DNA from: Olsenella sp. An293
GTDB lineage: Bacteria > Actinomycetota > Coriobacteriia > Coriobacteriales > Atopobiaceae
Assembly (NCBI RefSeq): GCF_002159495.1
Contig: NZ_NFIT01000011.1
Span: 1 to 64,000, forward strand
Direction of reading: 5' to 3'
Length of the DNA: 64,000 nt
In this document: positions 1-64,000 of the stretch, one piece after another
Layout of the letters: each line of letters starts with the position of its first letter
Position numbering within the stretch: position 1 is the stretch's first letter
Notes under the pieces: generated by a model
What the model saw: the letters and a program-made list of their open reading frames with translations, nothing else
What the model was told of the DNA's origin: nothing
The model's database searches: none
Made by a program: the position numbers and the translations under genes

Positions 1-95
1 GGCGCGGGCGGCGGGGCTGCGCGTTGCGGATCCTGGGGGCATGGCAGGGCGCCGGGGAGGGGGGATGGGCGCCGCTGCCACGGCCCGGGAAAGTG

Positions 96-266
96 CGACG
101 CTCTTCTCGCCCGGAGTGACACGGGTCGGAAAATCGCAACGGAGGGCAGCGCAACGAGCGACTTCGCGTTGCTCCCGGGCTGTTCGCGGCTGCGGTCGCT
201 ACCACGACCTGGGAATGCGCAACGCGCTTCTCGCCCGGCGTGACACGGGCCGGGAAAGCGCGACGG
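96..266. repeat. Two ~48-bp direct repeats in left-edge non-coding DNA
   Basis: Imperfect direct copies lie at 96-143 and 219-266. Each runs GCRACG-CTTCTCGCCCGG-GTGACACGGG-CGG-AAA-CGCRACGG and carries one TTCTCGCC octamer (104-111 and 228-235). The rest of 1-287 shows no convincing gene; short frames here lack a ribosome site. The region lies just downstream of the minus-strand JetD-like gene, so it could be its 3' region or the edge of a larger array outside the window. Confidence 0.6.
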
Positions 267-287
267 CAGACAAGGGGGCGCTGTCCG

Positions 288-1502
288 CTACAGGTCCTCC
301 GCCGTCAGGATCTCCTGCGGGATGAGGCGAGCGTGCTCGATAACGGAGCGCAGGTAGGAGGCCTCGCGCTTCTTGAGCGAGCCCTCGAGCAGCTCGAGGC
401 CGCGCACGGGGACGCTGCTTTGGTCGGTGGGCTCGTTTTCGAGCGGGTCGGGGAAGCGCTCCATCGCGCGGCGCAGCATCAGGCGGTACGCGGCGACGAA
501 CGGCTCCACGTTGAAGCGGCCCTCGGCCATGTCCGCGAGCTTGGCGAGGATCGAGAGGCCGGCGCGGTCGATGTCGCCCCAGTAGAGCACCCGGACGTCC
601 TCGGCGCCGAGCGACGCGATGAGGTCGGGCAGCTTGTGGGGGTCGTCCACCAGGTATCCGTTGCCAAAGACCACGCCGTGCACGCGCTCGCCGAACAGGC
701 GCTTGCGGCCGTCGAGGTACATGGCGTTTCTCATGTTGACCCAGGGGTCGAGGTTCTCCGAGACAACGAGTCGCAGGTGGCGGTGGTGGCGCGGGATGTG
801 GTGCAGCAGCTCGAGCTTGACCTGGGGCCGGCTGGACACTACGTCCGAGAGCCCCATGAGGTGCAGCAGCTTGCGGCCCTCCGACTCGAGGGCCAGGAAC
901 TTCTCGTCCCCAAAGACGCGGTAGGAGAGCTCGCGCAGGCTAAGCCGGCCGTCGCCGAGGGTCTTTTTGCCCGTGAGCTCGCGAGAGAGGGCGCGCAGCT
1001 CGCGTTCATAGAGGAGGTAGGCGTCGGGGGTGCTGAGCAGCCAACCGTTAATCCACAGGCGCGGGTCGAGGTCGATGATCTTGCGGCGGACGTCCTCGAG
1101 CTCGGGCGTCTGCTTGCGCACGGTGTCCAGGCGCGAGAGCGTGCGCGCGTCGCGGCGCGCGGGCGGGCGGGGGCGCTCGGCCTTGGCGATGGCGCGCTGG
1201 TCGGAGGCGGCGTCCTTCTCTTCCGACGCGTCCTCGCGGGCGGGGATGACGAGCAGGTAGCCCCCGTCGGTGGGCTCGAGGACGTCCAGGGTGAGAAGGG
1301 CCTCGAGCTCGTCCGCGCCGGCGCCGTACTTGTCCAGGACCGCGTTGACGTCGGCCGCCGTGAGCGGGCGCTTGCGCAGGCGGACGAGGCCGCTCGCGAT
1401 GCCGCCGGCGTTGCTGCGGTGGGCGGTGGGGAGCTTCTTGCCGAGGAGCTTGGCGAGCTCGACGACGGCCGCCTGCTCCTGCTCGGTGAGTTTTTGTGCC
1501 AT
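288..1502 (-). CDS. JetD-like DUF3322/DUF2220 (Toprim-fold) protein, orphan
   Basis: 404 aa, starting at ATG 1502 (MAQKLTEQ) behind a GAAAGG ribosome site; the frame runs further upstream without support. The C-terminal half has the DUF2220 signature: SENLDPW, then a Gly-rich stretch, then the acidic motif YWGDIDRAG, which matches the Toprim metal site of JetD. Family knowledge: JetD is the nuclease subunit of the Wadjet (JetABCD) plasmid-defence SMC complex and cleaves loop-extruded DNA. Here no jetA, jetB or jetC lies upstream; the neighbour on that side is an unrelated divergent gene. It may therefore be a stand-alone DUF2220 nuclease. Family call is good; a role in plasmid restriction is inference. 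Confidence 0.75.
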   Translation of the reverse strand: MAQKLTEQEQAAVVELAKLLGKKLPTAHRSNAGGIASGLVRLRKRPLTAADVNAVLDKYGAGADELEALLTLDVLEPTDGGYLLVIPAREDASEEKDAASDQRAIAKAERPRPPARRDARTLSRLDTVRKQTPELEDVRRKIIDLDPRLWINGWLLSTPDAYLLYERELRALSRELTGKKTLGDGRLSLRELSYRVFGDEKFLALESEGRKLLHLMGLSDVVSSRPQVKLELLHHIPRHHRHLRLVVSENLDPWVNMRNAMYLDGRKRLFGERVHGVVFGNGYLVDDPHKLPDLIASLGAEDVRVLYWGDIDRAGLSILAKLADMAEGRFNVEPFVAAYRLMLRRAMERFPDPLENEPTDQSSVPVRGLELLEGSLKKREASYLRSVIEHARLIPQEILTAEDL

Positions 1503-1641
1503 GGGGCGCCTTTCGGGGTGATGTGTGCTCGATACCAGCATAGCGCGTCGATGCGGGCGGAAGCCGCGGCGGCCGGCGTTGCCTAGCACAAAACTGCCCC
1601 GCTGTCCCATGCTCGCAGCTAATGTTTTCCGCTCGCGCAGC

Positions 1642-1660
1642 TGATACGGTGCACGTATCA
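1642..1660. promoter_or_regulatory. 7-5-7 palindrome upstream of the DUF4190-type gene
   Basis: TGATACG-GTGCA-CGTATCA is a perfect 7-bp inverted repeat about 25 bp upstream of the 1686 start codon, between the divergent jetD-like and DUF4190-type genes. Its size and position suit a repressor operator. No clear -35 is visible, and no regulator can be assigned. Confidence 0.35.
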
Positions 1661-1685
1661 GGAACCCAAAACAGAAGGAGCGCAC

Positions 1686-2333
1686 ATGAGTGACAACAGT
1701 GTCGACCAGGCCAAGGCGACGTCCGGCATGGCGATTGCGGGGCTGGTGCTGGGAATCCTTGCGGCGGTCTCGTCGTGGATCCCCATCGTCAACAACCTCT
1801 CGTTCATCATTGGCGTCATCGGTCTCGTCCTGTCCGTCGTGGGCGTGGTGGGAACGGTTCGCGGCAAGAAGGCGGGCAAGGGCATTGCCATTGCGGCGCT
1901 GGTCATCAACCTCGTTGCGTGCGGCATCGTGCTCGCTATGCAGAGCGCCGTGAGCGCGGCCATAGATGACGTCACGAGCGACGCGGTCTCCACCGAGAAC
2001 GTGTCCGTGCAGCCCGAGGACGCCGCCGACGCGCCCGAGACCGACGCCGCGCCCGAGGCCGACGATGCCGCCTATGCCATCACGGACGTCCAGATGACCG
2101 GCGACGACTACTCCGTGACCATCTCCGGCACGTTCACCAACAGTTCCGACGCCGAGGTCTCCTACGTCCAGGTGAGCTACCGGCTGCTGGACGCCGATGG
2201 GGCGCAGATTGGCACGGCGTACGCCAACACCAACAACCTCCCCGCGGGCGGGACGTGGAAGTTCGAGGCCATGGGGTTTGAGCCGCTGTCCTCCGTCGCG
2301 TCCTACGAGCTTGCGGACGTGACGGGCTTCTAA
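1686..2333 (+). CDS. DUF4190-like membrane protein with C-terminal FxLYD-type domain
   Basis: 215 aa, ATG preceded by AGAAGGAG. Residues ~10-85 form three hydrophobic segments (MAIAGLVLGILAAV, LSFIIGVIGLVLSVVGVV, IAIAALVINLVACGIVLAM) with the Gly/Ala pattern of DUF4190. An acidic Ala/Pro/Asp linker (~100-125) leads to a ~90-residue beta-rich domain (VTISGTFTNSSDAEVSYVQV) like FxLYD domains, which would lie outside the cell. The pairing suggests a small envelope protein. No enzyme motif is present; function unknown. Confidence 0.7.
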   Translation: MSDNSVDQAKATSGMAIAGLVLGILAAVSSWIPIVNNLSFIIGVIGLVLSVVGVVGTVRGKKAGKGIAIAALVINLVACGIVLAMQSAVSAAIDDVTSDAVSTENVSVQPEDAADAPETDAAPEADDAAYAITDVQMTGDDYSVTISGTFTNSSDAEVSYVQVSYRLLDADGAQIGTAYANTNNLPAGGTWKFEAMGFEPLSSVASYELADVTGF

Positions 2334-2372
2334 CCGTGTCTGCTATGCTCAAGCTGCGCGAAAGGGGGAGCG

Positions 2373-2792
2373 ATGGCCGAGCGTCTGACCGAGGAGCTGC
2401 TTGACGAGCTGCTGAGCACATCGAGTCTCGAGGGGTACCTCGAGCGCAACCGGCCCGGCGCGCGCACGCTGGCCGAGTACCTCCAGCAGCTGCTCGACGA
2501 GAAGGGGCTCGAGCGCTCGCGCGTGGTCCGCATGGCCGACCTCAACGACACGTTTGGCTATCAGATCTTCAAGGGAACCCGCAACCCCAGCCGGGACAAG
2601 GTGCTGCAGATCGCCTTTGCCATGGCCCTCACCCTGCGCGAGACTAACCGGGCGCTCACCGCGGCCGGCGTGAGCGAGCTCTACTGCAAGGACCGGCGCG
2701 ACGCGATCATCATCTTCTGCCTGGACCGCGGCTGCTCGCTGCAGAAGGTCAACGAGGAGCTCTACCGCTTCGGGGAGCGGACGATCTGCTAG
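2373..2792 (+). CDS. XRE-type helix-turn-helix regulator paired with a Ser/Thr kinase
   Basis: 139 aa with AAAGGGGGAG before the ATG. Residues ~35-90 read as an HTH: TLAEYLQQLLDEKGLERSR, then DTFGYQIFKGTRNPSRDKV, the typical recognition-helix/loop pattern of XRE proteins. The C-terminal part (ALTAAGVSELYCKDRRDAII) is predicted helical. An extended -10-like TGCTATGCT lies at 2341-2349. The next gene, 170 bp on and across a hairpin, is a transmembrane kinase; such HTH-kinase pairs recur in related genomes as I recall them, so the regulator may be a kinase target. That link is inference. Confidence 0.75.
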   Translation: MAERLTEELLDELLSTSSLEGYLERNRPGARTLAEYLQQLLDEKGLERSRVVRMADLNDTFGYQIFKGTRNPSRDKVLQIAFAMALTLRETNRALTAAGVSELYCKDRRDAIIIFCLDRGCSLQKVNEELYRFGERTIC

Positions 2793-2894
2793 CGGGCGGC
2801 TTTGCAGGCGCGCTGCGCGCGTGCCTCGGGCGTGCCGCGCAGCTCCCGGCGGGCGGCTTTCCGGCGACTGCCCGCGAGCGGGCTGACTCCTCCC

Positions 2895-2938
2895 GGCGGG
2901 GCCGACGCGTGCGAGCGGCGTCGGCCCCGCCCCTTCTT
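2895..2938 (+). terminator. Rho-independent terminator between XRE gene and kinase
   Basis: A 14-bp perfect stem (GGCGGGGCCGACGC at 2895-2908 pairs with 2918-2931, 9-nt loop) is followed by CCTTCTTGT, a short T-containing tail. It sits just before the kinase promoter and would make the kinase a separate transcript. Confidence 0.7.
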
Positions 2939-2950
2939 GTCACGCTCTGC

Positions 2951-2956
2951 TAGGAT
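2951..2956 (+). promoter_or_regulatory. -10 box of a probable leaderless kinase mRNA
   Basis: TGCTAGGAT (extended -10, hexamer TAGGAT) is followed by exactly six bases, GGGCGC, then the kinase ATG at 2963. No Shine-Dalgarno fits between them. Transcription starting about 7 nt after the -10 would begin at or next to the ATG, so leaderless translation is the simplest reading. Confidence 0.5.
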
Positions 2957-2962
2957 GGGCGC

Positions 2963-4231
2963 ATGGACACCAACGACGAACTTGCCTCCTATCTCGACGC
3001 CCTCGCGCGCGACGACTGCTACCGCGTTGACGCGGTGCTCAAGGACAGCGCGCTCGAGACTACCGAGCGCGTGTTCTTTCGCGGCGAGAACGGCTCCGAG
3101 CTGGGGCCCTTCGTTCGCAAGCGCATCCGTGGCGAATCCGGGCTGGGCGGCGCCTACGAGGAGGTCTTCTCGGCGCAGGCCCGTGGCGTGAGGCTCGCGC
3201 ACCTGCCGCGCCTGCTCGAGTGCCACCGGCGCGACGGCGACCTCGTGGTGGTGATGGAACTGGTCCCGGGCCAGACGCTCGCCGAGCACGTGGAGGCGTG
3301 CAAGGGGCCGGCGGCGCGCCTCGAGCTTTCGCGCCGCGTCTTTCCCGAGCTCTGCGACGCCGTGAGCGAGCTTCACGAGCGCCTGGGCCCTCCGGTGATC
3401 CACCGTGACCTCAAGCCGAGCAACGTCATGGTGTCAGAGGGCGGCGTCACCCTCATCGACCTGGGGATCGCGCGGTCCTACCGCGCGGGCGCCGAGCAGG
3501 ACACCACGCACTTTGGCACGCGCTCCTACGCCCCGCCCGAGCAGTTTGGCTTTGGGCAGACCGGCGTGACGAGCGACGTCTTTGCGCTGGGAATGATGCT
3601 GTTCTTCTGCGTGACCGGTCGCGAGCCGGGGACGGCGGACCGCGAGGCGGGCTTTACCGCGGCCGGGGTGCCGGAGGCGCTGCGGGCCGTGATCGTTTGG
3701 GCGACGCAGCTCGATCCCGCGGCGCGCTTTGCGACTGCTCGGGAGCTCCGGGACGCGTTTCTCGCCACGCAGGGCGCGGCTGGGAGCGTCGCGGCGACGG
3801 AGCTTGAGCCGCCGACCTTTGAGTCCTCGCACCGCTTTCGTCTTGCGATCCCGGGGCTCCCCGAAAGCTGGGGGAGTGCCGGGCGCTGGGCGTGGCTCGG
3901 GCGCGTGCCGGCCCGGGCGGGGGTCGCCTGGAACGTGCTGGTGCTGTGCGGGCTTGCGATCGTGCTCGCGGGGTGCGTGGTCGCCTACGTGAGGCCCATG
4001 CCCTCGGTGAGCTCCTACCCGCGCTGGCTGCAAGCGGCCTCGTACCTCGTGGTGATGCCGATCATGGCTCTGACCTGCGGCTACCTGCTGCTTGACCGAC
4101 GACCGCTGCGCCGGCGCGTGCCCGCGCTCGCGGGACTGACCGTTCGCCAAGAGGTGCGCTGGGGGCTGCGAGTCCTTCTCGGCGTCTTTCTTGCGTGGGT
4201 CGTCCTGCTGGGTGTTGGCGTGTCGGGCTAG
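2963..4231 (+). CDS. Membrane-anchored Ser/Thr protein kinase
   Basis: 422 aa. The Hanks-type kinase domain covers ~1-275: catalytic loop HRDLKPSN (~147-154), metal-binding DLG in place of DFG (LIDLGIAR, ~166), activation-segment end GTRSYAPPEQF, and DVFALG. The ATP-binding N-lobe is short and its glycine loop is hard to see. The C-terminal third holds three hydrophobic helices (~318-340, 348-370, 395-420) with no PASTA or other sensor domain, so the kinase is cytoplasmic and tethered. It has no visible ribosome site (see the -10 box entry). It ends 4 bp from the convergent HAD gene. Confidence 0.85.
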   Translation: MDTNDELASYLDALARDDCYRVDAVLKDSALETTERVFFRGENGSELGPFVRKRIRGESGLGGAYEEVFSAQARGVRLAHLPRLLECHRRDGDLVVVMELVPGQTLAEHVEACKGPAARLELSRRVFPELCDAVSELHERLGPPVIHRDLKPSNVMVSEGGVTLIDLGIARSYRAGAEQDTTHFGTRSYAPPEQFGFGQTGVTSDVFALGMMLFFCVTGREPGTADREAGFTAAGVPEALRAVIVWATQLDPAARFATARELRDAFLATQGAAGSVAATELEPPTFESSHRFRLAIPGLPESWGSAGRWAWLGRVPARAGVAWNVLVLCGLAIVLAGCVVAYVRPMPSVSSYPRWLQAASYLVVMPIMALTCGYLLLDRRPLRRRVPALAGLTVRQEVRWGLRVLLGVFLAWVVLLGVGVSG

Positions 4232-4235
4232 CGGC

Positions 4236-4868
4236 TCAGCTCAGCAGGCGGATGGTGGCCTCGAGCTCGGTGACGTCTCCGTGGGGCTTGTGCGTGAAGT
4301 GGAACGCGCGCATGCCCGCCGTCCGCGCGCCGATGCAGTTGTCCTCGTTGTCGTCCACGAAGAGGCACTCCCCGGGCTTGAGGTCATAGCGGTCGCAGAG
4401 CAGGCGGAAGATGGCCGGGTCGGGCTTCATCAGGCGCTCCTTGGCGGAGACCACGATGCCGTCCAGGAAGCGGCAGGCCGGCGCGTGGCCGAGCTGCCTC
4501 ATGATGTTGGTGTTGGCGTTGGAGAGCAGGTAGATGCCGTAGCCCTCGGACTTGAGGCGAATGGCGAGGTCGTTGGTCTCCTCGAAGGGCTCCGAGTGCT
4601 CGGGCCAGTGCGCGATGCACTCGTGGAGGTTGGGGTGAAGGCGCTGCGGCAGGTGGTTCTCCGCGTAGCGGCGCATGGTTTCATGTGTGATGGTCCCCGA
4701 GTCCAGCAGCGACCACATCGTCGAGCCGAAGAGCGCGCCGTTGAGCAGCGCCGCGTCCTCGGGCGTGTCCGTGAACAGGCTCGCGAAGTACGGGCCGTCG
4801 AAGTTCATGAGCACGCCGCCCATGTCAAAGACGATGTTTCTGACGGGCGTGGTCGCGGGCTCAGTCAT
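4236..4868 (-). CDS. HAD-superfamily (IA) phosphatase
   Basis: 210 aa; ATG 4868 follows a good GAGGAGG site. Motif I is FDMGGVLMNFD (first Asp at ~15; Gly replaces the usual second Asp, as in YihX-type enzymes). Motif II is LLSNAN, then a Lys in AKERLMKPDP, and motif III is LFVDDNEDN. The order and helical cap match the YihX/HAD-IA subfamily, which dephosphorylates small sugar phosphates. The substrate cannot be read from sequence. Confidence 0.85.
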   Translation of the reverse strand: MTEPATTPVRNIVFDMGGVLMNFDGPYFASLFTDTPEDAALLNGALFGSTMWSLLDSGTITHETMRRYAENHLPQRLHPNLHECIAHWPEHSEPFEETNDLAIRLKSEGYGIYLLSNANTNIMRQLGHAPACRFLDGIVVSAKERLMKPDPAIFRLLCDRYDLKPGECLFVDDNEDNCIGARTAGMRAFHFTHKPHGDVTELEATIRLLS

Positions 4869-5015
4869 AGCGCCTCCTCGGGTGGGGTAGCTTCATTGAA
4901 GGGAGTATAGCGTGTGCGGTGAGGCGGATGATCGTGTTGATTGATCGGATCGCCCGATAAGATGCGGAAAGGAGACGAGATCGCTTCAGACTATCAGGCG
5001 AGAGGAGGCCGCCAT

Positions 5016-5198
5016 ATGTCACGTTTCAGTCCATATTACTGTTGGTTCAGAAGCGAGATCCGGGCACTTATCGAAGACTGCCGGTCTTGCGAGCTTGGAG
5101 ACTGTCCCAACTGGTGCAAGGAGTTCGTCGAGCTTCAGATGGACGAGATCCTCGATACGATAATCTCGGCAGTTCAAAACTGGGGACAGATAGGCTGA
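5016..5198 (+). CDS. Small Cys-rich protein at the edge of the low-GC island
   Basis: 60 aa from ATG 5016, chosen because GAGGAGG (5002-5008) sits 7 nt upstream; an in-frame ATG at 4941 lacks such a site. Four cysteines cluster as CRSCELGDCPNWC, a possible metal-binding knuckle, followed by a helical tail. It lies 59 bp before the helicase gene on the same strand and has similar lower-GC composition, so the two may be co-transcribed. I recognise no family; function unknown. Confidence 0.5.
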   Translation: MSRFSPYYCWFRSEIRALIEDCRSCELGDCPNWCKEFVELQMDEILDTIISAVQNWGQIG

Positions 5199-5257
5199 GA
5201 CCGCACTTATCGCGTTTGCTATCCTGGCAATGTGGTGCCATTTCCAGGAGGCGTGCG

Positions 5258-8215
5258 ATGGATGAGATTCGTGTCGTTGAGGCGGAGGCCGTCTCCGGTC
5301 CGTCAGAGCGGGAGAACTTTGAGCGCGGTCTTCGAGCCGGCTTTGTTGATGTGTCGGAAAAGGTCTCCGAGAGGTTTCTTCCTCGACTGATAGCCAACGA
5401 CAAAAGAACCGGAAGCGACCTTCTTACGACGATCAAGCGGCAGCTCTCCAAGTGTGACCGCTTCGACATCTGCGTCGCTTTTGTCTCGGAAAGTGGGCTT
5501 CAGCCGCTGGTGGAGATTCTCTCCGAGCTCGAAAAGCGCGACGTTTGCGGCCGTGTTCTCACCTCGACTTATCTCAACTTCAACTCACCTGACGTATTTC
5601 GAAAGCTGCTCGGCTATCGAAATATCTCCACTCGTGTCTATCAGGGAAACCTCCACGCAAAGGGATATGTATTCGATCGTGGCGATACGAGTACCGTTAT
5701 TGTTGGAAGTTCCAATCTCACGCAGATGGCTCTCACGTGTAACCGTGAATGGAACATTATGTTCCGATCCTACGGTGAGGGTGGTCTGCTCCTTTCGCTA
5801 CGTAATGAGTTTGAGGACCTCTGGGAAGACGGACTGACGTCCGAGATTACTGAGGCATGGATCGAAGGATACGAGACGTCCCGTTCTTCGCAGAAAAGGC
5901 AGCCTTCACACGCGACGTTTAGAGCAAATCCGTCACCTACGGCAGAGTATGACGGAGAGATTCGTCCCAATCAGATGCAGCGATCCGCTCTTGAAGCTCT
6001 CGCTAAACTTCACGAGCGAAATGAGCCACGTGCGCTTCTCGTTTCTGCTACGGGCACGGGGAAGACCTACTTGTCCGCCTTTGATATCGCCGCTGTCAAG
6101 CCGAGGCGCGTTCTCTTTCTGGCGCACAGGCAACGAATCATAGATGCGTCACGTCGGAGTTACCAGAGGCTGCTCGGTACGTCATACAGCTGCTGTGCGT
6201 ATGTTCCCGGGGCAGGTGACGCAGGAGAGAGTTGCGTCTTTGCCATGTGCTCAACCATCGTAAGGCATCTCGATGAGTTTTCGCGTGATGCATTTGACTA
6301 CATCGTGATCGACGAAGCTCACCGAACGGGATCAGGCGGCTATCAGAAAATCATGGATTACTTCACGCCTAAGTTCTATCTGGGCATGACCGCGACTCCA
6401 ACGAGAACCGACGGCTACGACGTCTTTGCACTCTTCAATCATGTGATTGCATTTCAAATTACACTGCAGGATGCTCTTGCTAACGACATGCTTGCGCCAT
6501 TTCATTACTTTGGTATCGCCGATCTGAGGATTGACGATGAGGACATCGACGACCCCACGTTCTTTTCCCGGCTGACATCGTCGGAGCGTGTTAAACACAT
6601 CACGTCAAAAATCGAGCAGTATACCGTTGGCAGGAGCCATCGGCGAGGACTTGTTTTCTGCAATAGGAACGACGAGGCTGCAGAGCTCTCTCGACAATTA
6701 AACGAGCTGGGATATAGGACATGTGCCTTGAGCGGCAAGAACTCTGATGAGGAGAGGGATGCGGCAATCGCAAGGCTTGAGGCGGGGGAGCTTGAGTATA
6801 TCTTCTCCGTCGATATCTTTAATGAGGGTGTTGATATCCCATCACTCAATCAGATCGTCATGTTGCGACGTACGGAGTCGGCGATTGTCTTTGTGCAGCA
6901 ACTGGGTCGTGGGCTGAGGAAGAGTGAAGGCAAGGATTACGCGCTGGTACTTGATTTCATCGGGAACTATCAAAAGAACTTCTTTGTTCCCATAGCTCTG
7001 TCGGGAGACCGATCTTACAACAAGGATACGCTGCGGGCTATTGTCAAGGAAGGGAGCTCGGTAATTCCGGGATGCTCCACGGTGAGCTTTGACAAGATCT
7101 CCGAAGCGAGAATCTATGAAGCCATCGACGGAGGTGATTTCAGCGCTGCGAGGCTCTTACGCGATGAGTATAGAAGCTTGAGGCAAATGCTCGGTCGGAT
7201 ACCCTCGCTCAGCGAGTTTGACGCGAATGGATCTATTGATCCCTTGCGTATTTTCAAAAAGTTCGGCTCCTACCATGCTTTTCTTCAAAAGTATGAATCG
7301 GAATATACGGTCACGTTTTCTAGCCGTCAGGAAGGCGTCCTTAAGTTCATCTCCCAGAAGCTTGCAAGCGGCAAACAGCTGGAAGATCTCCTGCTGCTCA
7401 AGCGACTCATTCTTGGGGAGAGCCAGGTTGAGGAGGAGGCATCTTCTTTTGAACGTTTTTATGACGGTCGAACGCTCGAGGAAGCCCGACACTCCGCGAT
7501 TTCTCTCCTGAGCGGTTCTTTCTTGACGCTCAAAGGGTTTGTCCCCTTGGTGCGAGAGGTCGGAGACGCCTGCGTTCTGTCGGAAGAGTTTGCCAAGATG
7601 TTGGGGGACGTCGAGTTCAAGCGGCAAGTTCTTGAGGCTGTCGACTTCGGTCTCGAAAGGCATCGCCTTGCGTATCAAAGGCCCTACCGAAGCACCAACC
7701 TCGTCCTTAATGCGAAATACACCTATGAAGAGGTCTGTTACCTGCTTAATTGGGAAAAGAACGTGAACGGACAAAACATCGGAGGCTACAAGTACGACGA
7801 CAAGACAAAAACCTTCCCCGTCTTTATCAACTACGAGAAGGATCCGGACATCTCGGACACGACGAAGTACGAGGATCGATTCATCTCAAATCATGAGCTC
7901 ATTGCAATTTCAAAGCAGTCGCGCCATCTAGATTCCAAAGAAATCGAGCGTATTCGCCAGTGCCCTGGAAACGGAATGAAACCATACCTGTTTGTTCGCA
8001 AGAACAAAAATGACGGTGACGGTAGCAAGGAGTTTTATTTTCTGGGTGAGATGCGGCCGACAGGTGAGTTTAGGGAGTTCATCATGCCTGGCACCACCAA
8101 ATCGGCGGTGGAGATCACCTATGAGCTAATGGATCCAGTCCGCCAAGACCTGTATGACTACCTAACCAGCAACATTGAACTTCTCGAAGAAAAGGAGGAG
8201 CAGGTGGGCGTTTAG
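5258..8215 (+). CDS. PLD-nuclease / superfamily II helicase / DUF3427 protein
   Basis: 985 aa, ATG 5258 after CAGGAGG. The N-terminal ~200 residues form a phospholipase-D-like domain with HAKGYVFD (HxKxxxxD, His at ~133) and GSSNLT. The helicase follows: Walker A ATGTGKT (~264), DEAH (VIDEAHRTG, ~353), TATPTRTDG, and motif VI QQLGRGLRKSEGK. The C-terminal ~380 residues match DUF3427 in length and in motifs such as NVNGQNIGGYKYD. One PLD motif implies a dimeric nuclease site. Base composition is clearly lower in GC than either flank, which suggests transfer. The Nudix gene overlaps its stop by 4 nt on the opposite strand. A role in DNA repair or phage defence is inference. Confidence 0.85.
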   Translation: MDEIRVVEAEAVSGPSERENFERGLRAGFVDVSEKVSERFLPRLIANDKRTGSDLLTTIKRQLSKCDRFDICVAFVSESGLQPLVEILSELEKRDVCGRVLTSTYLNFNSPDVFRKLLGYRNISTRVYQGNLHAKGYVFDRGDTSTVIVGSSNLTQMALTCNREWNIMFRSYGEGGLLLSLRNEFEDLWEDGLTSEITEAWIEGYETSRSSQKRQPSHATFRANPSPTAEYDGEIRPNQMQRSALEALAKLHERNEPRALLVSATGTGKTYLSAFDIAAVKPRRVLFLAHRQRIIDASRRSYQRLLGTSYSCCAYVPGAGDAGESCVFAMCSTIVRHLDEFSRDAFDYIVIDEAHRTGSGGYQKIMDYFTPKFYLGMTATPTRTDGYDVFALFNHVIAFQITLQDALANDMLAPFHYFGIADLRIDDEDIDDPTFFSRLTSSERVKHITSKIEQYTVGRSHRRGLVFCNRNDEAAELSRQLNELGYRTCALSGKNSDEERDAAIARLEAGELEYIFSVDIFNEGVDIPSLNQIVMLRRTESAIVFVQQLGRGLRKSEGKDYALVLDFIGNYQKNFFVPIALSGDRSYNKDTLRAIVKEGSSVIPGCSTVSFDKISEARIYEAIDGGDFSAARLLRDEYRSLRQMLGRIPSLSEFDANGSIDPLRIFKKFGSYHAFLQKYESEYTVTFSSRQEGVLKFISQKLASGKQLEDLLLLKRLILGESQVEEEASSFERFYDGRTLEEARHSAISLLSGSFLTLKGFVPLVREVGDACVLSEEFAKMLGDVEFKRQVLEAVDFGLERHRLAYQRPYRSTNLVLNAKYTYEEVCYLLNWEKNVNGQNIGGYKYDDKTKTFPVFINYEKDPDISDTTKYEDRFISNHELIAISKQSRHLDSKEIERIRQCPGNGMKPYLFVRKNKNDGDGSKEFYFLGEMRPTGEFREFIMPGTTKSAVEITYELMDPVRQDLYDYLTSNIELLEEKEEQVGV

Positions 8216-8604
8216 CCTGCGAGACGCTCCTCAAGAGCTCTGACGACTTTGACGTCTGCGGGAAGCCAGTCGACATCCCAAAGATGGTTGGTGCTAAGCC
8301 AGAGAAGATTCTCGTGCTCGGTGTCATTGATGGCGCCATCGACGATCTCGCAGAGGAAGCATTCCATCGAGAGGTGGAAGGTGTCGTAATCATGCTCGAT
8401 TGTGCACAGGTGCGACAGATTCCCGATTGTGACGCAAAGCTCCTCTTCAATCTCTCGGGCGCACGCTTGCTCTCCAGTTTCGCCAGGTTCGAGTTTGCCC
8501 CCGGGAAACTCCCATCCGTCTTTAAACTCGCCATAGCCGCGCTGAGCCGCGAGTACCTGATTGTCCCTGCAAATGATCGCCGCTGCGACGTGAATCGTCT
8601 TCAT
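8212..8604 (-). CDS. MutT-like Nudix hydrolase
   Basis: 130 aa, start ATG 8604 (MKTIHVAAAI) after GGGAGGA; a longer frame upstream is not supported. The Nudix box is intact: GGKLEPGETGEQACAREIEE, continuing to EELCV. Size and the early VAAAIICRDNQVLAAQRG match the 8-oxo-dGTP diphosphatase (MutT) group, which removes oxidised dNTPs. It converges on the DUF3427 helicase with a 4-nt overlap. I recall Nudix genes next to DUF3427 genes elsewhere; here the pair sits in one composition island. Confidence 0.88.
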   Translation of the reverse strand: MKTIHVAAAIICRDNQVLAAQRGYGEFKDGWEFPGGKLEPGETGEQACAREIEEELCVTIGNLSHLCTIEHDYDTFHLSMECFLCEIVDGAINDTEHENLLWLSTNHLWDVDWLPADVKVVRALEERLAG

Positions 8605-8687
8605 GAAGAGTCCTCCCTGAGGTCGATTTGAGAGTATACGCGAGTGAGGCAGTAGAGTTATCGAGGGGTAAGAAATCCGGCGTGCCC

Positions 8688-8764
8688 CTCGGGCGACCAC
8701 GCACAACGGCCATTGTGAGCGTTAACATCCGCTCAAAAATGGGCGACGTGCGTGGTCGCCCGAG
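8688..8764. repeat. Covarying hairpin element, copy 1
   Basis: Perfect 17-bp arms: CTCGGGCGACCACGCAC (8688-8704) and its complement (8748-8764). An inner stem TGAGCG/CGCTCA sits at 8716-8735. The same layout recurs at 34924-34992 and 36014-36082, where the stem reads GACCTCGCAC and the opposite strand changes to match. The rest of 8605-8881 holds only weak promoter-like sequence. Confidence 0.8.
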
Positions 8765-8832
8765 ACATAAGGCGCTCGCCGGCCTCGTCGGCGGCTCGCC
8801 GGGGCCTCGAACGGCGCCCGGTCGCAGCGTGC

Positions 8833-8838
8833 TACACT
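8833..8838 (+). promoter_or_regulatory. Putative -10 box before the ArsC-like operon
   Basis: TACACT lies 7 nt before an in-frame ATG (8846) and 43 nt before the ribosome-site-supported ATG (8882). No good -35 is seen. Either a leaderless start at 8846 adds 12 residues, or the mRNA carries a short leader with the AAAGGA site. Confidence 0.35.
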
Positions 8839-8881
8839 TGCCCGTATGGCCGCGACACAACGGCAAGCGAAAGGAAACACC

Positions 8882-9244
8882 ATGGATGACGTGCTCTTTG
8901 TTGAGTATCCCAAGTGCAGCACCTGCCGACGCGCCAAGGCGTGGCTCGACGAGCGCGGCATCTCCTACACGGACCGCCACATCGTGGAGGACAACCCCAC
9001 GGCCGAGGAGCTCGCCGCGTGGCAGGAGCGCTCGGGTCTTCCTGTGCGTCGCTTCTTCAACACGAGCGGCCGACTCTACCGCGAGCGTAACATCAAGGCC
9101 CAGCTCGACGCCGGGCTCTCGGACGCCGATGCCTTCGCGCTCCTCGCCGAGGACGGCATGCTGGTCAAGCGCCCGATCGTGGTGGGGGAGGACTTCGTGC
9201 TCGTGGGATTTCGCGAGGCAGAGTGGGAGGACAAGCTGTGCTAG
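8882..9244 (+). CDS. ArsC/Spx-family thioredoxin-fold protein
   Basis: 120 aa; ATG 8882 follows GAAAGGAAACACC. The N-terminal VEYPKCSTCRRAKAWL carries the CxxC redox pair of the ArsC/Spx/YffB family, and the C-terminal KRPIVVGEDFVLVGF is the conserved end. YffB-like members are thiol oxidoreductases of unclear substrate; the arsenate reductase label is often wrong for them, and no ars gene is nearby. First gene of a four-gene run with overlaps (cutC, pentapeptide, thioesterase). A possible leaderless start at 8846 would add 12 residues. Confidence 0.85.
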   Translation: MDDVLFVEYPKCSTCRRAKAWLDERGISYTDRHIVEDNPTAEELAAWQERSGLPVRRFFNTSGRLYRERNIKAQLDAGLSDADAFALLAEDGMLVKRPIVVGEDFVLVGFREAEWEDKLC

Positions 9245-9909
9245 GCGCGCTTACCCGCGAGTTCTGCGCCGAGAACATGGAGCTCGTCCCTGCTGCCGTT
9301 GCCGCCGGCGCCGCGCGCATCGAGCTCTGCGACAACCTCGCCGTGGGCGGAACCACGCCGAGCTACGGCGTCATTCGCGCTGCCGTCGCCTTCGCGCGCG
9401 ACCACGGTGTCGACGTGATGTGCATGGTCCGTCCGCGCGGGGGCAGCTTCGAGCACACCCCCGAGGAGGCCGCCATGATGCGCGACGACCTCGCGCTGGC
9501 AAAGCGCCTGGGCGTCACGGGCGTGGTCTTTGGCTGCCTGCGCGATGGCCGCCTGGACCGCGCGCTCACCGCCGAGCTCGTCCGTCTCGCGCATGAGGAC
9601 TCGCCCGACGCCCCCGGTCGCGTTGACGTGACCTTCCACATGGCCTTTGACGCCCTCGCGCCGGCCGACCAGCTCGAGGCAATCGACTGGCTTGCCGACC
9701 AGGGCGTCGAGCGCATCCTCACCCACGGCGGCGCCGCGGGCACGCCCATCGCGGACAACCTCGAGCGCCTGCGCGCCTACGTCGAGCGCGCAGCCGGGCG
9801 CATCATCATCCTTCCGGGCGGTGGCATCACCTGGGAGAACGCCGAGTCCGTGGCGTCCGCGCTTGGCGTCGGCGAGGTCCACGGCACCAAGATCGTGCGG
9901 GTGGCGTAG
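9238..9909 (+). CDS. cutC: Copper homeostasis protein CutC
   Basis: 223 aa. GTG 9238 is preferred because GGAGG (9226-9230) lies 7 nt upstream; an earlier GTG at 9223 has no site. The start overlaps the ArsC-like gene by 7 nt. CutC TIM-barrel motifs are present: AARIELCDNLAVGGTTPSYG, MVRPRGGSF, GVVFGCL, VTFHMAFD, ILTHGG and ILPGGGIT. The family was linked to copper tolerance in E. coli, but its biochemical role remains uncertain. Translation is probably coupled to its neighbours. Confidence 0.93.
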   Translation: MLGALTREFCAENMELVPAAVAAGAARIELCDNLAVGGTTPSYGVIRAAVAFARDHGVDVMCMVRPRGGSFEHTPEEAAMMRDDLALAKRLGVTGVVFGCLRDGRLDRALTAELVRLAHEDSPDAPGRVDVTFHMAFDALAPADQLEAIDWLADQGVERILTHGGAAGTPIADNLERLRAYVERAAGRIIILPGGGITWENAESVASALGVGEVHGTKIVRVA

Positions 9910-10596
9910 GTGTCCCGCCTAGGTCCGGCAAAGACGAGGGGCTTTGCGCAGGTCACGCCCAATCTCGGGGAGAACCTGAGCCGGGAGGACCTTCTCGCGC
10001 GCCTTACGGAGCCGGACGCCCGAGTCTTTGGGTCTGCGTTCTCAGGGCTCGAGCTCTCAGAGGTCGCGGCATGCGGCACCGCCTTCGAGAACGCCGTCTT
10101 TCGCGGGTGTTCCTTCGAGAGCGTGAGCCTGGCCAACTGCACGTTTTCCGACGTGCTCTTCTCGGGCTGCCGGTTTGTGCGCTGTGATCTGGGGCGCAGC
10201 TGGCTCAACCGCTGCGACTTCCGCTCGTGCTCCGCGCCGGGGATAAGCTTTCTCAAGGGCAGGCTCACGGGCGTCTCCCTGGAGGACTGCCAGTTTGCCT
10301 ACTGCGACCTCGCCGAGGCGTCGGTGAGCCGGCTGCGCGCCAGCTCAACGGGCCTTGCCGAGGCAAACCTTCACCAGGCCAGGCTCAGCCACGTCGAGCT
10401 CGACCGCTGCGACCTCACGCGTGCGACGGTCTTTCGCACGAGCCTTGACGGGATGGACCTCTCTACCTGCGACATCTCCGGCATCCGCGTCTCGAGCGAC
10501 CTGCACGAGCTACGCGGTGCCGTCGTGAGTCCCGAGCAGGCCGCGCAGCTCATCGGCCTTCTCGGCATCAAGATCAAGGAGGACGAATGGCTCTGA
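9910..10596 (+). CDS. Pentapeptide-repeat protein
   Basis: 228 aa, GTG start directly abutting the cutC stop. From ~45 to ~195 the chain follows the A(D/N)LXX-type pentapeptide rhythm, for example FENAVFRGCSFESVSLANC and CDLTRATVFRTSLDGMDL, which folds as a right-handed quadrilateral beta helix. The C-terminal 30 residues (SPEQAAQLIGLLGIKIK) resemble the end of Qnr/McbG-like and YjbI-like proteins. No signal peptide. Some family members protect gyrase by mimicking DNA; nothing here proves that role. It overlaps the thioesterase start by 10 nt. Confidence 0.85.
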   Translation: MSRLGPAKTRGFAQVTPNLGENLSREDLLARLTEPDARVFGSAFSGLELSEVAACGTAFENAVFRGCSFESVSLANCTFSDVLFSGCRFVRCDLGRSWLNRCDFRSCSAPGISFLKGRLTGVSLEDCQFAYCDLAEASVSRLRASSTGLAEANLHQARLSHVELDRCDLTRATVFRTSLDGMDLSTCDISGIRVSSDLHELRGAVVSPEQAAQLIGLLGIKIKEDEWL

Positions 10597-11003
10597 TCGA
10601 CGAGAACGCCTCGCTCGAGGAGGTCCAGGCGGTCTTCAAGAACGACCGCTTTGCAACGGAGGCCTGCGGCTGTCGCGTGGTGGAGGCCGCGCGCGGCCAC
10701 GCGGTCACCGAGTTCGACATCACGCCGGGGCACCGCAACGAGAAGGGCGGCGTGATGGGAGGGGCCATCTTCACGGTGGCCGACCTCGCGTTTGCGGTGG
10801 CGTCCAACGTGGGCGAGTCCGTGACCGTGTCCGTGAGCAGCACGATCGAGTTCATGAGCGCGGCACGCGGCGAGAAGCTCATCGCCACGGCCGACGTCGA
10901 CAAGAACGGGCGCACGCTCGCCTTCTACACCTGCTCCGTGACCGACGAGCTCGGGACGCCCGTCGCGCGCGCCACGCAGACCTGCATGCACCTGCAGCGC
11001 TAG
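10587..11003 (+). CDS. PaaI-type hot-dog thioesterase
   Basis: 138 aa. The hot-dog core is clear: ITPGHRNEKGGVMGGAIFTV (the HxNxxGxxHGG-like motif with M in place of H), ADLAFAVASN, then TIEFMSAARGEKLIATADV. PaaI/YdiI-like enzymes hydrolyse acyl-CoA thioesters. The loss of the usual catalytic-motif His (GGVMGGA rather than GGVLHGG) may alter activity. Last gene of the arsC-cutC-pentapeptide operon; the 64 bp after it contain only short GACGCCTGCAG repeats before the convergent pfk gene. Confidence 0.85.
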   Translation: MALIDENASLEEVQAVFKNDRFATEACGCRVVEAARGHAVTEFDITPGHRNEKGGVMGGAIFTVADLAFAVASNVGESVTVSVSSTIEFMSAARGEKLIATADVDKNGRTLAFYTCSVTDELGTPVARATQTCMHLQR

Positions 11004-11067
11004 GGACGCCTGCAGTGGCGGCAGTGTCTGCGACGCTGACGACGCCTGCAGCGCTGATGGCGCCTCG

Positions 11068-12261
11068 CTAGTCCAGCGAGGCCATCTGGGCGGGAAGCTC
11101 GCCCACGAGCGGGCGCATGTAGCGGAGAAGCTCCTCGCGCACGCCCATGCCGTCCTCGCTGATCCACTCGCGGGGGACATGGCGCACCTGGTTTGCCGCG
11201 GAGGCGACGTCGACGAGGCGCGTCTGGACGGCGTAGGGGCTGTCGGAGACGCGCTCGAGCGCGCACATCTTTCCCGTCTGGCCCGAAAGCGCGGCGTTGT
11301 AGGCAAAGTGACCCAGGTCAAAGGCCTCGTCGAGGTCAGTCCTGCTGGCGGCGTAGCTGGCGCAGCGCTGCAGCGTCGAGAGCTCCACGGAGCGGGTTTT
11401 GCAACCCAGGCGCTCCTTCGCCAGCGCGGCGAGGTAGCGACCCGTGCCGGACAAGGTCGCGAGGTGACCAAACTCGTCGACGCCCACGCCCGGCTCGGCG
11501 GCGAGCTCGCAGAGGAGCCTGCCGTCGGGGGTGCGGACGCCCTCGCTCACGCCCACCATCACGGTGTTCTTTTCTCCCAGCAGCGAGGCGATGCGATCGA
11601 GGAGCGCCTCGAGGTCGAGCGGGGCCTCGGGCAGCAGCACGAGGTCGGGCGCCGCGAGCGCGAGGGCGCTGGACGCGGCGAGCCAGCCGGCGTCGCGCCC
11701 CATGATCTCGACGAAGGTGACGCTCTTGAGGTCGTAGACGTCCGCGTCGTAGGCAATCTCGTTCACGGCCGTGGCCACGAAGCGGGCGGCGCTGCCGTAG
11801 CCGGGGGTGTGGTCGGTGCCCACGAGGTCGTTGTCGATGGTCTTGGGCACGCCGAGGAACCTGATGTCGCTGCCCGTCTGGTGTCCGTACTCGGAGAGCT
11901 TGGCGATGGTGTCCATGGAGTCGTTGCCGCCGATGTAGAGCACGGCGTCAGCACCGATTTCCTCGAAGCGCCCGAAGAGACGCTGGTAGACCGCCTCGTC
12001 CTCGGAGGGGAGAGGCAGCTTGTAGCGGCAGCTGCCCAGCCAGCTCGCCGGCGTGTTGCGCAGGAGCTCGATGTCGACCCGGCTCAGGAACGCCTCGTCG
12101 AGGCGGACGGAACGGCCGTCGAGGAAGCCCTGGATGCCGTAGCGCATGCCCTCGATGCGCGTCCCGTCAAAGACGCCGGCGGCGATGACGCCTGCGAGGC
12201 TCGAGTTGATGGCGGACGTGGGCCCGCCCGACTGTCCCACCAGGACGCACTTTTCGCTCAT
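11068..12261 (-). CDS. 6-phosphofructokinase, pyrophosphate-dependent type
   Basis: 397 aa, start ATG 12261 (MSEKCVLV) after GGGAG. The N-terminal GQSGGPTSAINSSLAG and the substrate motif TIDND identify the PFK family. Two positions set the phosphoryl donor: GGNDS (~111-115) has Asp where ATP enzymes have Gly, and PKTIDND (~139-145) has Lys where they have Gly. Both point to a PPi-dependent enzyme, which makes the step reversible. Acts in cytosolic glycolysis. Its 5' side faces the 241-bp inverted-repeat element and the divergent purF-like gene. Confidence 0.9.
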   Translation of the reverse strand: MSEKCVLVGQSGGPTSAINSSLAGVIAAGVFDGTRIEGMRYGIQGFLDGRSVRLDEAFLSRVDIELLRNTPASWLGSCRYKLPLPSEDEAVYQRLFGRFEEIGADAVLYIGGNDSMDTIAKLSEYGHQTGSDIRFLGVPKTIDNDLVGTDHTPGYGSAARFVATAVNEIAYDADVYDLKSVTFVEIMGRDAGWLAASSALALAAPDLVLLPEAPLDLEALLDRIASLLGEKNTVMVGVSEGVRTPDGRLLCELAAEPGVGVDEFGHLATLSGTGRYLAALAKERLGCKTRSVELSTLQRCASYAASRTDLDEAFDLGHFAYNAALSGQTGKMCALERVSDSPYAVQTRLVDVASAANQVRHVPREWISEDGMGVREELLRYMRPLVGELPAQMASLD

Positions 12262-12354
12262 GGAGGCTCCCGTTCTTTGCTGCCGATTGCTGTCACAAGC
12301 ATACTCGCTTGCCGTGCGACAATCGAACCGGCCCCAAATGTCGCCCGCTGAGCC

Positions 12355-12595
12355 TGCAAAATCGACCTTCAATCCATATTCTCGTTCCGCTGAAAACAAA
12401 ACTGGGCTTCAGTCCATGAAAAAACTGGGCTTGAGCCGGCCTGGCACTCCCTCTTTGGCCAAGTGGTTGACAAAAGACCAGATAAATAGTTCGACCAAGC
12501 TAACTTCATCGTCGCAACTAGGCAAAATGGCATGGATCGAAGCCCGGTTTTGTCTCGCGCGATCCGGGAATATGGATCGAAGGCTGGTTTTGCAG
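12355..12595. mobile_element. MITE-like element, copy 1 (64-bp terminal inverted repeats)
   Basis: The left end (12355-12418, TGCAAAATCGACC...GTCCATG) and right end (12532-12595) are inverted copies about three-quarters identical. The interior is AT-richer than the neighbours and holds a GCCGGCCTGGC/TTGGCCAAG stem. A second copy of the same plan lies at 44768-44998. No ORF encodes a transposase; a non-autonomous element or a structured RNA gene is the best reading. It fills most of the 473-bp gap between pfk and the purF-like gene. Confidence 0.75.
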
Positions 12596-12679
12596 ACACC
12601 ACGCGTGCGCCACGCGGCCCAGCAGCGTGTTCATGATGTTTCTATTGTGCGAGGCCTCTTCAGGGCGCGGGGCGCGCGA

Positions 12680-12685
12680 GTATAC
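12680..12685 (+). promoter_or_regulatory. -10 box for the purF-like gene
   Basis: TATACT in GAGTATACTCTTGG lies about 50 nt before ATG 12735; a weak TTCAGG is spaced some 16 nt upstream. The flanking GAGTATACTC is itself a 10-bp perfect palindrome, so a regulator site may overlap the promoter. Confidence 0.45.
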
Positions 12686-12734
12686 TCTTGGGGTTCTTAA
12701 TGACCGTGCACCCAGCATGAACTCGGAGGAGCAT

Positions 12735-14156
12735 ATGGGAGCGTTCTTTGGCGCCGTTTCTCATCGTGACGTTGCGCTCGACGTGTTCTTTGGCGTCGAC
12801 TATCACTCTCACCTCGGAACGCGCCGCGCCGGCATGGTCTCATGCCGCCCGGGCGGCGGGTTCAACCGCCAGATCCACTCGATCGAGAACACGCCGTTCC
12901 GCACCAAGTTCGAGCACGACCTGCCCGAGCTCTCCGGCACCTGCGCGATGGGCTGCATCTCCGACTCCGACCCGCAGCCGCTGCTCGTCCGCTCCCACCT
13001 GGGCGTCTATGCCATCTCCACGGTGGGCGCCATCGGAAACGCCGACGAGCTCGTGGCGCGCTTCGAGGCCGACGGCCACCAGTTCATGGCCACCAGCTCC
13101 GGCGCGGTCAACGTCAACGAGCTCGTGGCCGCGCTCGTCAACACGCAGGGCAGCCTCGTCGACGGCATCCGCTACGCGCAGGATCAGATCGAGGGCTCGC
13201 TCACGCTGCTCATCATGACCGAGTCCGGCGAGCTCATCGCCGCGCGCGATGCCATGGGCCGCCTGCCCGTCCTCATCGGCAAGGACGACGACGGCTACTG
13301 CGTGTCCTTCGAGTCGTTTGCCTACGGCAAGCTCGGCTATGCCGACGAGTACGAGCTGGGCTCCGCCGAGATCGTGCGTCTCACGGCGGACGGCTACGAG
13401 ACCATCTCCCCGGCCCGCGACGAGATGCGCATCTGCGCGTTCCTGTGGGTCTACTACGGCTATCCCAACTCCAACTACGAGGGCGTCAACGTCGAGGTCA
13501 TGCGCTATCGCAACGGTCGGATCATGGCCCGCGACGAGCGCGCCGCGGGTCTGCTTCCCGAGGTCGACTACGTCGCCGGCATGCCCGACTCGGGCCTGCC
13601 CCACGGCATCGGCTATGCCAACGAGTCCGGCGTGCCGCTCGCGCGCCCCTTCGTCAAGTACACGCCCACCTGGCCGCGCTCCTTCATGCCCGCCAACCAG
13701 GAGGTGCGCAACCGCGTCGCCAAGATGAAGCAGATCCCGGTGCCCGAGCTCATCCGCGACAAGCGCCTGCTGCTCGTCGACGACTCCATCGTCCGCGGCA
13801 CCCAGATGCGCGAGACCATCGACTTCCTGCGCGACACCGGGGTCGCCGAGGTGCACATGCGCTCCGCCTGCCCGCCGATCATGTACGGCTGCAAGTTCCT
13901 CTCGTTCTCCCGCAGCCGCTCCGAGTACGAGCTCATCGCGCGTCGCAAGGTGCGCGAGCTCGAGGGCGACGAGGGCGAGAAGCACCTTGACGAGTACGCC
14001 GACGGCCGCACCGAGCGCGGGCGCTGTTTGCTGCGCTCGATCTGCGAGGAGATGGGCTTCGACTCGCTCGAGTACCAGAGCCTCGACGGCATGCTCGAGG
14101 CCATTGGCATCGACCGCAAGAAGGTCTGCACCTACTGCTGGAACGGGCGCGACTAG
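12735..14156 (+). CDS. Amidophosphoribosyltransferase-family protein lacking the Cys nucleophile
   Basis: 473 aa; ATG 12735 has CGGAGGA 5 nt upstream. The C-terminal half has the phosphoribosyltransferase signature LLLVDDSIVRGT (~348-356) and ACPPIMYGC; the N-terminal half has the Ntn glutaminase shape (DYHSHLGTRRAGM). In PurF the mature chain starts with a catalytic Cys, but here it begins MGAFFGAVSH, with no Cys nearby. This variant is a known PurF-like subfamily in anaerobes as I recall it. It may use ammonia directly, or have another role. The end CTYCWNGRD keeps a Cys pair. Confidence 0.85.
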   Translation: MGAFFGAVSHRDVALDVFFGVDYHSHLGTRRAGMVSCRPGGGFNRQIHSIENTPFRTKFEHDLPELSGTCAMGCISDSDPQPLLVRSHLGVYAISTVGAIGNADELVARFEADGHQFMATSSGAVNVNELVAALVNTQGSLVDGIRYAQDQIEGSLTLLIMTESGELIAARDAMGRLPVLIGKDDDGYCVSFESFAYGKLGYADEYELGSAEIVRLTADGYETISPARDEMRICAFLWVYYGYPNSNYEGVNVEVMRYRNGRIMARDERAAGLLPEVDYVAGMPDSGLPHGIGYANESGVPLARPFVKYTPTWPRSFMPANQEVRNRVAKMKQIPVPELIRDKRLLLVDDSIVRGTQMRETIDFLRDTGVAEVHMRSACPPIMYGCKFLSFSRSRSEYELIARRKVRELEGDEGEKHLDEYADGRTERGRCLLRSICEEMGFDSLEYQSLDGMLEAIGIDRKKVCTYCWNGRD

Positions 14157-14167
14157 CCGTCGCGGGC

Positions 14168-14282
14168 ATTCAAAAGGGGACGGGCTTTCTGCTAATTGGG
14201 GACGTGTTATTTCGTGCAGACGGAAAGCGTCTGCACGAAATAACACGTCCCCAATTAGCAGAAAGCCCGTCCCCCTTTGAAT
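14168..14282. repeat. Giant hairpin: 55-bp arms, 5-nt loop
   Basis: Arms at 14168-14222 and 14228-14282 are complementary at 54 of 55 positions, with loop GAAAG. They contain GGGGACGTGTTATTTCGTGC, shared with the palindrome at 21424-21524. It lies between convergent purF-like and amrS genes, where it could stop transcription from both sides. One stop-proximal end abuts the amrS stop codon. Confidence 0.9.
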
Positions 14283-14284
14283 GG

Positions 14285-15169
14285 CTAGCAGTTGCCCACG
14301 AAGACGTGGTCGAGGTAGCGGCGCGAGACGTCGGCCAGGCGGTAGACGTCGGCGACCGGGGTGGGGCCGCGGTCCGTCAGGCGCCAGCGCGGGAAGAAGC
14401 GCGTCACGTGGTGGGTGAGCGTCTCGCGACCCCGACCGCCGTCGAGTCCGGCGAGCCAGCCCGCGAGCTCCTCCATCTCGGCCTCGCCGTCGTTCATCCC
14501 CGGAACCACCAGCGTGGTCACCTCGAGGTGGCAGCGCGGGTCAGCGGCGAGCCGCTCGATCGTATCCCGCGCGCACGCGAGCGAGCGCGGCGCACCTCCG
14601 CACGTCGCGTAGAAGGCGTCCGAGAAGCCCTTGAGGTCGATGTTGGCCGCGTCGATCAGCCCCTCGAGCGTGTCGAGCACCGCGGGCTCGAAGCAGCCGT
14701 TTGACACGAGCGCGCTCGCCAGGCCCGCCGCGTGCGCGAGCTCTGAGCAGTCTCGCACGTACTCCCAGCCCACGAGCGGCTCGTTGTAGGTGTGGGCAAT
14801 CCCGATGACGCGCGGGTCACGCCGTCGCGCCGCGAGCGCGAGCGCCACGAGCTCGTCCGGCGTGACCTCGCGCCAGGGCACGTCCTTCTCGCCCGCCTGC
14901 GAGATCTCGAAGTTCTGGCAAAACGGGCAGGCGAGGTTGCACCCATAGCTGCCGACCGAGAGCACGTAGGTTCCCGGCCGCCAGCGTGCGAGCGGCTTCT
15001 TCTCCACGGGGTCGAGCGCGAGTGAGGTCACGCGCCCGTAGCTTTTGGCCACGATGACGCCGCCGTCGTTGCGCCGCGCACGGCAGGCCCCGAGCGCGCC
15101 GGGGGCGAGCCGGCAGCGTTGCGGGCAGGTTTGGCAGACGAGCGCGCCGTCCTTCTCGCCCGCGCTCAT
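14285..15169 (-). CDS. amrS: AmmeMemoRadiSam system radical SAM enzyme (AmrS-like)
   Basis: 294 aa. The radical SAM cluster motif is CNLACPFC (Cys 77, 81, 84), preceded by an N-terminal Cys cluster CQTCPQRC. The sequence around HTYNEPLVGWEYV and NIDLKGFSDAFY matches the PflA-related AmrS family. It shares a 4-nt overlap with the upstream Memo/AMMECR1 fusion, giving the complete AmmeMemoRadiSam set in two genes. The reaction and substrate of this conserved system are not established to my knowledge. The start region MSAGEKDG contains one TTCTCGCC octamer. Confidence 0.92.
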   Translation of the reverse strand: MSAGEKDGALVCQTCPQRCRLAPGALGACRARRNDGGVIVAKSYGRVTSLALDPVEKKPLARWRPGTYVLSVGSYGCNLACPFCQNFEISQAGEKDVPWREVTPDELVALALAARRRDPRVIGIAHTYNEPLVGWEYVRDCSELAHAAGLASALVSNGCFEPAVLDTLEGLIDAANIDLKGFSDAFYATCGGAPRSLACARDTIERLAADPRCHLEVTTLVVPGMNDGEAEMEELAGWLAGLDGGRGRETLTHHVTRFFPRWRLTDRGPTPVADVYRLADVSRRYLDHVFVGNC

Positions 15170-16599
15170 TCGTGGCGCTCCACGACAAAGCGCTCCAGCC
15201 GCACGCCGGGCTCGTCGAGGTCGATCCCGCCCTTGCTTGCGGCAATGCGCAGCTGCTCATCGACGGTGTCCACGCCGTCAAGATCGGGCAGCAGCAGCCC
15301 GCGGCGGCCGCCCGGGGCGCTCACGATGACGCCGTAGCGCCGGCAGTCGAGCTCGTCGGGGCCGCTCACGGGTTCCGGCTCGCCGAGGACGTCCACGTCG
15401 TAGACCAGCTCGGGGAGCTCCTCGACGCGCACGGGCGAGAAGCGCGGGTCGTGGCAGCCCGCCGAGACCGCGTTGGCCACGATCTCGTCCGCAAGGCTCA
15501 CCTGCGTGGGAGCGATGGTTCCGATGCACCCGCGGAGCTGCCCGTTCTTCTTGATCGAGACAAAGGCCCCGGCGCGGCGGCCGAGAAGTTCGGGCGGGAG
15601 GCCCGCGGGCAGCCCGCCCAGCGGGCGCCCGGTGCGCACGCGGTGCTCGAGCGAGGCCCGCGCCAGCGCGACGAACGGGTCCTCCCCGGCGCGGAGGCGC
15701 GCCATGTCCTGCGCGTGCCATGCCTCGTAGGCCTCGTCGAAGGCGCGGGCGGGGTCGGAGCCCTCCGGCCCCGCGGGCGTGAGGACCGCGACACCGTAGC
15801 CCACGCCGAAGGGGCCCTCGTGCGAGAGCAGCTCCGCGGCGACGGGCGTGCGGTCGAGCGCGCCGGCCATGATCTGGAAGGAGCGCAGCCCACACTCGGC
15901 GGCGCGCTCGCAGAGGCCGGGGTCGGCGGTGAGCAGGTCGAGGAAGGCGCCGGAGCCGAGCGCGCGGCAGGCGAGCTCGTCGAAGACGGGGCCCTCGGGC
16001 GCGTAGCCGTAGGGGCCGTCCGCGGCGAGCTTGTGCGAGAGGTCGCCGGACGCAACGTAGGCCACGCGCCGGCCCAGGCGTGCGGCGCAGCGCTGGACGA
16101 GCTGGCCCATGCGGTAGTGCTCGAGCGGGGAGAGGCCCGAGATGCCCATGCGCACCACGCGGTAGGGGGCGGGCTCGCGGCCGGCGGAGCGCAGCTCGTC
16201 CGCGGCGGCGTCGATGAAGTGAAGCGGCACGAGGACGCCCCAGTCGAGGTCGCGCTCGCGCTCGCCGGCGGTGCCAGCGGGCAGGCCCTCCTCGCGGGCG
16301 GCGCGGCAGAGCGCGTCGACGAGCTCCTCGTCGTAGGTGACGCGCGCCCCGTCTGCCGCGTCCCCGAACTGCGCGAACGTGCCGCTTGCGCCCGATCCGG
16401 GGGCAATATGCAGGTAATCGAGGTACATCGCGGTGTGCGGGCTCGAGATGACGATGGTCTGCGGCTCCGCGGCGACGACGCGCCGCGCCGCCTCGCGGTA
16501 GGCGTCGACGGTGGCCTGGATCTCCCGCTCGCGCCCGCGGCCCACGCCGGGAACGATGAGCGGCGGGTGCGGGACGGCAACTGCGATGACGACGGACAT
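15166..16599 (-). CDS. Memo-AMMECR1 fusion (AmmeMemoRadiSam proteins B and A)
   Basis: 477 aa, ATG 16599 after a strong CGGAGGTGATC site. Residues ~1-265 are a Memo/LigB dioxygenase-like domain (AVPHPPLIVPGVG, ISSPHTAMYLDY, YVASGDLSHKL); its His and Asp residues suit metal binding. Residues ~285-477 are AMMECR1 (GAFVSIKKNGQLRGCIGT with the family's LRGCIG hallmark, then DPRFSPVRVEEL). In many genomes these are separate genes; here they are fused and followed directly by the radical SAM enzyme. Function of the trio unknown; probably an anaerobic radical modification with an iron- or redox-linked partner. Confidence 0.92.
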   Translation of the reverse strand: MSVVIAVAVPHPPLIVPGVGRGREREIQATVDAYREAARRVVAAEPQTIVISSPHTAMYLDYLHIAPGSGASGTFAQFGDAADGARVTYDEELVDALCRAAREEGLPAGTAGERERDLDWGVLVPLHFIDAAADELRSAGREPAPYRVVRMGISGLSPLEHYRMGQLVQRCAARLGRRVAYVASGDLSHKLAADGPYGYAPEGPVFDELACRALGSGAFLDLLTADPGLCERAAECGLRSFQIMAGALDRTPVAAELLSHEGPFGVGYGVAVLTPAGPEGSDPARAFDEAYEAWHAQDMARLRAGEDPFVALARASLEHRVRTGRPLGGLPAGLPPELLGRRAGAFVSIKKNGQLRGCIGTIAPTQVSLADEIVANAVSAGCHDPRFSPVRVEELPELVYDVDVLGEPEPVSGPDELDCRRYGVIVSAPGGRRGLLLPDLDGVDTVDEQLRIAASKGGIDLDEPGVRLERFVVERHE

Positions 16600-16627
16600 G
16601 CGATCACCTCCGGGTGACGATAGCGTC

Positions 16628-16662
16628 AGCTTGACAATATCGTCAGGTTAAATCGTCAAGCT
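16628..16662. repeat. TTGACA palindrome family, single unit
   Basis: AGCTTGAC/GTCAAGCT arms frame ATCGTCAGGTTAAATC. It is the most divergent copy of the TTGACAAT-N-CGTCAGGTTA-N-TTGTCAA unit, and lies in the 114-bp gap between the divergent Memo-AMMECR1 and YdcF-like genes. Confidence 0.7.
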
Positions 16663-16713
16663 GGGCAGGTAAGATGTGCCCAACCGGTCGGTATTTGCCC
16701 GCGGGAGGTTCAC

Positions 16714-17421
16714 ATGGTTGCTGTGCTCACGGCTCTTGGCGTGCTTGCGGCCGCGTACGGCGTCCTCATGGCGGCGCTCTACCCGGCGGGCGGGTTTTTC
16801 CTCGTGTGGGTCGCGCTGGGCGCGGCGCTCCTGGTCGCCGCCCGGGTGCCGCGGGCGCGGCGGGCAATCTGTGCCGTCTGCCTTGCGGGAGCGCTCGTTG
16901 CGGGCGGCCTCTGCGCCCTGATCTTCTCTGCCGCCGCGACGGTGCCGCCGTCGGGGCTCGACGCGCTGGTGGTGCTGGGCGCGGGCCTGCGGCCGGACGG
17001 CACGCCGAGCGAGGCGCTGGCCTACCGTCTCGACGCCGCGCTCGACTATCTCGAGGACAACCCCGACACGACCTGCGTGGTCTCGGGCGGCCAGGGGCTG
17101 GGCGAGACCCGCACCGAGGCGGACGCCATGTACGATTACCTGCTCGATCACGGCCTGCCCGCCGGGCGCGTGACACGCGAGGACCGCTCGACCTCCACGG
17201 CCGAGAACGTCCGCAACTCCGCGGAGCTGCTCGCGCCGGCCGCCTCCGTGGGCATCGTCACCAACGACTTCCACCTCTACCGCGCCCTGCGCATCGCCGA
17301 GAAGAGCGGCCTGCCCGGGGCCGCCGGCCTGCCCGCGCCGTCCAATCCGCTCTACCTGCCACAGAGCGCGCTGCGCGAATGCGCGGCCCTCGTGAAGGAC
17401 TTTCTTTTCGGCAACCTGTGA
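16714..17421 (+). CDS. YdcF/SanA-like DUF218 membrane protein
   Basis: 235 aa; ATG after GGGAGG. Three hydrophobic helices (~5-25, ~28-45, ~50-75) precede a DUF218 domain: ALVVLGAGLRPDGTPSEALA, VVSGGQGLGE, STSTAENVRNSA and IVTNDFHLYRAL. These follow the YdcF/ElyC/SanA pattern, a Rossmann-like domain linked to envelope integrity in other bacteria. The catalytic domain follows the membrane segments; which side it faces is not clear. Stops 52 bp before the convergent icd end, across a GC hairpin. Confidence 0.88.
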   Translation: MVAVLTALGVLAAAYGVLMAALYPAGGFFLVWVALGAALLVAARVPRARRAICAVCLAGALVAGGLCALIFSAAATVPPSGLDALVVLGAGLRPDGTPSEALAYRLDAALDYLEDNPDTTCVVSGGQGLGETRTEADAMYDYLLDHGLPAGRVTREDRSTSTAENVRNSAELLAPAASVGIVTNDFHLYRALRIAEKSGLPGAAGLPAPSNPLYLPQSALRECAALVKDFLFGNL

Positions 17422-17424
17422 GAC

Positions 17425-17464
17425 GGCGGGGGGCGGAGGCTCTGTCGCCGCTCCGCCCCCCGCC
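17425..17464. terminator. Bidirectional GC hairpin between YdcF-like gene and icd
   Basis: Perfect 14-bp stem: GGCGGGGGGCGGAG (17425-17438) pairs with 17451-17464, 12-nt loop. No T run follows on either strand, so termination would rely on the stem alone. Its place between convergent genes supports the call. Confidence 0.6.
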
Positions 17465-17473
17465 GCTGCCGAA

Positions 17474-18676
17474 CTAGGCCTCGAGCGTCTCGCGGATGGC
17501 GACGATGAACTCGCGCGTCCCCAGCGTCTCGGGCTCGGGCAGACTCGTGATGCGGGCGAGGTCACCGGTCATGCGGCCGGACTCGATTGTCTTGACCGTG
17601 GCGGCCTCCAGGCGGTCGGCAAAGTCCACGAGCTCAGGCAGCTCGTCGAGCTCGCCGCGCTTGCGCAGGGCGCCCGTCCAGGCAAAGATCGTGGCCACGG
17701 AGTTGGTGGAGGTGGGCTCGCCCTTGAGGTGCTTGTAGTAGTGGCGCTGGACGGTGCCGTGCGCCGCCTCGTACTCGAAGTAGCCGTGCGGGCTCACGAG
17801 CACCGAGGTCATCATCGCCAGGCTGCCAAACGCCGAGGACAGCATGTCGCTCATGACGTCGCCGTCGTAGTTCTTGCAGGCCCAGATGAAGCCGCCCTCG
17901 GACTTGACCACGCGGGCCACGGCGTCGTCGATCAGCGTGTAGAAGTACTCGATGCCGGCCGCCTCGAACCTCTCGCGGTACTCCGCCTCGTAGATGTCCG
18001 CGAAGACGTCCTTGAAGCGGTGGTCGTAGGTCTTGGAGATGGTGTCCTTGGTGGCAAACCAGAGGTCCTGGCCCGTGGAGAGCGCGTACTCAAAGCAGCT
18101 GCGCGCGAAGCTCTCGATGGAGGCGTCGAGGTTGTGCTGGCCCTGGACCACGCCGGGGCCGTCAAAGACGTGGACGAGCTCGCGGCGCTCGGTGCCGTCC
18201 TCGGCGGTGTAGACGAGCTCGACCTTGCCGGGGCCGTTGATGCGCATCTCAGAGTTCTTGTACACGTCGCCGTACGCGTGACGGGCGATCGTGATGGGCT
18301 TCTTCCAGCAGCTCACCACCGGGTCGATGCCGCGCACCACGATGGGCGCGCGGAACACGGTGCCGTCGAGCAGGGCGCGGATGGTGCCGTTGGGGCTCTT
18401 CCACATCTGCTTGAGTCCGTACTCCTCGACGCGCGCGGCGTTGGGGGTGATGGTGGCGCACTTGACGGCCACGCCCAGGCGCTTGGTCGCCTCGGCGGAG
18501 TCCACGGTGACCTGGTCGTCGGTCTTGTCGCGGTTCTCCAGGCCAAGGTCGTAGTACTCGGTCTTGAGGTCCACGAACGGGCAGATGAGCTCGTCCTTGA
18601 TGATCTGCCAGATGATGCGGGTCATCTCGTCGCCGTCCATCTCGACGAGCGGGGTCTTCATCTCGATCTTGGCCAT
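17474..18676 (-). CDS. icd: NADP-dependent isocitrate dehydrogenase (homodimeric, eukaryote-like type)
   Basis: 400 aa; start ATG 18676 ([20 protein letters not shown]), a motif typical of the mitochondrial/cytosolic NADP-IDH subfamily. Other marks: [42 protein letters not shown] and the metal site in [26 protein letters not shown] near the end is the cofactor-binding region typical of the NADP type. Converts isocitrate to 2-oxoglutarate with NADPH, supplying glutamate precursor in an anaerobe. No other TCA gene is in the window. Confidence 0.95.
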
Positions 18677-18798
18677 GCGCGCCTCCGGGTCGTGGCGGGT
18701 TTTCCGGGGACGAATGTAGCACGTCGGCCGAGCGGGCCGCCCGGCCGCCCGCAACTTGAGACGCGCTTGTCACAGAAGGGGCCGCGGGCGAGAAGGAC

Positions 18799-20481
18799 CT
18801 ACACCGCCGCAGCGAGCCAGGCGGGCAGCTCGGAGCTCACCACGCGCGCGCAGGCGTAGGCGTCGGCGAGCTCGAGTGTGGCCACGGCCTCGTAGCCGGC
18901 GGGCGTGACCGCCAGGGCGAGCGCACGACCCTCCTCCGGGACGAGCAGGCGCACCTCGTTGGCGATGGGGTCGTAGGCGGGCGTGGCCAGACGCGGGTTG
19001 CGCACGACCTCCTCGCGCGTCGAGAAGGACGGCGCGTCGAGCGCGGGGTCAAAGGTCATCTGGGCGAGCGCGGTCACAAAGCGCGCGGGCTCGACGGGGT
19101 CTGTCGCGGAGAAGCCCGCGAGCTGCCAGGGGATGTCGCTCTCGCCGGGGACGAGCTCGGAGGCGATGGGTGCGCCGTCGGGCGTGACGAGGCCGGTGTC
19201 AAAGCGCGCGGCGGCTCCGTCGTCGATCACGAGGAGCTTGCCCTCTGCCCGGACGCGCGCAAACGTCATGGTGAGGTAGTCGCCCAGGACGCGGCGCTTC
19301 TCGCCCCACGCCTCCGGGCAGGCGAGGTCCGCCAGGCGCTCGAGCGCCTCGTCGCGCGAGCCGAGGGAGACCGTCTGGGCGAAGTCGCGCTCGGGGTCGG
19401 CGGTGTCGCCGGGGCGCAGGAAGGCCGCCCATGCTCCGTGCTCCGCGACGCCGAGCCCCTCGAGCCCGACCTCCTCTGCGGCGCCCGCGTCCACCTCGGT
19501 GAGCGCCCAACGCTTGCCCGCCACGGCGCGCGCCGAGCGGCGCAGGGTGACGCGGACCGGCGTGACGCCATCGGGCTGCAGGTAGCGCAGGGAGAAGGTG
19601 ACGTTGCTGCGCGTCCCCTCGAGCGCCCCGGACGAGCGCGCCACGCGGAAGTCCTCCTCGAGCGTGGCCATGGGGTCCACGTGTGCGGGGAGCACCTGGT
19701 AGAGGATGCTGAGCTGCTCGCTCGAGCAGCGAACCTCCGCATGGAAGTCCTGCGGGAGGTCCGCCTGCGCGCGCGTTGCCACGGCCGCGGCGGGCGCGGG
19801 GGCCTCCGTGGGCGCCGGCTCATCGGGGGCGGGTTCCGGCTGGGGCGCAGGCTCCGGCTCGGGCTCGGGGACGTAGGTGATGGTGAAGGAGATCGGCGGC
19901 ACGTGGTCCGGCTCGGGCGCGGGCTCTGGGCTGGGCTCCGGCTCGGGCGCGAGCTCCTCGTTCTTCTCGGTCGCCGGCTCTTCCGGCGCTACGGCCTCCG
20001 GCGCTGGCTCGGGTGCGACTTCCTGCACTCCCTCGACCGCGGGCTCGGCCTCGACCGCCGCCTCGACCGCGGGCTCGGCCTCGACCGCCGCCGCGGCCTC
20101 CGGCTCGGGCTCCGGCTCCGGCTCCACGTGACGCGGCTTCAGCGGCTTGAGCGCCTTGGCGCCCTTTGCGCGCTTCCAGGGCTTGCCGCCCGGCGCGGGC
20201 TTCTTCTCCGCGGACGCGAGCCGCTCGAGCGCGCGGTCGTACTCCTCGTGGGCGAGCACCGTGGCGTAGACGTAGCCCTTCTTGAAGACCGTGAGCTTGA
20301 TGAACTCCGTGAGCTGCTCGCAGAGCGCGCGCATGTCGGCGCAGCCCAGGTCGCTCGGGACCAGGCCCTCGTTGGCGAGCGCCTCCTCAAAGCGCGGCAG
20401 CAGGGTCTGCTTGCCTACGCCGACCTCTCTGGAGAACAGCTGATAGAGATACAGGCGGTTGCCTGGGACGATCTTGGGCAT
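18799..20481 (-). CDS. DUF3825-like protein with long Pro/Glu linker
   Basis: 560 aa. The N-terminal ~110 residues (RLYLYQLFSREVGVGKQTLL, then GYVYATVLAHEEYDRAL) look like a small winged-helix or OST-type module. Residues ~120-255 are a low-complexity EPEP/AEPAVEAAVEAEPAVE linker with internal repeats. The C-terminal ~290 residues read like DUF3825: AFLRPGDTADPERDFAQTV, ADLACPEAWGEK, DYLTMTFARV, FDTGLVTPDG and the ending IANEVRLLVPEEG. No catalytic motif is obvious; some DUF3825 proteins are suspected to bind RNA. Alone on its transcript. Confidence 0.65.
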   Translation of the reverse strand: MPKIVPGNRLYLYQLFSREVGVGKQTLLPRFEEALANEGLVPSDLGCADMRALCEQLTEFIKLTVFKKGYVYATVLAHEEYDRALERLASAEKKPAPGGKPWKRAKGAKALKPLKPRHVEPEPEPEPEAAAAVEAEPAVEAAVEAEPAVEGVQEVAPEPAPEAVAPEEPATEKNEELAPEPEPSPEPAPEPDHVPPISFTITYVPEPEPEPAPQPEPAPDEPAPTEAPAPAAAVATRAQADLPQDFHAEVRCSSEQLSILYQVLPAHVDPMATLEEDFRVARSSGALEGTRSNVTFSLRYLQPDGVTPVRVTLRRSARAVAGKRWALTEVDAGAAEEVGLEGLGVAEHGAWAAFLRPGDTADPERDFAQTVSLGSRDEALERLADLACPEAWGEKRRVLGDYLTMTFARVRAEGKLLVIDDGAAARFDTGLVTPDGAPIASELVPGESDIPWQLAGFSATDPVEPARFVTALAQMTFDPALDAPSFSTREEVVRNPRLATPAYDPIANEVRLLVPEEGRALALAVTPAGYEAVATLELADAYACARVVSSELPAWLAAAV

Positions 20482-20563
20482 GGCCCCTCCTCGGGCAGAA
20501 GCGCGGCGGGCGCGCGAGTTTGCGAACTCACTACGTTACTACCCATTTGGGCCGCGCGGGCTT

Positions 20564-21403
20564 TCAGCTTTGCGAACGGTCGCGCGCGGCCGCCCTGAGG
20601 GCGCGGTTGCGCAGATTGGTGACCGTGGCCTGCATGCCGTGGGGCGCGTAGCCAATGCCCTCGAGCTCGTCGAGGTCGTGCGGGAGGTAGGCCGCGAGTG
20701 AGAGCTCGGCGGTCTGCACGGGGCGCTCCGGCGCGGGGCCCGGCGTCGCCGCCAGGGCGCAGACGCGGGCGCCCTGCGCGCCGAGGCGCTCCTCGTACTC
20801 GCTTGCCGGCGCGTCGGGGAACTCGGCGCGGGCGTCGCGGCTCTGCCAGACGAGCTCGTATCCCGCGAGCGGCACCTGCGTGAGCACGAAGTCAAAGAGG
20901 GGCTGGCTGTCGGTGCGCAGCCAGACCTCGGCCCCCGGCGCGAGGACGTCGCGGAAGTCCATCAGGCGCTCCATGCTCGCCATGCGCTTGTGCGCCTCGC
21001 GCTTGCGCGGGAACGGGGTGGGGAAATTGAGGTGTATGCGGGCGAGCTCGCCGGGCGAGAAGAACTCGCGGACGCGCATGCCGTTTCCTGGGACCACGAC
21101 GACGTTGGGGACGCCGGACTCGCAGACGCGCTGGGCCGCGTAGGCGACGCAGATGGGCTCGGAGTCCATGGCGACGAACAGGACGTCCGGCTCGCGACGC
21201 GCCGCCTCGACGGCGAAGGCGCCCTTGCCGCAGCCGAGGTCCAGGCGCACCTCGCGGTAGGGCGCGGCGTCCAGCGGCGCGCAGGCCTGCGCCCAGCGGC
21301 CGCGCCAGCGCGCGGGCTCGAGCTCGATGGCGCTCGCGTAGCGCTCGAGGCGCTCCTCGAGCACGAAGTTCTTGGGCAGGCGGGCGTGCATTCCGTGCGG
21401 CAT
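20564..21403 (-). CDS. trmB: tRNA (guanine-N7-)-methyltransferase TrmB
   Basis: 279 aa. Class I SAM methyltransferase: LDLGCGKGAFAVEAA (~54-68) binds SAM, and IHLNFPTPFPRKREAHKR is the TrmB version of the tRNA-binding NFPDPWPKKRH motif. The N-terminal KNFVLEERLERY is short and the C-terminal extension (~210-279) is longer than usual. Expected to make m7G46 in tRNA variable loops. The region upstream (21404-21535) is a long palindrome. Confidence 0.9.
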   Translation of the reverse strand: MPHGMHARLPKNFVLEERLERYASAIELEPARWRGRWAQACAPLDAAPYREVRLDLGCGKGAFAVEAARREPDVLFVAMDSEPICVAYAAQRVCESGVPNVVVVPGNGMRVREFFSPGELARIHLNFPTPFPRKREAHKRMASMERLMDFRDVLAPGAEVWLRTDSQPLFDFVLTQVPLAGYELVWQSRDARAEFPDAPASEYEERLGAQGARVCALAATPGPAPERPVQTAELSLAAYLPHDLDELEGIGYAPHGMQATVTNLRNRALRAAARDRSQS

Positions 21404-21423
21404 GGTCTCTCTTTCTGTCGTTT

Positions 21424-21524
21424 GGGGACGTGTTTTTTCGTGCAGACCGTTTGGGACAGGTTAGCGGCGTGCGGGCCGGGCCTCAGGGCTGTCCCAAACG
21501 GTCTGCACGAAATAACACGTCCCC
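21424..21524. repeat. Long palindrome, 36-bp arms (GGGGACGTG family)
   Basis: Arms 21424-21459 and 21489-21524 match at 35 of 36 positions. The outer part shares GGGGACGTG and TTTCGTGCAGAC with the giant hairpin at 14168-14282. The 29-nt loop contains a GGGCCGGGCCT stretch. It sits between the stop of yfbR and the start of trmB, both on the minus strand. Confidence 0.9.
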
Positions 21525-21535
21525 TTTGTGCAGAG

Positions 21536-22147
21536 CTACAGGAGCTCGTCGAGGGTGGCGCCGTAGGAGGGCAGGAAGTCGCGGACAAAGTCGGCGACCT
21601 CGGGGAGCTCCGCGGCCATCTCCTCAACGGCGGCGCGGCAGGTCCGCTCGGCGCTCGAGAACTCGGCGTTGCCCGAGCGCGCCTCGTCGACGCACTTGAT
21701 GAGCGCAGAGATCTTGTCCGCGGCCTTCACGAGGCGCCGCAGGTAGCGCTCCTCCTCCCCCGCGTCCTCCACGGGCCAGAAGACGTCCTCGAAGGTGGGG
21801 CGGAGGTCCTCGGGCAGCGTGGCGAGCAGGCGCTCCTCCGCATTCTTCTCCACCGCCTTGTAGGCGTCACGGATCTGGCCGTCGTGATACTTCACGGGGG
21901 TGGGCATGTCGCCGGTGATGATCTCCGAGGCATCGTGGTAGATGGACACGAGCGCCGCGCGCTCGGCGCTGAGCGCGCGTCCAAACCTCACGTTGCCGAT
22001 CACGCACAGCATGTGCGCGATGGCTGCCACCTCGAGCGCGTGCTCGGAGAGGTTCTCGGGCCGCGAGCTCCTCATGAGCGCCCAGCGCTCGATGTACCTC
22101 ATGCGCGAGACCAGCGCGAGAAAGTGCGATTCCTGTGGCTCGGTCAT
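21536..22147 (-). CDS. yfbR: 5'-deoxynucleotidase YfbR-like HD protein
   Basis: 203 aa from ATG 22147 (MTEPQESHFLAL), the usual YfbR start. HD-domain ligands are visible: SEHALEVA (His ~36), YHDASE (His 71, Asp 72) and the later KAADKISALIKC. MPTPVKYH is a family mark. YfbR removes phosphate from dNMPs. The ORF runs further upstream, but that part lies in a repeat region without a ribosome site. Confidence 0.9.
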   Translation of the reverse strand: MTEPQESHFLALVSRMRYIERWALMRSSRPENLSEHALEVAAIAHMLCVIGNVRFGRALSAERAALVSIYHDASEIITGDMPTPVKYHDGQIRDAYKAVEKNAEERLLATLPEDLRPTFEDVFWPVEDAGEEERYLRRLVKAADKISALIKCVDEARSGNAEFSSAERTCRAAVEEMAAELPEVADFVRDFLPSYGATLDELL

Positions 22148-22251
22148 GGTGGCTCCCGTGACGCGATTGATTCCGACGCTGCCATGATATACCGCCCGCC
22201 GGACGCAAATCCGGCGGGCGGCGTGGCGGGCGAGCCTCGTTGACAAGAACG

Positions 22252-22280
22252 TTGACAATATAACCTGACGTGATTGTCAA
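22252..22280. repeat. TTGACA palindrome family, single unit
   Basis: A clean 29-bp unit: TTGACAATATAACCTGACG then TGATTGTCAA. A further GTTGACAA begins at 22239. It lies 8 bp past the stop of the pyrophosphatase gene, in the 141-bp gap behind yfbR. Confidence 0.85.
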
Positions 22281-22288
22281 GTTTCAGG

Positions 22289-23956
22289 CTAGTCGAGGTC
22301 CTCCTGGATGCTCTGCAGCGTCGCCATGAGGGCGGGAATGACCTGCTTCTTGCGGCTCACGATGCCCGGCAGCTTGGCGATGCCGTCCGCCGGCTCGGCG
22401 TCGAAGGCGCGCGCGATGATGTTCTCGGCGCCCTCGCCGTACCACATGATCTCGCTCGAGGAGCTCTTGACGTCCGTGAACAGGTAGAACACGAGCGGCA
22501 GCTCCTCTTGGCGCGCGGCCTCGGAGAGGTAGGGCCCCACGAGCTCCTCGGCGGCCTTGCGGCTGCGCTCGGTCATGTAACTGCCCTGGCCCACGCCAAA
22601 CTTGACGTTGCCGCGGCTGAATATCTTGAAGTCGCCGCCAAAGACCTCCTCGGCGGTGCGCCCGGTGAGGTCGGCGCCGGCCTCGAACATCTCGTCGGCG
22701 TAGGCGTCGATGTCGACCTCGGCGATCTTGGCGAGCGCGGCGGCGGTGTCGCGGTCGATCTGCGTGCAGGTGGGGGAGCGGAACGCCAGCGTGTCCGAGA
22801 GGATGGCCGAGAGCATGAGCCCCGCGACGTCCTTGGGGATCTCCACGCCGTTCTCGCGATACATCATGTAGACGATCGTGCAGGTGCAGCCCACGGGCAT
22901 GTTGCGGAAGTACGCCGGGCTCGCGGTCTCGATCGAGCCGATGCGGTGGTGGTCGATGATCTCCATGATCTCGGCCTGCTCGAGGCCCTCGACCGACTGC
23001 GAGCGCTCGTTGTGGTCAACGAGGATGACGTGCTTCTTCTTGGCCGCAAGCAGGTTGGGCGAGCTCACGAGGCCCACGTAGTGGCTCTGCTCGTCGATGA
23101 CGGGGAAGAAGCGGTGGCGGGAGTGCGCCATCATCTTGCGGGCGTCGTCCACCGCGGTGTTGACGCTCACCTTGAGGATGCCCTCGGAGAGCATCTTGGC
23201 GCGCACGGGGATGGACATGGAGATGATGCGGGCGGCCGCGTAGGTGTCGTAGGGGGTGGTGATGATCGCGCAGCCGTGGCGCTCGGCCGAGGCGATGACC
23301 TTGCTCGAGACATGCGCGCTGCAGCAGATCACCAGGCAGCTCGCGTCGCACTCGACGGCAAACTGCTGGGTCTCGTAGCGGTTGGTCACGAGCACGATGT
23401 CGCCGGGGTGGACGGAGTCCTCCATCATCTCGGGCGTGGTGCCCACGCAGACGTTGCCGCCCGTGACGCGCGCGGTGGGATCGCCGAGCAGCATCTCTCC
23501 CTTGAGGGTGTCGATGATGTTGGCGTAGCAGGTGTGCGCGCTGCCGATGACGCCGCTGTCAAAGACGTCCATGTTGGCGTTGGCGATGTCCTTGACGGCG
23601 ATGATGCCCTGGAGGTTGTTCTCGTCGTCGGTGATGCAGAGCGTGTCGGTCTTGCTCTCGCGCATGAGGTTCCACGCCGAGAAGAGGCTCATCTCGCCGT
23701 CGATGCCGCCCTGGCGCTGGATCTCGGTGTCTTTGATCTGCGGGGTGACGGAGGTGATGAGCTCGGGCTCGGCAAAGCCAAAGTGGTCGAGCACGAAGGC
23801 CGTCTCGCGGTTGATCGCGCCGGCGCGGCGCGGCTGGTAGATGTCGGTCTTCTCTACGGCGTTCTTGAGGTGCGCGTATGCAATGGCCGAGCAGATGCTG
23901 TCCGTGTCCGGGTGCAGGTGCCCGATGACGTTTACTTTGCGAATCCCTTCAGGCAT
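22289..23956 (-). CDS. ppaC: Family II (Mn-dependent) inorganic pyrophosphatase with CBS-DRTGG regulatory insert
   Basis: 555 aa; ATG 23956 (MPEGIRKVNVIGHLHPDTDS) has AAGGGG upstream. DHH-family metal motifs: GHLHPDTDS, then VDHNERSQ and IDHHRIG, and the DHHA2 end SRKKQVIPAL. A CBS pair and a DRTGG domain are inserted between motifs (~75-300: TLCITDDENNLQGIIAVKDI, then HRFFPVIDEQSHYVGLVS). Such inserts bind adenine nucleotides and regulate activity. Hydrolyses PPi, which is notable beside a PPi-dependent phosphofructokinase in the same window. Confidence 0.95.
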   Translation of the reverse strand: MPEGIRKVNVIGHLHPDTDSICSAIAYAHLKNAVEKTDIYQPRRAGAINRETAFVLDHFGFAEPELITSVTPQIKDTEIQRQGGIDGEMSLFSAWNLMRESKTDTLCITDDENNLQGIIAVKDIANANMDVFDSGVIGSAHTCYANIIDTLKGEMLLGDPTARVTGGNVCVGTTPEMMEDSVHPGDIVLVTNRYETQQFAVECDASCLVICCSAHVSSKVIASAERHGCAIITTPYDTYAAARIISMSIPVRAKMLSEGILKVSVNTAVDDARKMMAHSRHRFFPVIDEQSHYVGLVSSPNLLAAKKKHVILVDHNERSQSVEGLEQAEIMEIIDHHRIGSIETASPAYFRNMPVGCTCTIVYMMYRENGVEIPKDVAGLMLSAILSDTLAFRSPTCTQIDRDTAAALAKIAEVDIDAYADEMFEAGADLTGRTAEEVFGGDFKIFSRGNVKFGVGQGSYMTERSRKAAEELVGPYLSEAARQEELPLVFYLFTDVKSSSSEIMWYGEGAENIIARAFDAEPADGIAKLPGIVSRKKQVIPALMATLQSIQEDLD

Positions 23957-24268
23957 GACGCCCCTTCCCCCTAATGGTTCCCTCGTCTGATTGTGCCACG
24001 CGAGCAGGGCGGATATGCACGACTTACGCGCGAACGGTAGAAAATCGTGCGCGTCTACGAACGAGGGGCCAAGAAGGGGCGCCTCCTTGGGACGATGGAC
24101 CAAGCGGGGCGGGCGCGCCTCCGGCGTCGGCCGGCGGCCGCGCCCCCGGGCAGCCCTCGCGTCCCCGGCGGATTTCTGTTGCAGCCGCGCGTTCTTCTCG
24201 CCCGCCGCAGGAAGGCCCGGTAGAATGGTGCCGTGAACAAGCCCCTGCTAGAGAAGGCGAGAAACCCC
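23957..24268. promoter_or_regulatory. Divergent promoter region of ppaC and ettA
   Basis: A 312-bp gap without a credible gene. On the plus strand TAGAAT (24221-24226) is followed by GGTGCC and then an in-frame GTG (24233), the same -10/6-nt/start layout as the kinase gene; ATG 24269 with AGAAGG upstream is the alternative. TTCTCGCC occurs at 24195 and, reversed, at 24256. A ppaC promoter must lie on the minus strand but is not clear. Confidence 0.45.
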
Positions 24269-25948
24269 ATGGCAGAGTTCGTTTACCAGCTGATCCGCGC
24301 CCGCAAGGCCGTCCACGACAAGGTCATCTTGGACGACGTCACGGTGGGCGTCTTCCCCGGCGCCAAGATCGGCGTGGTGGGCCCCAACGGCGCGGGCAAG
24401 TCCACGCTGCTCAAGGTCATGGCCGGCCTCGAGGACGTCTCCAACGGCGAGGCCATGCTGAGCCCGGGCTACACCGTGGGCATCCTCCAGCAGGAGCCCC
24501 CGCTCGACGAGGACAAGACCGTCCGCGAGAACATCGAGCTGGCCTTTGGTGACCTGCTCGCCAAGATCGAGCGCTTCAACCAGGTGAGCGCCGAGATGGC
24601 CGACCCCGACGCGGACTTCGACGCCCTCATGGCCGAGATGGGACAGCTCCAGGACGAGATCGACGCCGCCAACGGCTGGGACCTGGACTCCCAGCTCTCC
24701 CAGGCCATGGACGCGCTGCAGTGCCCGGACCCGGACGCGCCGGTCTCGATCCTCTCCGGCGGTGAGCGCCGTCGCGTGGCCCTGTGCAAGCTGCTGCTCG
24801 AGGCCCCCGACCTGCTGCTGCTTGACGAGCCGACCAACCACCTCGACGCCGAGTCGGTCCTCTGGCTCGAGCAGTTCCTGCACAAGTATCCCGGCGCCGT
24901 CATGGCCGTCACGCACGACCGCTACTTCCTCGACGACGTGGCCGAGTGGATCTGCGAGGTCGACCGCGGCCAGCTCTACCCCTACGAGGGCAACTACTCC
25001 ACCTACCTGGAGAAGAAGGCCGCGCGCCTGGAGGCCCAGAGCCAGCAGGACGCCCGCCGCGCCAAGAAGATGAAGTCCGAGCTCGAGTGGGTGCGCTCCA
25101 GCCCCAAGGCGCGCCAGGCCAAGAACCGCGCGCGTCTCGAGCGCTACGAGCAGATGGAGGCCGAGGCCCGCGCCTCCAAGCGCGTGGACTTCACCGACAT
25201 CCACATTCCCGTGGGTCCGCGCCTGGGCGCCAAGGTGCTCGAGGCGGAGCACCTCTGCAAGAGCTTCGGCGACCGCGTGCTCATCGACGACCTGAGCTTC
25301 TCCTTGCCCCGCAACGGCATCGTGGGCGTGATCGGTCCCAACGGCGTGGGCAAGTCAACCCTGTTCAAGATGATCGTGGGCCAGGAGAGCCCGACGTCGG
25401 GCGCGCTCACGGTGGGCGAGACCGTCAAGCTCTCCTATGTTGACCAGATGCGCGCGGGCATCGACGCCGAGAAGAGCCTCTGGGAGGTCGTCTCCGACGG
25501 CAACGACTACATCCGCGTGGGCGAGACCGAGATCCCGAGCCGCGCCTATGTGGCGGCATTCGGCTTCAAGGGATCCGACCAGCAGAAGCGCGCCGGCGTC
25601 CTCTCCGGCGGCGAGCGCAACCGCCTCAACCTCGCGCTCACGCTCAAGCAGGGCGGCAATTTGCTGCTGCTGGACGAGCCGACCAACGACCTCGACGTCG
25701 AGACGCTGGAGAGCCTGGAGGAGGCGCTCGAGGAGTTCCCCGGCTGCTCCGTGGTGATCTCCCACGACCGCTGGTTCCTCGACCGCGTGGCCACGCACAT
25801 CCTCGCCTGGGAGGGCGACGACGAGAACCCCGGCCGCTGGCACTGGTTCGAGGGCAACTTCGAGGCCTACCAGGCCGACCGCGAGAAGCGTCTCGGTGCG
25901 GAGGCCTCCAAGCCCCACCGCCTGCACCGCAAGCTCACCCGCGACTAA
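24269..25948 (+). CDS. ettA: Energy-dependent translational throttle protein EttA (ABC-F)
   Basis: 559 aa, start ATG 24269 (MAEFVYQLIRARK); a leaderless GTG 24233 would add 12 residues. Two ABC domains: Walker A GPNGAGKST (38-46) and GPNGVGKST, signatures LSGGERRR and LSGGERNR, Walker B LLLDEPTNHLD and LLLDEPTNDLD. The inter-domain linker (KKMKSELEWVRSSPKARQAK) is the EttA tRNA-contacting arm. No membrane segment. Family role: gates ribosomes entering elongation according to ATP/ADP. Ends before a strong terminator. Confidence 0.95.
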   Translation: MAEFVYQLIRARKAVHDKVILDDVTVGVFPGAKIGVVGPNGAGKSTLLKVMAGLEDVSNGEAMLSPGYTVGILQQEPPLDEDKTVRENIELAFGDLLAKIERFNQVSAEMADPDADFDALMAEMGQLQDEIDAANGWDLDSQLSQAMDALQCPDPDAPVSILSGGERRRVALCKLLLEAPDLLLLDEPTNHLDAESVLWLEQFLHKYPGAVMAVTHDRYFLDDVAEWICEVDRGQLYPYEGNYSTYLEKKAARLEAQSQQDARRAKKMKSELEWVRSSPKARQAKNRARLERYEQMEAEARASKRVDFTDIHIPVGPRLGAKVLEAEHLCKSFGDRVLIDDLSFSLPRNGIVGVIGPNGVGKSTLFKMIVGQESPTSGALTVGETVKLSYVDQMRAGIDAEKSLWEVVSDGNDYIRVGETEIPSRAYVAAFGFKGSDQQKRAGVLSGGERNRLNLALTLKQGGNLLLLDEPTNDLDVETLESLEEALEEFPGCSVVISHDRWFLDRVATHILAWEGDDENPGRWHWFEGNFEAYQADREKRLGAEASKPHRLHRKLTRD

Positions 25949-26034
25949 GGTGTTCTTCTCGCCTTACCGCAGCTCCACCTGACAATTTCCTGAAACATTC
26001 TCGTCATAGAACGTCCACAACCAGTTAGAATTAA

Positions 26035-26061
26035 GGGGCGCCCCCGAGGCGCCCCTTTTTT
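26035..26061 (+). terminator. Rho-independent terminator of ettA
   Basis: GGGGCGCC (26035-26042), 5-nt loop, GGCGCCCC (26048-26055), then TTTTTT. A TAGAAT just upstream (26027-26032) resembles a -10, but a start there would fall inside the stem, so it is not counted as a promoter. Confidence 0.9.
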
Positions 26062-26099
26062 GACGAGCGGCGCGGCGCGCCAGGACGATAGGAGCATCC

Positions 26100-27068
26100 A
26101 TGCACACAGGAGACATCAGGACTCGCAAGGCGGTCATCATCGGCGCAGGTCGCGTGGGCAGCCACGTGGCCCTCTGCCTCATGTTCCAGCACCTCGTGAA
26201 CGAGATCGTCTTCGTGGACGTCAACGCCGACGCCGCGCGCGCCCAGGCCATCGACCTCGATGACCTCGCCTCGGGCCTCGGCGACTCCTTCACCATCCGC
26301 GTGGGCGACTACTCCGACTGCGCCGACGCCCACTTCGTGATCCTCACCGCTGGCCGCAGCCGCCGTCCGGGCGAGACGCGCCTCCAGATGCTCGACGGCA
26401 CCATCAAGGTGCTCGACGGCATCGTGGGCCCGCTCAAGGAGTCCGGCTTCCACGGCATCCTCATCAGCGTCTCCAACCCGGCCGACATCGTGGTCGAGTA
26501 CCTCTATCGCAAGCTCGGTCTGCCGCGCAACCAGGTCTTTGGCACGGGCACCTCACTCGACTCCGCGCGCCTGCGCCGCGTCCTCTCCGAGATCATCGAC
26601 GTCTCCAGCCGCCAGATCCAGGCCTTCTGCATGGGCGAGCACGGCGACTCGATGTTCATCCCCACCTCGCGCATCTCCGTCGAGGGCATCGGCCTGCGCG
26701 AGTACCTGTCCCTGCGCGACGACGTGGTCGACACCATCGACTTCGACGACGTCATGCGCCGCGTGCGCGAGTCCGGCGCCGCGATTATCTCCGGCAAGGG
26801 CTGCACCGAGTTTGGCATCGCGTCGGTGGTGGCCGCGCTCGTGACCTCGATTCTGCACAACGAGAAGCGCGTGGTGCCGCTGTCCGCCCACCTCGACGGC
26901 GAGTACGGCGAGTCCGGTATCTCGGCCGGCGTTCCGTGCGTTATCGGCAGCACCGGCGTGGACTCCGTGCTCGAGATCGACCTCTCCTACGACGAGCGTC
27001 GCGCGATGCGCAAGTCCTGCTCGATCATCCGCGACTACTGCGAGAAGGTCATGCCCGTCGAGGGCTAG
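26100..27068 (+). CDS. L-lactate/malate dehydrogenase family protein
   Basis: 322 aa; ATG after ATAGGAG. NAD-binding GAGRVGS (15-21), catalytic GEHGDSM (proton-relay His) and GTGTSLDSARLR (substrate Arg) are intact. The specificity loop reads TAGRSRRPGETR: the position that is Gln in lactate dehydrogenases is Arg (R88), the residue used by malate dehydrogenases, while the following GETR is LDH-like. Specificity for pyruvate or oxaloacetate therefore cannot be called. Flanked by terminators, so monocistronic. Confidence 0.88.
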   Translation: MHTGDIRTRKAVIIGAGRVGSHVALCLMFQHLVNEIVFVDVNADAARAQAIDLDDLASGLGDSFTIRVGDYSDCADAHFVILTAGRSRRPGETRLQMLDGTIKVLDGIVGPLKESGFHGILISVSNPADIVVEYLYRKLGLPRNQVFGTGTSLDSARLRRVLSEIIDVSSRQIQAFCMGEHGDSMFIPTSRISVEGIGLREYLSLRDDVVDTIDFDDVMRRVRESGAAIISGKGCTEFGIASVVAALVTSILHNEKRVVPLSAHLDGEYGESGISAGVPCVIGSTGVDSVLEIDLSYDERRAMRKSCSIIRDYCEKVMPVEG

Positions 27069-27090
27069 GCCTGCCGCAAGAACGGCCCTT

Positions 27091-27124
27091 GCCCGCCGCC
27101 CGCTCCGCGGACGGCGGGCTTTTT
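27091..27124 (+). terminator. Rho-independent terminator of the LDH/MDH gene
   Basis: GCCCGCCG (27091-27098) pairs with CGGCGGGC (27112-27119), followed directly by TTTTT. Confidence 0.88.
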
Positions 27125-27169
27125 CGCGCCGCGAGGGACACTGGGTGGGCTCTCTACTCGATCTGTCGC

Positions 27170-27264
27170 AAAAATAACGGGCACGAACACGTCCTCGAAG
27201 ACGCTGCGGAGAGCATTTCCCCAGTTGCCCGATTTTGCCGGGTCGGTTCGTGCCCGTTATTTTT
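27170..27264. repeat. Palindrome with 19-bp perfect arms
   Basis: AAAAATAACGGGCACGAAC (27170-27188) and its exact complement (27246-27264) frame a 57-nt loop. An outer GGCTCTC / GAGAGCC pair extends it. Transcribed on the plus strand it would end in a T-rich arm, like a second terminator, in the 308-bp gap before the ABC operon. Confidence 0.8.
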
Positions 27265-27305
27265 CTGAGTCGTCGAGAGCCGCTTACCAAATCGTCACGC
27301 CAAAC

Positions 27306-27337
27306 TTGCCGGGGGGGGGGTTCTCGCAGGTTAAAAT
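27306..27337 (+). promoter_or_regulatory. ABC operon promoter with a G10 tract in the spacer
   Basis: TTGCCG (27306-27311) and TAAAAT (27332-27337) are separated by 20 bp, which includes most of a run of ten G (27311-27320). Twenty is longer than the usual 17 bp, and homopolymer slippage would change the spacing. ATG 27377 lies 39 bp downstream of the -10. Confidence 0.5.
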
Positions 27338-27376
27338 GGCGCGCGTGACCGTTTGGCCCCCAAAGACGGGAGACCC

Positions 27377-28186
27377 ATGATCAAGATCGACCACGTGTCC
27401 AAGTCCTATGACGGCGGCGCCACAAGCGCGGTGCGCGACCTTTCCCTCGAGATAAAGTCCGGCGAGATCTTTGGCCTGCTCGGCCCCAACGGCGCCGGCA
27501 AGTCAACGCTGCTCAACATGCTCGCGGGCGTGCTCGCCCCGAGCTCCGGCACCATCGAGCTCGACGGCGTCAACGTGACGACGGACCCGCTCGCCGCCAA
27601 GCGCAACCTCTGCTACGTGAGCGACTCTCCCGACCACCTGCTGCGCCTCAAGGGCCACGAGTTCCTGCGCTTCATCGCGGACGTCTACGAGGTGCCGGAC
27701 GCCGTGCGTGGCCCGCGCATCGAGGAGCTCGCGCGCGAGTACGGCATGGAGGGCGAGCTCGACAACCAGATTCAGTCCTACTCGCACGGCATGCGACAGA
27801 AGATGATGATTATGGGCGCCCTCCTGCCCGACCCGGCCGTCTGGATCCTCGACGAGCCGATGACCGGCCTCGACCCCAAGGCGTCGTGGCTGCTCAAGCA
27901 GTCCATGCGCCGTCACGCTGACGCGGGCAAGACCGTGCTCTTCTCCACCCACGTGCTCGACGTGGCCGAGAAGGTCGTGGACCGCGTGGGCGTGATCGCC
28001 CACGGCGAGCTGCTCTTCGTGGGCACCGTCGACGAGATGCGCGAGCACTTCAAGAGCAACGGCTCGCTCGAGGAGATGTTCCTCGAGCTCACCTCCGAGG
28101 ACTCGCCGTTCGCCCAGGGCGCGGAGCCTGGCACGGACCCGGCGGGCGAGAAGGACGGCGACGCCGCGGACCAGGAGGCCAAGTGA
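27377..28186 (+). CDS. ABC transporter ATP-binding protein (exporter type)
   Basis: 269 aa; ATG 27377 preceded by GGGAGA. Walker A GPNGAGKST (~36-44), Q-loop region, signature SYSHGMRQK (an S-H-G variant of LSGGQ, common in YhaQ/EcsA-like exporters), Walker B VWILDEPMTGLD, switch His STHVLD. The C-terminal ~30 residues are an acidic tail (PAGEKDGDAADQEAK) that contains one reversed TTCTCGCC. Its stop overlaps the permease start by 1 nt, so the pair forms one exporter; the substrate is unknown. Confidence 0.9.
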   Translation: MIKIDHVSKSYDGGATSAVRDLSLEIKSGEIFGLLGPNGAGKSTLLNMLAGVLAPSSGTIELDGVNVTTDPLAAKRNLCYVSDSPDHLLRLKGHEFLRFIADVYEVPDAVRGPRIEELAREYGMEGELDNQIQSYSHGMRQKMMIMGALLPDPAVWILDEPMTGLDPKASWLLKQSMRRHADAGKTVLFSTHVLDVAEKVVDRVGVIAHGELLFVGTVDEMREHFKSNGSLEEMFLELTSEDSPFAQGAEPGTDPAGEKDGDAADQEAK

Positions 28187-29979
28187 TGGTGCGCGCGGCG
28201 GCCCAGGACTTCTCCTGGAGGCAGTTCAAGGTGATGCTGCGCGTGGTGATCAAGGGCGAGCAGCACCTCGACGACACCGGCATGGGCCTCGGGGACGACG
28301 GCGCGACGAAGCGTCGCGGCATCTGGGGCTCGCTCGGCTCCAGCGCGCGCAAGGTGGCGATGGGCTTCCTGTTTCTGCTGGTGGCGGCGATGTTCTTCAT
28401 GATGGGCTACATGCTCGGCGAGGTGGGCGTCACGCCGTATTTGGCCTTCAGCCTCTGCGTGGTCGCCCTGGTGGGCCTCACGGCGCTCACGGGCCTCTAT
28501 CAGGCCGTGAACGTTCTCTACTTTGTGCGCGACCTCGGCTACTACCTGACGCTTCCCATCTCGGCCACGACGATCATGTGGGCCAAGCTCGCCCACTTCC
28601 TCGGGATGACGATGCTCGGCGACCTCATCCTGCTGCCGGTGGCGCTGGGCTGCCTGCTCTCCGTGGGCGCGGCTCCGGGGACGTGGGTCGCCGTGACGGT
28701 GGCGTTCGTACTGGCGGCGGTGGCCGTCAACCTGGCGCTCGTGATCGTGTGCGTGCCCCTCATGCGCTTCTCGCGCCTCGCGCACGACAAGGACCTCTTC
28801 TCGCGCGTCTTTGGCGGGCTCATCATCGTGCTGGCCCTGGCCATTGGCGTGGGCAGCCAGTTCGCCTTCCAGGGCGACGGTCTGGCGTCGCTCGCGTCGG
28901 GCGCGGGCGGGCTGCTCTCCGGCGGCGTCCCCGCGGTCGTGGTGGGGGTGCTCTGCCCGCCGTCGCTGCTCGCGAGGCCGGTCGTCGAGGGCGACGTGAT
29001 CGCTGCGCTGGGCGGTCTTCTCGGCATGCTCGCGAGTGTGGCGCTCTATGCGGTGATCCTCTCGGCCGTGGCGCGCCGGTGGTACTTCGAGGGCGTCCAG
29101 GCGCTCCAGGGCGCCGGCGGCAAGCGCGGCAGGCGCGTCGAGGGCGCGGAGCTCACGCAGGCCACGCGCACGCGCGGGTCGTTCGCGGCCAACCTCAGCC
29201 GCGACTGGAAGATGATGGTGCGCGTGCCGGTGTTCTTCAACCAGTTTGTCCTGAGCTCGCTGCTCATGCCGCTCTACTTCATCGTGATCATGGTGGTGAG
29301 CGGCGCGGTGGGCGTCTCCCAGGCGACCGACGCGGGCATGGACCCGGCGGCTCTGCTCGAGATGGCTCGCTCCCTCACGGCGCTTCTCACCTTTGACAGC
29401 CCGGCACTCGCGTGGTGCGCGGTGGGCGTGCTGTTCTTTGGCCTGTTCCTCGGCTTCTCCGCCTACTCGTTCACGATGGGCGTGAGCCGCGATGGCGAGG
29501 ACTTCTTCTTCCTGCGTGGCCTGCCCATGAACTGGAGCGCGTACCTGGCGGCGAAGTTCGTCTCTCCGTTCGCGCTCTCCACGGTTCCGATGCTCGTGCT
29601 GTTTGTCGCCGCCATCGTGCTGCTCGGCGTGCCTGCGGCGGCGGGCGTCTACCTCGTGGCGTTCTACCTGGGCGCTACGGTGTCGCTCGGGCTGCTGTCG
29701 CTGGGCCTGGGCGCGCGCTTCCCGCGGCTTACCTGGGACAACGAGGCGCAGCTCGTCAAGGGCGGTGGCGCCACGCTCATGGTCTTTGCGGGGCTTCTCG
29801 TGGGCATCGTCGTGATGGCGCTCCCGGCGCTCGCGCTGCTGGCCGGAGCGCTCTGGAGCGTGCTGCCGATCCCGGCGGCGCTGGGGCTTGCGCTCGCGAT
29901 CTTCGTGGTGGAGTGCGCGGCCCTGGCGTGGTGGGTCTTCGTCCCGACCGCCGCCGCGCTCGCGCGCATCGAGCGCTAA
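28186..29979 (+). CDS. ABC exporter permease, large multi-spanning protein
   Basis: 597 aa, starting at ATG 28186 (GGAGG 7 nt upstream; a GTG at 28183 is possible). About 12-14 hydrophobic segments occur in two blocks with a central loop (~295-345: YFEGVQALQGAGGKRGRR), typical of EcsB/ABC-2-like permeases. NVLYFVRDLGYYLTLPISA and FFFLRGLPMNWSAYLAAKF are the repeated coupling-helix-like sequences (LPxxxxxxxxAK) seen in putative ABC exporter permeases. Function depends on the upstream ATPase; no substrate clue. Confidence 0.85.
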   Translation: MVRAAAQDFSWRQFKVMLRVVIKGEQHLDDTGMGLGDDGATKRRGIWGSLGSSARKVAMGFLFLLVAAMFFMMGYMLGEVGVTPYLAFSLCVVALVGLTALTGLYQAVNVLYFVRDLGYYLTLPISATTIMWAKLAHFLGMTMLGDLILLPVALGCLLSVGAAPGTWVAVTVAFVLAAVAVNLALVIVCVPLMRFSRLAHDKDLFSRVFGGLIIVLALAIGVGSQFAFQGDGLASLASGAGGLLSGGVPAVVVGVLCPPSLLARPVVEGDVIAALGGLLGMLASVALYAVILSAVARRWYFEGVQALQGAGGKRGRRVEGAELTQATRTRGSFAANLSRDWKMMVRVPVFFNQFVLSSLLMPLYFIVIMVVSGAVGVSQATDAGMDPAALLEMARSLTALLTFDSPALAWCAVGVLFFGLFLGFSAYSFTMGVSRDGEDFFFLRGLPMNWSAYLAAKFVSPFALSTVPMLVLFVAAIVLLGVPAAAGVYLVAFYLGATVSLGLLSLGLGARFPRLTWDNEAQLVKGGGATLMVFAGLLVGIVVMALPALALLAGALWSVLPIPAALGLALAIFVVECAALAWWVFVPTAAALARIER

Positions 29980-29989
29980 TGCGACAATG

Positions 29990-30022
29990 GGTTGACAATC
30001 ACGTCAGGTTAGATTGTCAACC
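29990..30022. repeat. TTGACA palindrome family, single unit
   Basis: GGTTGACAATCACGTCAGG then TTAGATTGTCAACC, 10-bp perfect arms. It is preceded by TGCGACAATGG, a flank also seen at 47912-47922. It sits 20 bp before the CPBP start codon, partly where a promoter would be expected. Confidence 0.85.
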
Positions 30023-30041
30023 TGTCGCAGGGGAGGTTCGC

Positions 30042-30989
30042 ATGAACGTCGGCATCCCGGGCGAGGACAGAGAGCCCGCCGCGCCCCGGCGCCACGGCGC
30101 GGGGCACGTGGCCAAATGGCTGCTCGCGGCTCTGGGCGCGGCGCTTGCTTATCTGGCGGCCCAGGTGGCGGCCCTCGTGGCGATTGAGCTCGCGCTGCCG
30201 GCGTGGGATGCCGATGGGCTGGTCGTTCTTGCCACCGCGGCGAGTCTCGCCCTGGCGGCGCTCTGGTGGCGCCGCCTCAGGCCAGAGGCGCGCCTGCGTC
30301 GCGAGGTCGCCTGTCCTTCTCGCCCGGAGCGCCGCGTTCTTCTCGCCGGCGTGCTGCTGGTGCTGGGGATAGCGCTGCAGGTGACGCTCTCTATCGTGCT
30401 CACGATGGTGCTGCCGCTCTTTCCCGATGTGATGGAGTTCTATCTCGAGCTCATGGAGCTCGCGGGCGTGTCGGGCCAGCTGGACCTCGTGACCTTTGTT
30501 GACCTGGCCGTGCTGGCCCCCGCCGCCGAGGAGCTCATCTGCCGCGGCGTCATCCTTGAGTTCTGCCTGCGCGCGACCTGCCCAGAGGTTGCTGCGGTCG
30601 GTCGCCTTGAGGGCGAGAAGGGCGAGGTTGCCCGCGCCGCCGTCCCGACCGCCCGCTTCTGGGCGGCCAACGTCGCTCAGGCGCTCGTCTTTGCCCTCAT
30701 GCACCTCAACATCGTCCAGGGCGCCTATGCGTTTGCCCTCGGCCTGCTGCTTGGCTGGCTCGTGAGGCGGACGGGCCGGCTGCGCTATGCCGCGCTGCTG
30801 CACATGGCGGTCAACGGCGCCTCCGTGCTCATGGACGTTTTGGACCCGCTGCTGGGAGACGTGCTCGTGCCCACGCTCGTGGTCGGCGGCGTCGTGACCG
30901 TCGCGCTGGTGTGGGCCGTCGCGCGCCTGACCGCCGAGCCGCCCGCCGACGCTGACGCCGACGCCGACACCGACACCGACACGCTATAG
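30042..30989 (+). CDS. CPBP-family intramembrane metalloprotease
   Basis: 315 aa; ATG 30042 with GGGAGG upstream. Seven or eight membrane helices. The CPBP/Abi active-site motifs are APAAEELICRGVI (EExxxR), FALMHLN (His) and LHMAVNGAS (HxxxN). An insertion EGEKGEVARAA between motifs 1 and 2 carries a TTCTCGCC octamer, and CPSRPERRVLLAG carries two more. The C-terminus ends in a GCCGAC/ACCGAC hexamer repeat (ADADADADTDTDTL). Family members cleave prenylated or membrane peptides, and some protect against bacteriocins; the adjacent exporter is compatible with that, by inference. Confidence 0.9.
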   Translation: MNVGIPGEDREPAAPRRHGAGHVAKWLLAALGAALAYLAAQVAALVAIELALPAWDADGLVVLATAASLALAALWWRRLRPEARLRREVACPSRPERRVLLAGVLLVLGIALQVTLSIVLTMVLPLFPDVMEFYLELMELAGVSGQLDLVTFVDLAVLAPAAEELICRGVILEFCLRATCPEVAAVGRLEGEKGEVARAAVPTARFWAANVAQALVFALMHLNIVQGAYAFALGLLLGWLVRRTGRLRYAALLHMAVNGASVLMDVLDPLLGDVLVPTLVVGGVVTVALVWAVARLTAEPPADADADADTDTDTL

Positions 30990-31022
30990 TGTCACCACTG
31001 TCACGCCCGAGAAAGGAACCTG

Positions 31023-32765
31023 ATGCCCGCACAAGGCCCCGACCTCAAGGACCTCTTCGAGCAGATCAAGCGCGAGGTCGGCTCCGATGCTGGCGCCGGA
31101 TCGAGCGCCTCTTTCGTGGATAGCCTCGCCAAGTGGAGCCGGCGCGCGCTCATTATCGCGGCCGTCGTGCTGGTGGTGGCGCTCGCAGCCTGCTACTGGT
31201 GGTTCCATCCCGCGCTCAACCTCGGCAGCACGCAGGTCTGGACATGGATCTGCGGCATCTGCCTCGTGGTCATCCTCGCCCTTGCCGTGGCCGCGGCGCG
31301 CAGCATCAAGCGCGCCCCGATCCTCAAGAAGCTCATGCTGCTCCCGGGTGCCGTGATTGCCGCGTTTCTCGTGGGCCTGCTGCTCTCGCAGCCCTTCGTG
31401 CCGGGCAACGCCGAGCGCTACGCGACCGTCCTGACGACCACCGACGGCGACTTCGCCTCTGACATCGAGCAGGTCGACTACGCCGACGTCCCCGTCATCG
31501 ACCGCGACTCCGCGATTCTCCTGGGCAACCGCGCCATGGGCTCCATCCCGGAGTACGTGAGCCAGTTCGAGATCGCGGACACCTACAGCCAGATCAACTA
31601 CCAGGGGCGTCCGGTGCGCGTGAGCCCGCTGGCCTACGCGGACCTCTTCAAGTGGCTCTCCAACCGCGACGCAGGCATTCCGGCGTACGTACTGGTGGAC
31701 ATGGTGACCCAGGAGGCCGAGGTCGTGCGCCTGGAGCGGCCGATCCTCTACTCCGACTCCGAGCCGCTGCTGCGCAACGTCGACCGTCACGTGCAGCTCT
31801 CCTATCCGAGCTACATGTTCGACCAGAAGTCCTTTGAGCTCGACGACGAGGGCAACCCCTGGTGGGTCTACCCGGTGCAGAGAAAGACGATCGGCCTGTT
31901 TGGCGGCACGACCATCGCGCGCGTGGTGCTCGTCGACGCCTGCACGGGCGAGACGGCCGACTACGCCGTCGAGGAGTGCCCCACGTGGGTGGACCGCGCC
32001 TACCCTGCCGACCTGCTCATCGAGCAGTACAACTGGAGCGGCGCCTACCAGGGCGGCTGGCTCAACTCGTGGCTCGGCCAGGAGGGTGTCGTGCGCACCA
32101 CGAGCGGCACCAACGGCGAGCTTGGCTACAACTACCTGGCCCAGGGCGAGGACATCTACCTCTACACGGGCGTGAGCTCCGTGACGGCGGACAACTCCAA
32201 CGTGGGCTTCATCCTGGTGAACCAGCGCACCGGAGACTCGCGCTACTATGCGCTCGCGCAGGGCGGCGCCACCGAGGACTCGGCGATGGCCTCGGCCGAG
32301 GGCCAGGTACAGCACCTGGGCTATCAGGCCACCTATCCGCTGCTGCTCAACGTGGCCGGGCAGCCCACGTACTTCATGGCGCTCAAGGACGCCGCGGGCC
32401 TGGTCAAGATGTACGCGATGATCAACGTCGAGCAGTACCAGAGCGTGGCGACCGGCTCGACGGTGGAGGAGTGCCAGGAGGCCTATCTCGGGATGCTCGC
32501 CGCCGACGGCCTGCTTTCGGATGACACGGCGGCCGACGCCTCCGCGACGCGCGAGGTCACCGGCACCGTTGCCCGCGTGGCGCAGGCCGTGATCGACGGC
32601 AACTCGCACTTCTACGTGACGCTCGAGGGCGACGCGACGATCTACGACTTTGCCCTGCCCGACCTCGTTGAGATCGTGACCTATCAGGCGGGCGACGAGA
32701 TCTCGTTCCGCTGCGTCGAGAAGGACGACGACGCAGCCACCGTCACGGTGACCGAACTTATCTGA
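31023..32765 (+). CDS. Large membrane-anchored protein of unknown function
   Basis: 580 aa, ATG after GAAAGGAA. Three N-terminal hydrophobic helices (~42-60, ~70-92, ~105-125) are followed by a ~450-residue soluble region that probably lies outside the membrane. The soluble part is rich in Tyr/Trp/Gly (YNWSGAYQGGWLNSWLGQEG, TSGTNGELGYNYLAQGEDI) with regular beta patterns and ends in a small OB-like domain (TGTVARVAQAVIDGNSHFYV). I do not recognise the family. TATAGT at 30985-30990 may be its -10 box, overlapping the end of the CPBP gene. Confidence 0.75.
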   Translation: MPAQGPDLKDLFEQIKREVGSDAGAGSSASFVDSLAKWSRRALIIAAVVLVVALAACYWWFHPALNLGSTQVWTWICGICLVVILALAVAAARSIKRAPILKKLMLLPGAVIAAFLVGLLLSQPFVPGNAERYATVLTTTDGDFASDIEQVDYADVPVIDRDSAILLGNRAMGSIPEYVSQFEIADTYSQINYQGRPVRVSPLAYADLFKWLSNRDAGIPAYVLVDMVTQEAEVVRLERPILYSDSEPLLRNVDRHVQLSYPSYMFDQKSFELDDEGNPWWVYPVQRKTIGLFGGTTIARVVLVDACTGETADYAVEECPTWVDRAYPADLLIEQYNWSGAYQGGWLNSWLGQEGVVRTTSGTNGELGYNYLAQGEDIYLYTGVSSVTADNSNVGFILVNQRTGDSRYYALAQGGATEDSAMASAEGQVQHLGYQATYPLLLNVAGQPTYFMALKDAAGLVKMYAMINVEQYQSVATGSTVEECQEAYLGMLAADGLLSDDTAADASATREVTGTVARVAQAVIDGNSHFYVTLEGDATIYDFALPDLVEIVTYQAGDEISFRCVEKDDDAATVTVTELI

Positions 32766-32782
32766 CCTCACCTACGGGCTGC

Positions 32783-32867
32783 CCCGCCCCATTGCCCCGT
32801 GCTCAGACAGCTTCGCCGCGCACAGGACGCGCGGCTGCAGAACTGCGCGCGGGACAATGGGGCGGGC
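32783..32867. repeat. Core-and-arm palindrome family, copy A
   Basis: Arms CCCGCCCCATTG (32783-32794) and its complement (32855-32866) frame a core that starts CGTGCTCAGACAG (32798) and ends GAACTGCGCGCGG (32852). The core ends match copies B and C while the arms do not. Located between convergent genes. Confidence 0.8.
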
Positions 32868-32890
32868 GCTGTCGTTGACGTTGTCGCTAG

Positions 32891-32996
32891 GGTCCGGCGG
32901 TCTTGCTCCGCGCGCAGTTTCGCATGAGCCGAAGGCCACTTAATGTGGCCTTCGTGCGAAGAGGACTGTTTGAGCACGGAGCAAGACCGCCGGGCC
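32891..32996. repeat. Core-and-arm palindrome family, copy B
   Basis: Arms 32891-32910 and 32977-32996 pair over 20 bp with one mismatch (GGTCCGGCGGTCTTGCTCCG). Read on the minus strand the core begins CGTGCTCAAACAG and ends GAAACTGCGCGCGG, as in copies A and C. A nested perfect hairpin GAAGGCCAC/GTGGCCTTC (32931-32953) sits inside, so the whole can fold as a cruciform. Confidence 0.85.
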
Positions 32997-33024
32997 CCAG
33001 GGCGGGCGCTTTGCCGCAGGTGGG

Positions 33025-34029
33025 TTAGCGCGGCATGCGGTCGTGGTTGATGGGCTGGTAGAAGAGGCGGGCGACCTCGGCGGGGTCGTGCGTCTGGCCG
33101 AGCGCCCACATGGTCTTGGCGACGAGGGCTTCGGTCGACATGTCGTCGCCCTTGAGAATGCCGTCCTTCTCGGCGTAGGCGTGGCCGACCTCGTAGACGC
33201 CGAGGTCGAGGCCCTCTTCGGGGACCTGCGTGGTCACGACGAGGGTTCGCCCGGAGTCGACCCAGTCAAAGATCGCGCGCTGATAGGAGCCGTCGTAGGC
33301 GGGAATGCCGCCGATGCCAAAGGTCTCGAGGATGACGGCGTCGTAGTCGCGGCGCAGCAGGTCGAAGATACTCGGGCGCAGCTCAGGGGTGAGCTTGAGC
33401 ACGATGACGCGCTCGTTCAGGGTCTCGTAGAAGCGCGGGCTGGCGCCGGTCTTCTCGGCGGAGGGGGCGCCCGCGGGGCGGACGATGCGGTTGCCGCGAA
33501 TGTAGGCGACTGAAGGGTAGTTCATGCTCGTGAAGGCGTTGAAGCTCATGGTGCGCTGCTTGTGGGCGCGGGTGCCGCAGATGACCTTGCCGCCAAAGAC
33601 CACGTTGACGTCGCGGCTGTCGTCATCGCAGGCATAGAGCACACTGTGGTAGATGTTGAGCTTGGCGTCGGTGAAGGGGTTGGCCATGGGCTGCTGCGAG
33701 CCCGTGAGGACGATGGGCTTCTCGCTCGCCTGGATGAGGTAGGAGAGCGCCGCGGCGGTGTAGGCCATCGTGTCCGTGCCATGGAGGATCACGAAGCCGT
33801 CGTAGGCGTCGTACGCGTTGCGGACGACCTGCGCGATCTCGACCCAGTCGCGCGGGCGCATGTTGGTGCTGTCGATATTCATGGGCTGAACAAAGTCCAG
33901 CTCGCAGAGGGTGTCGAGGAGCGGGACCTGACGGGCGAGCTCAGGGCCGGTCATGGTGGGCGCCAGTCCGGAGCCGTCCTCGGTCGAGGCGATGGTGCCG
34001 CCGGTGGCGATCATGAGGATGTGCTTCAC
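33025..34029 (-). CDS. ansA: L-asparaginase, type I (cytoplasmic)
   Basis: 334 aa; GTG start 34029 overlaps the stop of the upstream HAD gene (GTGA). First catalytic motif ATGGTIAS with its nucleophile Thr, second motif ILHGTDTMAYTA with the Thr-Asp pair. YTGSQ-type VLTGSQQPM and the C-terminal VVTTQVPEEGLDL fit the AnsA/type I group. No signal peptide, so it acts in the cytosol to release aspartate and ammonia. Confidence 0.94.
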   Translation of the reverse strand: MKHILMIATGGTIASTEDGSGLAPTMTGPELARQVPLLDTLCELDFVQPMNIDSTNMRPRDWVEIAQVVRNAYDAYDGFVILHGTDTMAYTAAALSYLIQASEKPIVLTGSQQPMANPFTDAKLNIYHSVLYACDDDSRDVNVVFGGKVICGTRAHKQRTMSFNAFTSMNYPSVAYIRGNRIVRPAGAPSAEKTGASPRFYETLNERVIVLKLTPELRPSIFDLLRRDYDAVILETFGIGGIPAYDGSYQRAIFDWVDSGRTLVVTTQVPEEGLDLGVYEVGHAYAEKDGILKGDDMSTEALVAKTMWALGQTHDPAEVARLFYQPINHDRMPR

Positions 34030-34856
34030 GCGCGCTCGCCTCCTAGCAGGAATCGGCGGATGGCCTCGGCGCAGCCATCGTGGTCGTTGTCCGCGACGAC
34101 GACGTCGGCCACCGCGCGCGCCTCCTCGGTCGCGTTGCCCATCGCGATGCCGAGACCGGCGACGCTCAGCATGGGCAGGTCGTTCTCCGCGTCGCCCACG
34201 GCGATCGTGGCCTCGCGGGGGATGCCGAGCAGTTGCGCGAGCGCGAGGAGCCCCGAGCCCTTGGTCGCCCCGGCGGGGGAGAGCTCCAGGCTTGCGTCCT
34301 CGGACTCTGCGAGCTCGACGGGGAGGTCCCTCAGGCGCTCGCGGGCGATCGGGCGCGAAGCTGGGTCGGCGAAGTGGAAGATGAACTTCTGAACGGAGGT
34401 TGCGGGGTCCAGGAGCCTTTCGCGGACGTTCTCGACGGGCGTGGACGTCGCGTCGTAGAGTCCCCGGTAGATGCCCATACGATAGTGGTCCATGCGAGCG
34501 AGGTCCGTTGTCTGGCAGTACATTTCGGCACCGGAGAAGACGTCGATCATGGCGTCTGCGGCGCCGACGGCGCGCACGGCGCGCGTGATGACTTCGTGGT
34601 CAAACGACGTGGTGGAGAGGACGCGGTGCTCCCTCAGGTCGTAGAGCACGGTGCCGTTGCAGCAGATGGCGTAACGAACCTGTCCGAAGCTGGCGTGATC
34701 GAGCTCGATCATCTTGGGGCTACGACCCGAGCAGATGGCGACGTCCTTGCCTGCCGCGACGGCCTCGTCGATGGCCTGCGTCGAGGACGGAAGCACGCGC
34801 TTGCTGGTGTCGAGCAGCGTCCCATCCATGTCGAAGGCGATGAGCTGGTAGTCCAC
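34026..34856 (-). CDS. Cof-type HAD phosphatase
   Basis: 276 aa. GTG 34856 is chosen (VDYQLIAFDMDGT) because GAGAGGAGAGAC precedes it; an ATG 33 nt upstream lacks a site. HAD motifs: FDMDGTLLD, CSGRSP, Lys in ATKGSG and VGDAENDLPML. The type IIB cap and the KGSGLLALAQLLG motif identify the Cof/YbjI group, phosphatases for sugar phosphates, FMN or PLP-like substrates. Translationally coupled to asparaginase. Confidence 0.92.
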   Translation of the reverse strand: MDYQLIAFDMDGTLLDTSKRVLPSSTQAIDEAVAAGKDVAICSGRSPKMIELDHASFGQVRYAICCNGTVLYDLREHRVLSTTSFDHEVITRAVRAVGAADAMIDVFSGAEMYCQTTDLARMDHYRMGIYRGLYDATSTPVENVRERLLDPATSVQKFIFHFADPASRPIARERLRDLPVELAESEDASLELSPAGATKGSGLLALAQLLGIPREATIAVGDAENDLPMLSVAGLGIAMGNATEEARAVADVVVADNDHDGCAEAIRRFLLGGERA

Positions 34857-34923
34857 GTCTCTCCTCTCGATTGAACCAGGGGAAAGCATACCGCGACGGA
34901 GTCGCGCGGTGCCATGTCTCGCA

Positions 34924-34992
34924 GGCGACCTCGCACGACGCCCATTTTGACACCACTATTTGGGTCAAAAAGGGGCAACGTGCGAGGTCGCC
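34924..34992. repeat. Covarying hairpin element, copy 2
   Basis: Arms GGCGACCTCGCAC (34924-34936) and GTGCGAGGTCGCC (34980-34992) are perfect. The inner part CCCATTTTGAC pairs with GTCAAAAAGGGG. It lies 87 bp before the DUF559-like gene; copy 3 follows that gene. The remaining DNA to 35078 is AT-rich, with TATAGT at 35062-35067 as a possible -10. Confidence 0.85.
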
Positions 34993-35078
34993 AAACGGAC
35001 CGCCCGCCTTATGCGTAAAGAAGAGATTGGAATAAAAACAATCTTGAATAGGAAGAGGATATATAGTATTACTTAGTT

Positions 35079-36014
35079 ATGATAACGCTAACGGACATAT
35101 CTGCACTAAGATTATGGGCTCACGAAGGGCTTCTCGAGCGGCTCGGGAATCCCTGTCAGGCAAATGGGCTCAACTGGACGACGGATTCATTCAGGGAGAT
35201 TCAAGACTTTGGCCTCGAATCCATGGGCGTTGCCTATTCTCATGAGGATCCGCTTCACGTACTCGTCGACGACGCAGGGCACAGAATTGTCTCTGCGCGG
35301 GTGAATAGCCACGTTTGGTCAGGGAGGCTCCCTCCGGGATCTCTCTATCAGCTTGCTCCAGGCGTACTCATTGCCTCACCGGCGTTTTGCTGCCTTCAGG
35401 ATGCCGTGAGGTCAAGTCTGCCCCATGTGACCGCGACCATGATGGAATGCCTGGGAAGGTACGGTAGGGTGACGGGAACGAGGGGGTTTCTCGACCGCGG
35501 TCCACTGCTCAGTTACGATGAGCTCTCGAGCTACCTTGCCAGCGCGAAGGGGTGTCGGGGGGTGGAAAAGGCTCGACGCGCTCTCAGGCTGTCAGTGTCC
35601 CCAACGCGTTCCCCGCTCGAGACAAAGACGGTGCTCATAGCCACGTTATCTAGAAAGTTGGGAGGCTATGGGTTGCCGCGGCCAGAGGTGAACTACGTGA
35701 TTGCGCCGCGGTCCGAGGATATCCCCTTCAGCCAGTTTGCCCAATACGAGGTGGACGTCTGCTGGCCCTCGCAGAGAACAATCCTTGAGGTCGATAGCTA
35801 TCTTTACCACTCAGATTCCGAGCAGATTAACTCGGACGCAAAGAAGCGCAACTCGCTCAAAAGCATGGGGTGGAAAGTCATATCTGTGACGGATGGACAG
35901 CTTTCCGGCGACACGCTAGACGTGCTCATGCGGCAGGTGGCGAAAGACCTTAAAGTGCGCCTCAAGGCTCCGAAGCCGGAGCTGAGAGACTGGCTTCTTG
36001 AAGAGCTGCCATAG
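35079..36014 (+). CDS. DUF559-like putative endonuclease, lower-GC gene
   Basis: 311 aa. The C-terminal ~100 residues have a restriction-endonuclease-like pattern: YEVDVCWPSQRTILEVDSYL (D...ExD), followed by YHSDSEQINSDAKKRNSLKS and a GWKVISVT strand, as in DUF559/Vsr-like proteins. The N-terminal part (LRLWAHEGLLERLG, LPPGSLYQLAPGVLIASPAF) resembles the AbiEi-type or similar proteins common as orphans in this group. GC content is lower than the flanks, and two copies of one hairpin repeat frame the gene. No ribosome site is strong. Nuclease activity is inference. Confidence 0.65.
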   Translation: MITLTDISALRLWAHEGLLERLGNPCQANGLNWTTDSFREIQDFGLESMGVAYSHEDPLHVLVDDAGHRIVSARVNSHVWSGRLPPGSLYQLAPGVLIASPAFCCLQDAVRSSLPHVTATMMECLGRYGRVTGTRGFLDRGPLLSYDELSSYLASAKGCRGVEKARRALRLSVSPTRSPLETKTVLIATLSRKLGGYGLPRPEVNYVIAPRSEDIPFSQFAQYEVDVCWPSQRTILEVDSYLYHSDSEQINSDAKKRNSLKSMGWKVISVTDGQLSGDTLDVLMRQVAKDLKVRLKAPKPELRDWLLEELP

Positions 36015-36082
36015 GAGACCTCGCACGACGCCCATTTTGATGCCCGGATTGGGGTCGAAAAGAGGCGACGTGCGAGGTGGCC
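36014..36082. repeat. Covarying hairpin element, copy 3
   Basis: ACCTCGCAC (36018-36026) pairs with GTGCGAGGT (36070-36078). GACGCCCATTTTGA is identical to copy 2. The DUF559-like stop codon overlaps its first base, and the DUF1846 stop lies 4 bp beyond. Confidence 0.8.
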
Positions 36083-36085
36083 GGA

Positions 36086-37567
36086 TTAGCGGTGGTAGTA
36101 GCCGCGGCGCTCGTACTTGGGCTCGCAGCAGACGTTGATGCCGAGGTTGCGGTAGGTGTTCTTGTCCTGCTCGGAGATGATGACCGAGAAGTAGGCGTCG
36201 CAGCCGGCGAGCTGCTCGAGCGCATCGACCGTCGCCTCGGCCTGGTCGTTGGTCGCGGAGGAGAGGGAGAGCGCGATGAGCATCTCGTCGGAGTGCAGGC
36301 GCGGGTTGCGGCTGCGCAGGTGCTCGGTCTTGAGGTGGCAGATCGGCACGAGCGCCTCCTCGCTCACCACGTAGGTCTTCTTGGGGATGCCCGCCATGTG
36401 CTTGGCGGCGTTGAGCAGAAGCGACGCCGCGGCGCCCATGAGGTCGGAGGTCTTGCCGGTCACGAGCTCGCCGTCGGGAAGGACCATCGCTGCGGCGGGG
36501 CCGCCGGTGGCCTCCTCCTTGGCGAGCGCCGCCTGGTGCGCGGGGGAGTAGTCGCTCGTGACGTCCGCCTGGCTCATGAGCAGCTCGATCTTGGCGAGCG
36601 CGTCCGCGCCCTCGCCGGTGCGGCGCAGCTCCTCGGCCGCGGTGAAGTAGCGGCGGACGATCTCGTTTCGGCCGGCCTCGCGGCAGACCTCGTCGTCGGA
36701 GATGCACAGGCCCACCATGTTGACGCCCATGTCGGTGGGGGACTGGTAGGGGCTCTCGCCGGCGATCTTCTCCATCATGGCCTTGAGCACGGGGAACGTC
36801 TCGACGTCACGGTTGTAGTTGACCGTGACCTCGCCGTAGGCCTCGAGGTGCCAGGGGTCGATGATGTTGCGGTCGTCGAGGTCGGCCGTGGCGGCCTCGT
36901 AGGCGACGTTGACGGGGTGCTTGAGCGGCAGGTTCCACACCGGGAAGGTCTCGTACTTGGCGTAGCCCGCCGTAACGCCCCGCTTGTTCTCGTGATAGAG
37001 CTGGCTGAGGCAGGTGGCAAGCTTGCCCGAGCCGGGGCCGGGCGCGGTCACCACGACGAGCGGGCGCGTGGTCTCGATGTAGTCGTTCTTGCCAAAGCCC
37101 TCGTCGGAGACGATGTGGTTGACGTCAGAGGGGTAGCCGTCGATGAGGTAGTGGCGCCAGGAGCGCACGCCCATGCCCTCGAGGCGGCGCTGGAAGGCCT
37201 CGGCGTGGGGCTGCCCGGTGAAGTGCGTGATGCAGATGCCGCCGACCATGAGGCCGCGCGCGCGGAACGAGTCCATGAGGCGCAGCGCGTCCTCCTCGTA
37301 GGTGATGCCGATGTCGGAGCGGCGCTTGGCGTTCTCGATGTTGTCCGCGTTGATGACGATGATGGCCTCGACGTCGTCCTTGAGGCTCTCGAGCATGCGA
37401 ATCTTGGAGTCGGGCTCAAAGCCGGGAAGCACGCGGCTCGCGTGGTAGTCGTCAAAGAGCTTGCCGCCAAACTCGAGGTAGAGCTTGCCGCCAAACTGTC
37501 CTATGCGCTTGCGGATCTTCTCTGCCTGCAGGGCGATGTACTTGTCGTTGTCAAATCCGATGCGCAT
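36086..37567 (-). CDS. DUF1846 family protein
   Basis: 493 aa, the full family length. Hallmarks: MRIGFDNDKYIALQAEKIRK, LYLEFGGKLFDDYHASRVLP, VVTAPGPGSGKLATCLSQLY (a nucleotide-binding-like Gly-rich loop) and GYAKYETFPVWNLPL. DUF1846 structures show a multi-domain P-loop-like fold, but no activity is established to my knowledge; the family is common in anaerobes and lactic acid bacteria. Alone on its transcript. Confidence 0.93.
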   Translation of the reverse strand: MRIGFDNDKYIALQAEKIRKRIGQFGGKLYLEFGGKLFDDYHASRVLPGFEPDSKIRMLESLKDDVEAIIVINADNIENAKRRSDIGITYEEDALRLMDSFRARGLMVGGICITHFTGQPHAEAFQRRLEGMGVRSWRHYLIDGYPSDVNHIVSDEGFGKNDYIETTRPLVVVTAPGPGSGKLATCLSQLYHENKRGVTAGYAKYETFPVWNLPLKHPVNVAYEAATADLDDRNIIDPWHLEAYGEVTVNYNRDVETFPVLKAMMEKIAGESPYQSPTDMGVNMVGLCISDDEVCREAGRNEIVRRYFTAAEELRRTGEGADALAKIELLMSQADVTSDYSPAHQAALAKEEATGGPAAAMVLPDGELVTGKTSDLMGAAASLLLNAAKHMAGIPKKTYVVSEEALVPICHLKTEHLRSRNPRLHSDEMLIALSLSSATNDQAEATVDALEQLAGCDAYFSVIISEQDKNTYRNLGINVCCEPKYERRGYYHR

Positions 37568-37642
37568 GGGCGGGGGTCCTCTCTGTGCCGATTTCCAACC
37601 AGAAAGAGTAGCACGCCCCGGCCCGTTCGTGACCCGTCGGCG

Positions 37643-38023
37643 TTATCCGGCGACCGAGAAGTACAGGAGGTCCACGAGCGTCCCGACAACGAGGAAGTCA
37701 ACGGAGGCGAGGCTCACGGCGGCGCCCCAGGGCATGCCGATCTCGTGCCAGAACATGCGAAAGGTGTCGTCCTCGTGCGGGGTCATGGTGCCGCTCGGGC
37801 GGTCGCGACCGGAGACGAGCAGGCCGCAGCCGCCGGTGATGAGCATGAGCGCGCCGACGAGCAGCGTCAGCTTGCGGGCCCAGTCCAGGCCCGTCTTCCA
37901 GTCGAGCCCGTGCGAGACGAGGGCGAACACAAACGCGACGGCCGCGAGGCCGAGCGCCGCCGCGCCACCCACGGTCAGCACCTTGACGACGCCGCGCGTC
38001 CAGTTCTGGCTCTTTTCCTGCAT
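37643..38023 (-). CDS. Small two-to-three-helix membrane protein
   Basis: 126 aa from ATG 38023 (MQEKSQNWTRGVVK) after GGGAGGAGG. Hydrophobic segments: VLTVGGAAALGLAAVAFVFA, LTLLVGALMLITGGCGLLV and AVSLASVDFLVVGTLVDLLY. A short polar loop (SGRDRPSGTMTPHEDDTFRM) lies between the last two. No recognisable domain; function unknown. A 10-bp hairpin (38051-38081) lies upstream. Confidence 0.6.
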   Translation of the reverse strand: MQEKSQNWTRGVVKVLTVGGAAALGLAAVAFVFALVSHGLDWKTGLDWARKLTLLVGALMLITGGCGLLVSGRDRPSGTMTPHEDDTFRMFWHEIGMPWGAAVSLASVDFLVVGTLVDLLYFSVAG

Positions 38024-38194
38024 GGGCCTCCTCCCGCGCCCGGACTCTCCGAGAGGCGACGAGACGTGACGGTCGCCTCTCGCCATTGTGGGCCAGCGCG
38101 CCGCGACGCGCAACGGTCGAGGTCTCCGCCTCATCGAGGTTTCCGTCTCATGTCCCCTTTACGTAGAGAAAACGCTGAGAGCAGGCAAAAGAGA

Positions 38195-38200
38195 TAAGAT
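38195..38200 (+). promoter_or_regulatory. -10 box before the esterase-like operon
   Basis: TAAGAT is followed by GGCTT and an in-frame ATG at 38206; the alternative ATG at 38251 has GGGGGA upstream. Either a leaderless start adds 15 residues, or the leader is about 45 nt. No -35 is obvious. Confidence 0.35.
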
Positions 38201-38250
38201 GGCTTATGCGCCTTCGGGGAAACTCTATCAAGCACGTCTTGGGGGACAAC

Positions 38251-39486
38251 ATGGATAAGAAAAACGTCGTGTGCACCAGCGCCGCTCTGGGCAAGGACAT
38301 GCACGTCAACGTATATGGCAAGAAGGGCCTGCCGGTCGTGGTGTTCCCGACCCTGGCCGCCTCTCCGGAGAGCCTCGAGGAGGCGGGCGTCATCGACGAG
38401 CTCGCCGAGTACCTGGACTCCGGCATCATCCAGCTCTTCTGCACCGAGACCGTGGACCAGGAGTCCTGGGCCGCCGACGGCGACCCCGCGCAGCGCGCCG
38501 AGCGCCAGGAGGCCTACTATCACTACGTGGCCGACGAGCTCGTGCCCCTCGTCCGCAAGGTGAGCAAGTCCACCGCCCGCCCGCTGGCCATGGGCTGCGA
38601 CATGGGCGCCACGCACGCCGCGATCGCGCTGCTGCGCCGTCCGGACCTCTTCCAGGGCTGCGTGTGCCTCTCCGGCAGCTACGACGCGCGCCGCTACTTC
38701 GGCGACTGGATGGACGCCACCCTCTACGAGAACACGCCCTGCGCGTTTTTGCCGCAGATGCCGCTCGACCACCCCTACGTGGCGGTCTACAACCAGCGCC
38801 AGCTGCTGTTCTGCACCGGTCAGGAGGCCTCCGAGGCCGACTCTTTGCGCTGCACGCGCGAGATGGACGCCAACCTCGCCCGTCTGGGCGTCGAGGCTTG
38901 GTGCGACTACTGGGGCGGTGACGTGACCCACACCTGGTACTGGTGGAAGAAGCAGCTTCGCTACTTCCTGCCGATCGTCCTCGACGACGTCGAGAAGACC
39001 ACGGCGGCCGAGAAGCCCGCGAAGAAGCGCGCCGCGACCACGCGCAAGAAGGCCACGACCACGAAGGCTGCCGCTGAGAAGAAGCCGGCCGCCAAGACGG
39101 CCACGACCAAGACGGCCACCAAGGCCGCTGCCGCCAAGGCCGAGAAGGACGAGGCCGTCGCGACCGAGGCCAAGCCGGCCGCCGCGCCCAAGAAGCCGGC
39201 CGCGCGCAAGACCGCGACCAAGACGGCCGCCAAGCCCGCCGAGGCGGCCAAGGCTGAGCCCAAGCCCGCGGCCATCGCCAAGGCCGAGAAGCCGGCCGCG
39301 CCCGCCAAGGTCACCAAGGCCGCGGCTCCCGCCAAGGCCGTGAAGGCCGCCGTTCCGGTCAAGGCCGAGAAGGCCGCGGCTCCCGCCAAGGCCGCCAAGC
39401 CGGCCGCCACGACGACCAAGAAGGCCGCCACGACGGCCAAGGCTGCCGCCGAGAAGACCGCGAAGGGCGGCGCGAGCGCCAAGTAA
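38251..39486 (+). CDS. Esterase-fold protein lacking the nucleophile Ser, with Lys/Ala-rich tail
   Basis: 411 aa. Residues ~1-250 match the alpha/beta-hydrolase esterase family usually reading GCSMGA-HAAN: here AMGCDMGATHAAIALLRRPD places Asp where the nucleophile Ser should be. LSGSYDARRYFGDW and the ending DVTHTWYWWKKQLRYFLP keep the family's WG-DV-H...WW-K signature. Residues ~255-411 are a histone-H1-like run of AAKP, KKAATT and AAPAKA motifs, strongly basic. Next gene starts 0 nt after the stop. Catalysis as an esterase is unlikely; nucleic-acid or surface binding by the tail is inference. Confidence 0.8.
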   Translation: MDKKNVVCTSAALGKDMHVNVYGKKGLPVVVFPTLAASPESLEEAGVIDELAEYLDSGIIQLFCTETVDQESWAADGDPAQRAERQEAYYHYVADELVPLVRKVSKSTARPLAMGCDMGATHAAIALLRRPDLFQGCVCLSGSYDARRYFGDWMDATLYENTPCAFLPQMPLDHPYVAVYNQRQLLFCTGQEASEADSLRCTREMDANLARLGVEAWCDYWGGDVTHTWYWWKKQLRYFLPIVLDDVEKTTAAEKPAKKRAATTRKKATTTKAAAEKKPAAKTATTKTATKAAAAKAEKDEAVATEAKPAAAPKKPAARKTATKTAAKPAEAAKAEPKPAAIAKAEKPAAPAKVTKAAAPAKAVKAAVPVKAEKAAAPAKAAKPAATTTKKAATTAKAAAEKTAKGGASAK

Positions 39487-40767
39487 ATGAACGCCGTCTT
39501 TGTCTCGCCGCAGTTCCCGAGCGTCTACTGGCAGTTCTGCGCGGCCCTGCGCCGCAACGGCGCCAGGGCGCTCGGGATAGGCGACACCCCGTGGGAGGCC
39601 CTTGCCGCTGAGGTGAGGGCCTCGCTCGATGAATACTACTGGGTCCACGACCTCGAGGACTACGACCAGGTCTATCGTGGCGTCGCGTACTTCGCGTACC
39701 GCTGGGGCAGGCCCGACTGGATCGAGTCGAACAACGAGCACTGGCTGCCCCTGGACGCCCGCCTGCGCGAGGACTTCAACGTCGAGAACGGCCCGCGGCC
39801 CGACGAGGTCGCTCGCTGGCAGAGCAAGGCCGCCCAGAAGGGTCTCTACGCCGCCGCGGGCGTGCCCTCCGCGCGCCAGACGTGCCTTTCGACCTTTGAT
39901 GAAACGCGCTGGTACATCGGCGAGATGGGCCACTATCCGGTCTTCGCCAAGCCCGAGGTGGGGGTGGGCGCCGGTGGAACGCGCATCCTTCGCACAGATG
40001 ACGACCTGCGCGATCTTCTCGCCACGCACGGGGAGGTCCCCTACGTGATCGAGCAGCTGGTCGAGGGGCAGATCTGCTCCTGGGACGCCATCTTGGACAG
40101 CCGGGGCGAGCCGCTCTTCGAGAACCAGGAGGAGTTTCCGCCGTCGATGGCCGACGTCGTGCACGGGGGCCTCGACCTGGCGTATCGCTCCCTGCCCGAG
40201 GTGGACCCCGAGCTCTCGCGACTGGGCCGGGCCACGGTGCGCGCCTTTGGCCTGACGAGCCGCTTCGTGCACCTTGAGTTCTTCCGTCTGGGCCGCGAGC
40301 ACGCCGGGCTGGGCGCCCGCGGCGACTACGTCGGGCTTGAGGTGAACGTGCGCCCGCCCGGCGGAACCACGCCGGAGATGATGAACTACGCCCACGCGAC
40401 CAACGTCTACCAGATCTGGGCGGACATGGTCTGCTTTGACGAGCGCCGGACGCCGCGGGACGGGGAGGACGGATTCTGCGTCTACGCGAGCCGTCGCGGC
40501 GCCCACCGATACGCGCACGCCCATGAGGAGCTCCTCGCGCGGTGGGGCTCGGCCGTCGTCTCGTGCGGGCCCGTGCCGCCGGCGCTCTCCGACGACATGG
40601 GCGACTATCAGTACACCGCTCGCCTTGCGACCGAGGACGAGGCAAACGAGTTCGTGGCATACGTCCATGAGGGGGAGGGGGACCACGATGCAGATCAGAA
40701 GGGCGTGCGAGAAGGACCTGGGCGGGGTGCATCGCCTGCTGAGCCAGGTGCTGACGGTCCACGCTGA
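39487..40767 (+). CDS. ATP-grasp carboxylate-amine ligase-like protein
   Basis: 426 aa, ATG immediately after the esterase-like stop. ATP-grasp features: a pre-ATP-grasp domain (VFVSPQFPSVYWQFCAALRR), then FAKPEVGVGAGGTRIL (ATP lid), VIEQLVEGQICSWDAI, and the metal-binding VHLEFFRL with EVNVRPPGG. It resembles carbamoyl-phosphate-synthase-like ligases of unknown substrate. The last ~27 residues (EGDHDADQKGVREGPGRG) look like readthrough and overlap the next gene by 80 nt; an ancestral stop may have been lost. Confidence 0.85.
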   Translation: MNAVFVSPQFPSVYWQFCAALRRNGARALGIGDTPWEALAAEVRASLDEYYWVHDLEDYDQVYRGVAYFAYRWGRPDWIESNNEHWLPLDARLREDFNVENGPRPDEVARWQSKAAQKGLYAAAGVPSARQTCLSTFDETRWYIGEMGHYPVFAKPEVGVGAGGTRILRTDDDLRDLLATHGEVPYVIEQLVEGQICSWDAILDSRGEPLFENQEEFPPSMADVVHGGLDLAYRSLPEVDPELSRLGRATVRAFGLTSRFVHLEFFRLGREHAGLGARGDYVGLEVNVRPPGGTTPEMMNYAHATNVYQIWADMVCFDERRTPRDGEDGFCVYASRRGAHRYAHAHEELLARWGSAVVSCGPVPPALSDDMGDYQYTARLATEDEANEFVAYVHEGEGDHDADQKGVREGPGRGASPAEPGADGPR

Positions 40768-41164
40768 GGGCCGGCCCGACCTCTTCCGCGCCGGCACGCG
40801 CAAGTACACCGACGACGAGCTGCTCGCGATGTTTGTTGACGACGCCCGCCCGGTCTTCGTGGCGGTGGACGAGAAGAACGGAGAGCGCGTGCTCGGGCAC
40901 GCCTTCTGCGAGGTCCAGGACTTCCGCGGGTCCAACAACATGCAGCCCATCCTGAGCATCTACGTCGACGACATCTGCGTCGACGAGGCCAGTCGCGGAC
41001 AGCACGTGGGCACGGCGCTTTACCGGCACGTGCTGGACTTCGCGCGCGAGCTCGGGTGCCACAACGTCACCCTCAACGTCTGGGCGTGCAACCCCGGGGC
41101 CCGTGCGTTCTACGAGGCGATGGGCATGTCCGTGCAGAAGACCTGTCTCGAGCAGGTGCTGTAG
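40688..41164 (+). CDS. GNAT family N-acetyltransferase
   Basis: 158 aa from ATG 40688, with GGGGGAGGGGG just upstream; starts 80 nt inside the ATP-grasp gene in another frame. Acetyl-CoA-binding motif: SIYVDDICVDEASRGQHVGT (R/QxxGxG/A variant RGQHVGTA), then NVTLNVWACNPGARAFYEAM. MQIRRACEKDLGGVHRLLSQ is a typical RimI-like start. Third gene of the esterase-like/ATP-grasp operon, so it may acetylate a product or protein of that pathway; the substrate is unknown. Confidence 0.88.
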   Translation: MQIRRACEKDLGGVHRLLSQVLTVHAEGRPDLFRAGTRKYTDDELLAMFVDDARPVFVAVDEKNGERVLGHAFCEVQDFRGSNNMQPILSIYVDDICVDEASRGQHVGTALYRHVLDFARELGCHNVTLNVWACNPGARAFYEAMGMSVQKTCLEQVL

Positions 41165-41173
41165 CAGATCCGT

Positions 41174-41286
41174 GGGGCCGGCAGCGGCGTCAGGGTTGAC
41201 AGTGGCGTCAGGTCATATTGTCAAACCGCGAGCTTTTGACAATATGACCTGACGCCACTGTCAACCCTGACGCCGCTGCCGGCCCC
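41174..41286. repeat. TTGACA family: perfect 52-bp-arm palindrome
   Basis: Arms 41174-41225 and 41235-41286 are perfect complements around a 9-nt loop (CCGCGAGCT). Each arm carries GGCGTCAGGG followed by TTGACAGTGGCGTCAGG and TCATATTGTCAA. It lies between convergent GNAT and cysE genes and could act as a two-way terminator. Confidence 0.92.
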
Positions 41287-41295
41287 GCGAGGTCC

Positions 41296-41943
41296 CTACT
41301 TCTCGACGACCCAGCTCTTGCCGAAGTCGTCCGTGAGGCACACGAAGTCGCCGAAGAGCGGGCACTCGCGGGTGCGGACCACGCGGGCGGGGTTGCCCAC
41401 CACGGTGGTGTTGGCGGGCACGTCGTCCACGACGACCGAACCGGCACCCACGCGCACGCCGTCGCCCACGTTGATGGCGCCGAGCAGGATCGAGCCCGCG
41501 CCGACCATGACGCCGTTTCCGAGGGTCGGATGGCGCTTCCCGCCGTGCTTGCCCGTCATGCCGAGCGTGGCGCCCTGGTAGATGAGGCAGTCGTCTCCGA
41601 TGATGGCGGTGCCGCCGATGACGACGCCGATGCCGTGGTCGATGGTGAAGCGCCGCCCGATCTGCGCCGCCGGGTGGATGTCGGCCCCGTAGCGGATGCG
41701 CGTGCGCATGGCGAGCCAGAGGGCCAGCGCTCGCTGCCCGTGCTCGTAGAGCCAGTGCTGCCGGCGGTACGCGCGCACGATCTTGAAGCCCACCGAGAAG
41801 CGCGTGACGTCCGCGACCGAGTCGGCGGAGGGGTCGCGCTCGTAGGCGGCCTGGGCGTCCTCTCGGATGAGCTCGCGCAGCGCGGGCCGCTCGTTCTTCT
41901 CGGCTGTCGTTCTGCCCATCGCGGGCATGACCGCGGAGCCCAT
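41296..41943 (-). CDS. cysE: Serine O-acetyltransferase
   Basis: 215 aa. Left-handed beta-helix hexapeptide repeats: HPAAQIGRRFTIDHGIGVVI, GDDCLIYQGATLG, GNGVMVGAGSILLGAINVGD. The DHG-xGVVIG motif contains the catalytic His. Short EpsC-like form without the full N-terminal helical domain of E. coli CysE. Acetylates serine for cysteine synthesis. Its start codon shares 1 nt with the cysK stop, so cysK-cysE is one unit. Confidence 0.94.
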   Translation of the reverse strand: MGSAVMPAMGRTTAEKNERPALRELIREDAQAAYERDPSADSVADVTRFSVGFKIVRAYRRQHWLYEHGQRALALWLAMRTRIRYGADIHPAAQIGRRFTIDHGIGVVIGGTAIIGDDCLIYQGATLGMTGKHGGKRHPTLGNGVMVGAGSILLGAINVGDGVRVGAGSVVVDDVPANTTVVGNPARVVRTRECPLFGDFVCLTDDFGKSWVVEK

Positions 41944-42860
41944 CAGAGCCCCGTCGAGAGGTAGCGCTCGCCGGTGTCGGGCAGGACCGCCACGACGAGC
42001 CTGCCGGAAAACGAGGGGTCGGAGGCGAGCCCCAGCGCGGCGAAGACGGCCGCCCCCGAGGAGATGCCCACGAGAAGCCCTAGCTCGCGCGCAAGGCGGC
42101 GGGTCGTTGCCAAGGCGTCCTCGGTTGCCACGGGAACGATCTTGTCCACGAGGGAGCGGTCGAAGTTGCCGGGCACGAAGTTCGCGCCGATCCCCTGGAT
42201 GCCATGGGGGCCGGCGACGCCTCCCGCAAGCACCTGCGACTCCGCGGGCTCGACGGCGACGGCGAGCATCTCAGCCCGGCGCTCCTTGAGATAGCGCGCC
42301 GAGCCGCAGAGCGTGCCGCCCGTGCCCACGCCGGCGACGAGTGCGTCGATCGCGCCGTCGGTGTCGGCCCAGAGCTCCGGGCCGGTGGACTCGTAGTGCG
42401 CCTGCGGGTTGGCTGGGTTGTCGAACTGCCCGGCGATGATCGAGCCCGGCGTCTGCGCCGCGAGCTCCTCGGCGCGGGCAACGGCTCCGGCCATGCCCTC
42501 GGCACCGGGCGTGAGCTCAATCTGGGCTCCGTAGGCTGCCGCGAGCTGGCGACGCTCGACGCTCATGGTGTCAGGCATGGTGAGGATGAGCCGGTAGCCG
42601 CGGGCGGCTGCCACCATGGCCAGCCCCACCCCGGTGTTTCCGCTCGTGGGCTCGATGATGGTCCCTCCGGGCGGGAGGCGGCCCTCGCGCTCGGCCGCGT
42701 CGACCATGGCGCGCGCGACGCGATCTTTTGCCGAGCCGCCGGGGTTCGCGGCCTCGAGCTTGCCGAGGACGCGCGACCGGGCGCCAGCCCCGAGCAGCGG
42801 CGTGAGGTCGACGAGGGGCGTGGAGCCGATCAGGCTCTCGACGGTGTGCGCGACGTGCAT
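41943..42860 (-). CDS. cysK: Cysteine synthase (O-acetylserine sulfhydrylase)
   Basis: 305 aa. PLP-binding Lys in EAANPGGSAKDRVA (K45), phosphate loop GVGTGGTLCG, substrate loop PTSGNTGVGLAM, and the CysK ending ISSGAAVFAALG. Makes cysteine from O-acetylserine and sulfide. First gene of the pair with cysE; a 23-bp inverted repeat lies 36 bp before the start codon. Confidence 0.95.
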   Translation of the reverse strand: MHVAHTVESLIGSTPLVDLTPLLGAGARSRVLGKLEAANPGGSAKDRVARAMVDAAEREGRLPPGGTIIEPTSGNTGVGLAMVAAARGYRLILTMPDTMSVERRQLAAAYGAQIELTPGAEGMAGAVARAEELAAQTPGSIIAGQFDNPANPQAHYESTGPELWADTDGAIDALVAGVGTGGTLCGSARYLKERRAEMLAVAVEPAESQVLAGGVAGPHGIQGIGANFVPGNFDRSLVDKIVPVATEDALATTRRLARELGLLVGISSGAAVFAALGLASDPSFSGRLVVAVLPDTGERYLSTGL

Positions 42861-42895
42861 GGTGCCTCCCTCTCCTTGGGTGAGGCTAGGGTGTC

Positions 42896-42918
42896 ACTTA
42901 TAAACCCACCTTACAAGT
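42896..42918 (-). promoter_or_regulatory. Candidate operator of cysK-cysE (8-7-8 inverted repeat)
   Basis: ACTTGTAA-GGTGGGT-TTATAAGT on the minus strand (7 of 8 arm positions pair). It stands out as AT-rich in a GC-rich gap and lies 36-58 nt upstream of cysK. Rrf2-family regulators of cysteine genes (CymR type) bind sites of such size; the assignment is inference. Confidence 0.4.
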
Positions 42919-42960
42919 AGGAATTACAGCGCCGAAACAATGCATCGGGCGCGCGCTGCG

Positions 42961-43395
42961 CTAATACAGCGGCAGCTCGCCGGTGAGCGGGTCGATCGCC
43001 TCGGCGGGGAGGGGCTCGAAGGCGAGGCAGGTGTAGGTGGGCTCGCCGTGGAACTCCGTGTGGCCGGCGTCGCGCACGAGGGCGACGATGAGGCCCTGCT
43101 CGCGGCCGCGCTCGGCGAGGTCGAGCAGCTCCTCCTCGGAGTCCACGTACACGCAGACTTTGGCCACCCCGGCGTCGAACCAGTCGGTGAGCGGGGAGGT
43201 GTCGCCCTCGTCGTGATAGAGCCACGCCCAGCTCTCGGTGGCCTGGACGTCCGCTCCGCGCCCCTCGCGGGCGAGCGCCATGAGGACGGCTTCGACGCAG
43301 GCATGGCCGGCCTGCGCGGCGATCTTGCCCTTGCGCATCTTGAGGTCGCGGCGCATGACGATCATCTGCTTGGCGAGGTAGCTGCTGGATGCCAT
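42961..43395 (-). CDS. Peptidyl-tRNA hydrolase Pth2
   Basis: 144 aa. Pth2 fold motifs: QMIVMRRDLKMRKGKIAAQ, GHACVEAVL (start of the helix that follows the conserved K-x2-AQ-GHA), VYVDSEEELLDLAERG and LVRDAGHTEF. The archaeal/eukaryotic type is found sporadically in bacteria. Rescues stalled peptidyl-tRNAs. No bacterial-type Pth is seen in the window. Stands alone between the cysK promoter and a TTGACA palindrome. Confidence 0.9.
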   Translation of the reverse strand: MASSSYLAKQMIVMRRDLKMRKGKIAAQAGHACVEAVLMALAREGRGADVQATESWAWLYHDEGDTSPLTDWFDAGVAKVCVYVDSEEELLDLAERGREQGLIVALVRDAGHTEFHGEPTYTCLAFEPLPAEAIDPLTGELPLY

Positions 43396-43421
43396 GGTGC
43401 TCCAATCTGTGTGGGCGGGAA

Positions 43422-43510
43422 TCGCGTCGGGTTGACAATCACGTCAGGTTATATTGTCAAACCGCGGGCGCTTGACAATATAACCTGACGTGATTGTCAA
43501 CCCGACGCGA
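43422..43510. repeat. TTGACA family: perfect 39-bp-arm palindrome
   Basis: Arms 43422-43460 and 43472-43510 pair perfectly around an 11-nt loop (ACCGCGGGCGC). Each arm: TCGCGTCGGG, then TTGACAATCACGTCAGG, then TTATATTGTCAA. It lies just upstream of pth2 and downstream of the cation transporter. Confidence 0.92.
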
Positions 43511-43521
43511 CTGTCAACCTA

Positions 43522-44700
43522 TCACTGGCGGGACGAGACGTAGGAGTCGTCGATGGTGATCTTGCAGATGGCGCGCGGGTAGCGCTCCTGGACGAGCCCC
43601 GCGATGCGCTTCTTCAGCTCGGTGCGGCCGAGCGCGCAGTTGGCGGGGCGCGCGCAGTCAAAGATGACGTTGGTGTGCGTGGGGCCGGGAACGCAGCGCA
43701 GGTCATGGATGGAGAGCCGCTCGTCGATGCCCTTGACGGCGAGGTCGATCCAGTGTCGCATGTCGCGCACGGCCGGGTCGTTGGTGACGATGGGGTCGTA
43801 GTGCAGCGTCATCACGAGACCCTCCTCGTCCTTGAAGTCCTGCTCGATGTTGTCGAGCAGGTCGTGCTGCTCGAAGGGGTCTCCCTCGCCCGCCATCTCC
43901 ACGTGCGCGCTCGCGAACTGCCGCCCCGGGCCGTAGTCGTGGACCATGAGGTCGTGCGTTCCGAGGACGCCTGGGTAGCTCATGATCTTGTTGCGGATGT
44001 GCTCGACGTAGGCGGGGTCGGGCACGGTGCCCAGAAGCGGACTCACGGCCTCGCGTACGAGCTCGATGCCGCTCCAGCAGATGAAGGCCCCCACCGCGAG
44101 GCCCGCCCAGCCGTCGAGGTCAAAGCCCGAGAGACGCGAGACCACGGCCGAGACGAGGACGGCGGCGGTGGCGATGACGTCGTTTCTCGAGTCGATGGCG
44201 GTTGCCTCGAGGGTGTCGGAGGAGATGACGCGCCCGAGACGGCGATTGAAGGCGGCCATCCAGAGCTTCACGAGCATAGATCCCACGAGTACGATGACGA
44301 CGGCGGGGCCGAACTCGGTGGGCTCGGGGTGGGCGATCTTTTCGACCGAGGAGCCCAAGAGGTTGAGGCCGATGGCGCATACCAGAGCGGCCACAACGAG
44401 CCCGGCGAGGTACTCGAAGCGGCCGTGGCCGTAGGGGTGCTCCTCGTCGGCGGGACGGCTTGCGAGCTTGAAGCCCAGGAGGCTCACGACGTTGCTCGAA
44501 GCGTCGGAGAGGTTGTTGACGGCGTCCGCAACGATGGAGACAGAGCCCGCGACCAGGCCCACCGCCCCCTTGCCCAGGCACAGGACGACGTTGCAGACGA
44601 TGCACGTGATGCTTGCGACCAGCCCGTAGCGGGTACGAACGCGGGCATCGCCCACGTTTTGGGCGTCGGGCACGAACATCTTGACGATCCAGTCGGTCAT
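43522..44700 (-). CDS. Cation diffusion facilitator family transporter
   Basis: 392 aa; ATG 44700 (MTDWIVKMFVPDAQ) after GAGGGGG. Six membrane helices; metal site in TM2 DAVNNLSDASSN (NxxxD-like) and in TM5 SRNDVIATAAVL (His replaced by Asn: HxxxD becomes RNDV). HPYGHGRFEYLAGL is the CDF hallmark. The C-terminal cytoplasmic domain (~290-392) includes HDLMVHDYGPGRQFASAHVE, the CDF dimerisation domain. Probably exports Mn, Fe or Zn; the altered TM5 site argues against Zn. Confidence 0.9.
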   Translation of the reverse strand: MTDWIVKMFVPDAQNVGDARVRTRYGLVASITCIVCNVVLCLGKGAVGLVAGSVSIVADAVNNLSDASSNVVSLLGFKLASRPADEEHPYGHGRFEYLAGLVVAALVCAIGLNLLGSSVEKIAHPEPTEFGPAVVIVLVGSMLVKLWMAAFNRRLGRVISSDTLEATAIDSRNDVIATAAVLVSAVVSRLSGFDLDGWAGLAVGAFICWSGIELVREAVSPLLGTVPDPAYVEHIRNKIMSYPGVLGTHDLMVHDYGPGRQFASAHVEMAGEGDPFEQHDLLDNIEQDFKDEEGLVMTLHYDPIVTNDPAVRDMRHWIDLAVKGIDERLSIHDLRCVPGPTHTNVIFDCARPANCALGRTELKKRIAGLVQERYPRAICKITIDDSYVSSRQ

Positions 44701-44767
44701 GAAGCCCCCTCGTTCGAGAAAACGAGGAGAAGTATACCCGTCCGGCGCGCCGACCCTGCCCGGCCCT

Positions 44768-44998
44768 TGCATTATTGACCTTCGAGCCATGAGACAGGGG
44801 GGCGCGAAAGCAAAACCGCGCTTCGATTCATGAAAAATGAGGAGCGGGTGCGGAGTCTCGCCTCGACAGATAAACCTTCACGTGTATTTGTAAAGCTAAA
44901 GGTCCTGAGCTCGAGCGATCGGGGCCAAAATATCATGGATCGAAGCCCGGTTTTGCTTTCGCGCACCGGGGCATTATGGACTGAAGGGCGATTTTGCA
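44768..44998. mobile_element. MITE-like element, copy 2 (65-bp terminal inverted repeats)
   Basis: Ends 44768-44832 and 44934-44998 are inverted copies (CGCGAAAGCAAAACCG is perfect in both). Internal ACAGATAAA...AAGCTAA also occurs in copy 1 (12355-12595). It fills most of the 325-bp gap between the transporter and acyltransferase genes; no coding frame in it is convincing. Confidence 0.75.
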
Positions 44999-45025
44999 CG
45001 TCCGGGACCCTCGGCACGGCGTCCC

Positions 45026-46117
45026 TCACGCAAGGCAAGCCGCCCGCAGCAGGGGAATCCGCACCGCGTGGTCAACGAGCAGCGTGACGGCGAGGATGGC
45101 GAGGCTCACGGCGACGCCGGCGACGATCAGCCCCGCCTGCCCGCCCAGCGTGAGCCCGGCGTCGCAGGCGGCGTCCGCCACGGAGCGCCAGAGGGTGTAG
45201 AACATCGACTGCGCGACGTAGAAGCCGAGGATGGACGGAGCGAGCGCGATGACGGCGCGCCTGGTGGGGGCGTCTTTGGCGGGGCGGGGCTGCGCGGCGA
45301 GGGCGACGGAAGCCACGGCCAGCGCAAAGGAGAGCAGCGAGGTCGACTTGAACGAGAGCGCCTCGAGCAGGCGAAGGTCGCCCGCGAACGCCGCTGCGAC
45401 CTCGGCGAGCGGGGCGACGGCCCCGCAGGCGGCGAGCATGGGGGCGGGTCGCGCGAGGTTCTTCTCGCCGAGCGCACCGCCGACGAGGAAGGCAACGAGG
45501 TAGGTCGCAGCGCTCATGAGCTTGCGCCACTCGAGGAGGCCACGAACGTCGGAGCCGGGAGAGACAAAGGCAATGTATGCGTTGACGGCGAAGGCGGCGG
45601 CCGCGAGCGCGCAGACGACGGCGCGCGGGTGACGGCACCGTTGCCATGCCCAGCCGATCACGGGTGCCGCGGCAACGCACGCGAGGTAGACCCAGATGAA
45701 CTCGAGCCCGCCGACGAGCCAGCCAAACTGGCCGAGCTCGACGCCGTCGAGCGGAAAGGCCCAGGCGCTCACGGCGAGCGCCGCGATCCCGTAGAGCGCG
45801 ACCGTCGCCGCGATCACGAGGGCGCGTCGGGCGAGGGAGCGGCCCTGCGCGGGCCAGTATCCGGGCTCTGACGAGGCCGTCGCGGCGCGCGGGATGAGAA
45901 AGAGCCCGGAGACGAGGAAGAAGACGTGGTTGCCGTAGGCGCCGAGCAGGCTCGTGCAGCCGAGCGCGGCGAGCGTGAGGGGCTCGGCCGCCCACGCGCC
46001 GTCGGTCGCCGCGGCGAACCACGGCTGAAACGTGTGAAAGACGGCGATGCCGGCGATGGCGACGAGCCGGAGCGCCTCGATGCGCGGGTTGCGGGGGCGT
46101 GCGGTCCTCTCGCTCAT
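45026..46117 (-). CDS. Acyltransferase 3 family membrane protein
   Basis: 363 aa; ATG 46117 (MSERTARPRNPRIEALR) after GGAGAGG. Ten or so membrane helices. RIEALRLVAIAGIAVFHTFQ contains the family's catalytic-type His, and the adjacent HVFFLVSGLFL (F-VSGF-like) is the second hallmark of OafA/YrhL acyltransferases. These transfer acyl groups to cell-surface sugars or lipids. Single gene, acceptor unknown. Confidence 0.85.
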   Translation of the reverse strand: MSERTARPRNPRIEALRLVAIAGIAVFHTFQPWFAAATDGAWAAEPLTLAALGCTSLLGAYGNHVFFLVSGLFLIPRAATASSEPGYWPAQGRSLARRALVIAATVALYGIAALAVSAWAFPLDGVELGQFGWLVGGLEFIWVYLACVAAAPVIGWAWQRCRHPRAVVCALAAAAFAVNAYIAFVSPGSDVRGLLEWRKLMSAATYLVAFLVGGALGEKNLARPAPMLAACGAVAPLAEVAAAFAGDLRLLEALSFKSTSLLSFALAVASVALAAQPRPAKDAPTRRAVIALAPSILGFYVAQSMFYTLWRSVADAACDAGLTLGGQAGLIVAGVAVSLAILAVTLLVDHAVRIPLLRAACLA

Positions 46118-46359
46118 GCGTTCCTCTCCTTGGGGCTTCGGCACAGTATATATCTGACGCCGACTGACGCGCAGCTGCGGCCAATCTGCCCCCAATCTGA
46201 CAAATCGGTTGGTTTTGCAACATCTTCGCAGGCAGAGCCTAGCGGAGGCTTTGCAACGTCGGGACGGCGGCCCGCGCGGCGGGCCCGCGTCGCCCGCCCT
46301 GCCCCGTAGAATCTGAGGCTCAGGAGAAGGTGGCCGAGCGGGGAGAACGGAGGGTCGGC
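46118..46359. other. Divergent gap between acyltransferase and prepilin-peptidase-like gene
   Basis: No gene. AT-richer DNA at 46145-46155 (AGTATATATCTGA) may hold the acyltransferase promoter on the minus strand. TAGAAT (46309-46314) may be a -10 for the plus-strand gene. A CGGCGGCCCGCGCGGCGGGC stem lies near 46265-46285. Confidence 0.4.
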
Positions 46360-46845
46360 ATGGAAGTCTTTGGCGTGGTTCTGGAGGTCGCGTGCGTCGG
46401 GGCGCTCGCGGCGGGTCTGGGCGTGGCGGCGGCGAGCGACCTGGCCAGCCGCATCGTGCCCAACGGGTGCGTCCTTGCGGTCGCGGCGTCGGGGGCGCTC
46501 AGGGCGGCGGCGCGCGGAGAGCTCGTGGCGTCATGCGCCGGGGCGCTCGCGGTGCTCGCCGTCATGCTCGTCGCCGCCGCGGTGACGACGTGCGTGCGCG
46601 GGGAGTCGGGCGTGGGCGGCGGCGACGTCAAGCTTCTCGCCGCCGCGGGCATGTGGACGGGCGCCGCGCTCGGGCTCGCGGTCGTGGGGGCGTCATGCCT
46701 TCTTGTGGTCGTGAGCTGGGCGGTTGTGGCGCTGCGGGCGCGCGTCTCGGGACGTCCGCTGCCGCCCGCCACGGCCCCGATGGCGCCTGCCGTCGCCGTC
46801 GCCGCGCTCACGGCGGTGCTTTTCCGCCCGCTGCTCGCGCCCTGA
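46360..46845 (+). CDS. A24 prepilin peptidase-like protein
   Basis: 161 aa from ATG 46360 with CGGAGGG upstream (a GTG at 46330 after AGGAG is possible). Aspartyl-protease motifs of type IV prepilin peptidases: ASDLASRIVPNG (first Asp) and GVGGGDVKLLAAAG (the G-x-GD-x-KL motif, second Asp), with four or five membrane helices. Short form without the N-methylase domain, like TadV/CpaA or archaeal-type enzymes. No pilin gene is nearby. Confidence 0.88.
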   Translation: MEVFGVVLEVACVGALAAGLGVAAASDLASRIVPNGCVLAVAASGALRAAARGELVASCAGALAVLAVMLVAAAVTTCVRGESGVGGGDVKLLAAAGMWTGAALGLAVVGASCLLVVVSWAVVALRARVSGRPLPPATAPMAPAVAVAALTAVLFRPLLAP

Positions 46846-46915
46846 CCCATCGGGCGGCGCGCACGGTACCGTCTGCGACTTTTTGGGCGGCGTGGCGCGG
46901 GCGTGAGTATATATC

Positions 46916-47068
46916 TAGAATGGGTCGCGTGTCGGAACCCCCAACACCTGGCGCGCGGCTTGATATACGGGCGCGACGGCCCCCGACCGTCGCGCCTGCA
47001 ATCCTCCCGGCAGGCCGTGCGCGGGCGTATGACATGGGGCGCGCTTGCGCGTGCCCGCCACGGCCTGC
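46916..47068 (+). promoter_or_regulatory. Structured leader of the HAD gene (promoter-like start, two hairpins)
   Basis: TAGAAT at 46916-46921 is a -10 candidate in an AT-rich patch. Downstream, GGCGCGACGG (46970-46979) pairs perfectly with 46987-46996. A larger stem GCAGGCCGTG (47010-47019) pairs with CACGGCCTGC (47059-47068), extended by GCGGGC/GCCCGC past one bulge, and is followed by TTTG and then the ribosome site. This could be an attenuator or a small RNA; no known riboswitch was recognised. Confidence 0.4.
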
Positions 47069-47083
47069 TTTGAAGGGACCCAT

Positions 47084-47926
47084 GTGATCAAGCTCGTTCT
47101 CTCCGATCTGGACTCCACCCTCATCTGGCGCGACGACCACGTCGTCACGCCCTTCGCGCTGGATGCCATCCACGAGCTTCAGGCGGCGGGCGTTCACTTC
47201 GTGCCCTGCACGGGGCGCATCTTCCGCGACCTCCCCCGCATGTTCGCGGGCGACGAGGCCGCCTGCGCGACGGCGGTGACAAGCAACGGGCAGCTCGTCT
47301 ACCTCAACGGCGAGCTCGTCGAGCGCGTGCCGATCGACCACGAGGGCCTTCTCGCCACCGTGTCCGCCCTGCGCGACGTGGACGACGCCTATCTCGTGGT
47401 CGAGTACGACGGCGAGAAGGTCGCCGTCGACGCCGACCTCGACTTCGTGCTCGCCCATCCGGACAACTTCTGGAGCGTCGCTCAGGCCCTGTCGGACGTC
47501 CCGGAGGAGCCCTGCTACAAGGCGAACGTGCGTGTGGTGGGCAGCTTCGGGCGCTGCCAGGAGGTCGCGGCGGAGCTCGCCTGCGCCCTCCCCGAGCTCG
47601 ACTTCGTCTGCCCCATGCCGGGCACCCCGCACATCGACATCACGCCCCACGGCTTTGGCAAGGACCACGGCGGCGACTTTCTCATGGAGCGCCTGGGGCT
47701 TGCGCCCGAGGAGGTCTGCTGCTTCGGCGACGCCGAGAACGACCTCGCGGTGCTTCGCCACTACGCCAACTCCGTGGCCGTCGCCAACGCCGTTGCCGTG
47801 GTGCGCGAGACCGCGCGCTATCACATCGGCCCCGCCGACGAGGAATCCGTGGCTCGCGCCCTTCTCGACATCGCGGCGTCCACGCGGGCCGGGAGAATGC
47901 CGGCGTTCATGTGCGACAATGGGTAA
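47084..47926 (+). CDS. Cof-like HAD hydrolase
   Basis: 280 aa from GTG 47084 (VIKLVLSDLDSTL), with GAAGGGA upstream. HAD motifs: SDLDSTLIW (Ser replaces the usual Gly), PCTGRIF, Lys in FGKDHGGDFLMERLG and CFGDAENDLAVL. Type IIB cap as in Cof phosphatases. The C-terminal residues MCDNG and the stop fall in TGCGACAATGGG, a sequence that also precedes another TTGACA repeat at 29981, so the gene's end appears to be supplied by the repeat. Confidence 0.88.
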   Translation: MIKLVLSDLDSTLIWRDDHVVTPFALDAIHELQAAGVHFVPCTGRIFRDLPRMFAGDEAACATAVTSNGQLVYLNGELVERVPIDHEGLLATVSALRDVDDAYLVVEYDGEKVAVDADLDFVLAHPDNFWSVAQALSDVPEEPCYKANVRVVGSFGRCQEVAAELACALPELDFVCPMPGTPHIDITPHGFGKDHGGDFLMERLGLAPEEVCCFGDAENDLAVLRHYANSVAVANAVAVVRETARYHIGPADEESVARALLDIAASTRAGRMPAFMCDNG

Positions 47927-47928
47927 TG

Positions 47929-47994
47929 GGTTGACAATCTCGTCAGGTTATATTGTCACAGGGTTGACAATATAACCTGACGAGATTGTCAACC
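47929..47994. repeat. TTGACA family: perfect 30-bp-arm palindrome
   Basis: Arms 47929-47958 and 47965-47994 pair perfectly (GGTTGACAATCTCGTCAGG...), loop CAGGGT. A further partial unit TGACGTGACTGTCAACC ends at 48012, 16 bp before metF. Confidence 0.92.
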
Positions 47995-48027
47995 TGACGT
48001 GACTGTCAACCGCGGAGGGAGCGACTC

Positions 48028-48897
48028 ATGAGGATCATCGACAAGCTCGCGGCACGCCAGACCTTCTCGTTTGAGATCTTCCCGCCGAAGGGGGAGATGC
48101 CGCTCGAGACCGCGTATGCGATCGCGGACGAGATGGCGCGCGACCGTCCGGACTGGATCTCGGTCACCTACTCCGCGGGCGGGTCGGGAAACTCCGCCAA
48201 CACCGTGCCCATCGCGGCCTCGATCGAGCGCGACCTGGGCGTCACCGCCCTCGCGCACCTGACCTGCCTCGGCTCCGAGCGCGCCGACGTCGACGCCTAC
48301 GTGGCGGCCCTCGAGGCGTCCGGCATCGAGAACGTGCTCGCCCTGCGCGGCGACCGCGCCCTGGGCCGCGAGGCGCGCGACTTCGCCCACGCCTCGGACC
48401 TCATCGCCTATCTGCGCGACTCCGGCTCCACGCTGTGCATCGGCGCCGCGTGCTACCCGGAGGGCCACGTCGAGTCCCCCACCGAGCAGGAGAGCTTCGA
48501 GAGCCTCTACAAGAAGCAGGAGGCGGGCGCCGACTACCTCGTCTCTCAGCTCTTCTTTGACAACGAGGACTTCTATCGGTTCCGCGAGAAGTGCCTGCGC
48601 CACCGGGTGCGCCTGCCCATCGTGGCGGGCATCATGCCCTTCACGAGCGTCACGCAGATCCAGCGCATGGCCTTCACCTGCGGCGCCTCCATCCCCGCCA
48701 AGGTCGTGAAGCGCCTCGTGCTCGCCGGCGACGACCCCGCGGACCAGGCGCGCGCCGGCGTGGAGTACGCCTGCGAGCAGCTCTGCGACCTCGCGGCCAA
48801 CGGCGTCGACGGCCTGCACGTCTACAGCATGAACAAGCCCTCCGTGGCGCACGCCGCGCGCGAGGCCCTGCTCGGCTGCGGCTACCTCGAGGCTTAG
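48028..48897 (+). CDS. metF: Methylenetetrahydrofolate reductase
   Basis: 289 aa; ATG after GGAGGGAG. MetF TIM-barrel motifs: FSFEIFPPKG with the catalytic Glu, DWISVTYSAGGSG, AHLTCLG, VLALRGD, GAACYPEGHVESP and VSQLFFDNEDFYRF. FAD-dependent; makes 5-methyl-THF for methionine synthase. First of three genes with metH and its reactivation partner. Confidence 0.95.
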   Translation: MRIIDKLAARQTFSFEIFPPKGEMPLETAYAIADEMARDRPDWISVTYSAGGSGNSANTVPIAASIERDLGVTALAHLTCLGSERADVDAYVAALEASGIENVLALRGDRALGREARDFAHASDLIAYLRDSGSTLCIGAACYPEGHVESPTEQESFESLYKKQEAGADYLVSQLFFDNEDFYRFREKCLRHRVRLPIVAGIMPFTSVTQIQRMAFTCGASIPAKVVKRLVLAGDDPADQARAGVEYACEQLCDLAANGVDGLHVYSMNKPSVAHAAREALLGCGYLEA

Positions 48898-48898
48898 C

Positions 48899-49627
48899 GT
48901 GACGTCCCCCTCTCCCGCGCCGCCCGCGCGCCGCTCCTATGACGTGCGCTCGGTCGAGCGCTCCGAGGTGCTGCGCTACCTGGGCTATGCCGGCCAGGAG
49001 CTCACCCCCGAGCTCGACGCGCGCATCGACGGCGTGGTCGCGGCCTGCCTCGCCGCGTGCCGGCCGCAGGGCGTCGTGCGCGTCTTTGACGTGGCGGGGC
49101 GGGGCGAGAAGGACGGCGTGCCCGTGATTCGGCTCGCCGGAACGGCGCTCGAGCTCGTGGGCTGCTCGATCGACGAGCACCTCGCGGGCGCCGTGGCGGT
49201 GGGCGTGCTCGCCGCCACGGTGGGCATGGGCGTGGAGGCGGAGCTCCGCCGCCTCTCGCTCACCGACCCGGTGGCGCAGGTGATCTTCGACGCGTCCGCC
49301 ACGGCTGCCGTGGAGCGCGCCGCGGACGCGGCGGAGGCCGACGTTGTCGCCCAGGCGGCGGCGCGCGGCCTGTTCTGCGGATCGCGCTTCTCGCCCGGCT
49401 ACGGCGACCTGCCGCTCTCCACCCAGCCGGTTCTTCTCGACACGCTCGATGCGGGACGCCTGCTGGGCATCCGACTCTCGCCGGCGCTTCTGATGTCGCC
49501 GACCAAGAGCGTCACGGCGGTGGTGGGCCTCTTCGAGCGCCCGCGCCCCGAGGCGCACGCCAGCTGCGCCGGCTGCCCCTGCTGCGACTTCTGCGTGCTG
49601 CTGCGCGCGGGCTCCACCTGCCACTGA
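48899..49627 (+). CDS. Methionine synthase reactivation-domain-like protein
   Basis: 242 aa, GTG start 1 nt after the metF stop. YLGYAGQELTPELDARIDGV, then FCGSRFSPGYGDLPLSTQ and MSPTKSVTAVVGL, match the stand-alone form of the MetH C-terminal activation domain, which binds SAM to remethylate inactive cobalamin. The tail CAGCPCCDFCVLL is Cys-rich, possibly for a metal. It complements the downstream MetH, which lacks this domain. Confidence 0.85.
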   Translation: MTSPSPAPPARRSYDVRSVERSEVLRYLGYAGQELTPELDARIDGVVAACLAACRPQGVVRVFDVAGRGEKDGVPVIRLAGTALELVGCSIDEHLAGAVAVGVLAATVGMGVEAELRRLSLTDPVAQVIFDASATAAVERAADAAEADVVAQAAARGLFCGSRFSPGYGDLPLSTQPVLLDTLDAGRLLGIRLSPALLMSPTKSVTAVVGLFERPRPEAHASCAGCPCCDFCVLLRAGSTCH

Positions 49628-49673
49628 CGAAAGGGGACTGTCCCTTCTCGCCATGTTACGGAGGCGGCGGCTG

Positions 49674-49679
49674 GTAGGA
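49674..49679 (+). promoter_or_regulatory. Possible -10 box before metH
   Basis: TAGGAT in GCTGGTAGGATGG lies about 36 nt before ATG 49715. TTCTCGCC occurs at 49645. No convincing -35; metH may also be read through from metF. Confidence 0.35.
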
Positions 49680-49714
49680 TGGAGCCCCAAGGTCACTTGA
49701 GGGCGGGAGGCACC

Positions 49715-52180
49715 ATGACGGCAGAGAAGAACCTGCGCGCGCGGCGCGTGCGCGACGAGCGACTGGCGGCCGTGCTGCGCGGTGAGGAGCTGCTGCTGTT
49801 TGACGGTGCCATGGGCACGCAGCTGCAGGAGCGCGGCCTTGCCGCCGGCGAGCTGCCCGAGCTGCTGTGCCTCACGGACCCGGAGAAGATCTCCGAGGTC
49901 CATGCGGCCTACGTCGCCGCCGGCGCCGACGTGGTCACCACCAACACCTTCGGCGCCAACGCGACCAAGCTCGGCGACGCCGCGAACGTCGAGGAGGTCT
50001 TCGCGGCTGCCGTCTCCTGCGCCCGCGCCGCCCGCCCGCGCTACGTGGCGGCCGACATCGGGCCCACGGGACAGCTCCTCGAGCCCATGGGCACCCTCGC
50101 CTTCGACGACGCCTACGAGCTCTTTGCCCGCCAGGTGCGCGCCGCGGACGCCGCGGGCGCGGACCTCTTCGTGATCGAGACCATGGCGGACCTCGCGGAG
50201 GCCAAGGCGGCCCTGCTCGCGGTGCGCGAGAACTCCGACCTGCCGGCCTTCGTCACCATGACCTTCCAGGAGGACGGTCGCACGTTCCTGGGCACCACGC
50301 CTGAGGTCGCCGCCGTCACGCTCTCCTCGCTCGGCGCCGACGCCGTGGGCATCAACTGCTCGCTCGGCCCGCGCGACGTGGCCCCGCTCGTGGAGCGCAT
50401 GCTGCCGTGGACGAGCTGCCCGGTGATGGCTCAGGCAAACGCCGGCCTGCCGCGCGTCGTGGACGGCGAGACCCGCTACGACGTGGGGCCCGAGGAGTTT
50501 GCCGTCTGCGTGGCCGACATGCTCGACGCGGGCGTGGGCGTCGTGGGCGGGTGCTGCGGGACCACGCCCGCGCACGTGGCGGCCCTGCGCGCGCTGCTCG
50601 ACGTTCGTCGGCCGGCGCCGCGCTCCCTGCGGGACTGCCTCACCGTGGCGGGTCCGCAGCGGCTCGTCGCGCTGGCGCCCGGCCAGGTGGGCGTCATCGG
50701 CGAGCGCATCAACCCCACGGGCAAGCGCAAGATGAAGGAGGCCCTGCGCTCGGGCAACCACGACCACGTGATCGCCGAGGCCATGGCACAGGAGCGCGCC
50801 GGCGCCCAGATCCTCGACGTCAACGCCGGCCTGCCCGAGATCGACGAGCGCGCCGTCATGTGCCGCCTGGTCTCGGAGCTGCTCTCGGTGACCACGCTGC
50901 CCCTGCAGATCGACTCCTCGGACCCGGCCGTCGTGGAGGCCGCCGTCCGCAGCTACCCGGGCAAGCCGCTCGTGAACTCCGTCAACGGCAAGGCGGAGTC
51001 GCTCGCCTCCGTGGTGCCCCTGGCCGCGCGCTACGGCTGCGCGCTCGTGGGCCTCACGCTCGACGAGGACGGCATTCCGCCCACGGCGCAGGGACGGCTC
51101 GCGGTGGCGCGCAAGATCGTCGCCGCCACGGACGCCGCCGGCATCCCGCGCCCAGACGTGGCGATCGACTGCCTCGCCATGGCCGCCTCCACCGACCAGA
51201 CGGCGCCGCGCGCGATTCTGGACGCCATCCGACTCGTGAAGGCGGAGCTGCCCGGCGTGCGCACGGTGCTCGGCGTCTCAAACATCAGCTTTGGCCTGCC
51301 CTTCCGACCGCTGCTCAACGCGACGTTTCTGGCGGCCGCCTTCGGGGCCGGCCTCGACCTCGCGATCATCAACCCCGGCGTGCGCCGCATGATGGACGTC
51401 GTCGACTCCTGGCGCGCGCTCTCGGGGGAGGACGAGCGGGCGCGCTTCTACGTGGAGCACTATGCGGACCGCTCGGACGCGCCGGCCGCGGCGTCCTCGG
51501 CGGGCGAGAAGAACGTCGAGCCCGCGACTGCGCCCGCGCCCGCCGGGCTTCTTGAGGACCCGGTTGAGCGCGCTCGGGCGCTCGTGCTCGACGGCCGCGC
51601 GGAGCCCATGGCAAGCGCCATGTCCGAGGTCCTTCTCGCCCACGACGCGCTCTTTGCGATCAACGAGGTGCTGGTGCCGGCCCTCGACGAGGTGGGTCGG
51701 CGCTTTGAGGCGGGGACGTTTTTCCTGCCGCAGCTCATGGCCTCGGCCGAGGCCGCCAAGGCGGGCTTCGAGACCATCCGCGCCGCCGCCGGGCCCGGGG
51801 ACGCCTCCGCGGGCAAGGGCGAGGTCGTCGTCTGCACCGTGCGCGGCGACATTCACGACATCGGCAAGAACATCGTCCGGATGCTGCTCGAGAACTACGG
51901 CTTCGACGTGATCGACCTCGGGCGCGACGTGGACCCGGAGGTGGTGGTCCGCACCGTGGAGGAGCGCCACGTGCGTCTGGTGGGGCTCTCGGCCCTCATG
52001 ACCACGACGGTGCCGGCCATGGCCGAGACCATCGAGCTTCTGCGCGAGCGGGCGCCCTGGTGCAAGGTCGTGGTGGGAGGCGCCGTGCTCACGCCCGAGT
52101 ACGCCCAGATGGTCGGCGCGGACTTCTACGCCAAGGACGCCACCGAGACCGCCCGCATCGCCGAGCAGGTCCTTGGTTGA
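49715..52180 (+). CDS. metH: Cobalamin-dependent methionine synthase, without activation domain
   Basis: 821 aa; ATG 49715 after GGGAGG. Domains in order: homocysteine-binding (DGAMGTQLQERG, zinc ligands in GINCSLGP and GGCCGTTPAH), folate-binding (GERINPTGKRKMKEAL, then VNSVNGK and NISFGLPFRPLLN), cap, and B12-binding with RGDIHDIGKN (cobalt-ligating His, ~711). The chain ends after the B12 domain; activation is supplied by the gene upstream. A linker at ~597 (ASSAGEKNVEPATAP) carries a TTCTCGCC octamer. The stop TGA lies within the first GGTTGACAGTC repeat. Confidence 0.96.
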   Translation: MTAEKNLRARRVRDERLAAVLRGEELLLFDGAMGTQLQERGLAAGELPELLCLTDPEKISEVHAAYVAAGADVVTTNTFGANATKLGDAANVEEVFAAAVSCARAARPRYVAADIGPTGQLLEPMGTLAFDDAYELFARQVRAADAAGADLFVIETMADLAEAKAALLAVRENSDLPAFVTMTFQEDGRTFLGTTPEVAAVTLSSLGADAVGINCSLGPRDVAPLVERMLPWTSCPVMAQANAGLPRVVDGETRYDVGPEEFAVCVADMLDAGVGVVGGCCGTTPAHVAALRALLDVRRPAPRSLRDCLTVAGPQRLVALAPGQVGVIGERINPTGKRKMKEALRSGNHDHVIAEAMAQERAGAQILDVNAGLPEIDERAVMCRLVSELLSVTTLPLQIDSSDPAVVEAAVRSYPGKPLVNSVNGKAESLASVVPLAARYGCALVGLTLDEDGIPPTAQGRLAVARKIVAATDAAGIPRPDVAIDCLAMAASTDQTAPRAILDAIRLVKAELPGVRTVLGVSNISFGLPFRPLLNATFLAAAFGAGLDLAIINPGVRRMMDVVDSWRALSGEDERARFYVEHYADRSDAPAAASSAGEKNVEPATAPAPAGLLEDPVERARALVLDGRAEPMASAMSEVLLAHDALFAINEVLVPALDEVGRRFEAGTFFLPQLMASAEAAKAGFETIRAAAGPGDASAGKGEVVVCTVRGDIHDIGKNIVRMLLENYGFDVIDLGRDVDPEVVVRTVEERHVRLVGLSALMTTTVPAMAETIELLRERAPWCKVVVGGAVLTPEYAQMVGADFYAKDATETARIAEQVLG

Positions 52181-52305
52181 CAGTCTCGTCAGGGGTTGAC
52201 AGTCTCGTCAGGGGTTGACAGTCTCGTCAGGTTATATTGTCAACCTTTGTCAAGGTTGACAATATAACCTGACGAGACTGTCAACCCCTGACGAGACTGT
52301 CAACC
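52175..52305. repeat. TTGACA family: three tandem units and a perfect 54-bp-arm palindrome
   Basis: GGTTGACAGTCTCGTCAGG is repeated in tandem at 52175, 52194 and 52213. Arms 52194-52247 and 52252-52305 are perfect complements with a 4-nt loop. The largest member of the family; its first unit supplies the metH stop codon. Confidence 0.93.
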
Positions 52306-52311
52306 CTGGCT

Positions 52312-52342
52312 CTGTCAATTGGGGGCTGTCCCCAATTGACAG
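52312..52342. terminator. 13-bp palindrome CTGTCAATTGGGG
   Basis: Perfect arms 52312-52324 and 52330-52342, loop GCTGT. Directly follows the TTGACA array and may close the methionine transcript. The rest of the gap to 52478 holds CTTATCTGACTATG and no clear promoter. Confidence 0.6.
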
Positions 52343-52478
52343 ACCGCTCGCCGGGCAAAGGTCCTTCTTGCCGAATACCGGACACTTTCTGGAAATCTGT
52401 CGGATACCCTTATCTGACTATGCCGCGGCCGAGGGGGCCGTGGCTGCAACAGACTCCAGAAGTGCAAGGAGAGGGCCT

Positions 52479-54305
52479 ATGGCTAGAATGCACGTCATGG
52501 AGCAGAGCGAGTCCCAGGCGATCATGTCGAGCATGCACGAGATGCTCGAGAAGCGCCTCTCGGTGAGCTCGCTTGCCCCATGCCCCGTCGAGTTCACGGC
52601 CTCTTACGTGGCGATGTGCGCCACCCAGAGCTGTGGAAAGTGCACACCGTGCAGAAACGGCCTGCGCATGCTGCGCCACCTGTTCAACGACGTGCTCAAC
52701 AACCGCGCCACGATGGAGACGCTCGACCTCATCGAGTCCACCGCGCGCACCGTCTATCTGTCGAGCGACTGCGCCATCGGCTACGAGGCCGGCGAGGTGG
52801 CCCTCATGGCCATCCGCGGCTTCCGCGACGACTTCGAGCACCACGTGCAGAAGCACGCGTGCGGATTTGCGCAGCACCAGACGGTGCCCTGCGTCTCGGG
52901 CTGCCCGGCCGGCGTGGACATCCCCGGCTACATCGCCCTGGTGGAGGCCGGTCGCTACACCGAGGCCGTCCGCCTCATCCGCAAGGACAACCCGCTGCCG
53001 CTGGTCTGCGGCCTGGTCTGCGAGCACCCGTGCGAGATGCACTGCCGCCGCGGCATGGTCGACGACCCGATGAACATCCGCGGCCTCAAGCGCTACGCCG
53101 TGGAGCACGCGGGCGACTACAAGCCCATCATCAAGGCCCCCACCAAGAAGCGCGTCGCCGTCGTCGGCGGCGGCCCGGCGGGCCTCTCGTGCGCGTACTA
53201 CCTCACGCTCATGGGCCACAGCGTCAAGATTTTCGAGCAGCGCCAGCACCTAGGCGGCATGCTGCGCTACGGCATCCCCAACTACCGCCTGCCGCGCGAG
53301 CAGCTCGACTCCGAGATCCAGTGGCTGCTCGACTGCGGCATCGACGTCGAGATGAACCACAGCGTCGACGGCGATGAGCTCAACCGCCTTCGCTCCGAGT
53401 ACGACGCCGTCTACCTCGCCATCGGCGCCCACTCCGACAAGAAGCTCGGGCTTCCGGGCGAGGACGCCGAGGGCGTCATGTCCGCCGTCCAGCTCCTGCG
53501 TGATATGGGCGACGACAACCCGCCCGACTTCGAGGGCCTCACGGTGGCCGTCGTGGGCGGCGGCAACGTGGCCATGGACGTGGCCCGCACCTCTGTGCGC
53601 CTGGGCGCCAAGAAGGTCGTCATCGCCTACCGCCGCCGCGTCGCGGACATGACGGCGCAGGACGAGGAGATCGCCGGAGCCGAGGCCGAGGGCTGCGAGG
53701 TCATGGACCTGCACGCGCCCAAGGAGGTCGTGGTGGACGAGTCCGGCCACGTCTGCGGCCTCAAGGTCGAGCCGCAGATCATCGGCGGCCTCAAGCGCGG
53801 GCGCCCCGCGCCGCGCACCGCCGAGGGCGGCGACGTCGTGGTCCCGTGCGACCGCGTGATCGTGGCCATCGGCCAGGACATCGACTCCGGCACCTTCGAG
53901 GAGCAGGGCATCCCCTGCAAGTGGGGCCGCATCGTGACCGACCCGGACGGCGCCGTGCCCGGGCAGGAGGGCCTGTTCTCCGGCGGCGACTGCCAGAGCG
54001 GCCCGGCCACGGTCATCCGCGCCATCAACGCCGGCAAGGTCGCCGCGGGCAACATCGACAACTACCTTGGCTACAACCACAAGATCGAGCTCGACGTCGA
54101 GCTGCCGCCCGTGCAGTTCAAGGGCAAGATCTCCTGCGCGCGCTGCGAGATGCGCGAGCGCGAGGCGTCCGACCGCATCCATGACTTTGACATCGTCGAG
54201 AACGGCCTCACCGACCAGGAGGCGCACCAGGAGGCGTCCCGTTGCCTGCGCTGCGACCACTTTGGCTTCGGTGCGTTCCGCGGGGGGAGGATCGAGCAGT
54301 GGTAA
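52479..54305 (+). CDS. NuoF-type FeS / GltD-type flavoprotein, hydrogenase partner
   Basis: 608 aa; ATG 52479 (MARMHVMEQ) after AAGGAGAGGG. N-terminal ~110 residues: SCGKCTPCRNGLRML, the 4Fe-4S motif from the NuoF C-terminus (~50-60). Then a GltD-like domain with N-terminal Cys clusters (CVSGCPAGVDIPGYI, CGLVCEHPCEMHCRR), an FAD site VAVVGGGPAGLSCAYYLTLM and an NAD(P) site VAVVGGGNVAMDVART. The end has CARCEMREREAS and CLRCDHFGFG. No NADH/FMN domain of NuoF. It overlaps the hydrogenase start, so it is the likely electron-input subunit from NAD(P)H. Confidence 0.9.
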   Translation: MARMHVMEQSESQAIMSSMHEMLEKRLSVSSLAPCPVEFTASYVAMCATQSCGKCTPCRNGLRMLRHLFNDVLNNRATMETLDLIESTARTVYLSSDCAIGYEAGEVALMAIRGFRDDFEHHVQKHACGFAQHQTVPCVSGCPAGVDIPGYIALVEAGRYTEAVRLIRKDNPLPLVCGLVCEHPCEMHCRRGMVDDPMNIRGLKRYAVEHAGDYKPIIKAPTKKRVAVVGGGPAGLSCAYYLTLMGHSVKIFEQRQHLGGMLRYGIPNYRLPREQLDSEIQWLLDCGIDVEMNHSVDGDELNRLRSEYDAVYLAIGAHSDKKLGLPGEDAEGVMSAVQLLRDMGDDNPPDFEGLTVAVVGGGNVAMDVARTSVRLGAKKVVIAYRRRVADMTAQDEEIAGAEAEGCEVMDLHAPKEVVVDESGHVCGLKVEPQIIGGLKRGRPAPRTAEGGDVVVPCDRVIVAIGQDIDSGTFEEQGIPCKWGRIVTDPDGAVPGQEGLFSGGDCQSGPATVIRAINAGKVAAGNIDNYLGYNHKIELDVELPPVQFKGKISCARCEMREREASDRIHDFDIVENGLTDQEAHQEASRCLRCDHFGFGAFRGGRIEQW

Positions 54306-56023
54306 ACCTCACTATCGACGGCCGCGCCGTCAGCGTGCCCGAGGGAACGTCCATCCTCGACGCCGCCGCCCAGCTGGGCATCAAGATCCCGACGCTGTGC
54401 TACCTCAAGGACCTCAACGAGATCGGCGCCTGCCGCGTCTGCGTCGTGGAGGTCGAGGGCATCGACCAGCTCGTCGCCGCGTGCAACAACACCGTGCTCG
54501 AGGGCATGGTCGTGCGCACCAACAGCCCCAAGGTCCGTGTGGCGCGCCGCATGAACATGGAGCTTCTGCTGGCCACGCACGACTCCGAGTGCACGAGCTG
54601 CGTGCGCTCTGGCAACTGCACCCTGCAAACGCTTGCCAACGACCTGGGCATCTCCGACCTTCCCTACGAGAAGCGCCTCATGCACGACCCGTGGGACAAG
54701 ACCTTCCCGCTCATCCGCAACAACGACAAGTGCGTCAACTGCCTGCGCTGCATCCAGGTGTGCGAGAAGATCCAGGGCCTGGGCGTCTGGGACCTCGCCA
54801 ACCGCGCCACGCACACGAGCGTGAACGTCCGCGGCGGCCAGGACATCCGTGAGTCCGACTGCACCCTCTGCGGCCAGTGCATCACGCACTGCCCGACGGG
54901 CGCCCTGCGCGAGCGCGACGACACCGGCAAGGTCTTCGACGCGCTGGCCGACCCCGAGAAGGTCGTCGTGGTGCAGATCGCGCCGGCCGTGCGCGCGGCC
55001 TGGGGCGAGAGCCTCGGCCTCGAGCGCCAGGACGCCACGGTGGGCCGTCTCGTGGCGGCGCTGAGGCGCATGGGCGTGGACTACGTCTTTGACACGAACT
55101 TCTCGGCCGACCTCACCATCATGGAGGAGGGCACCGAGCTTCTGCACAAGCTCGCGCACCGCGAGGAGAACACCTTCCCGATGTTCACCTCCTGCTGCCC
55201 GGGCTGGGTGCGCTACGTCAAGGCCGTGCGCCCCGAGCTCACCGACCAGCTCTCCACCTCCAAGTCCCCGGGCCAGATGTTCGGCGCCATCACCAAGAGC
55301 TACTTCGCCGAGCTCAAGGGCATCGACCCCAAGAACATCTTCTGCGTCGAGATCATGCCGTGCGTGGCCAAGAAGCACGAGGTCGCCATCCCCGTCATGA
55401 ACGACGCCTGCGGCGATCCCGACGTCGACGTCTCGCTCACCACGCGCGAGGTCGACCGCATGATCCGCGCCGAGCACATCGACGTCACCACCCTGCCCGA
55501 GGAGAAGTTCGACGACCCGCTGGGTACCGCCACGGGTGCCGGCGTCATCTTCGGCGCCACGGGCGGCGTCATGGAGGCCGCGCTGCGCACCGCCTATCAC
55601 GTGGTCACCGGCGAGACCCCGCGTCCCGACGCCTTCTCCGAGATCCGCGGCCTCGACGGCTGGAAGGAGGCCACGTTCGACCTGGCGGGCACCCCGGTGC
55701 GCGTCGCGGTGGTCCACGGCCTCGCCAACACGGCCTTCCTGCTCGACGCCATCGCCGAGGGCGCCGTGGAGTACGACTTCGTCGAGGTCATGGCCTGCCC
55801 GGGCGGCTGCGCGGGCGGCGGCGGACAGCCCATTCACGACGGCGAGGAGCTCGCCGGCGTCCGCGGCGACGTCCTCTGGGGCCTCGACCGCAAGGCGAAG
55901 CTGCGCAACTCCTACGAGAACCCGGCCATCCAGGCGCTGTACCGCGACTACCTGGGCGAGCCGCTCTCCGAGCGCGCGGAGGAGCTCCTGCACACCGACC
56001 ACCACGCCTGGTCGATCCACTAA
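54299..56023 (+). CDS. [FeFe] hydrogenase catalytic subunit
   Basis: 574 aa; GTG 54299 with GGGGGGAGG upstream, overlapping the partner's stop by 7 nt. Order: 2Fe-2S ferredoxin domain (CRVCVVEVEG), His-Cys3 cluster (HDSECTSCVRSGNC), two 4Fe-4S clusters (CVNCLRCIQVC, CTLCGQCITHCPTGAL), then H-cluster motifs TSCCPGW (L1), MPCVAKK (L2), MACPGGCAGGGGQP (L3), and the small-subunit-like end. All cluster ligands are present. Soluble; exchanges H2 with NAD(P)H through the upstream flavoprotein. Maturases HydEFG are not in the window. Confidence 0.95.
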   Translation: MVNLTIDGRAVSVPEGTSILDAAAQLGIKIPTLCYLKDLNEIGACRVCVVEVEGIDQLVAACNNTVLEGMVVRTNSPKVRVARRMNMELLLATHDSECTSCVRSGNCTLQTLANDLGISDLPYEKRLMHDPWDKTFPLIRNNDKCVNCLRCIQVCEKIQGLGVWDLANRATHTSVNVRGGQDIRESDCTLCGQCITHCPTGALRERDDTGKVFDALADPEKVVVVQIAPAVRAAWGESLGLERQDATVGRLVAALRRMGVDYVFDTNFSADLTIMEEGTELLHKLAHREENTFPMFTSCCPGWVRYVKAVRPELTDQLSTSKSPGQMFGAITKSYFAELKGIDPKNIFCVEIMPCVAKKHEVAIPVMNDACGDPDVDVSLTTREVDRMIRAEHIDVTTLPEEKFDDPLGTATGAGVIFGATGGVMEAALRTAYHVVTGETPRPDAFSEIRGLDGWKEATFDLAGTPVRVAVVHGLANTAFLLDAIAEGAVEYDFVEVMACPGGCAGGGGQPIHDGEELAGVRGDVLWGLDRKAKLRNSYENPAIQALYRDYLGEPLSERAEELLHTDHHAWSIH

Positions 56024-56051
56024 TTCAAAAGGGGGCTGACTCCTTTTGAAT
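56023..56051. repeat. Short palindrome ATTCAAAAGG
   Basis: 10-bp perfect arms (56023-56032, 56042-56051). ATTCAAAAGGGG also forms the outer tip of the giant hairpin at 14168-14282, so this may be a minimal member of that family. It overlaps the last base of the hydrogenase stop codon. Confidence 0.7.
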
Positions 56052-56055
56052 CTCT

Positions 56056-56096
56056 GGGCCCGGACCGTCTACCCCCACGGTCCGGGCCCGCTTTTG
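56056..56096 (+). terminator. Rho-independent terminator of the hydrogenase operon
   Basis: GGGCCCGGACCGT (56056-56068), 8-nt loop, ACGGTCCGGGCCC (56077-56089), then GCTTTTG. A perfect 13-bp stem. The following gap to 56251 has no feature. Confidence 0.9.
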
Positions 56097-56251
56097 TGTC
56101 ACCGACGCCTGCAGCGCCGGGCGTGTCGCCCGCGGCCGCCGGGCCCTCTCGCCTGCGGAATGCGGGGTGCCTCGTGGCGGGACGGCCCTGCGCGGGAGCC
56201 ATTCGGCCCCTCGTCCGGGCCATCCCGCGCCACGGCCGATGGCCGGCCCGG

Positions 56252-58630
56252 CTAGGCGCCCAGTCGGGCCCGACCCCACTCGGCCACGCGCTCCTTCATG
56301 CCGGCTACGTCGAGCACGCCCTCGGCGAAGCCCTTGCGGATGAGGCACTCGGGCACGAGCTCGTCGTACTTCTCGAAATAGGGGATCTCTGCGGGGTAGA
56401 GGAGCTCGTTTGGGTCCTCGAGGCGCTCCGCCGCGTCGCACACCACCGAGAAGAATGCGCGCTCGTCCTCGCGCATGACGAAGGTCATGAAGTACGGGCG
56501 CGACGAGTTGACGCCCTTGATGCCGAGCTCGCCCGCGCACTTGATCTTGATGAGGCGCTCGAGAGCGAGAAACGCGTAGCTGCCCAGCCACGGAAGCAGA
56601 CAGTACATGGTCTGCTTCTTGTCGTTCTCTCCCAGGCAGACGAGCGGCCCCTCGTTGAGGCGGGAGCTCCGTGCCACGAGGCGCGCCTGGCGCAGTCGCG
56701 CCCGGGCGTGCGTCATGAGATAGGGGTAGGCGGCGCTCTCCTCGAGGACGCGTCGCATGCGCTCGAGGACGTGCGTGTTGATGTCTCCCGCAACGTCGCC
56801 AAAGTAGGCGGGGACCTTTCCCTTGACCTGCGTGACGTAGAGCAGGTGACGCTCGTGGTCCACCTCGTCGACGATCCACACGTGCCCCGCGATTGCGACC
56901 TTCTCGCCGGGCGGGGGCGGGGCGCAGAGCGTGCCGATCTCGGTGGAGTCGCAGCGCACGGTGTACTCGACGTTCTCCTGGAAGACGGCGTAGAACTTGT
57001 ACGAGCTCGTCACGCGCTCGCCCGCGAGGCCCACGATGAGGCCGCCCGACTCCGTCTGCTCGATGAAGTCGTTTCTCAGGAGATGGCGCAGGAGCTCGCG
57101 GAAGTCGTCCGTGCTCACGCGATGGAAGTAGGTGAGCGTGAGCACGCGGCTCGCGAGCTGGGCGGGGGAGAGCTCTCCCTCGGAGGCGAGCGTTGCGAGC
57201 GTCTGGTGGCAGAGCAGGCTGTAGGGCAGGCGGTCGAGTCGCGGCGGCTCCACCCAGCGCTCCTCGCGGTAAAGCTCGACGAGCGCGATGCCCTGCAGCA
57301 GCTTCCACGGCACGGTCTCCGGGAGCAGCGTCCTGGGCTCGGGCTGGTCCTCGCGCATGACGAACCACATCTCGGGCGGCCGCTCGCGCCGGCCCGTGCG
57401 GCCCATGCGCTGCAGGAAGCTCGAGACCGTGAACGGCGCGTCGATCTGAAACGCCCGCTCCAGACGCCCGACGTCGATGCCCAGCTCGAGCGTGGCCGTT
57501 GCCACGATGGAGAGCTCCGAAGCCTCGTCGCGCATCCGTTCCTCCGCGCTCTCGCGGATGGCGGCGGAGAGGTTGCCGTGATGGATGAGGAACCGGTCGT
57601 CCTCCCCGTTGAACTCGCAGTATGCCCGCAGCGTCGTGCAGACCTCTTCCGCCTCCTCGCGGGAGTTCGAGAAGATCAGGCACTTGTGCCCGCGCGTGTG
57701 CTCGAAGATGTAGCCGATGCCGGGGTCGGCGTTGGCTGGCGCGACGTCCGTGGGGGCCTCCTGGGGCCGGGGCTGTATCTTCGTGCTCTGACAGTCCTCG
57801 CTGCGCCGCGAAGCTGCGCGCGGAGATACAGCCCCGGCCCCAGGAGGCGCCGTGACGGGCTCCACCGACACCACGTCCGCTTCGACCACGCCTGATGCCG
57901 ACTGGGCCGCGCCCTCGTCCGCCTGGGGGTCGGTGGTGTAGAAGTGCTCCATCGAGATGCGCCAGGTGCGTGGGGGCTCCTCGACGCGGGGGATGACGGT
58001 GCTGCGTCCCGTGCCGGCGGCCAGAAGCGCACCCACCGCCTCCGGGTCCCCGATGGTGGCGGAGAGCCCGATGCGCCGCGGCTGCACGCCCGCGAGGCGC
58101 GCCAGTCGCTCGATCAGGCACAGGCACTGGCCGCCGCGGTCCTTCCGCAGCAGCGCGTGCACCTCGTCTATCACCACGTAGCGCAGGTCGCAGAAGAGCT
58201 TGGAGACGGCCGCGTGACGGCGCATGAGCAGCGCCTCGAGCGACTCCGGCGTGATCTGCAGGATGCCGGAGGGACGTTTCATGAGCTTGGCCTTGTGCGA
58301 GGACGAGACGTCGCCGTGCCAGTGCCAGACGGCGACGCCCGCCTCCTCGCAGAGGTCCGTGAGGCGATAGAACTGGTCGTTGATCAGGGCCTTGGTGGGG
58401 CCGATGTAGAGCGCGCCCACCGACGCCGGAGGGTCCTCCCAGAACTCCGTGAGGATGGGGAAGAACGCCGCCTCGGTCTTGCCGGAGGCCGTGGAGGCGC
58501 ACAGCAGCACGTGATCGCTCGTGTCGAAGATGGCCTCGCCAGCTGCAACCTGAATGGCACGCAGGCTCTCCCACTCGTGCGCGTAGATGAAGTCTTGGAC
58601 GAACGGTGCGTAGCGCTCGAAGATGCCCAT
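56252..58630 (-). CDS. Lhr/BrxHI-like superfamily II helicase with a palindromic insert
   Basis: 792 aa from ATG 58630 (an ATG 12 nt upstream is possible). Helicase motifs: STASGKTEA (Walker A), DEVH (VVIDEVHALL), GLSATIG, and motif VI QRMGRTGRRERP. The C-terminal half (~430-790) resembles Lhr-type helicases, including RYVVIDE-to-PTKAL spacing. Between the two RecA lobes (~230-300) lies a low-complexity stretch that includes a 93-bp palindrome read in frame (~261-292). In BREX type 2 loci BrxHI is an Lhr-like helicase found with BrxD; a BrxD-like ATPase lies 1.9 kb upstream here, after unrelated plus-strand genes. Confidence 0.88.
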   Translation of the reverse strand: MGIFERYAPFVQDFIYAHEWESLRAIQVAAGEAIFDTSDHVLLCASTASGKTEAAFFPILTEFWEDPPASVGALYIGPTKALINDQFYRLTDLCEEAGVAVWHWHGDVSSSHKAKLMKRPSGILQITPESLEALLMRRHAAVSKLFCDLRYVVIDEVHALLRKDRGGQCLCLIERLARLAGVQPRRIGLSATIGDPEAVGALLAAGTGRSTVIPRVEEPPRTWRISMEHFYTTDPQADEGAAQSASGVVEADVVSVEPVTAPPGAGAVSPRAASRRSEDCQSTKIQPRPQEAPTDVAPANADPGIGYIFEHTRGHKCLIFSNSREEAEEVCTTLRAYCEFNGEDDRFLIHHGNLSAAIRESAEERMRDEASELSIVATATLELGIDVGRLERAFQIDAPFTVSSFLQRMGRTGRRERPPEMWFVMREDQPEPRTLLPETVPWKLLQGIALVELYREERWVEPPRLDRLPYSLLCHQTLATLASEGELSPAQLASRVLTLTYFHRVSTDDFRELLRHLLRNDFIEQTESGGLIVGLAGERVTSSYKFYAVFQENVEYTVRCDSTEIGTLCAPPPPGEKVAIAGHVWIVDEVDHERHLLYVTQVKGKVPAYFGDVAGDINTHVLERMRRVLEESAAYPYLMTHARARLRQARLVARSSRLNEGPLVCLGENDKKQTMYCLLPWLGSYAFLALERLIKIKCAGELGIKGVNSSRPYFMTFVMREDERAFFSVVCDAAERLEDPNELLYPAEIPYFEKYDELVPECLIRKGFAEGVLDVAGMKERVAEWGRARLGA
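57756..57848. repeat. Core-and-arm palindrome copy C inside the helicase gene
   Basis: Perfect 25-bp arms (57756-57780 and 57824-57848) surround a 43-nt core that begins CGTGCTCTGACAG (57782) and ends GAAGCTGCGCGCGG (57823). The core ends match copies A and B at 32.8-33.0 kb. Total 93 bp, a multiple of three, so the reading frame stays open. Confidence 0.85.
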
Positions 58631-58700
58631 GAGATGCCCCATCCTCTTTGTTGGCACGTCTAGTATACGAACAGATGTTTGAGAATGCAAGCAATTTATC

Positions 58701-58734
58701 TAGCATGTGCTAGCAAAGTTTGATAGCATGTGCT
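58701..58734. promoter_or_regulatory. Toxin-antitoxin operator: two TAGCATGTGCT direct repeats
   Basis: TAGCATGTGCT occurs at 58701-58711 and 58724-58734, 23 bp apart, each an imperfect AGCA-TG-TGCT palindrome. They end 22 bp before the antitoxin start codon, in AT-rich DNA. This is where an RHH antitoxin would autoregulate. They also lie upstream of the divergent helicase gene. Confidence 0.6.
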
Positions 58735-58756
58735 TTACAGATAGAGGAGAGGGAAT

Positions 58757-59131
58757 ATGGAAGCGGCAGTCTCACAGGTAAACGCTCGCATAGATGCCGA
58801 GCTCAAGGAGGCGGGCGACGCCGCTCTTGCCAAGGCCGGACTCACTCCCACCAAAGCCATACGCGGCCTTTGGGCGCGCTTTGCGCGTCTCGCCGATTGT
58901 CCCGAGGAGATCAGGGAGCTCGTGAGCGGCCGAGGGGATGAGCTGCCATCCGAGGCACGCGCCGAGAGAGACCGCAAGCTCGCCCTGGTGCGTGAGGGGA
59001 GCCAGATAGTCGCGCAATCGCTGGCATCGCGCGGCGTGGACGCGCCCGAGATGATCGAAGAGATTCCCTATGAGGAGCTGAGGGAACTGGTCCTGCTCGA
59101 GCGTCTGAGCGAGAGGGGGCAAGACGCGTGA
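58757..59131 (+). CDS. RelB/DinJ-type ribbon-helix-helix antitoxin
   Basis: 124 aa, ATG after GAGGAGAGGG. AAVSQVNARIDAELKEAGDA and ALAKAGLTPTKAIRGLWARF give the ribbon strand and two helices of RelB/DinJ antitoxins. The long, charged C-terminus (EIRELVSGRGDELPSEARAE onward) would bind the toxin. It overlaps the PIN gene by 4 nt (GTGA). Confidence 0.88.
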   Translation: MEAAVSQVNARIDAELKEAGDAALAKAGLTPTKAIRGLWARFARLADCPEEIRELVSGRGDELPSEARAERDRKLALVREGSQIVAQSLASRGVDAPEMIEEIPYEELRELVLLERLSERGQDA

Positions 59132-59622
59132 GCTCGTCACTTTCACTGCTCCTGGACACCAATGTTTGGCTCGACCACTTCCTTCCCTGGAGAGGTGGCC
59201 ATGCGGCGGCGGGGCGTCTCATGGAGCGCGCCTTTGAGCAGAACCAGACGCTGGCCTACGCCATTTCCTCCATTAAAGACGTGTATTACATGGTGGAGGC
59301 CGAGCACAGGCGCGCCGAACGCGCAGAGACCGGCGCGCTTACCGAGTCGGCCGCTCGAGCCGCGTCCGTGGCCGCCTGGGGCTGCGTCAACACCATGGAG
59401 GAAATCGCCTGTGCCGTACCGCTCGACCATACGGACGTTTGGATGGCCACCAAGCAGCGCGCCCTGCACGGAGACTTTGAGGATGATCTGCTCATAGCCG
59501 CGGCGTTGCGCGGTCGAGTCGACTATCTCGTCACCAACGACGAGCTGCTTCTAAGGCACTGCCCCGTGGCGGCGCTGAGCGTGGATGACATGTTCGCGCT
59601 GCTTGGGATGAGGCAGGAGTAG
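59128..59622 (+). CDS. PIN-domain toxin
   Basis: 164 aa, GTG start. PIN acidic residues: LLLDTNVWLDHFL (first Asp, ~10), a mid-chain Glu/Asp group, DFEDDLLIAAALRG (~112), and DYLVTNDELLL with the last Asp. Such domains are Mg-dependent ribonucleases that cut tRNA or rRNA in VapBC systems. Pairing with a RelB-like rather than AbrB-like antitoxin is a known hybrid arrangement. Confidence 0.88.
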   Translation: MSSSLSLLLDTNVWLDHFLPWRGGHAAAGRLMERAFEQNQTLAYAISSIKDVYYMVEAEHRRAERAETGALTESAARAASVAAWGCVNTMEEIACAVPLDHTDVWMATKQRALHGDFEDDLLIAAALRGRVDYLVTNDELLLRHCPVAALSVDDMFALLGMRQE

Positions 59623-59655
59623 GGGCGCATCGCGTCCGGGCACAAGAGGAGGCTC

Positions 59656-60573
59656 ATGAGCGAGAGGCGTGGGGGACATGCCCGTGTCATCGCAACGTGC
59701 GTCATTGCGCTCGTGGCGACCATCCTGTGCGCTGGGTGCGCAGAGCGTGTCGACACCCTTGTCCGTGCGGTTCGCAGCCACGTGACGGGCGAGGAGTACG
59801 TGAGTCCGCGCGGGCAGGCGTGCCTCGACGCGGCGGACGCCCTGCTCGACGCCCTCGAGGCGAGGGACGAGGGCGCGATCGTCGGGCTCTTCTCGGCCAG
59901 CGCGCGGTCGTCGTCTGCCGACCTCGAGGAGCGGGCGCACGAGCTGGTGGGGGACTGCTCCGGTCGCGTCGGCTACTTCGACACTCACTCTGTGACGCGG
60001 CCCCACGAGTCCGAGAAGATCGATGACGGGAAGCGTCGCGTGGAGCTCTCGGCCGAGTTCTCGTTTTCCCTGGACGAGCGAAACTACTGGTGCTTCATGA
60101 CGGTCGTGAGCGAGAACGACTTCGACGAGTCAGAGGTGGGCGTCTCCACTGTCGTCGTATGGTCCGAGGACGCGTACTCGGCGATGCTCTACGACGCTGG
60201 GGGTGCGGGGTGGCCCGAGGGACAAGGCCTGCACCTCCAGCTGGACTACCCCCTGGAGTGGGAGACGCGGCTCGTGGACGGCGACCCCCTGCGCTACGAG
60301 AGCGGCGACGCCATCTCGGACGTTGACGAGGCCGTGACGTTTCTCAGCGAGGGCGACAAGACCGTGGCCAACTTCAGGGAGCGCTTCGGCCAGCCCTGCT
60401 GCGTGTCGTGGACCGGCGACGGCGTCATCTACTACGAGCTGCCCGAGGAGGACGGCGAGCCGCGCTATCTCGAGGTGAGCGCCCCCGCCCCGGAGAAGCC
60501 CGTCTACTCCGCGCACGTGGTGGGCGAGCGCGGCGTGGTCGAGAAGGTCTGGGGTGCGGACGACGAGGCCTAG
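59656..60573 (+). CDS. Putative lipoprotein of unknown function
   Basis: 305 aa; ATG after GAGGAGG. Signal peptide: basic SERRGGHAR, hydrophobic VIATCVIALVATILCAG and a Cys (ATILCAGC, a lipobox-like site with Cys at -3). The remainder looks like two alpha+beta domains (LDAADALLDALEARDEGAIV, VELSAEFSFSLDERNYWCFM). It would be anchored outside the membrane. No family recognised. The last codons overlap the convergent ATPase gene end by 4 nt. Confidence 0.75.
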   Translation: MSERRGGHARVIATCVIALVATILCAGCAERVDTLVRAVRSHVTGEEYVSPRGQACLDAADALLDALEARDEGAIVGLFSASARSSSADLEERAHELVGDCSGRVGYFDTHSVTRPHESEKIDDGKRRVELSAEFSFSLDERNYWCFMTVVSENDFDESEVGVSTVVVWSEDAYSAMLYDAGGAGWPEGQGLHLQLDYPLEWETRLVDGDPLRYESGDAISDVDEAVTFLSEGDKTVANFRERFGQPCCVSWTGDGVIYYELPEEDGEPRYLEVSAPAPEKPVYSAHVVGERGVVEKVWGADDEA

Positions 60574-61865
60574 ATCGTGAACTCGGCGAAGGCGGCGTCC
60601 ACGTCCTTCTCGCCCGTGCCTGCGGCAGGCGCGCTCACGGCGCCGGAGAACGCGTCCGAGCCGAGCAGCGCGTCGACGTCCGTGCCGGGGTTTTGGCACA
60701 CGATGTCCAGCAGCTCGATGAAGTCGCGGATGACCTCGCGCGGGGTGAGGTGCGTGTCTGCCCCGACGCGGCCAAACTCCACCTTGAGAAAGCTCACGAG
60801 CTGGGCCTCCGTGAGCGTGCGCTCGTAGCCAAAGTAGCCAGCGTGAATCTCGGCGAGCTTCTCTATGAGGACGAGCAGCTCCTCGTAGGTGAGCGGCTCG
60901 AGGCGGATGACGGGGGCGAGCATGTCCGCGAGGCCGGCGCTCGCAAAGCGTCCCTGCGTGAGGCGGCTGCGAAGCGCCTCGTAGGAGAAGACGCCGCGAC
61001 GCCGGTCCTCGATCGACTGAGGGGTGCCTCCCATGATGATGCCCAGGTGGTGCGCCTTGCCCTGGAGCGTGTCGTTGTACATGGTGAGGATCTTCTCGTA
61101 GTTGTACTGACGCGAGACGGCGTTGGGGATCTTGTAGAGGTTGACCAGTTCGTCTATCAGCACGACGAGGCCCCGGTAGCCCGCGCCCACGAGAAACTGC
61201 GCGAAGAGCTTGAGGTACTCGTACCAGGTGTCATCGGTGATGCAGGCGTTGACGCCGAGCTCCGCGCGAGCCTCGGTCTTGGTGCGAAACTCCCCGCGCA
61301 GCCACTTGACCACGCCCGCGCGACGCTCCTCGTCTCCCTCGAGGCTGGCTCGCCAGTAGGCGGTGAGGACCTGGGTGAAGTCGAAGCCGCAGACGAGCTC
61401 CCTGATGGGGGAGAGCTGGGCCGCGAGCGCGGCGTCGGGGTCTGCCGCGTCACGAAGCGCGGCGACCCAGCGGTCGAGCACGAGCTGCAGCGCCCCGCCC
61501 TCGGGGCGCGTCTTGGTGGAGAGGTTGCGCACGAGCTCGCGATAGGTGGCGAGCCCCTGCCCCTGACCGCCCTGGAGGCGCCTCTCGGGGGAGAGGTCGG
61601 CGTCGGCCACCACGAAGTCGTTGCCCATGGCGTGCGTGCGAATGGTCTGGAGCAGGAAGCTCTTGCCCGCGCCGTAGCGGCCGACGAGGAAGCGGAAGCT
61701 CGCCCCGCCGTCAGCGACGAGGTCGAGGTCGTGCAGGAGCGCGCCAATCTCTCGCTCGCGCCCCACGGTGATGTAGGGCAGCCCGATGCGCGGCACGACG
61801 CCGCCCTTGAGCGAGTTGATGATGACCGCCGCTATGCGCTTGGGAACCTTCGGCGCGCCACCCAT
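60570..61865 (-). CDS. BrxD-like P-loop ATPase (DUF2791)
   Basis: 431 aa; ATG after AAGGGGG. GRYGAGKS Walker A (62-69) within RFLVGRYGAGKSFLLQTIRT, Walker B LVVLIDELVNLYK (~215), and IIMGGTPQSIEDRRRGVFSY (sensor-like), which are the DUF2791/BREX ATP-binding signatures. The N-terminal IINSLKGGVVPRIGLPYITV is family-typical. In BREX type 2 (Pgl) loci BrxD accompanies BrxHI helicase. The C-terminal tail GTGEKDVDAAF carries a TTCTCGCC octamer. Downstream of mupG and the TerB-C gene on the same strand. Confidence 0.88.
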   Translation of the reverse strand: MGGAPKVPKRIAAVIINSLKGGVVPRIGLPYITVGREREIGALLHDLDLVADGGASFRFLVGRYGAGKSFLLQTIRTHAMGNDFVVADADLSPERRLQGGQGQGLATYRELVRNLSTKTRPEGGALQLVLDRWVAALRDAADPDAALAAQLSPIRELVCGFDFTQVLTAYWRASLEGDEERRAGVVKWLRGEFRTKTEARAELGVNACITDDTWYEYLKLFAQFLVGAGYRGLVVLIDELVNLYKIPNAVSRQYNYEKILTMYNDTLQGKAHHLGIIMGGTPQSIEDRRRGVFSYEALRSRLTQGRFASAGLADMLAPVIRLEPLTYEELLVLIEKLAEIHAGYFGYERTLTEAQLVSFLKVEFGRVGADTHLTPREVIRDFIELLDIVCQNPGTDVDALLGSDAFSGAVSAPAAGTGEKDVDAAFAEFTI

Positions 61866-61949
61866 GCGTGCCCCCTTCGTCCGTCGTTTCGGAAGAAGAT
61901 TCTAGCACAGATGTTCGGTTGTCGCCCGGGGCGTCCCCTTCGCTGCAGC

Positions 61950-63038
61950 CTACCGCTCAGCGAAGCGGAACTTCGACCAGGGCTTGATGAACGGGAGCAA
62001 GACGAGCTCCTCGGGCACGATCTTGCCCACGAGGTTCTTGCGGGCGTCGCGATGCGGCTCGAGGACGACCTGCAGCTCGTTTTTGTAGTTGCCGAAGGCG
62101 TCATTGCCCACGACGATGTCGCCGGGCTGGAGCTCGACGTCGTTGTCGTGGGCGGGGTTGGCCTCGGCGCGGTACTTGACGCGCACGTCGGTCGAGCGGA
62201 TCACGCGCTCGGAGATGTCTCCGCGGCGCTCGTGCTGCTCGTCGAGGACGATGGCGCGCTCGAGCTCGCTCGCCGTGGGCAGGAGCTCGACGGAGAAGCG
62301 CGTCTGGTAGCGGTCGACGGCGCCCACCGCCGCGAGCTCGTCTGCGGAGGCGTAGGCGTTGCCGATGATGACGTCGTCGATGAGCCCGGTGGCAAAGAGG
62401 TGCTTGGCCGCCACGTCAGCCGGGAGGTGGCGGTGCATCTCCAGCGTGGGCAGGCCGTCGTTGACGGGCCAGGGGCCGAGCGTGCCGCCCGCGCAGGAGA
62501 CGAAGGCGGCGGTGCGCAGGCCCTTCTCCTTGAAGCGGCGCGAGCAGCCCACGAAGAAGTCAAACGGCAGCCCCGTGCCCTCCTGGGGGTAGAAGTTGTG
62601 GCACCCGTAGAGGAAGGGGAGATTGGCCTGGTAGCTCGCGATGTTGTCGACGTAGGCGACGTCGCTGCTCATGTTGAGCTCGATTGCGAGGCCGTAGGGG
62701 TTGTAGGTGAGCATGGCCTCGCGCCGTCCGTCGAAGCCGGTGTCCAGGCGGATGCCGTCGGCGCCGAGCTCGTGGAAGAAGCCGAGGTCGTCATAGGAGA
62801 CGCCGAGCTCTTCGAAGATGTTGGGCGCGACGTCGAGGACGACCTCGTAGCCAAGGTCGTGGGCGAAGGAGATGACGTCCCCGAACTTCGTCACCGTGGC
62901 GTCCCGCCCCCCCGAGACCTCGAGCATGCTCATGAAGATGCGCTCGAAGCCGTGACGCGCCGCGAGCTCGAGGTAGGCCCGGTCGCGGGCGGGGTCGCTG
63001 TGATCGGGGTAGATCGAGATGCCGAGCCTTCTTCTCAC
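61950..63038 (-). CDS. MupG-like 6-phospho-N-acetylmuramidase (DUF871)
   Basis: 362 aa from GTG 63038 (VRRRLGISIYPDHSD), with GAGGAG upstream; an ATG at 63077 is possible but would overlap the upstream stop. TIM-barrel DUF871 motifs: GISIYPDHSD, FMSMLEV, VVLDVAPNIFEELG, DGIRLDTGFDG, LPFLYGCHNFYPQEGTGL, and the C-terminal PGDIVVGNDAFGNYKNELQV domain. Splits MurNAc-6-phosphate disaccharides in peptidoglycan salvage. Between TerB-C and BrxD-like genes it looks out of place functionally. Confidence 0.88.
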   Translation of the reverse strand: MRRRLGISIYPDHSDPARDRAYLELAARHGFERIFMSMLEVSGGRDATVTKFGDVISFAHDLGYEVVLDVAPNIFEELGVSYDDLGFFHELGADGIRLDTGFDGRREAMLTYNPYGLAIELNMSSDVAYVDNIASYQANLPFLYGCHNFYPQEGTGLPFDFFVGCSRRFKEKGLRTAAFVSCAGGTLGPWPVNDGLPTLEMHRHLPADVAAKHLFATGLIDDVIIGNAYASADELAAVGAVDRYQTRFSVELLPTASELERAIVLDEQHERRGDISERVIRSTDVRVKYRAEANPAHDNDVELQPGDIVVGNDAFGNYKNELQVVLEPHRDARKNLVGKIVPEELVLLPFIKPWSKFRFAER

Positions 63039-63073
63039 GGTGTCTCCTCGGGGGTGTGTTGCGGTCGGGCAGG

Positions 63074-64000
63074 TCACATCATAGCGCGGACGTCATCGAG
63101 ATAGTCCTCGACGAGGGAGGGGGCGCCGGTGTCGTCAAACTCCAGCACGGTGTCACCCACGAGGTCGAGGAGCTTCTCGTTGATCGAGTCGACGAGCAGG
63201 TCGGGGGAGGCCGATTGCGGGGGCCTCCCGGCGAGGAGGTCGTCGAGCAGCGCGCGCTCCTCGCGCGAGAGCGCGGGGGCGTCGCTCTGGCCGGACGACT
63301 CGGGGGCGGCCGGGGAGACGGGCGCCTCCGCCGCGCCCTCTGGGGCCGGCTCCTCCACGGGCGTCGGCTCCTCGGCGCGCTCCTCGTCGACCAGCAGCGC
63401 CTCGCGGGTCATCGCGGCCGCCGAGCGGATGCCCTCGAGCTTGCCGAGGTCGATCTCGACGCGCACGGGCGCGTGCGCCGACCTCCAGGCGAGGTAGTCT
63501 TTGATCTCGCGGTCGACGAGCTGGGTGAGGTACTTCGGGTCACCGCGCTCCTTGAGCGGGTGGGGGTAGTCGAGCGCATCGCGGAGCTGGCGGTCGACCG
63601 CGCGCAGCGCCTGGCCGAGCCTGGCGCTGCGGCCGCCTCCGTCGTGGCGCGCGGTGCAGGTCCAGATGCCCCCGCGGCATTCGTAGACGCGCGTCTCGCC
63701 CAGGCGGTAGACGCAGTCGGGATGCCTGCCCCCCGGATAGAACACCGCCGACGCGAACATCAGGTGCGGCATCGCACGGCGGGCGCCGAAGAGGCTCTCG
63801 ACGAGGTCCTGGCTGCGCCCGCCGTGGTAGTGGCGGACGAGCCGGTCGAAGACGCCGCGGGTCACCTCACGAACGGCGTCAGGCTCGTCGCGGCAGAGGC
63901 GCGACTGCGCGAGGCGATGGGTCGAGAGCTCGTCGAGCGCCTCGAGCAGCCGCTCGTCCGAGGAGATGTCCTGGCCGTAGGGGCGGGGCTCTCGACGCGA
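63074..64000 (-). CDS. TerB-C-domain protein, 5' end beyond the window
   Basis: The frame stays open from the stop at 63074 to the window's right edge (309 codons seen), so the gene is partial. RGDPKYLTQLVDREIKDYLA followed by VRVEIDLGKLEGIRSAAAMT and REALL matches the TerB-C domain that links to TerB-like tellurite/stress-type proteins. A Pro/Glu/Ala linker (EEPTPVEEPAPEGAAEAP) joins it to a C-terminal helical piece (LVDSINEKLLDLVGDTVLEF). I recall TerB-N/TerB-C proteins encoded next to DUF2791 ATPases and Lhr-like helicases. Function unknown. Confidence 0.7.
   Translation of the reverse strand, partial: SRREPRPYGQDISSDERLLEALDELSTHRLAQSRLCRDEPDAVREVTRGVFDRLVRHYHGGRSQDLVESLFGARRAMPHLMFASAVFYPGGRHPDCVYRLGETRVYECRGGIWTCTARHDGGGRSARLGQALRAVDRQLRDALDYPHPLKERGDPKYLTQLVDREIKDYLAWRSAHAPVRVEIDLGKLEGIRSAAAMTREALLVDEERAEEPTPVEEPAPEGAAEAPVSPAAPESSGQSDAPALSREERALLDDLLAGRPPQSASPDLLVDSINEKLLDLVGDTVLEFDDTGAPSLVEDYLDDVRAMM

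Follow-up and report, generated by a model that had tools for sequence, protein, structure and literature searches.

Within the window, the 64,000-nucleotide stretch of the Olsenella sp. An293 genome analysed here, a putative nuclease gene lies between two hairpins, and a third copy of the hairpin stands elsewhere (Table 1). What ties this gene to its hairpins? The original prediction read the arrangement as a cassette and all three hairpins as marks of acquired DNA, so that the hairpin might be an insertion hotspot or part of the mobility mechanism.

Table 1. Features of the nuclease locus and its hairpins, in positions of the window.
Feature	Position	Strand	Description
Third hairpin copy	8691-8760	+	Dispersed, upstream of arsC; its stem word is a variant
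HAD hydrolase gene	34026-34889	-	Borders the insertion site
Hairpin upstream of nuclease gene	34923-34992	+	Cognate, 65-bp core, stem word CCTCGCACGACGCC; between the HAD-like and nuclease genes (divergent)
Nuclease gene	35079-36014	+	311 aa; predicted AbiEi-like (residues 1-173) and Vsr / I-Bth0305I-like nuclease (residues 176-293) domains
Hairpin downstream of nuclease gene	36013-36082	+	Cognate; starts at the nuclease stop codon
DUF1846 gene	36086-37567	-	Borders the insertion site

The three hairpins of the window are in register. Those on both sides of the gene had been called nearly identical. They are real, and their near-identity is limited to the stem ends: compared with the copy at 34923, the other flanking copy is 84% and the copy at 8691 71% identical. 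The predicted covariation is borne out, as eleven copies from three genomes form a gap-free alignment of 69 columns in which a change on both sides is seen at least once in 7 of 23 consensus pairs. Likewise, the GC content is indeed lower over the gene, with 0.55 at 35001-36000; leaving out 5-9 kb, all other 1-kb steps range from 0.61 to 0.75. The window has no Rfam match and no tRNA. All three folds are very stable relative to shuffled sequences (z -11.7, -5.8 and -12.4; 0 of 200 shuffles as good), and both the downstream hairpin and the hairpin at a second site described below adjoin stop codons, as would be expected of transcription terminators or RNA elements kept for their folding. This reading appears extremely improbable, as the copies at 34924 and 8692 sit between divergent genes, and termination leaves unexplained the species-specific words common to the nuclease flanks.

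The encoded protein is predicted to join an AbiEi-like domain to a nuclease of the Vsr / I-Bth0305I type. It had been described as a DUF559-like putative nuclease. Over the last third of the ORF, DUF559 (PF04480) matches with E 1e-3 and 19.4 bits, under the curated cut-off of 20.6, and MTES_1575 with E 2e-4 and 21.7 bits (cut-off 38.2); the nuclease part of the description fits the predicted fold. At E<=0.01, 21 of 27 aligned relatives match MTES_1575 and 12 match DUF559; NCBIfam gave no match for the protein. An AlphaFold2 model built from the 27-sequence alignment has a mean pLDDT of 92.6. Foldseek alone returned nothing at E<=0.001, its top rank being Toxoplasma mitoribosomal chains at TM 0.25. 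A second structure aligner, the source of all Z values given here, matched the predicted fold of residues 176-293 to the catalytic domain of I-Bth0305I (3r3p, Z 10.9), to ngo0050 (3hrl, Z 9.5) and to Vsr (1cw0, Z 8.8) over 91-97 residues; two Toxoplasma mitoribosomal chains equal Vsr at Z 8.8, and TnsA follows at Z 6.7. Residues 1-173 align with residues 68-195 of AbiEi (6y8q) over 117 residues at 3.8 Å and Z 7.5, which lies under the aligner's own mark for a firm match, Z 8. A profile match to I-Bth0305I had an E value of 0.023. All 27 aligned relatives share five residues, E181, D226, E237, H244 and D253, which we take to be catalytic.

I-Bth0305I, the closest solved fold to the nuclease domain, is an intron-associated homing enzyme whose PDB name is 'mobile intron protein'. 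In contrast, the present nuclease gene is flanked by repeats. The very-short-patch endonucleases of the Vsr / DUF559 kind share the nuclease fold (1cw0, 3hrl), but here the fold comes with an N-terminal AbiEi-like domain, flanking palindromes and no conserved methyltransferase neighbour. Unlike the AbiEi antitoxin of type IV toxin-antitoxin systems, to which the N-terminal domain aligns, the protein is a nuclease fusion, and the neighbours at the conserved site are a HAD hydrolase and DUF1846 rather than an AbiEii toxin.

AbiEi is described in PMC3985639 as part of a phage-resistance system, and the sole PADLOC match of the protein is a weak one to 'HEase' (E 6e-4). Both would suit a defence or self/non-self module, with the nuclease directed at incoming DNA and the dispersed palindromes serving as marks or decoys. 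We consider such a module quite improbable, given that the flanking pair and the copy numbers within genomes resemble mobile palindromes and that the conserved neighbours are those just named. A tblastn search of 50,697 phage records found no relative of the nuclease, which bears little either way; one scan of genome contigs found two relatives, in an Atopobiaceae MAG and in Olsenella sp. An285.

The two neighbours allow the insertion site to be followed through the genus, as both were matched in 31 of 31 genomes (in G030, as a partial DUF1846). The gene with its hairpin(s) is present in 18 of these genomes, An293 included, and 12 have the neighbours close together with neither the gene nor this hairpin; G030, whose nuclease site is broken by contig ends, is undecidable. 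Where the nuclease gene is present, the gap between HAD and DUF1846 measures ∼1.2-1.3 kb (15 genomes); for G015, G026 and G002, the nuclease lies beside DUF1846 by coordinates, in G026 at a distance of ∼2 kb. Where the gene is absent, the gap is -28 to 51 bases in 10 of 12 genomes, 228 in G020 and 269 in G014, and none of the 12 gaps holds the focal hairpin. Because the site occurs in an occupied and a close-neighbour state, hairpin, gene and hairpin represent a single inserted or lost unit, which agrees with the cassette-like behaviour originally proposed. An empty allele, as homing endonucleases have, is thus present in 12 of 31 genomes. The gap in G020:C30 (L247) carries an unrelated inverted repeat, GTCACAGCT..CGTCCGG, and no nuclease gene.

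A gene present in relatives without hairpins, which would have told against the original prediction, was not found. The downstream palindrome is clear in 18 of 18 orthologues (score 11.5-14) and the upstream one, in the same score range, in 15 of the 17 that have upstream sequence. The remaining two upstream hairpins, in G013 (7.5) and G005 (8.5), are degenerate and score at the level of hairpin-free regions (7-10), yet they bear the word of their partner. This outer stem word varies by species (CCTCGCACGACGCC, CCGCGCATACCTCCC, CCATACGTACCCGTCA, CCATACAACACCCC and CCATACCCGAACGCC). When upstream and downstream hairpins are compared between genomes, 14 of 17 find their best match in the partner from their own genome, and for the remaining three that partner takes second or third rank; none of 100,000 permutations did as well. 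Across the 17 orthologues, word similarity follows the identity of the N-terminal domain with the C-terminal domain held (partial r 0.41, 0 of 5,000), versus a partial r of 0.04 (P 0.33) for the C-terminal domain with the N-terminal domain held. The N-terminal domain is therefore a candidate reader of the stem word, as a lead and not a proof, and the palindrome sequence appears to coevolve with the nuclease, with shared descent partly controlled. A generic hotspot for varied cargo is not supported: the enclosed gene comes from a single nuclease family, and the hairpin word is particular to the lineage of the nuclease. Of the cassette idea, the single unit stands; its hairpin belongs to the nuclease.

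The nuclease is one of a large family, matched in 97 of 120 relatives, with 4-12 matches per genome of the genus. In the An293 genome, nine stretches match at E<=0.001, and two of them are parts of one gene. To compare flanks, we scored loci for at least 3 shared 11-mers between the two 400-bp flanks, a threshold reached by 47 of the 73 loci of the family and by 6 of 98 mechanical control ORFs from the same loci. It is passed, by subtraction, in 12 of 17 orthologues and in 35 of 56 other family loci; 26 of the 73 fall below it. The 73 loci, which comprise best family hits and most paralogues of a few genomes rather than a random draw, are what remains of 86 after removal of 10 duplicates, L073 and L094 (hit misplaced) and one short flank; L037 (a duplicate of L086) and L046 (at a contig edge) are left out. 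In other genera, with one high-ranking hit taken from each and picked away from contig ends, 8 of 20 family loci pass and 12 of 20 do not, versus 1 of 25 controls. Read by eye, four paralogues of the An293 genome carry differing words on both sides (GGGTATGTACAC, GTTGTAGGCAGTTTTT, CCAAACTCCACACGTGGTG and TTTTGTACGGCGA), and two more have a palindrome on one side only; five nuclease-word pairs are seen in this genome. At one paralogue, L045 (G034), the flanks hold CGCACAAGTC 12 times, and eight upstream copies at 31-bp spacing form an array, not a single hairpin. Several family members (e.g. L042, L044, L067) stand beside palindromic elements of ∼95 bp, here called group B, which enclose either the pair CTTCTCGC / GCGAGAAG or a GAGAAGAAC piece.

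Dispersal was followed for three words and for the focal hairpin itself. For the latter, a covariance model built from G000 (An293), G006 and G012, and so favouring the focal word and these three genomes, found matches in 22 of 31 genomes at E<=0.01. The 20 matches in the An293 genome correspond to 11 places, because most appear on both strands; one of these places is a 36-base match only. Genomes with an orthologue have a median of 4.5 matches versus 1 in those without (P 0.009, with G030 counted among the latter), and these counts may be low, as 150 of ∼1,600-3,000 candidates per genome were scored. The gene context of the dispersed copies could not be taken from mechanical ORFs, since spurious long ones abound at this GC content. 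Copies bearing the word of the genome's own nuclease occur in G016, G008, G012, G013, G018, G026 and G028, alongside other words; dispersed copies thus often, but not always, carry the genome's own word.

The three words, for which a reversed-pattern control gave one match over the pooled searches, are distributed unevenly among the 31 genomes. Exact copies of ACCATACAACACC number 15 in G015, where it is the nuclease word, 9 in G009 and 0 in the other 29; the G009 copies carry the word of G015, not that of the G009 orthologue. The C word, GGGTACGTACAC, is found 115 times in G029, 22 in G021, 21 in G011, 19 in G002, 14 in G022, 12 in G017, 8 in G026, 2 in G004 and once in G014, with none in 22 genomes. 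The T word, GGGTATGTACAC, which is the flank word of a second An293 paralogue, has 116 copies in G016, 80 in An293 (35 places), 69 in G018, 58 in G006, 27 in G009, 17 in G013, 16 in G025, 11 in G014, 1-7 in ten others and none in 13. The C and T words differ by one base, and the genomes in which each abounds form separate sets; four genomes hold both, none with at least 8 of each. Beside nucleases, the C word is found in G021, G022, G029 and G026 (in the last, upstream only), and its listed places bracket the nuclease coordinate in G022, G011 and G029 and lie on one side in G002 and G026. The T word flanks nucleases on both sides in G000, G016, G018 and G014 and upstream only in G006. It is absent beside all eight placed family loci of G025, despite the 16 copies in that genome; in G009 and G013, which also hold copies, two family loci each were examined.

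Two hairpin sites at fixed positions show how words change. At site 1, the third copy of Table 1, the loop is common to G000, G006, G016 and G018 (25-28 of 31), and the arms differ (8-12 of 16), with the exception of one identical arm: in G018, one arm is that of G016 and the other is in G018's own word. These arm differences are a change in place. By eye, G015, G009 and G008 have hairpins there with words like their own, and G020 has its group-B word. The original prediction had tied this copy to the neighbouring low-GC island. It is not bound to the island, given that three relatives (G006, G016 and G018) retain a hairpin with this loop at the site upstream of arsC. The island itself (5042-8215) encodes a PLDc, ResIII helicase and DUF3427 protein and a NUDIX gene. 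Read by eye, the gene beside the hairpin differs in G006 and G016, and in G006, G016, G002 and G012 a different gene upstream of arsC reads like the end of a cytosine methyltransferase; the arsC site may therefore be a place of gene exchange.

At site 2 (C3:81427 of the An293 assembly), 15 of 29 genomes have a hairpin and the other 14 lack one. This was judged partly by eye: G028 scores 9.5, within the background range, and still reads as a hairpin, and G017, G019 and G011, which score 12-14 on other palindromes, were counted as absent. It occurs in 12 of 18 genomes with an orthologue versus 3 of 11 without (Fisher P 0.06), the three being G001, G010 and G030, the last with its broken nuclease site. 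In 7 of the 12 genomes, the flank of the own nuclease is the best or tied match to the site 2 hairpin. In G000, the own flank comes second (18), after the almost identical word of G006 (20); in G012 it is also second, but weakly so (7 vs 14 for G013), and in G006, G022 and G028 it ranks sixth to tenth. The hairpins of G006, G012 and G028 match another genome's word, and that of G022 matches its own poorly. None of 100,000 permutations reaches the observed sum of own matches. The Mantel r is 0.37 (P 0.006), and the partial r is 0.29 (P 0.015) with neighbour-gene identity held, by a test that handles shared descent imperfectly.

Such changes bring in the main rival explanation, a network of binding sites in which the protein is a regulator or chromosome-maintenance factor on dispersed operator or structural sites; binding would select the words, and nothing would move. 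The kept loop with differing arms at site 1, and the single G018 arm per word, read well as stepwise change in place, and AbiEi antitoxins are reported in PMC7319586 to bind inverted repeats. Arm changes in place, however, fit spread of the palindromes as well, and it is spread that is favoured by the presence and absence of the site 2 hairpin and by a palindrome copy number that ranges widely between genomes. Furthermore, the cassette itself is an insertion or loss, and the protein keeps an invariant nuclease centre. We regard a non-mobile network as unlikely.

The flanked architecture recurs across paralogues and species, the cassette is present or absent as a whole, and word and nuclease lineage change together. 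The pairing of nuclease and palindrome is well supported. In the REPtron, as described in PMC8266576 and PMC3733652, an enzyme gene is bordered by palindromes, palindromes of the same family are dispersed in the genome, and enzyme and palindrome coevolve. The present nuclease resembles this in all three respects, being flanked by palindromes that are dispersed in the same genome and that coevolve with it. We propose that the pair probably works like a REPtron, with a metal-dependent nuclease in place of the HUH transposase, and we infer that the nuclease drives the spread of the palindromes. The protein would bind the stem word, probably mainly by its N-terminal domain, and the Vsr-type domain would nick or cut the palindrome as a duplex, a cruciform or a folded single strand. 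Repair or copying could then spread palindromes to new places and rewrite old ones. Dispersed copies would follow the current nuclease, with older words persisting as relics, and the nuclease gene would ride between two palindrome copies.

Could the hairpins instead be REPs mobilised by a RAYT (Y1/HUH) transposase, with the nuclease gene as a passenger? Most genomes of the genus (28 of 31) do carry Y1_Tnp genes, and that of An293 has two, away from the nuclease gene. However, one of these RAYTs (C34:111178) is flanked by another palindrome of the window, TTGACAATAT..CCTGACG, the second by GGGGACAGTCCCC palindromes, and the focal word was not found in 3.0-3.5 kb around either. Y1_Tnp has no match in G026, a single contig that is 99% complete, and still this genome holds three dispersed hairpins whose word is that of its nuclease or close to it. 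Word identity, moreover, follows the nuclease. Mobilisation by RAYTs is accordingly very improbable for these hairpins. Because the An293 RAYTs have other palindromes, and because G026 keeps its hairpins without Y1_Tnp, ordinary REPtrons and nuclease pairs appear to coexist.

The second palindrome family of the window (GTTGACAATATAACCTGACG...) resembles a classical REP family, because it flanks the RAYT at C34:111178. Its copies lie at 16611-16671, 22252-22299, 29989-30032, 41171-41289, 43422-43519, 47923-48011 and 52166-52314.

We do not class the nuclease system as a REPtron, because a HUH tyrosine transposase encoded between the palindromes defines that class, and the enzyme here is AbiEi-Vsr-like. 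In further contrast to REPtrons, the hairpins have no constant GTAG tag that could be seen by eye, several nuclease paralogues with different words share a genome, and both An293 RAYTs have other palindromes beside them. Among the open-access literature matches listed, no paper joins this AbiEi-Vsr protein type with flanking or dispersed palindromes. The family looks like an enzyme not known for such a job in the role of mobilising palindromes.

On a broader scale, and tentatively, since we hold it at somewhat less than an even chance, Coriobacteriia may possess a class of mobile palindromes powered by AbiEi-Vsr nucleases and not by HUH transposases, with several independent nuclease-word pairs per genome and words rewritten across the genus. 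Such a class, if real, would add a new mechanism of spread and, with the target words standing next to the genes, form a natural set of re-targeted DNA-binding nucleases. Several times per genome, a second, unrelated enzyme family here occupies the position of a RAYT. Many nuclease-target pairs may be obtained from it, and part of the 'DUF559 / MTES_1575' family gains a suggested function. As the target word is readable beside many nuclease genes, word recognition, retargeting and spread are directly testable.

A third family of long palindromes (GGGGACGTGTTATTTCGTGCAGAC) is also present in the window. Its 17- and 23-base words are absent from seven paralogue loci of the An293 genome, and a 10-base piece occurs once, at L069. 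The copies, at 14167-14283 and 21411-21534, have arms that are 97-98% complementary.
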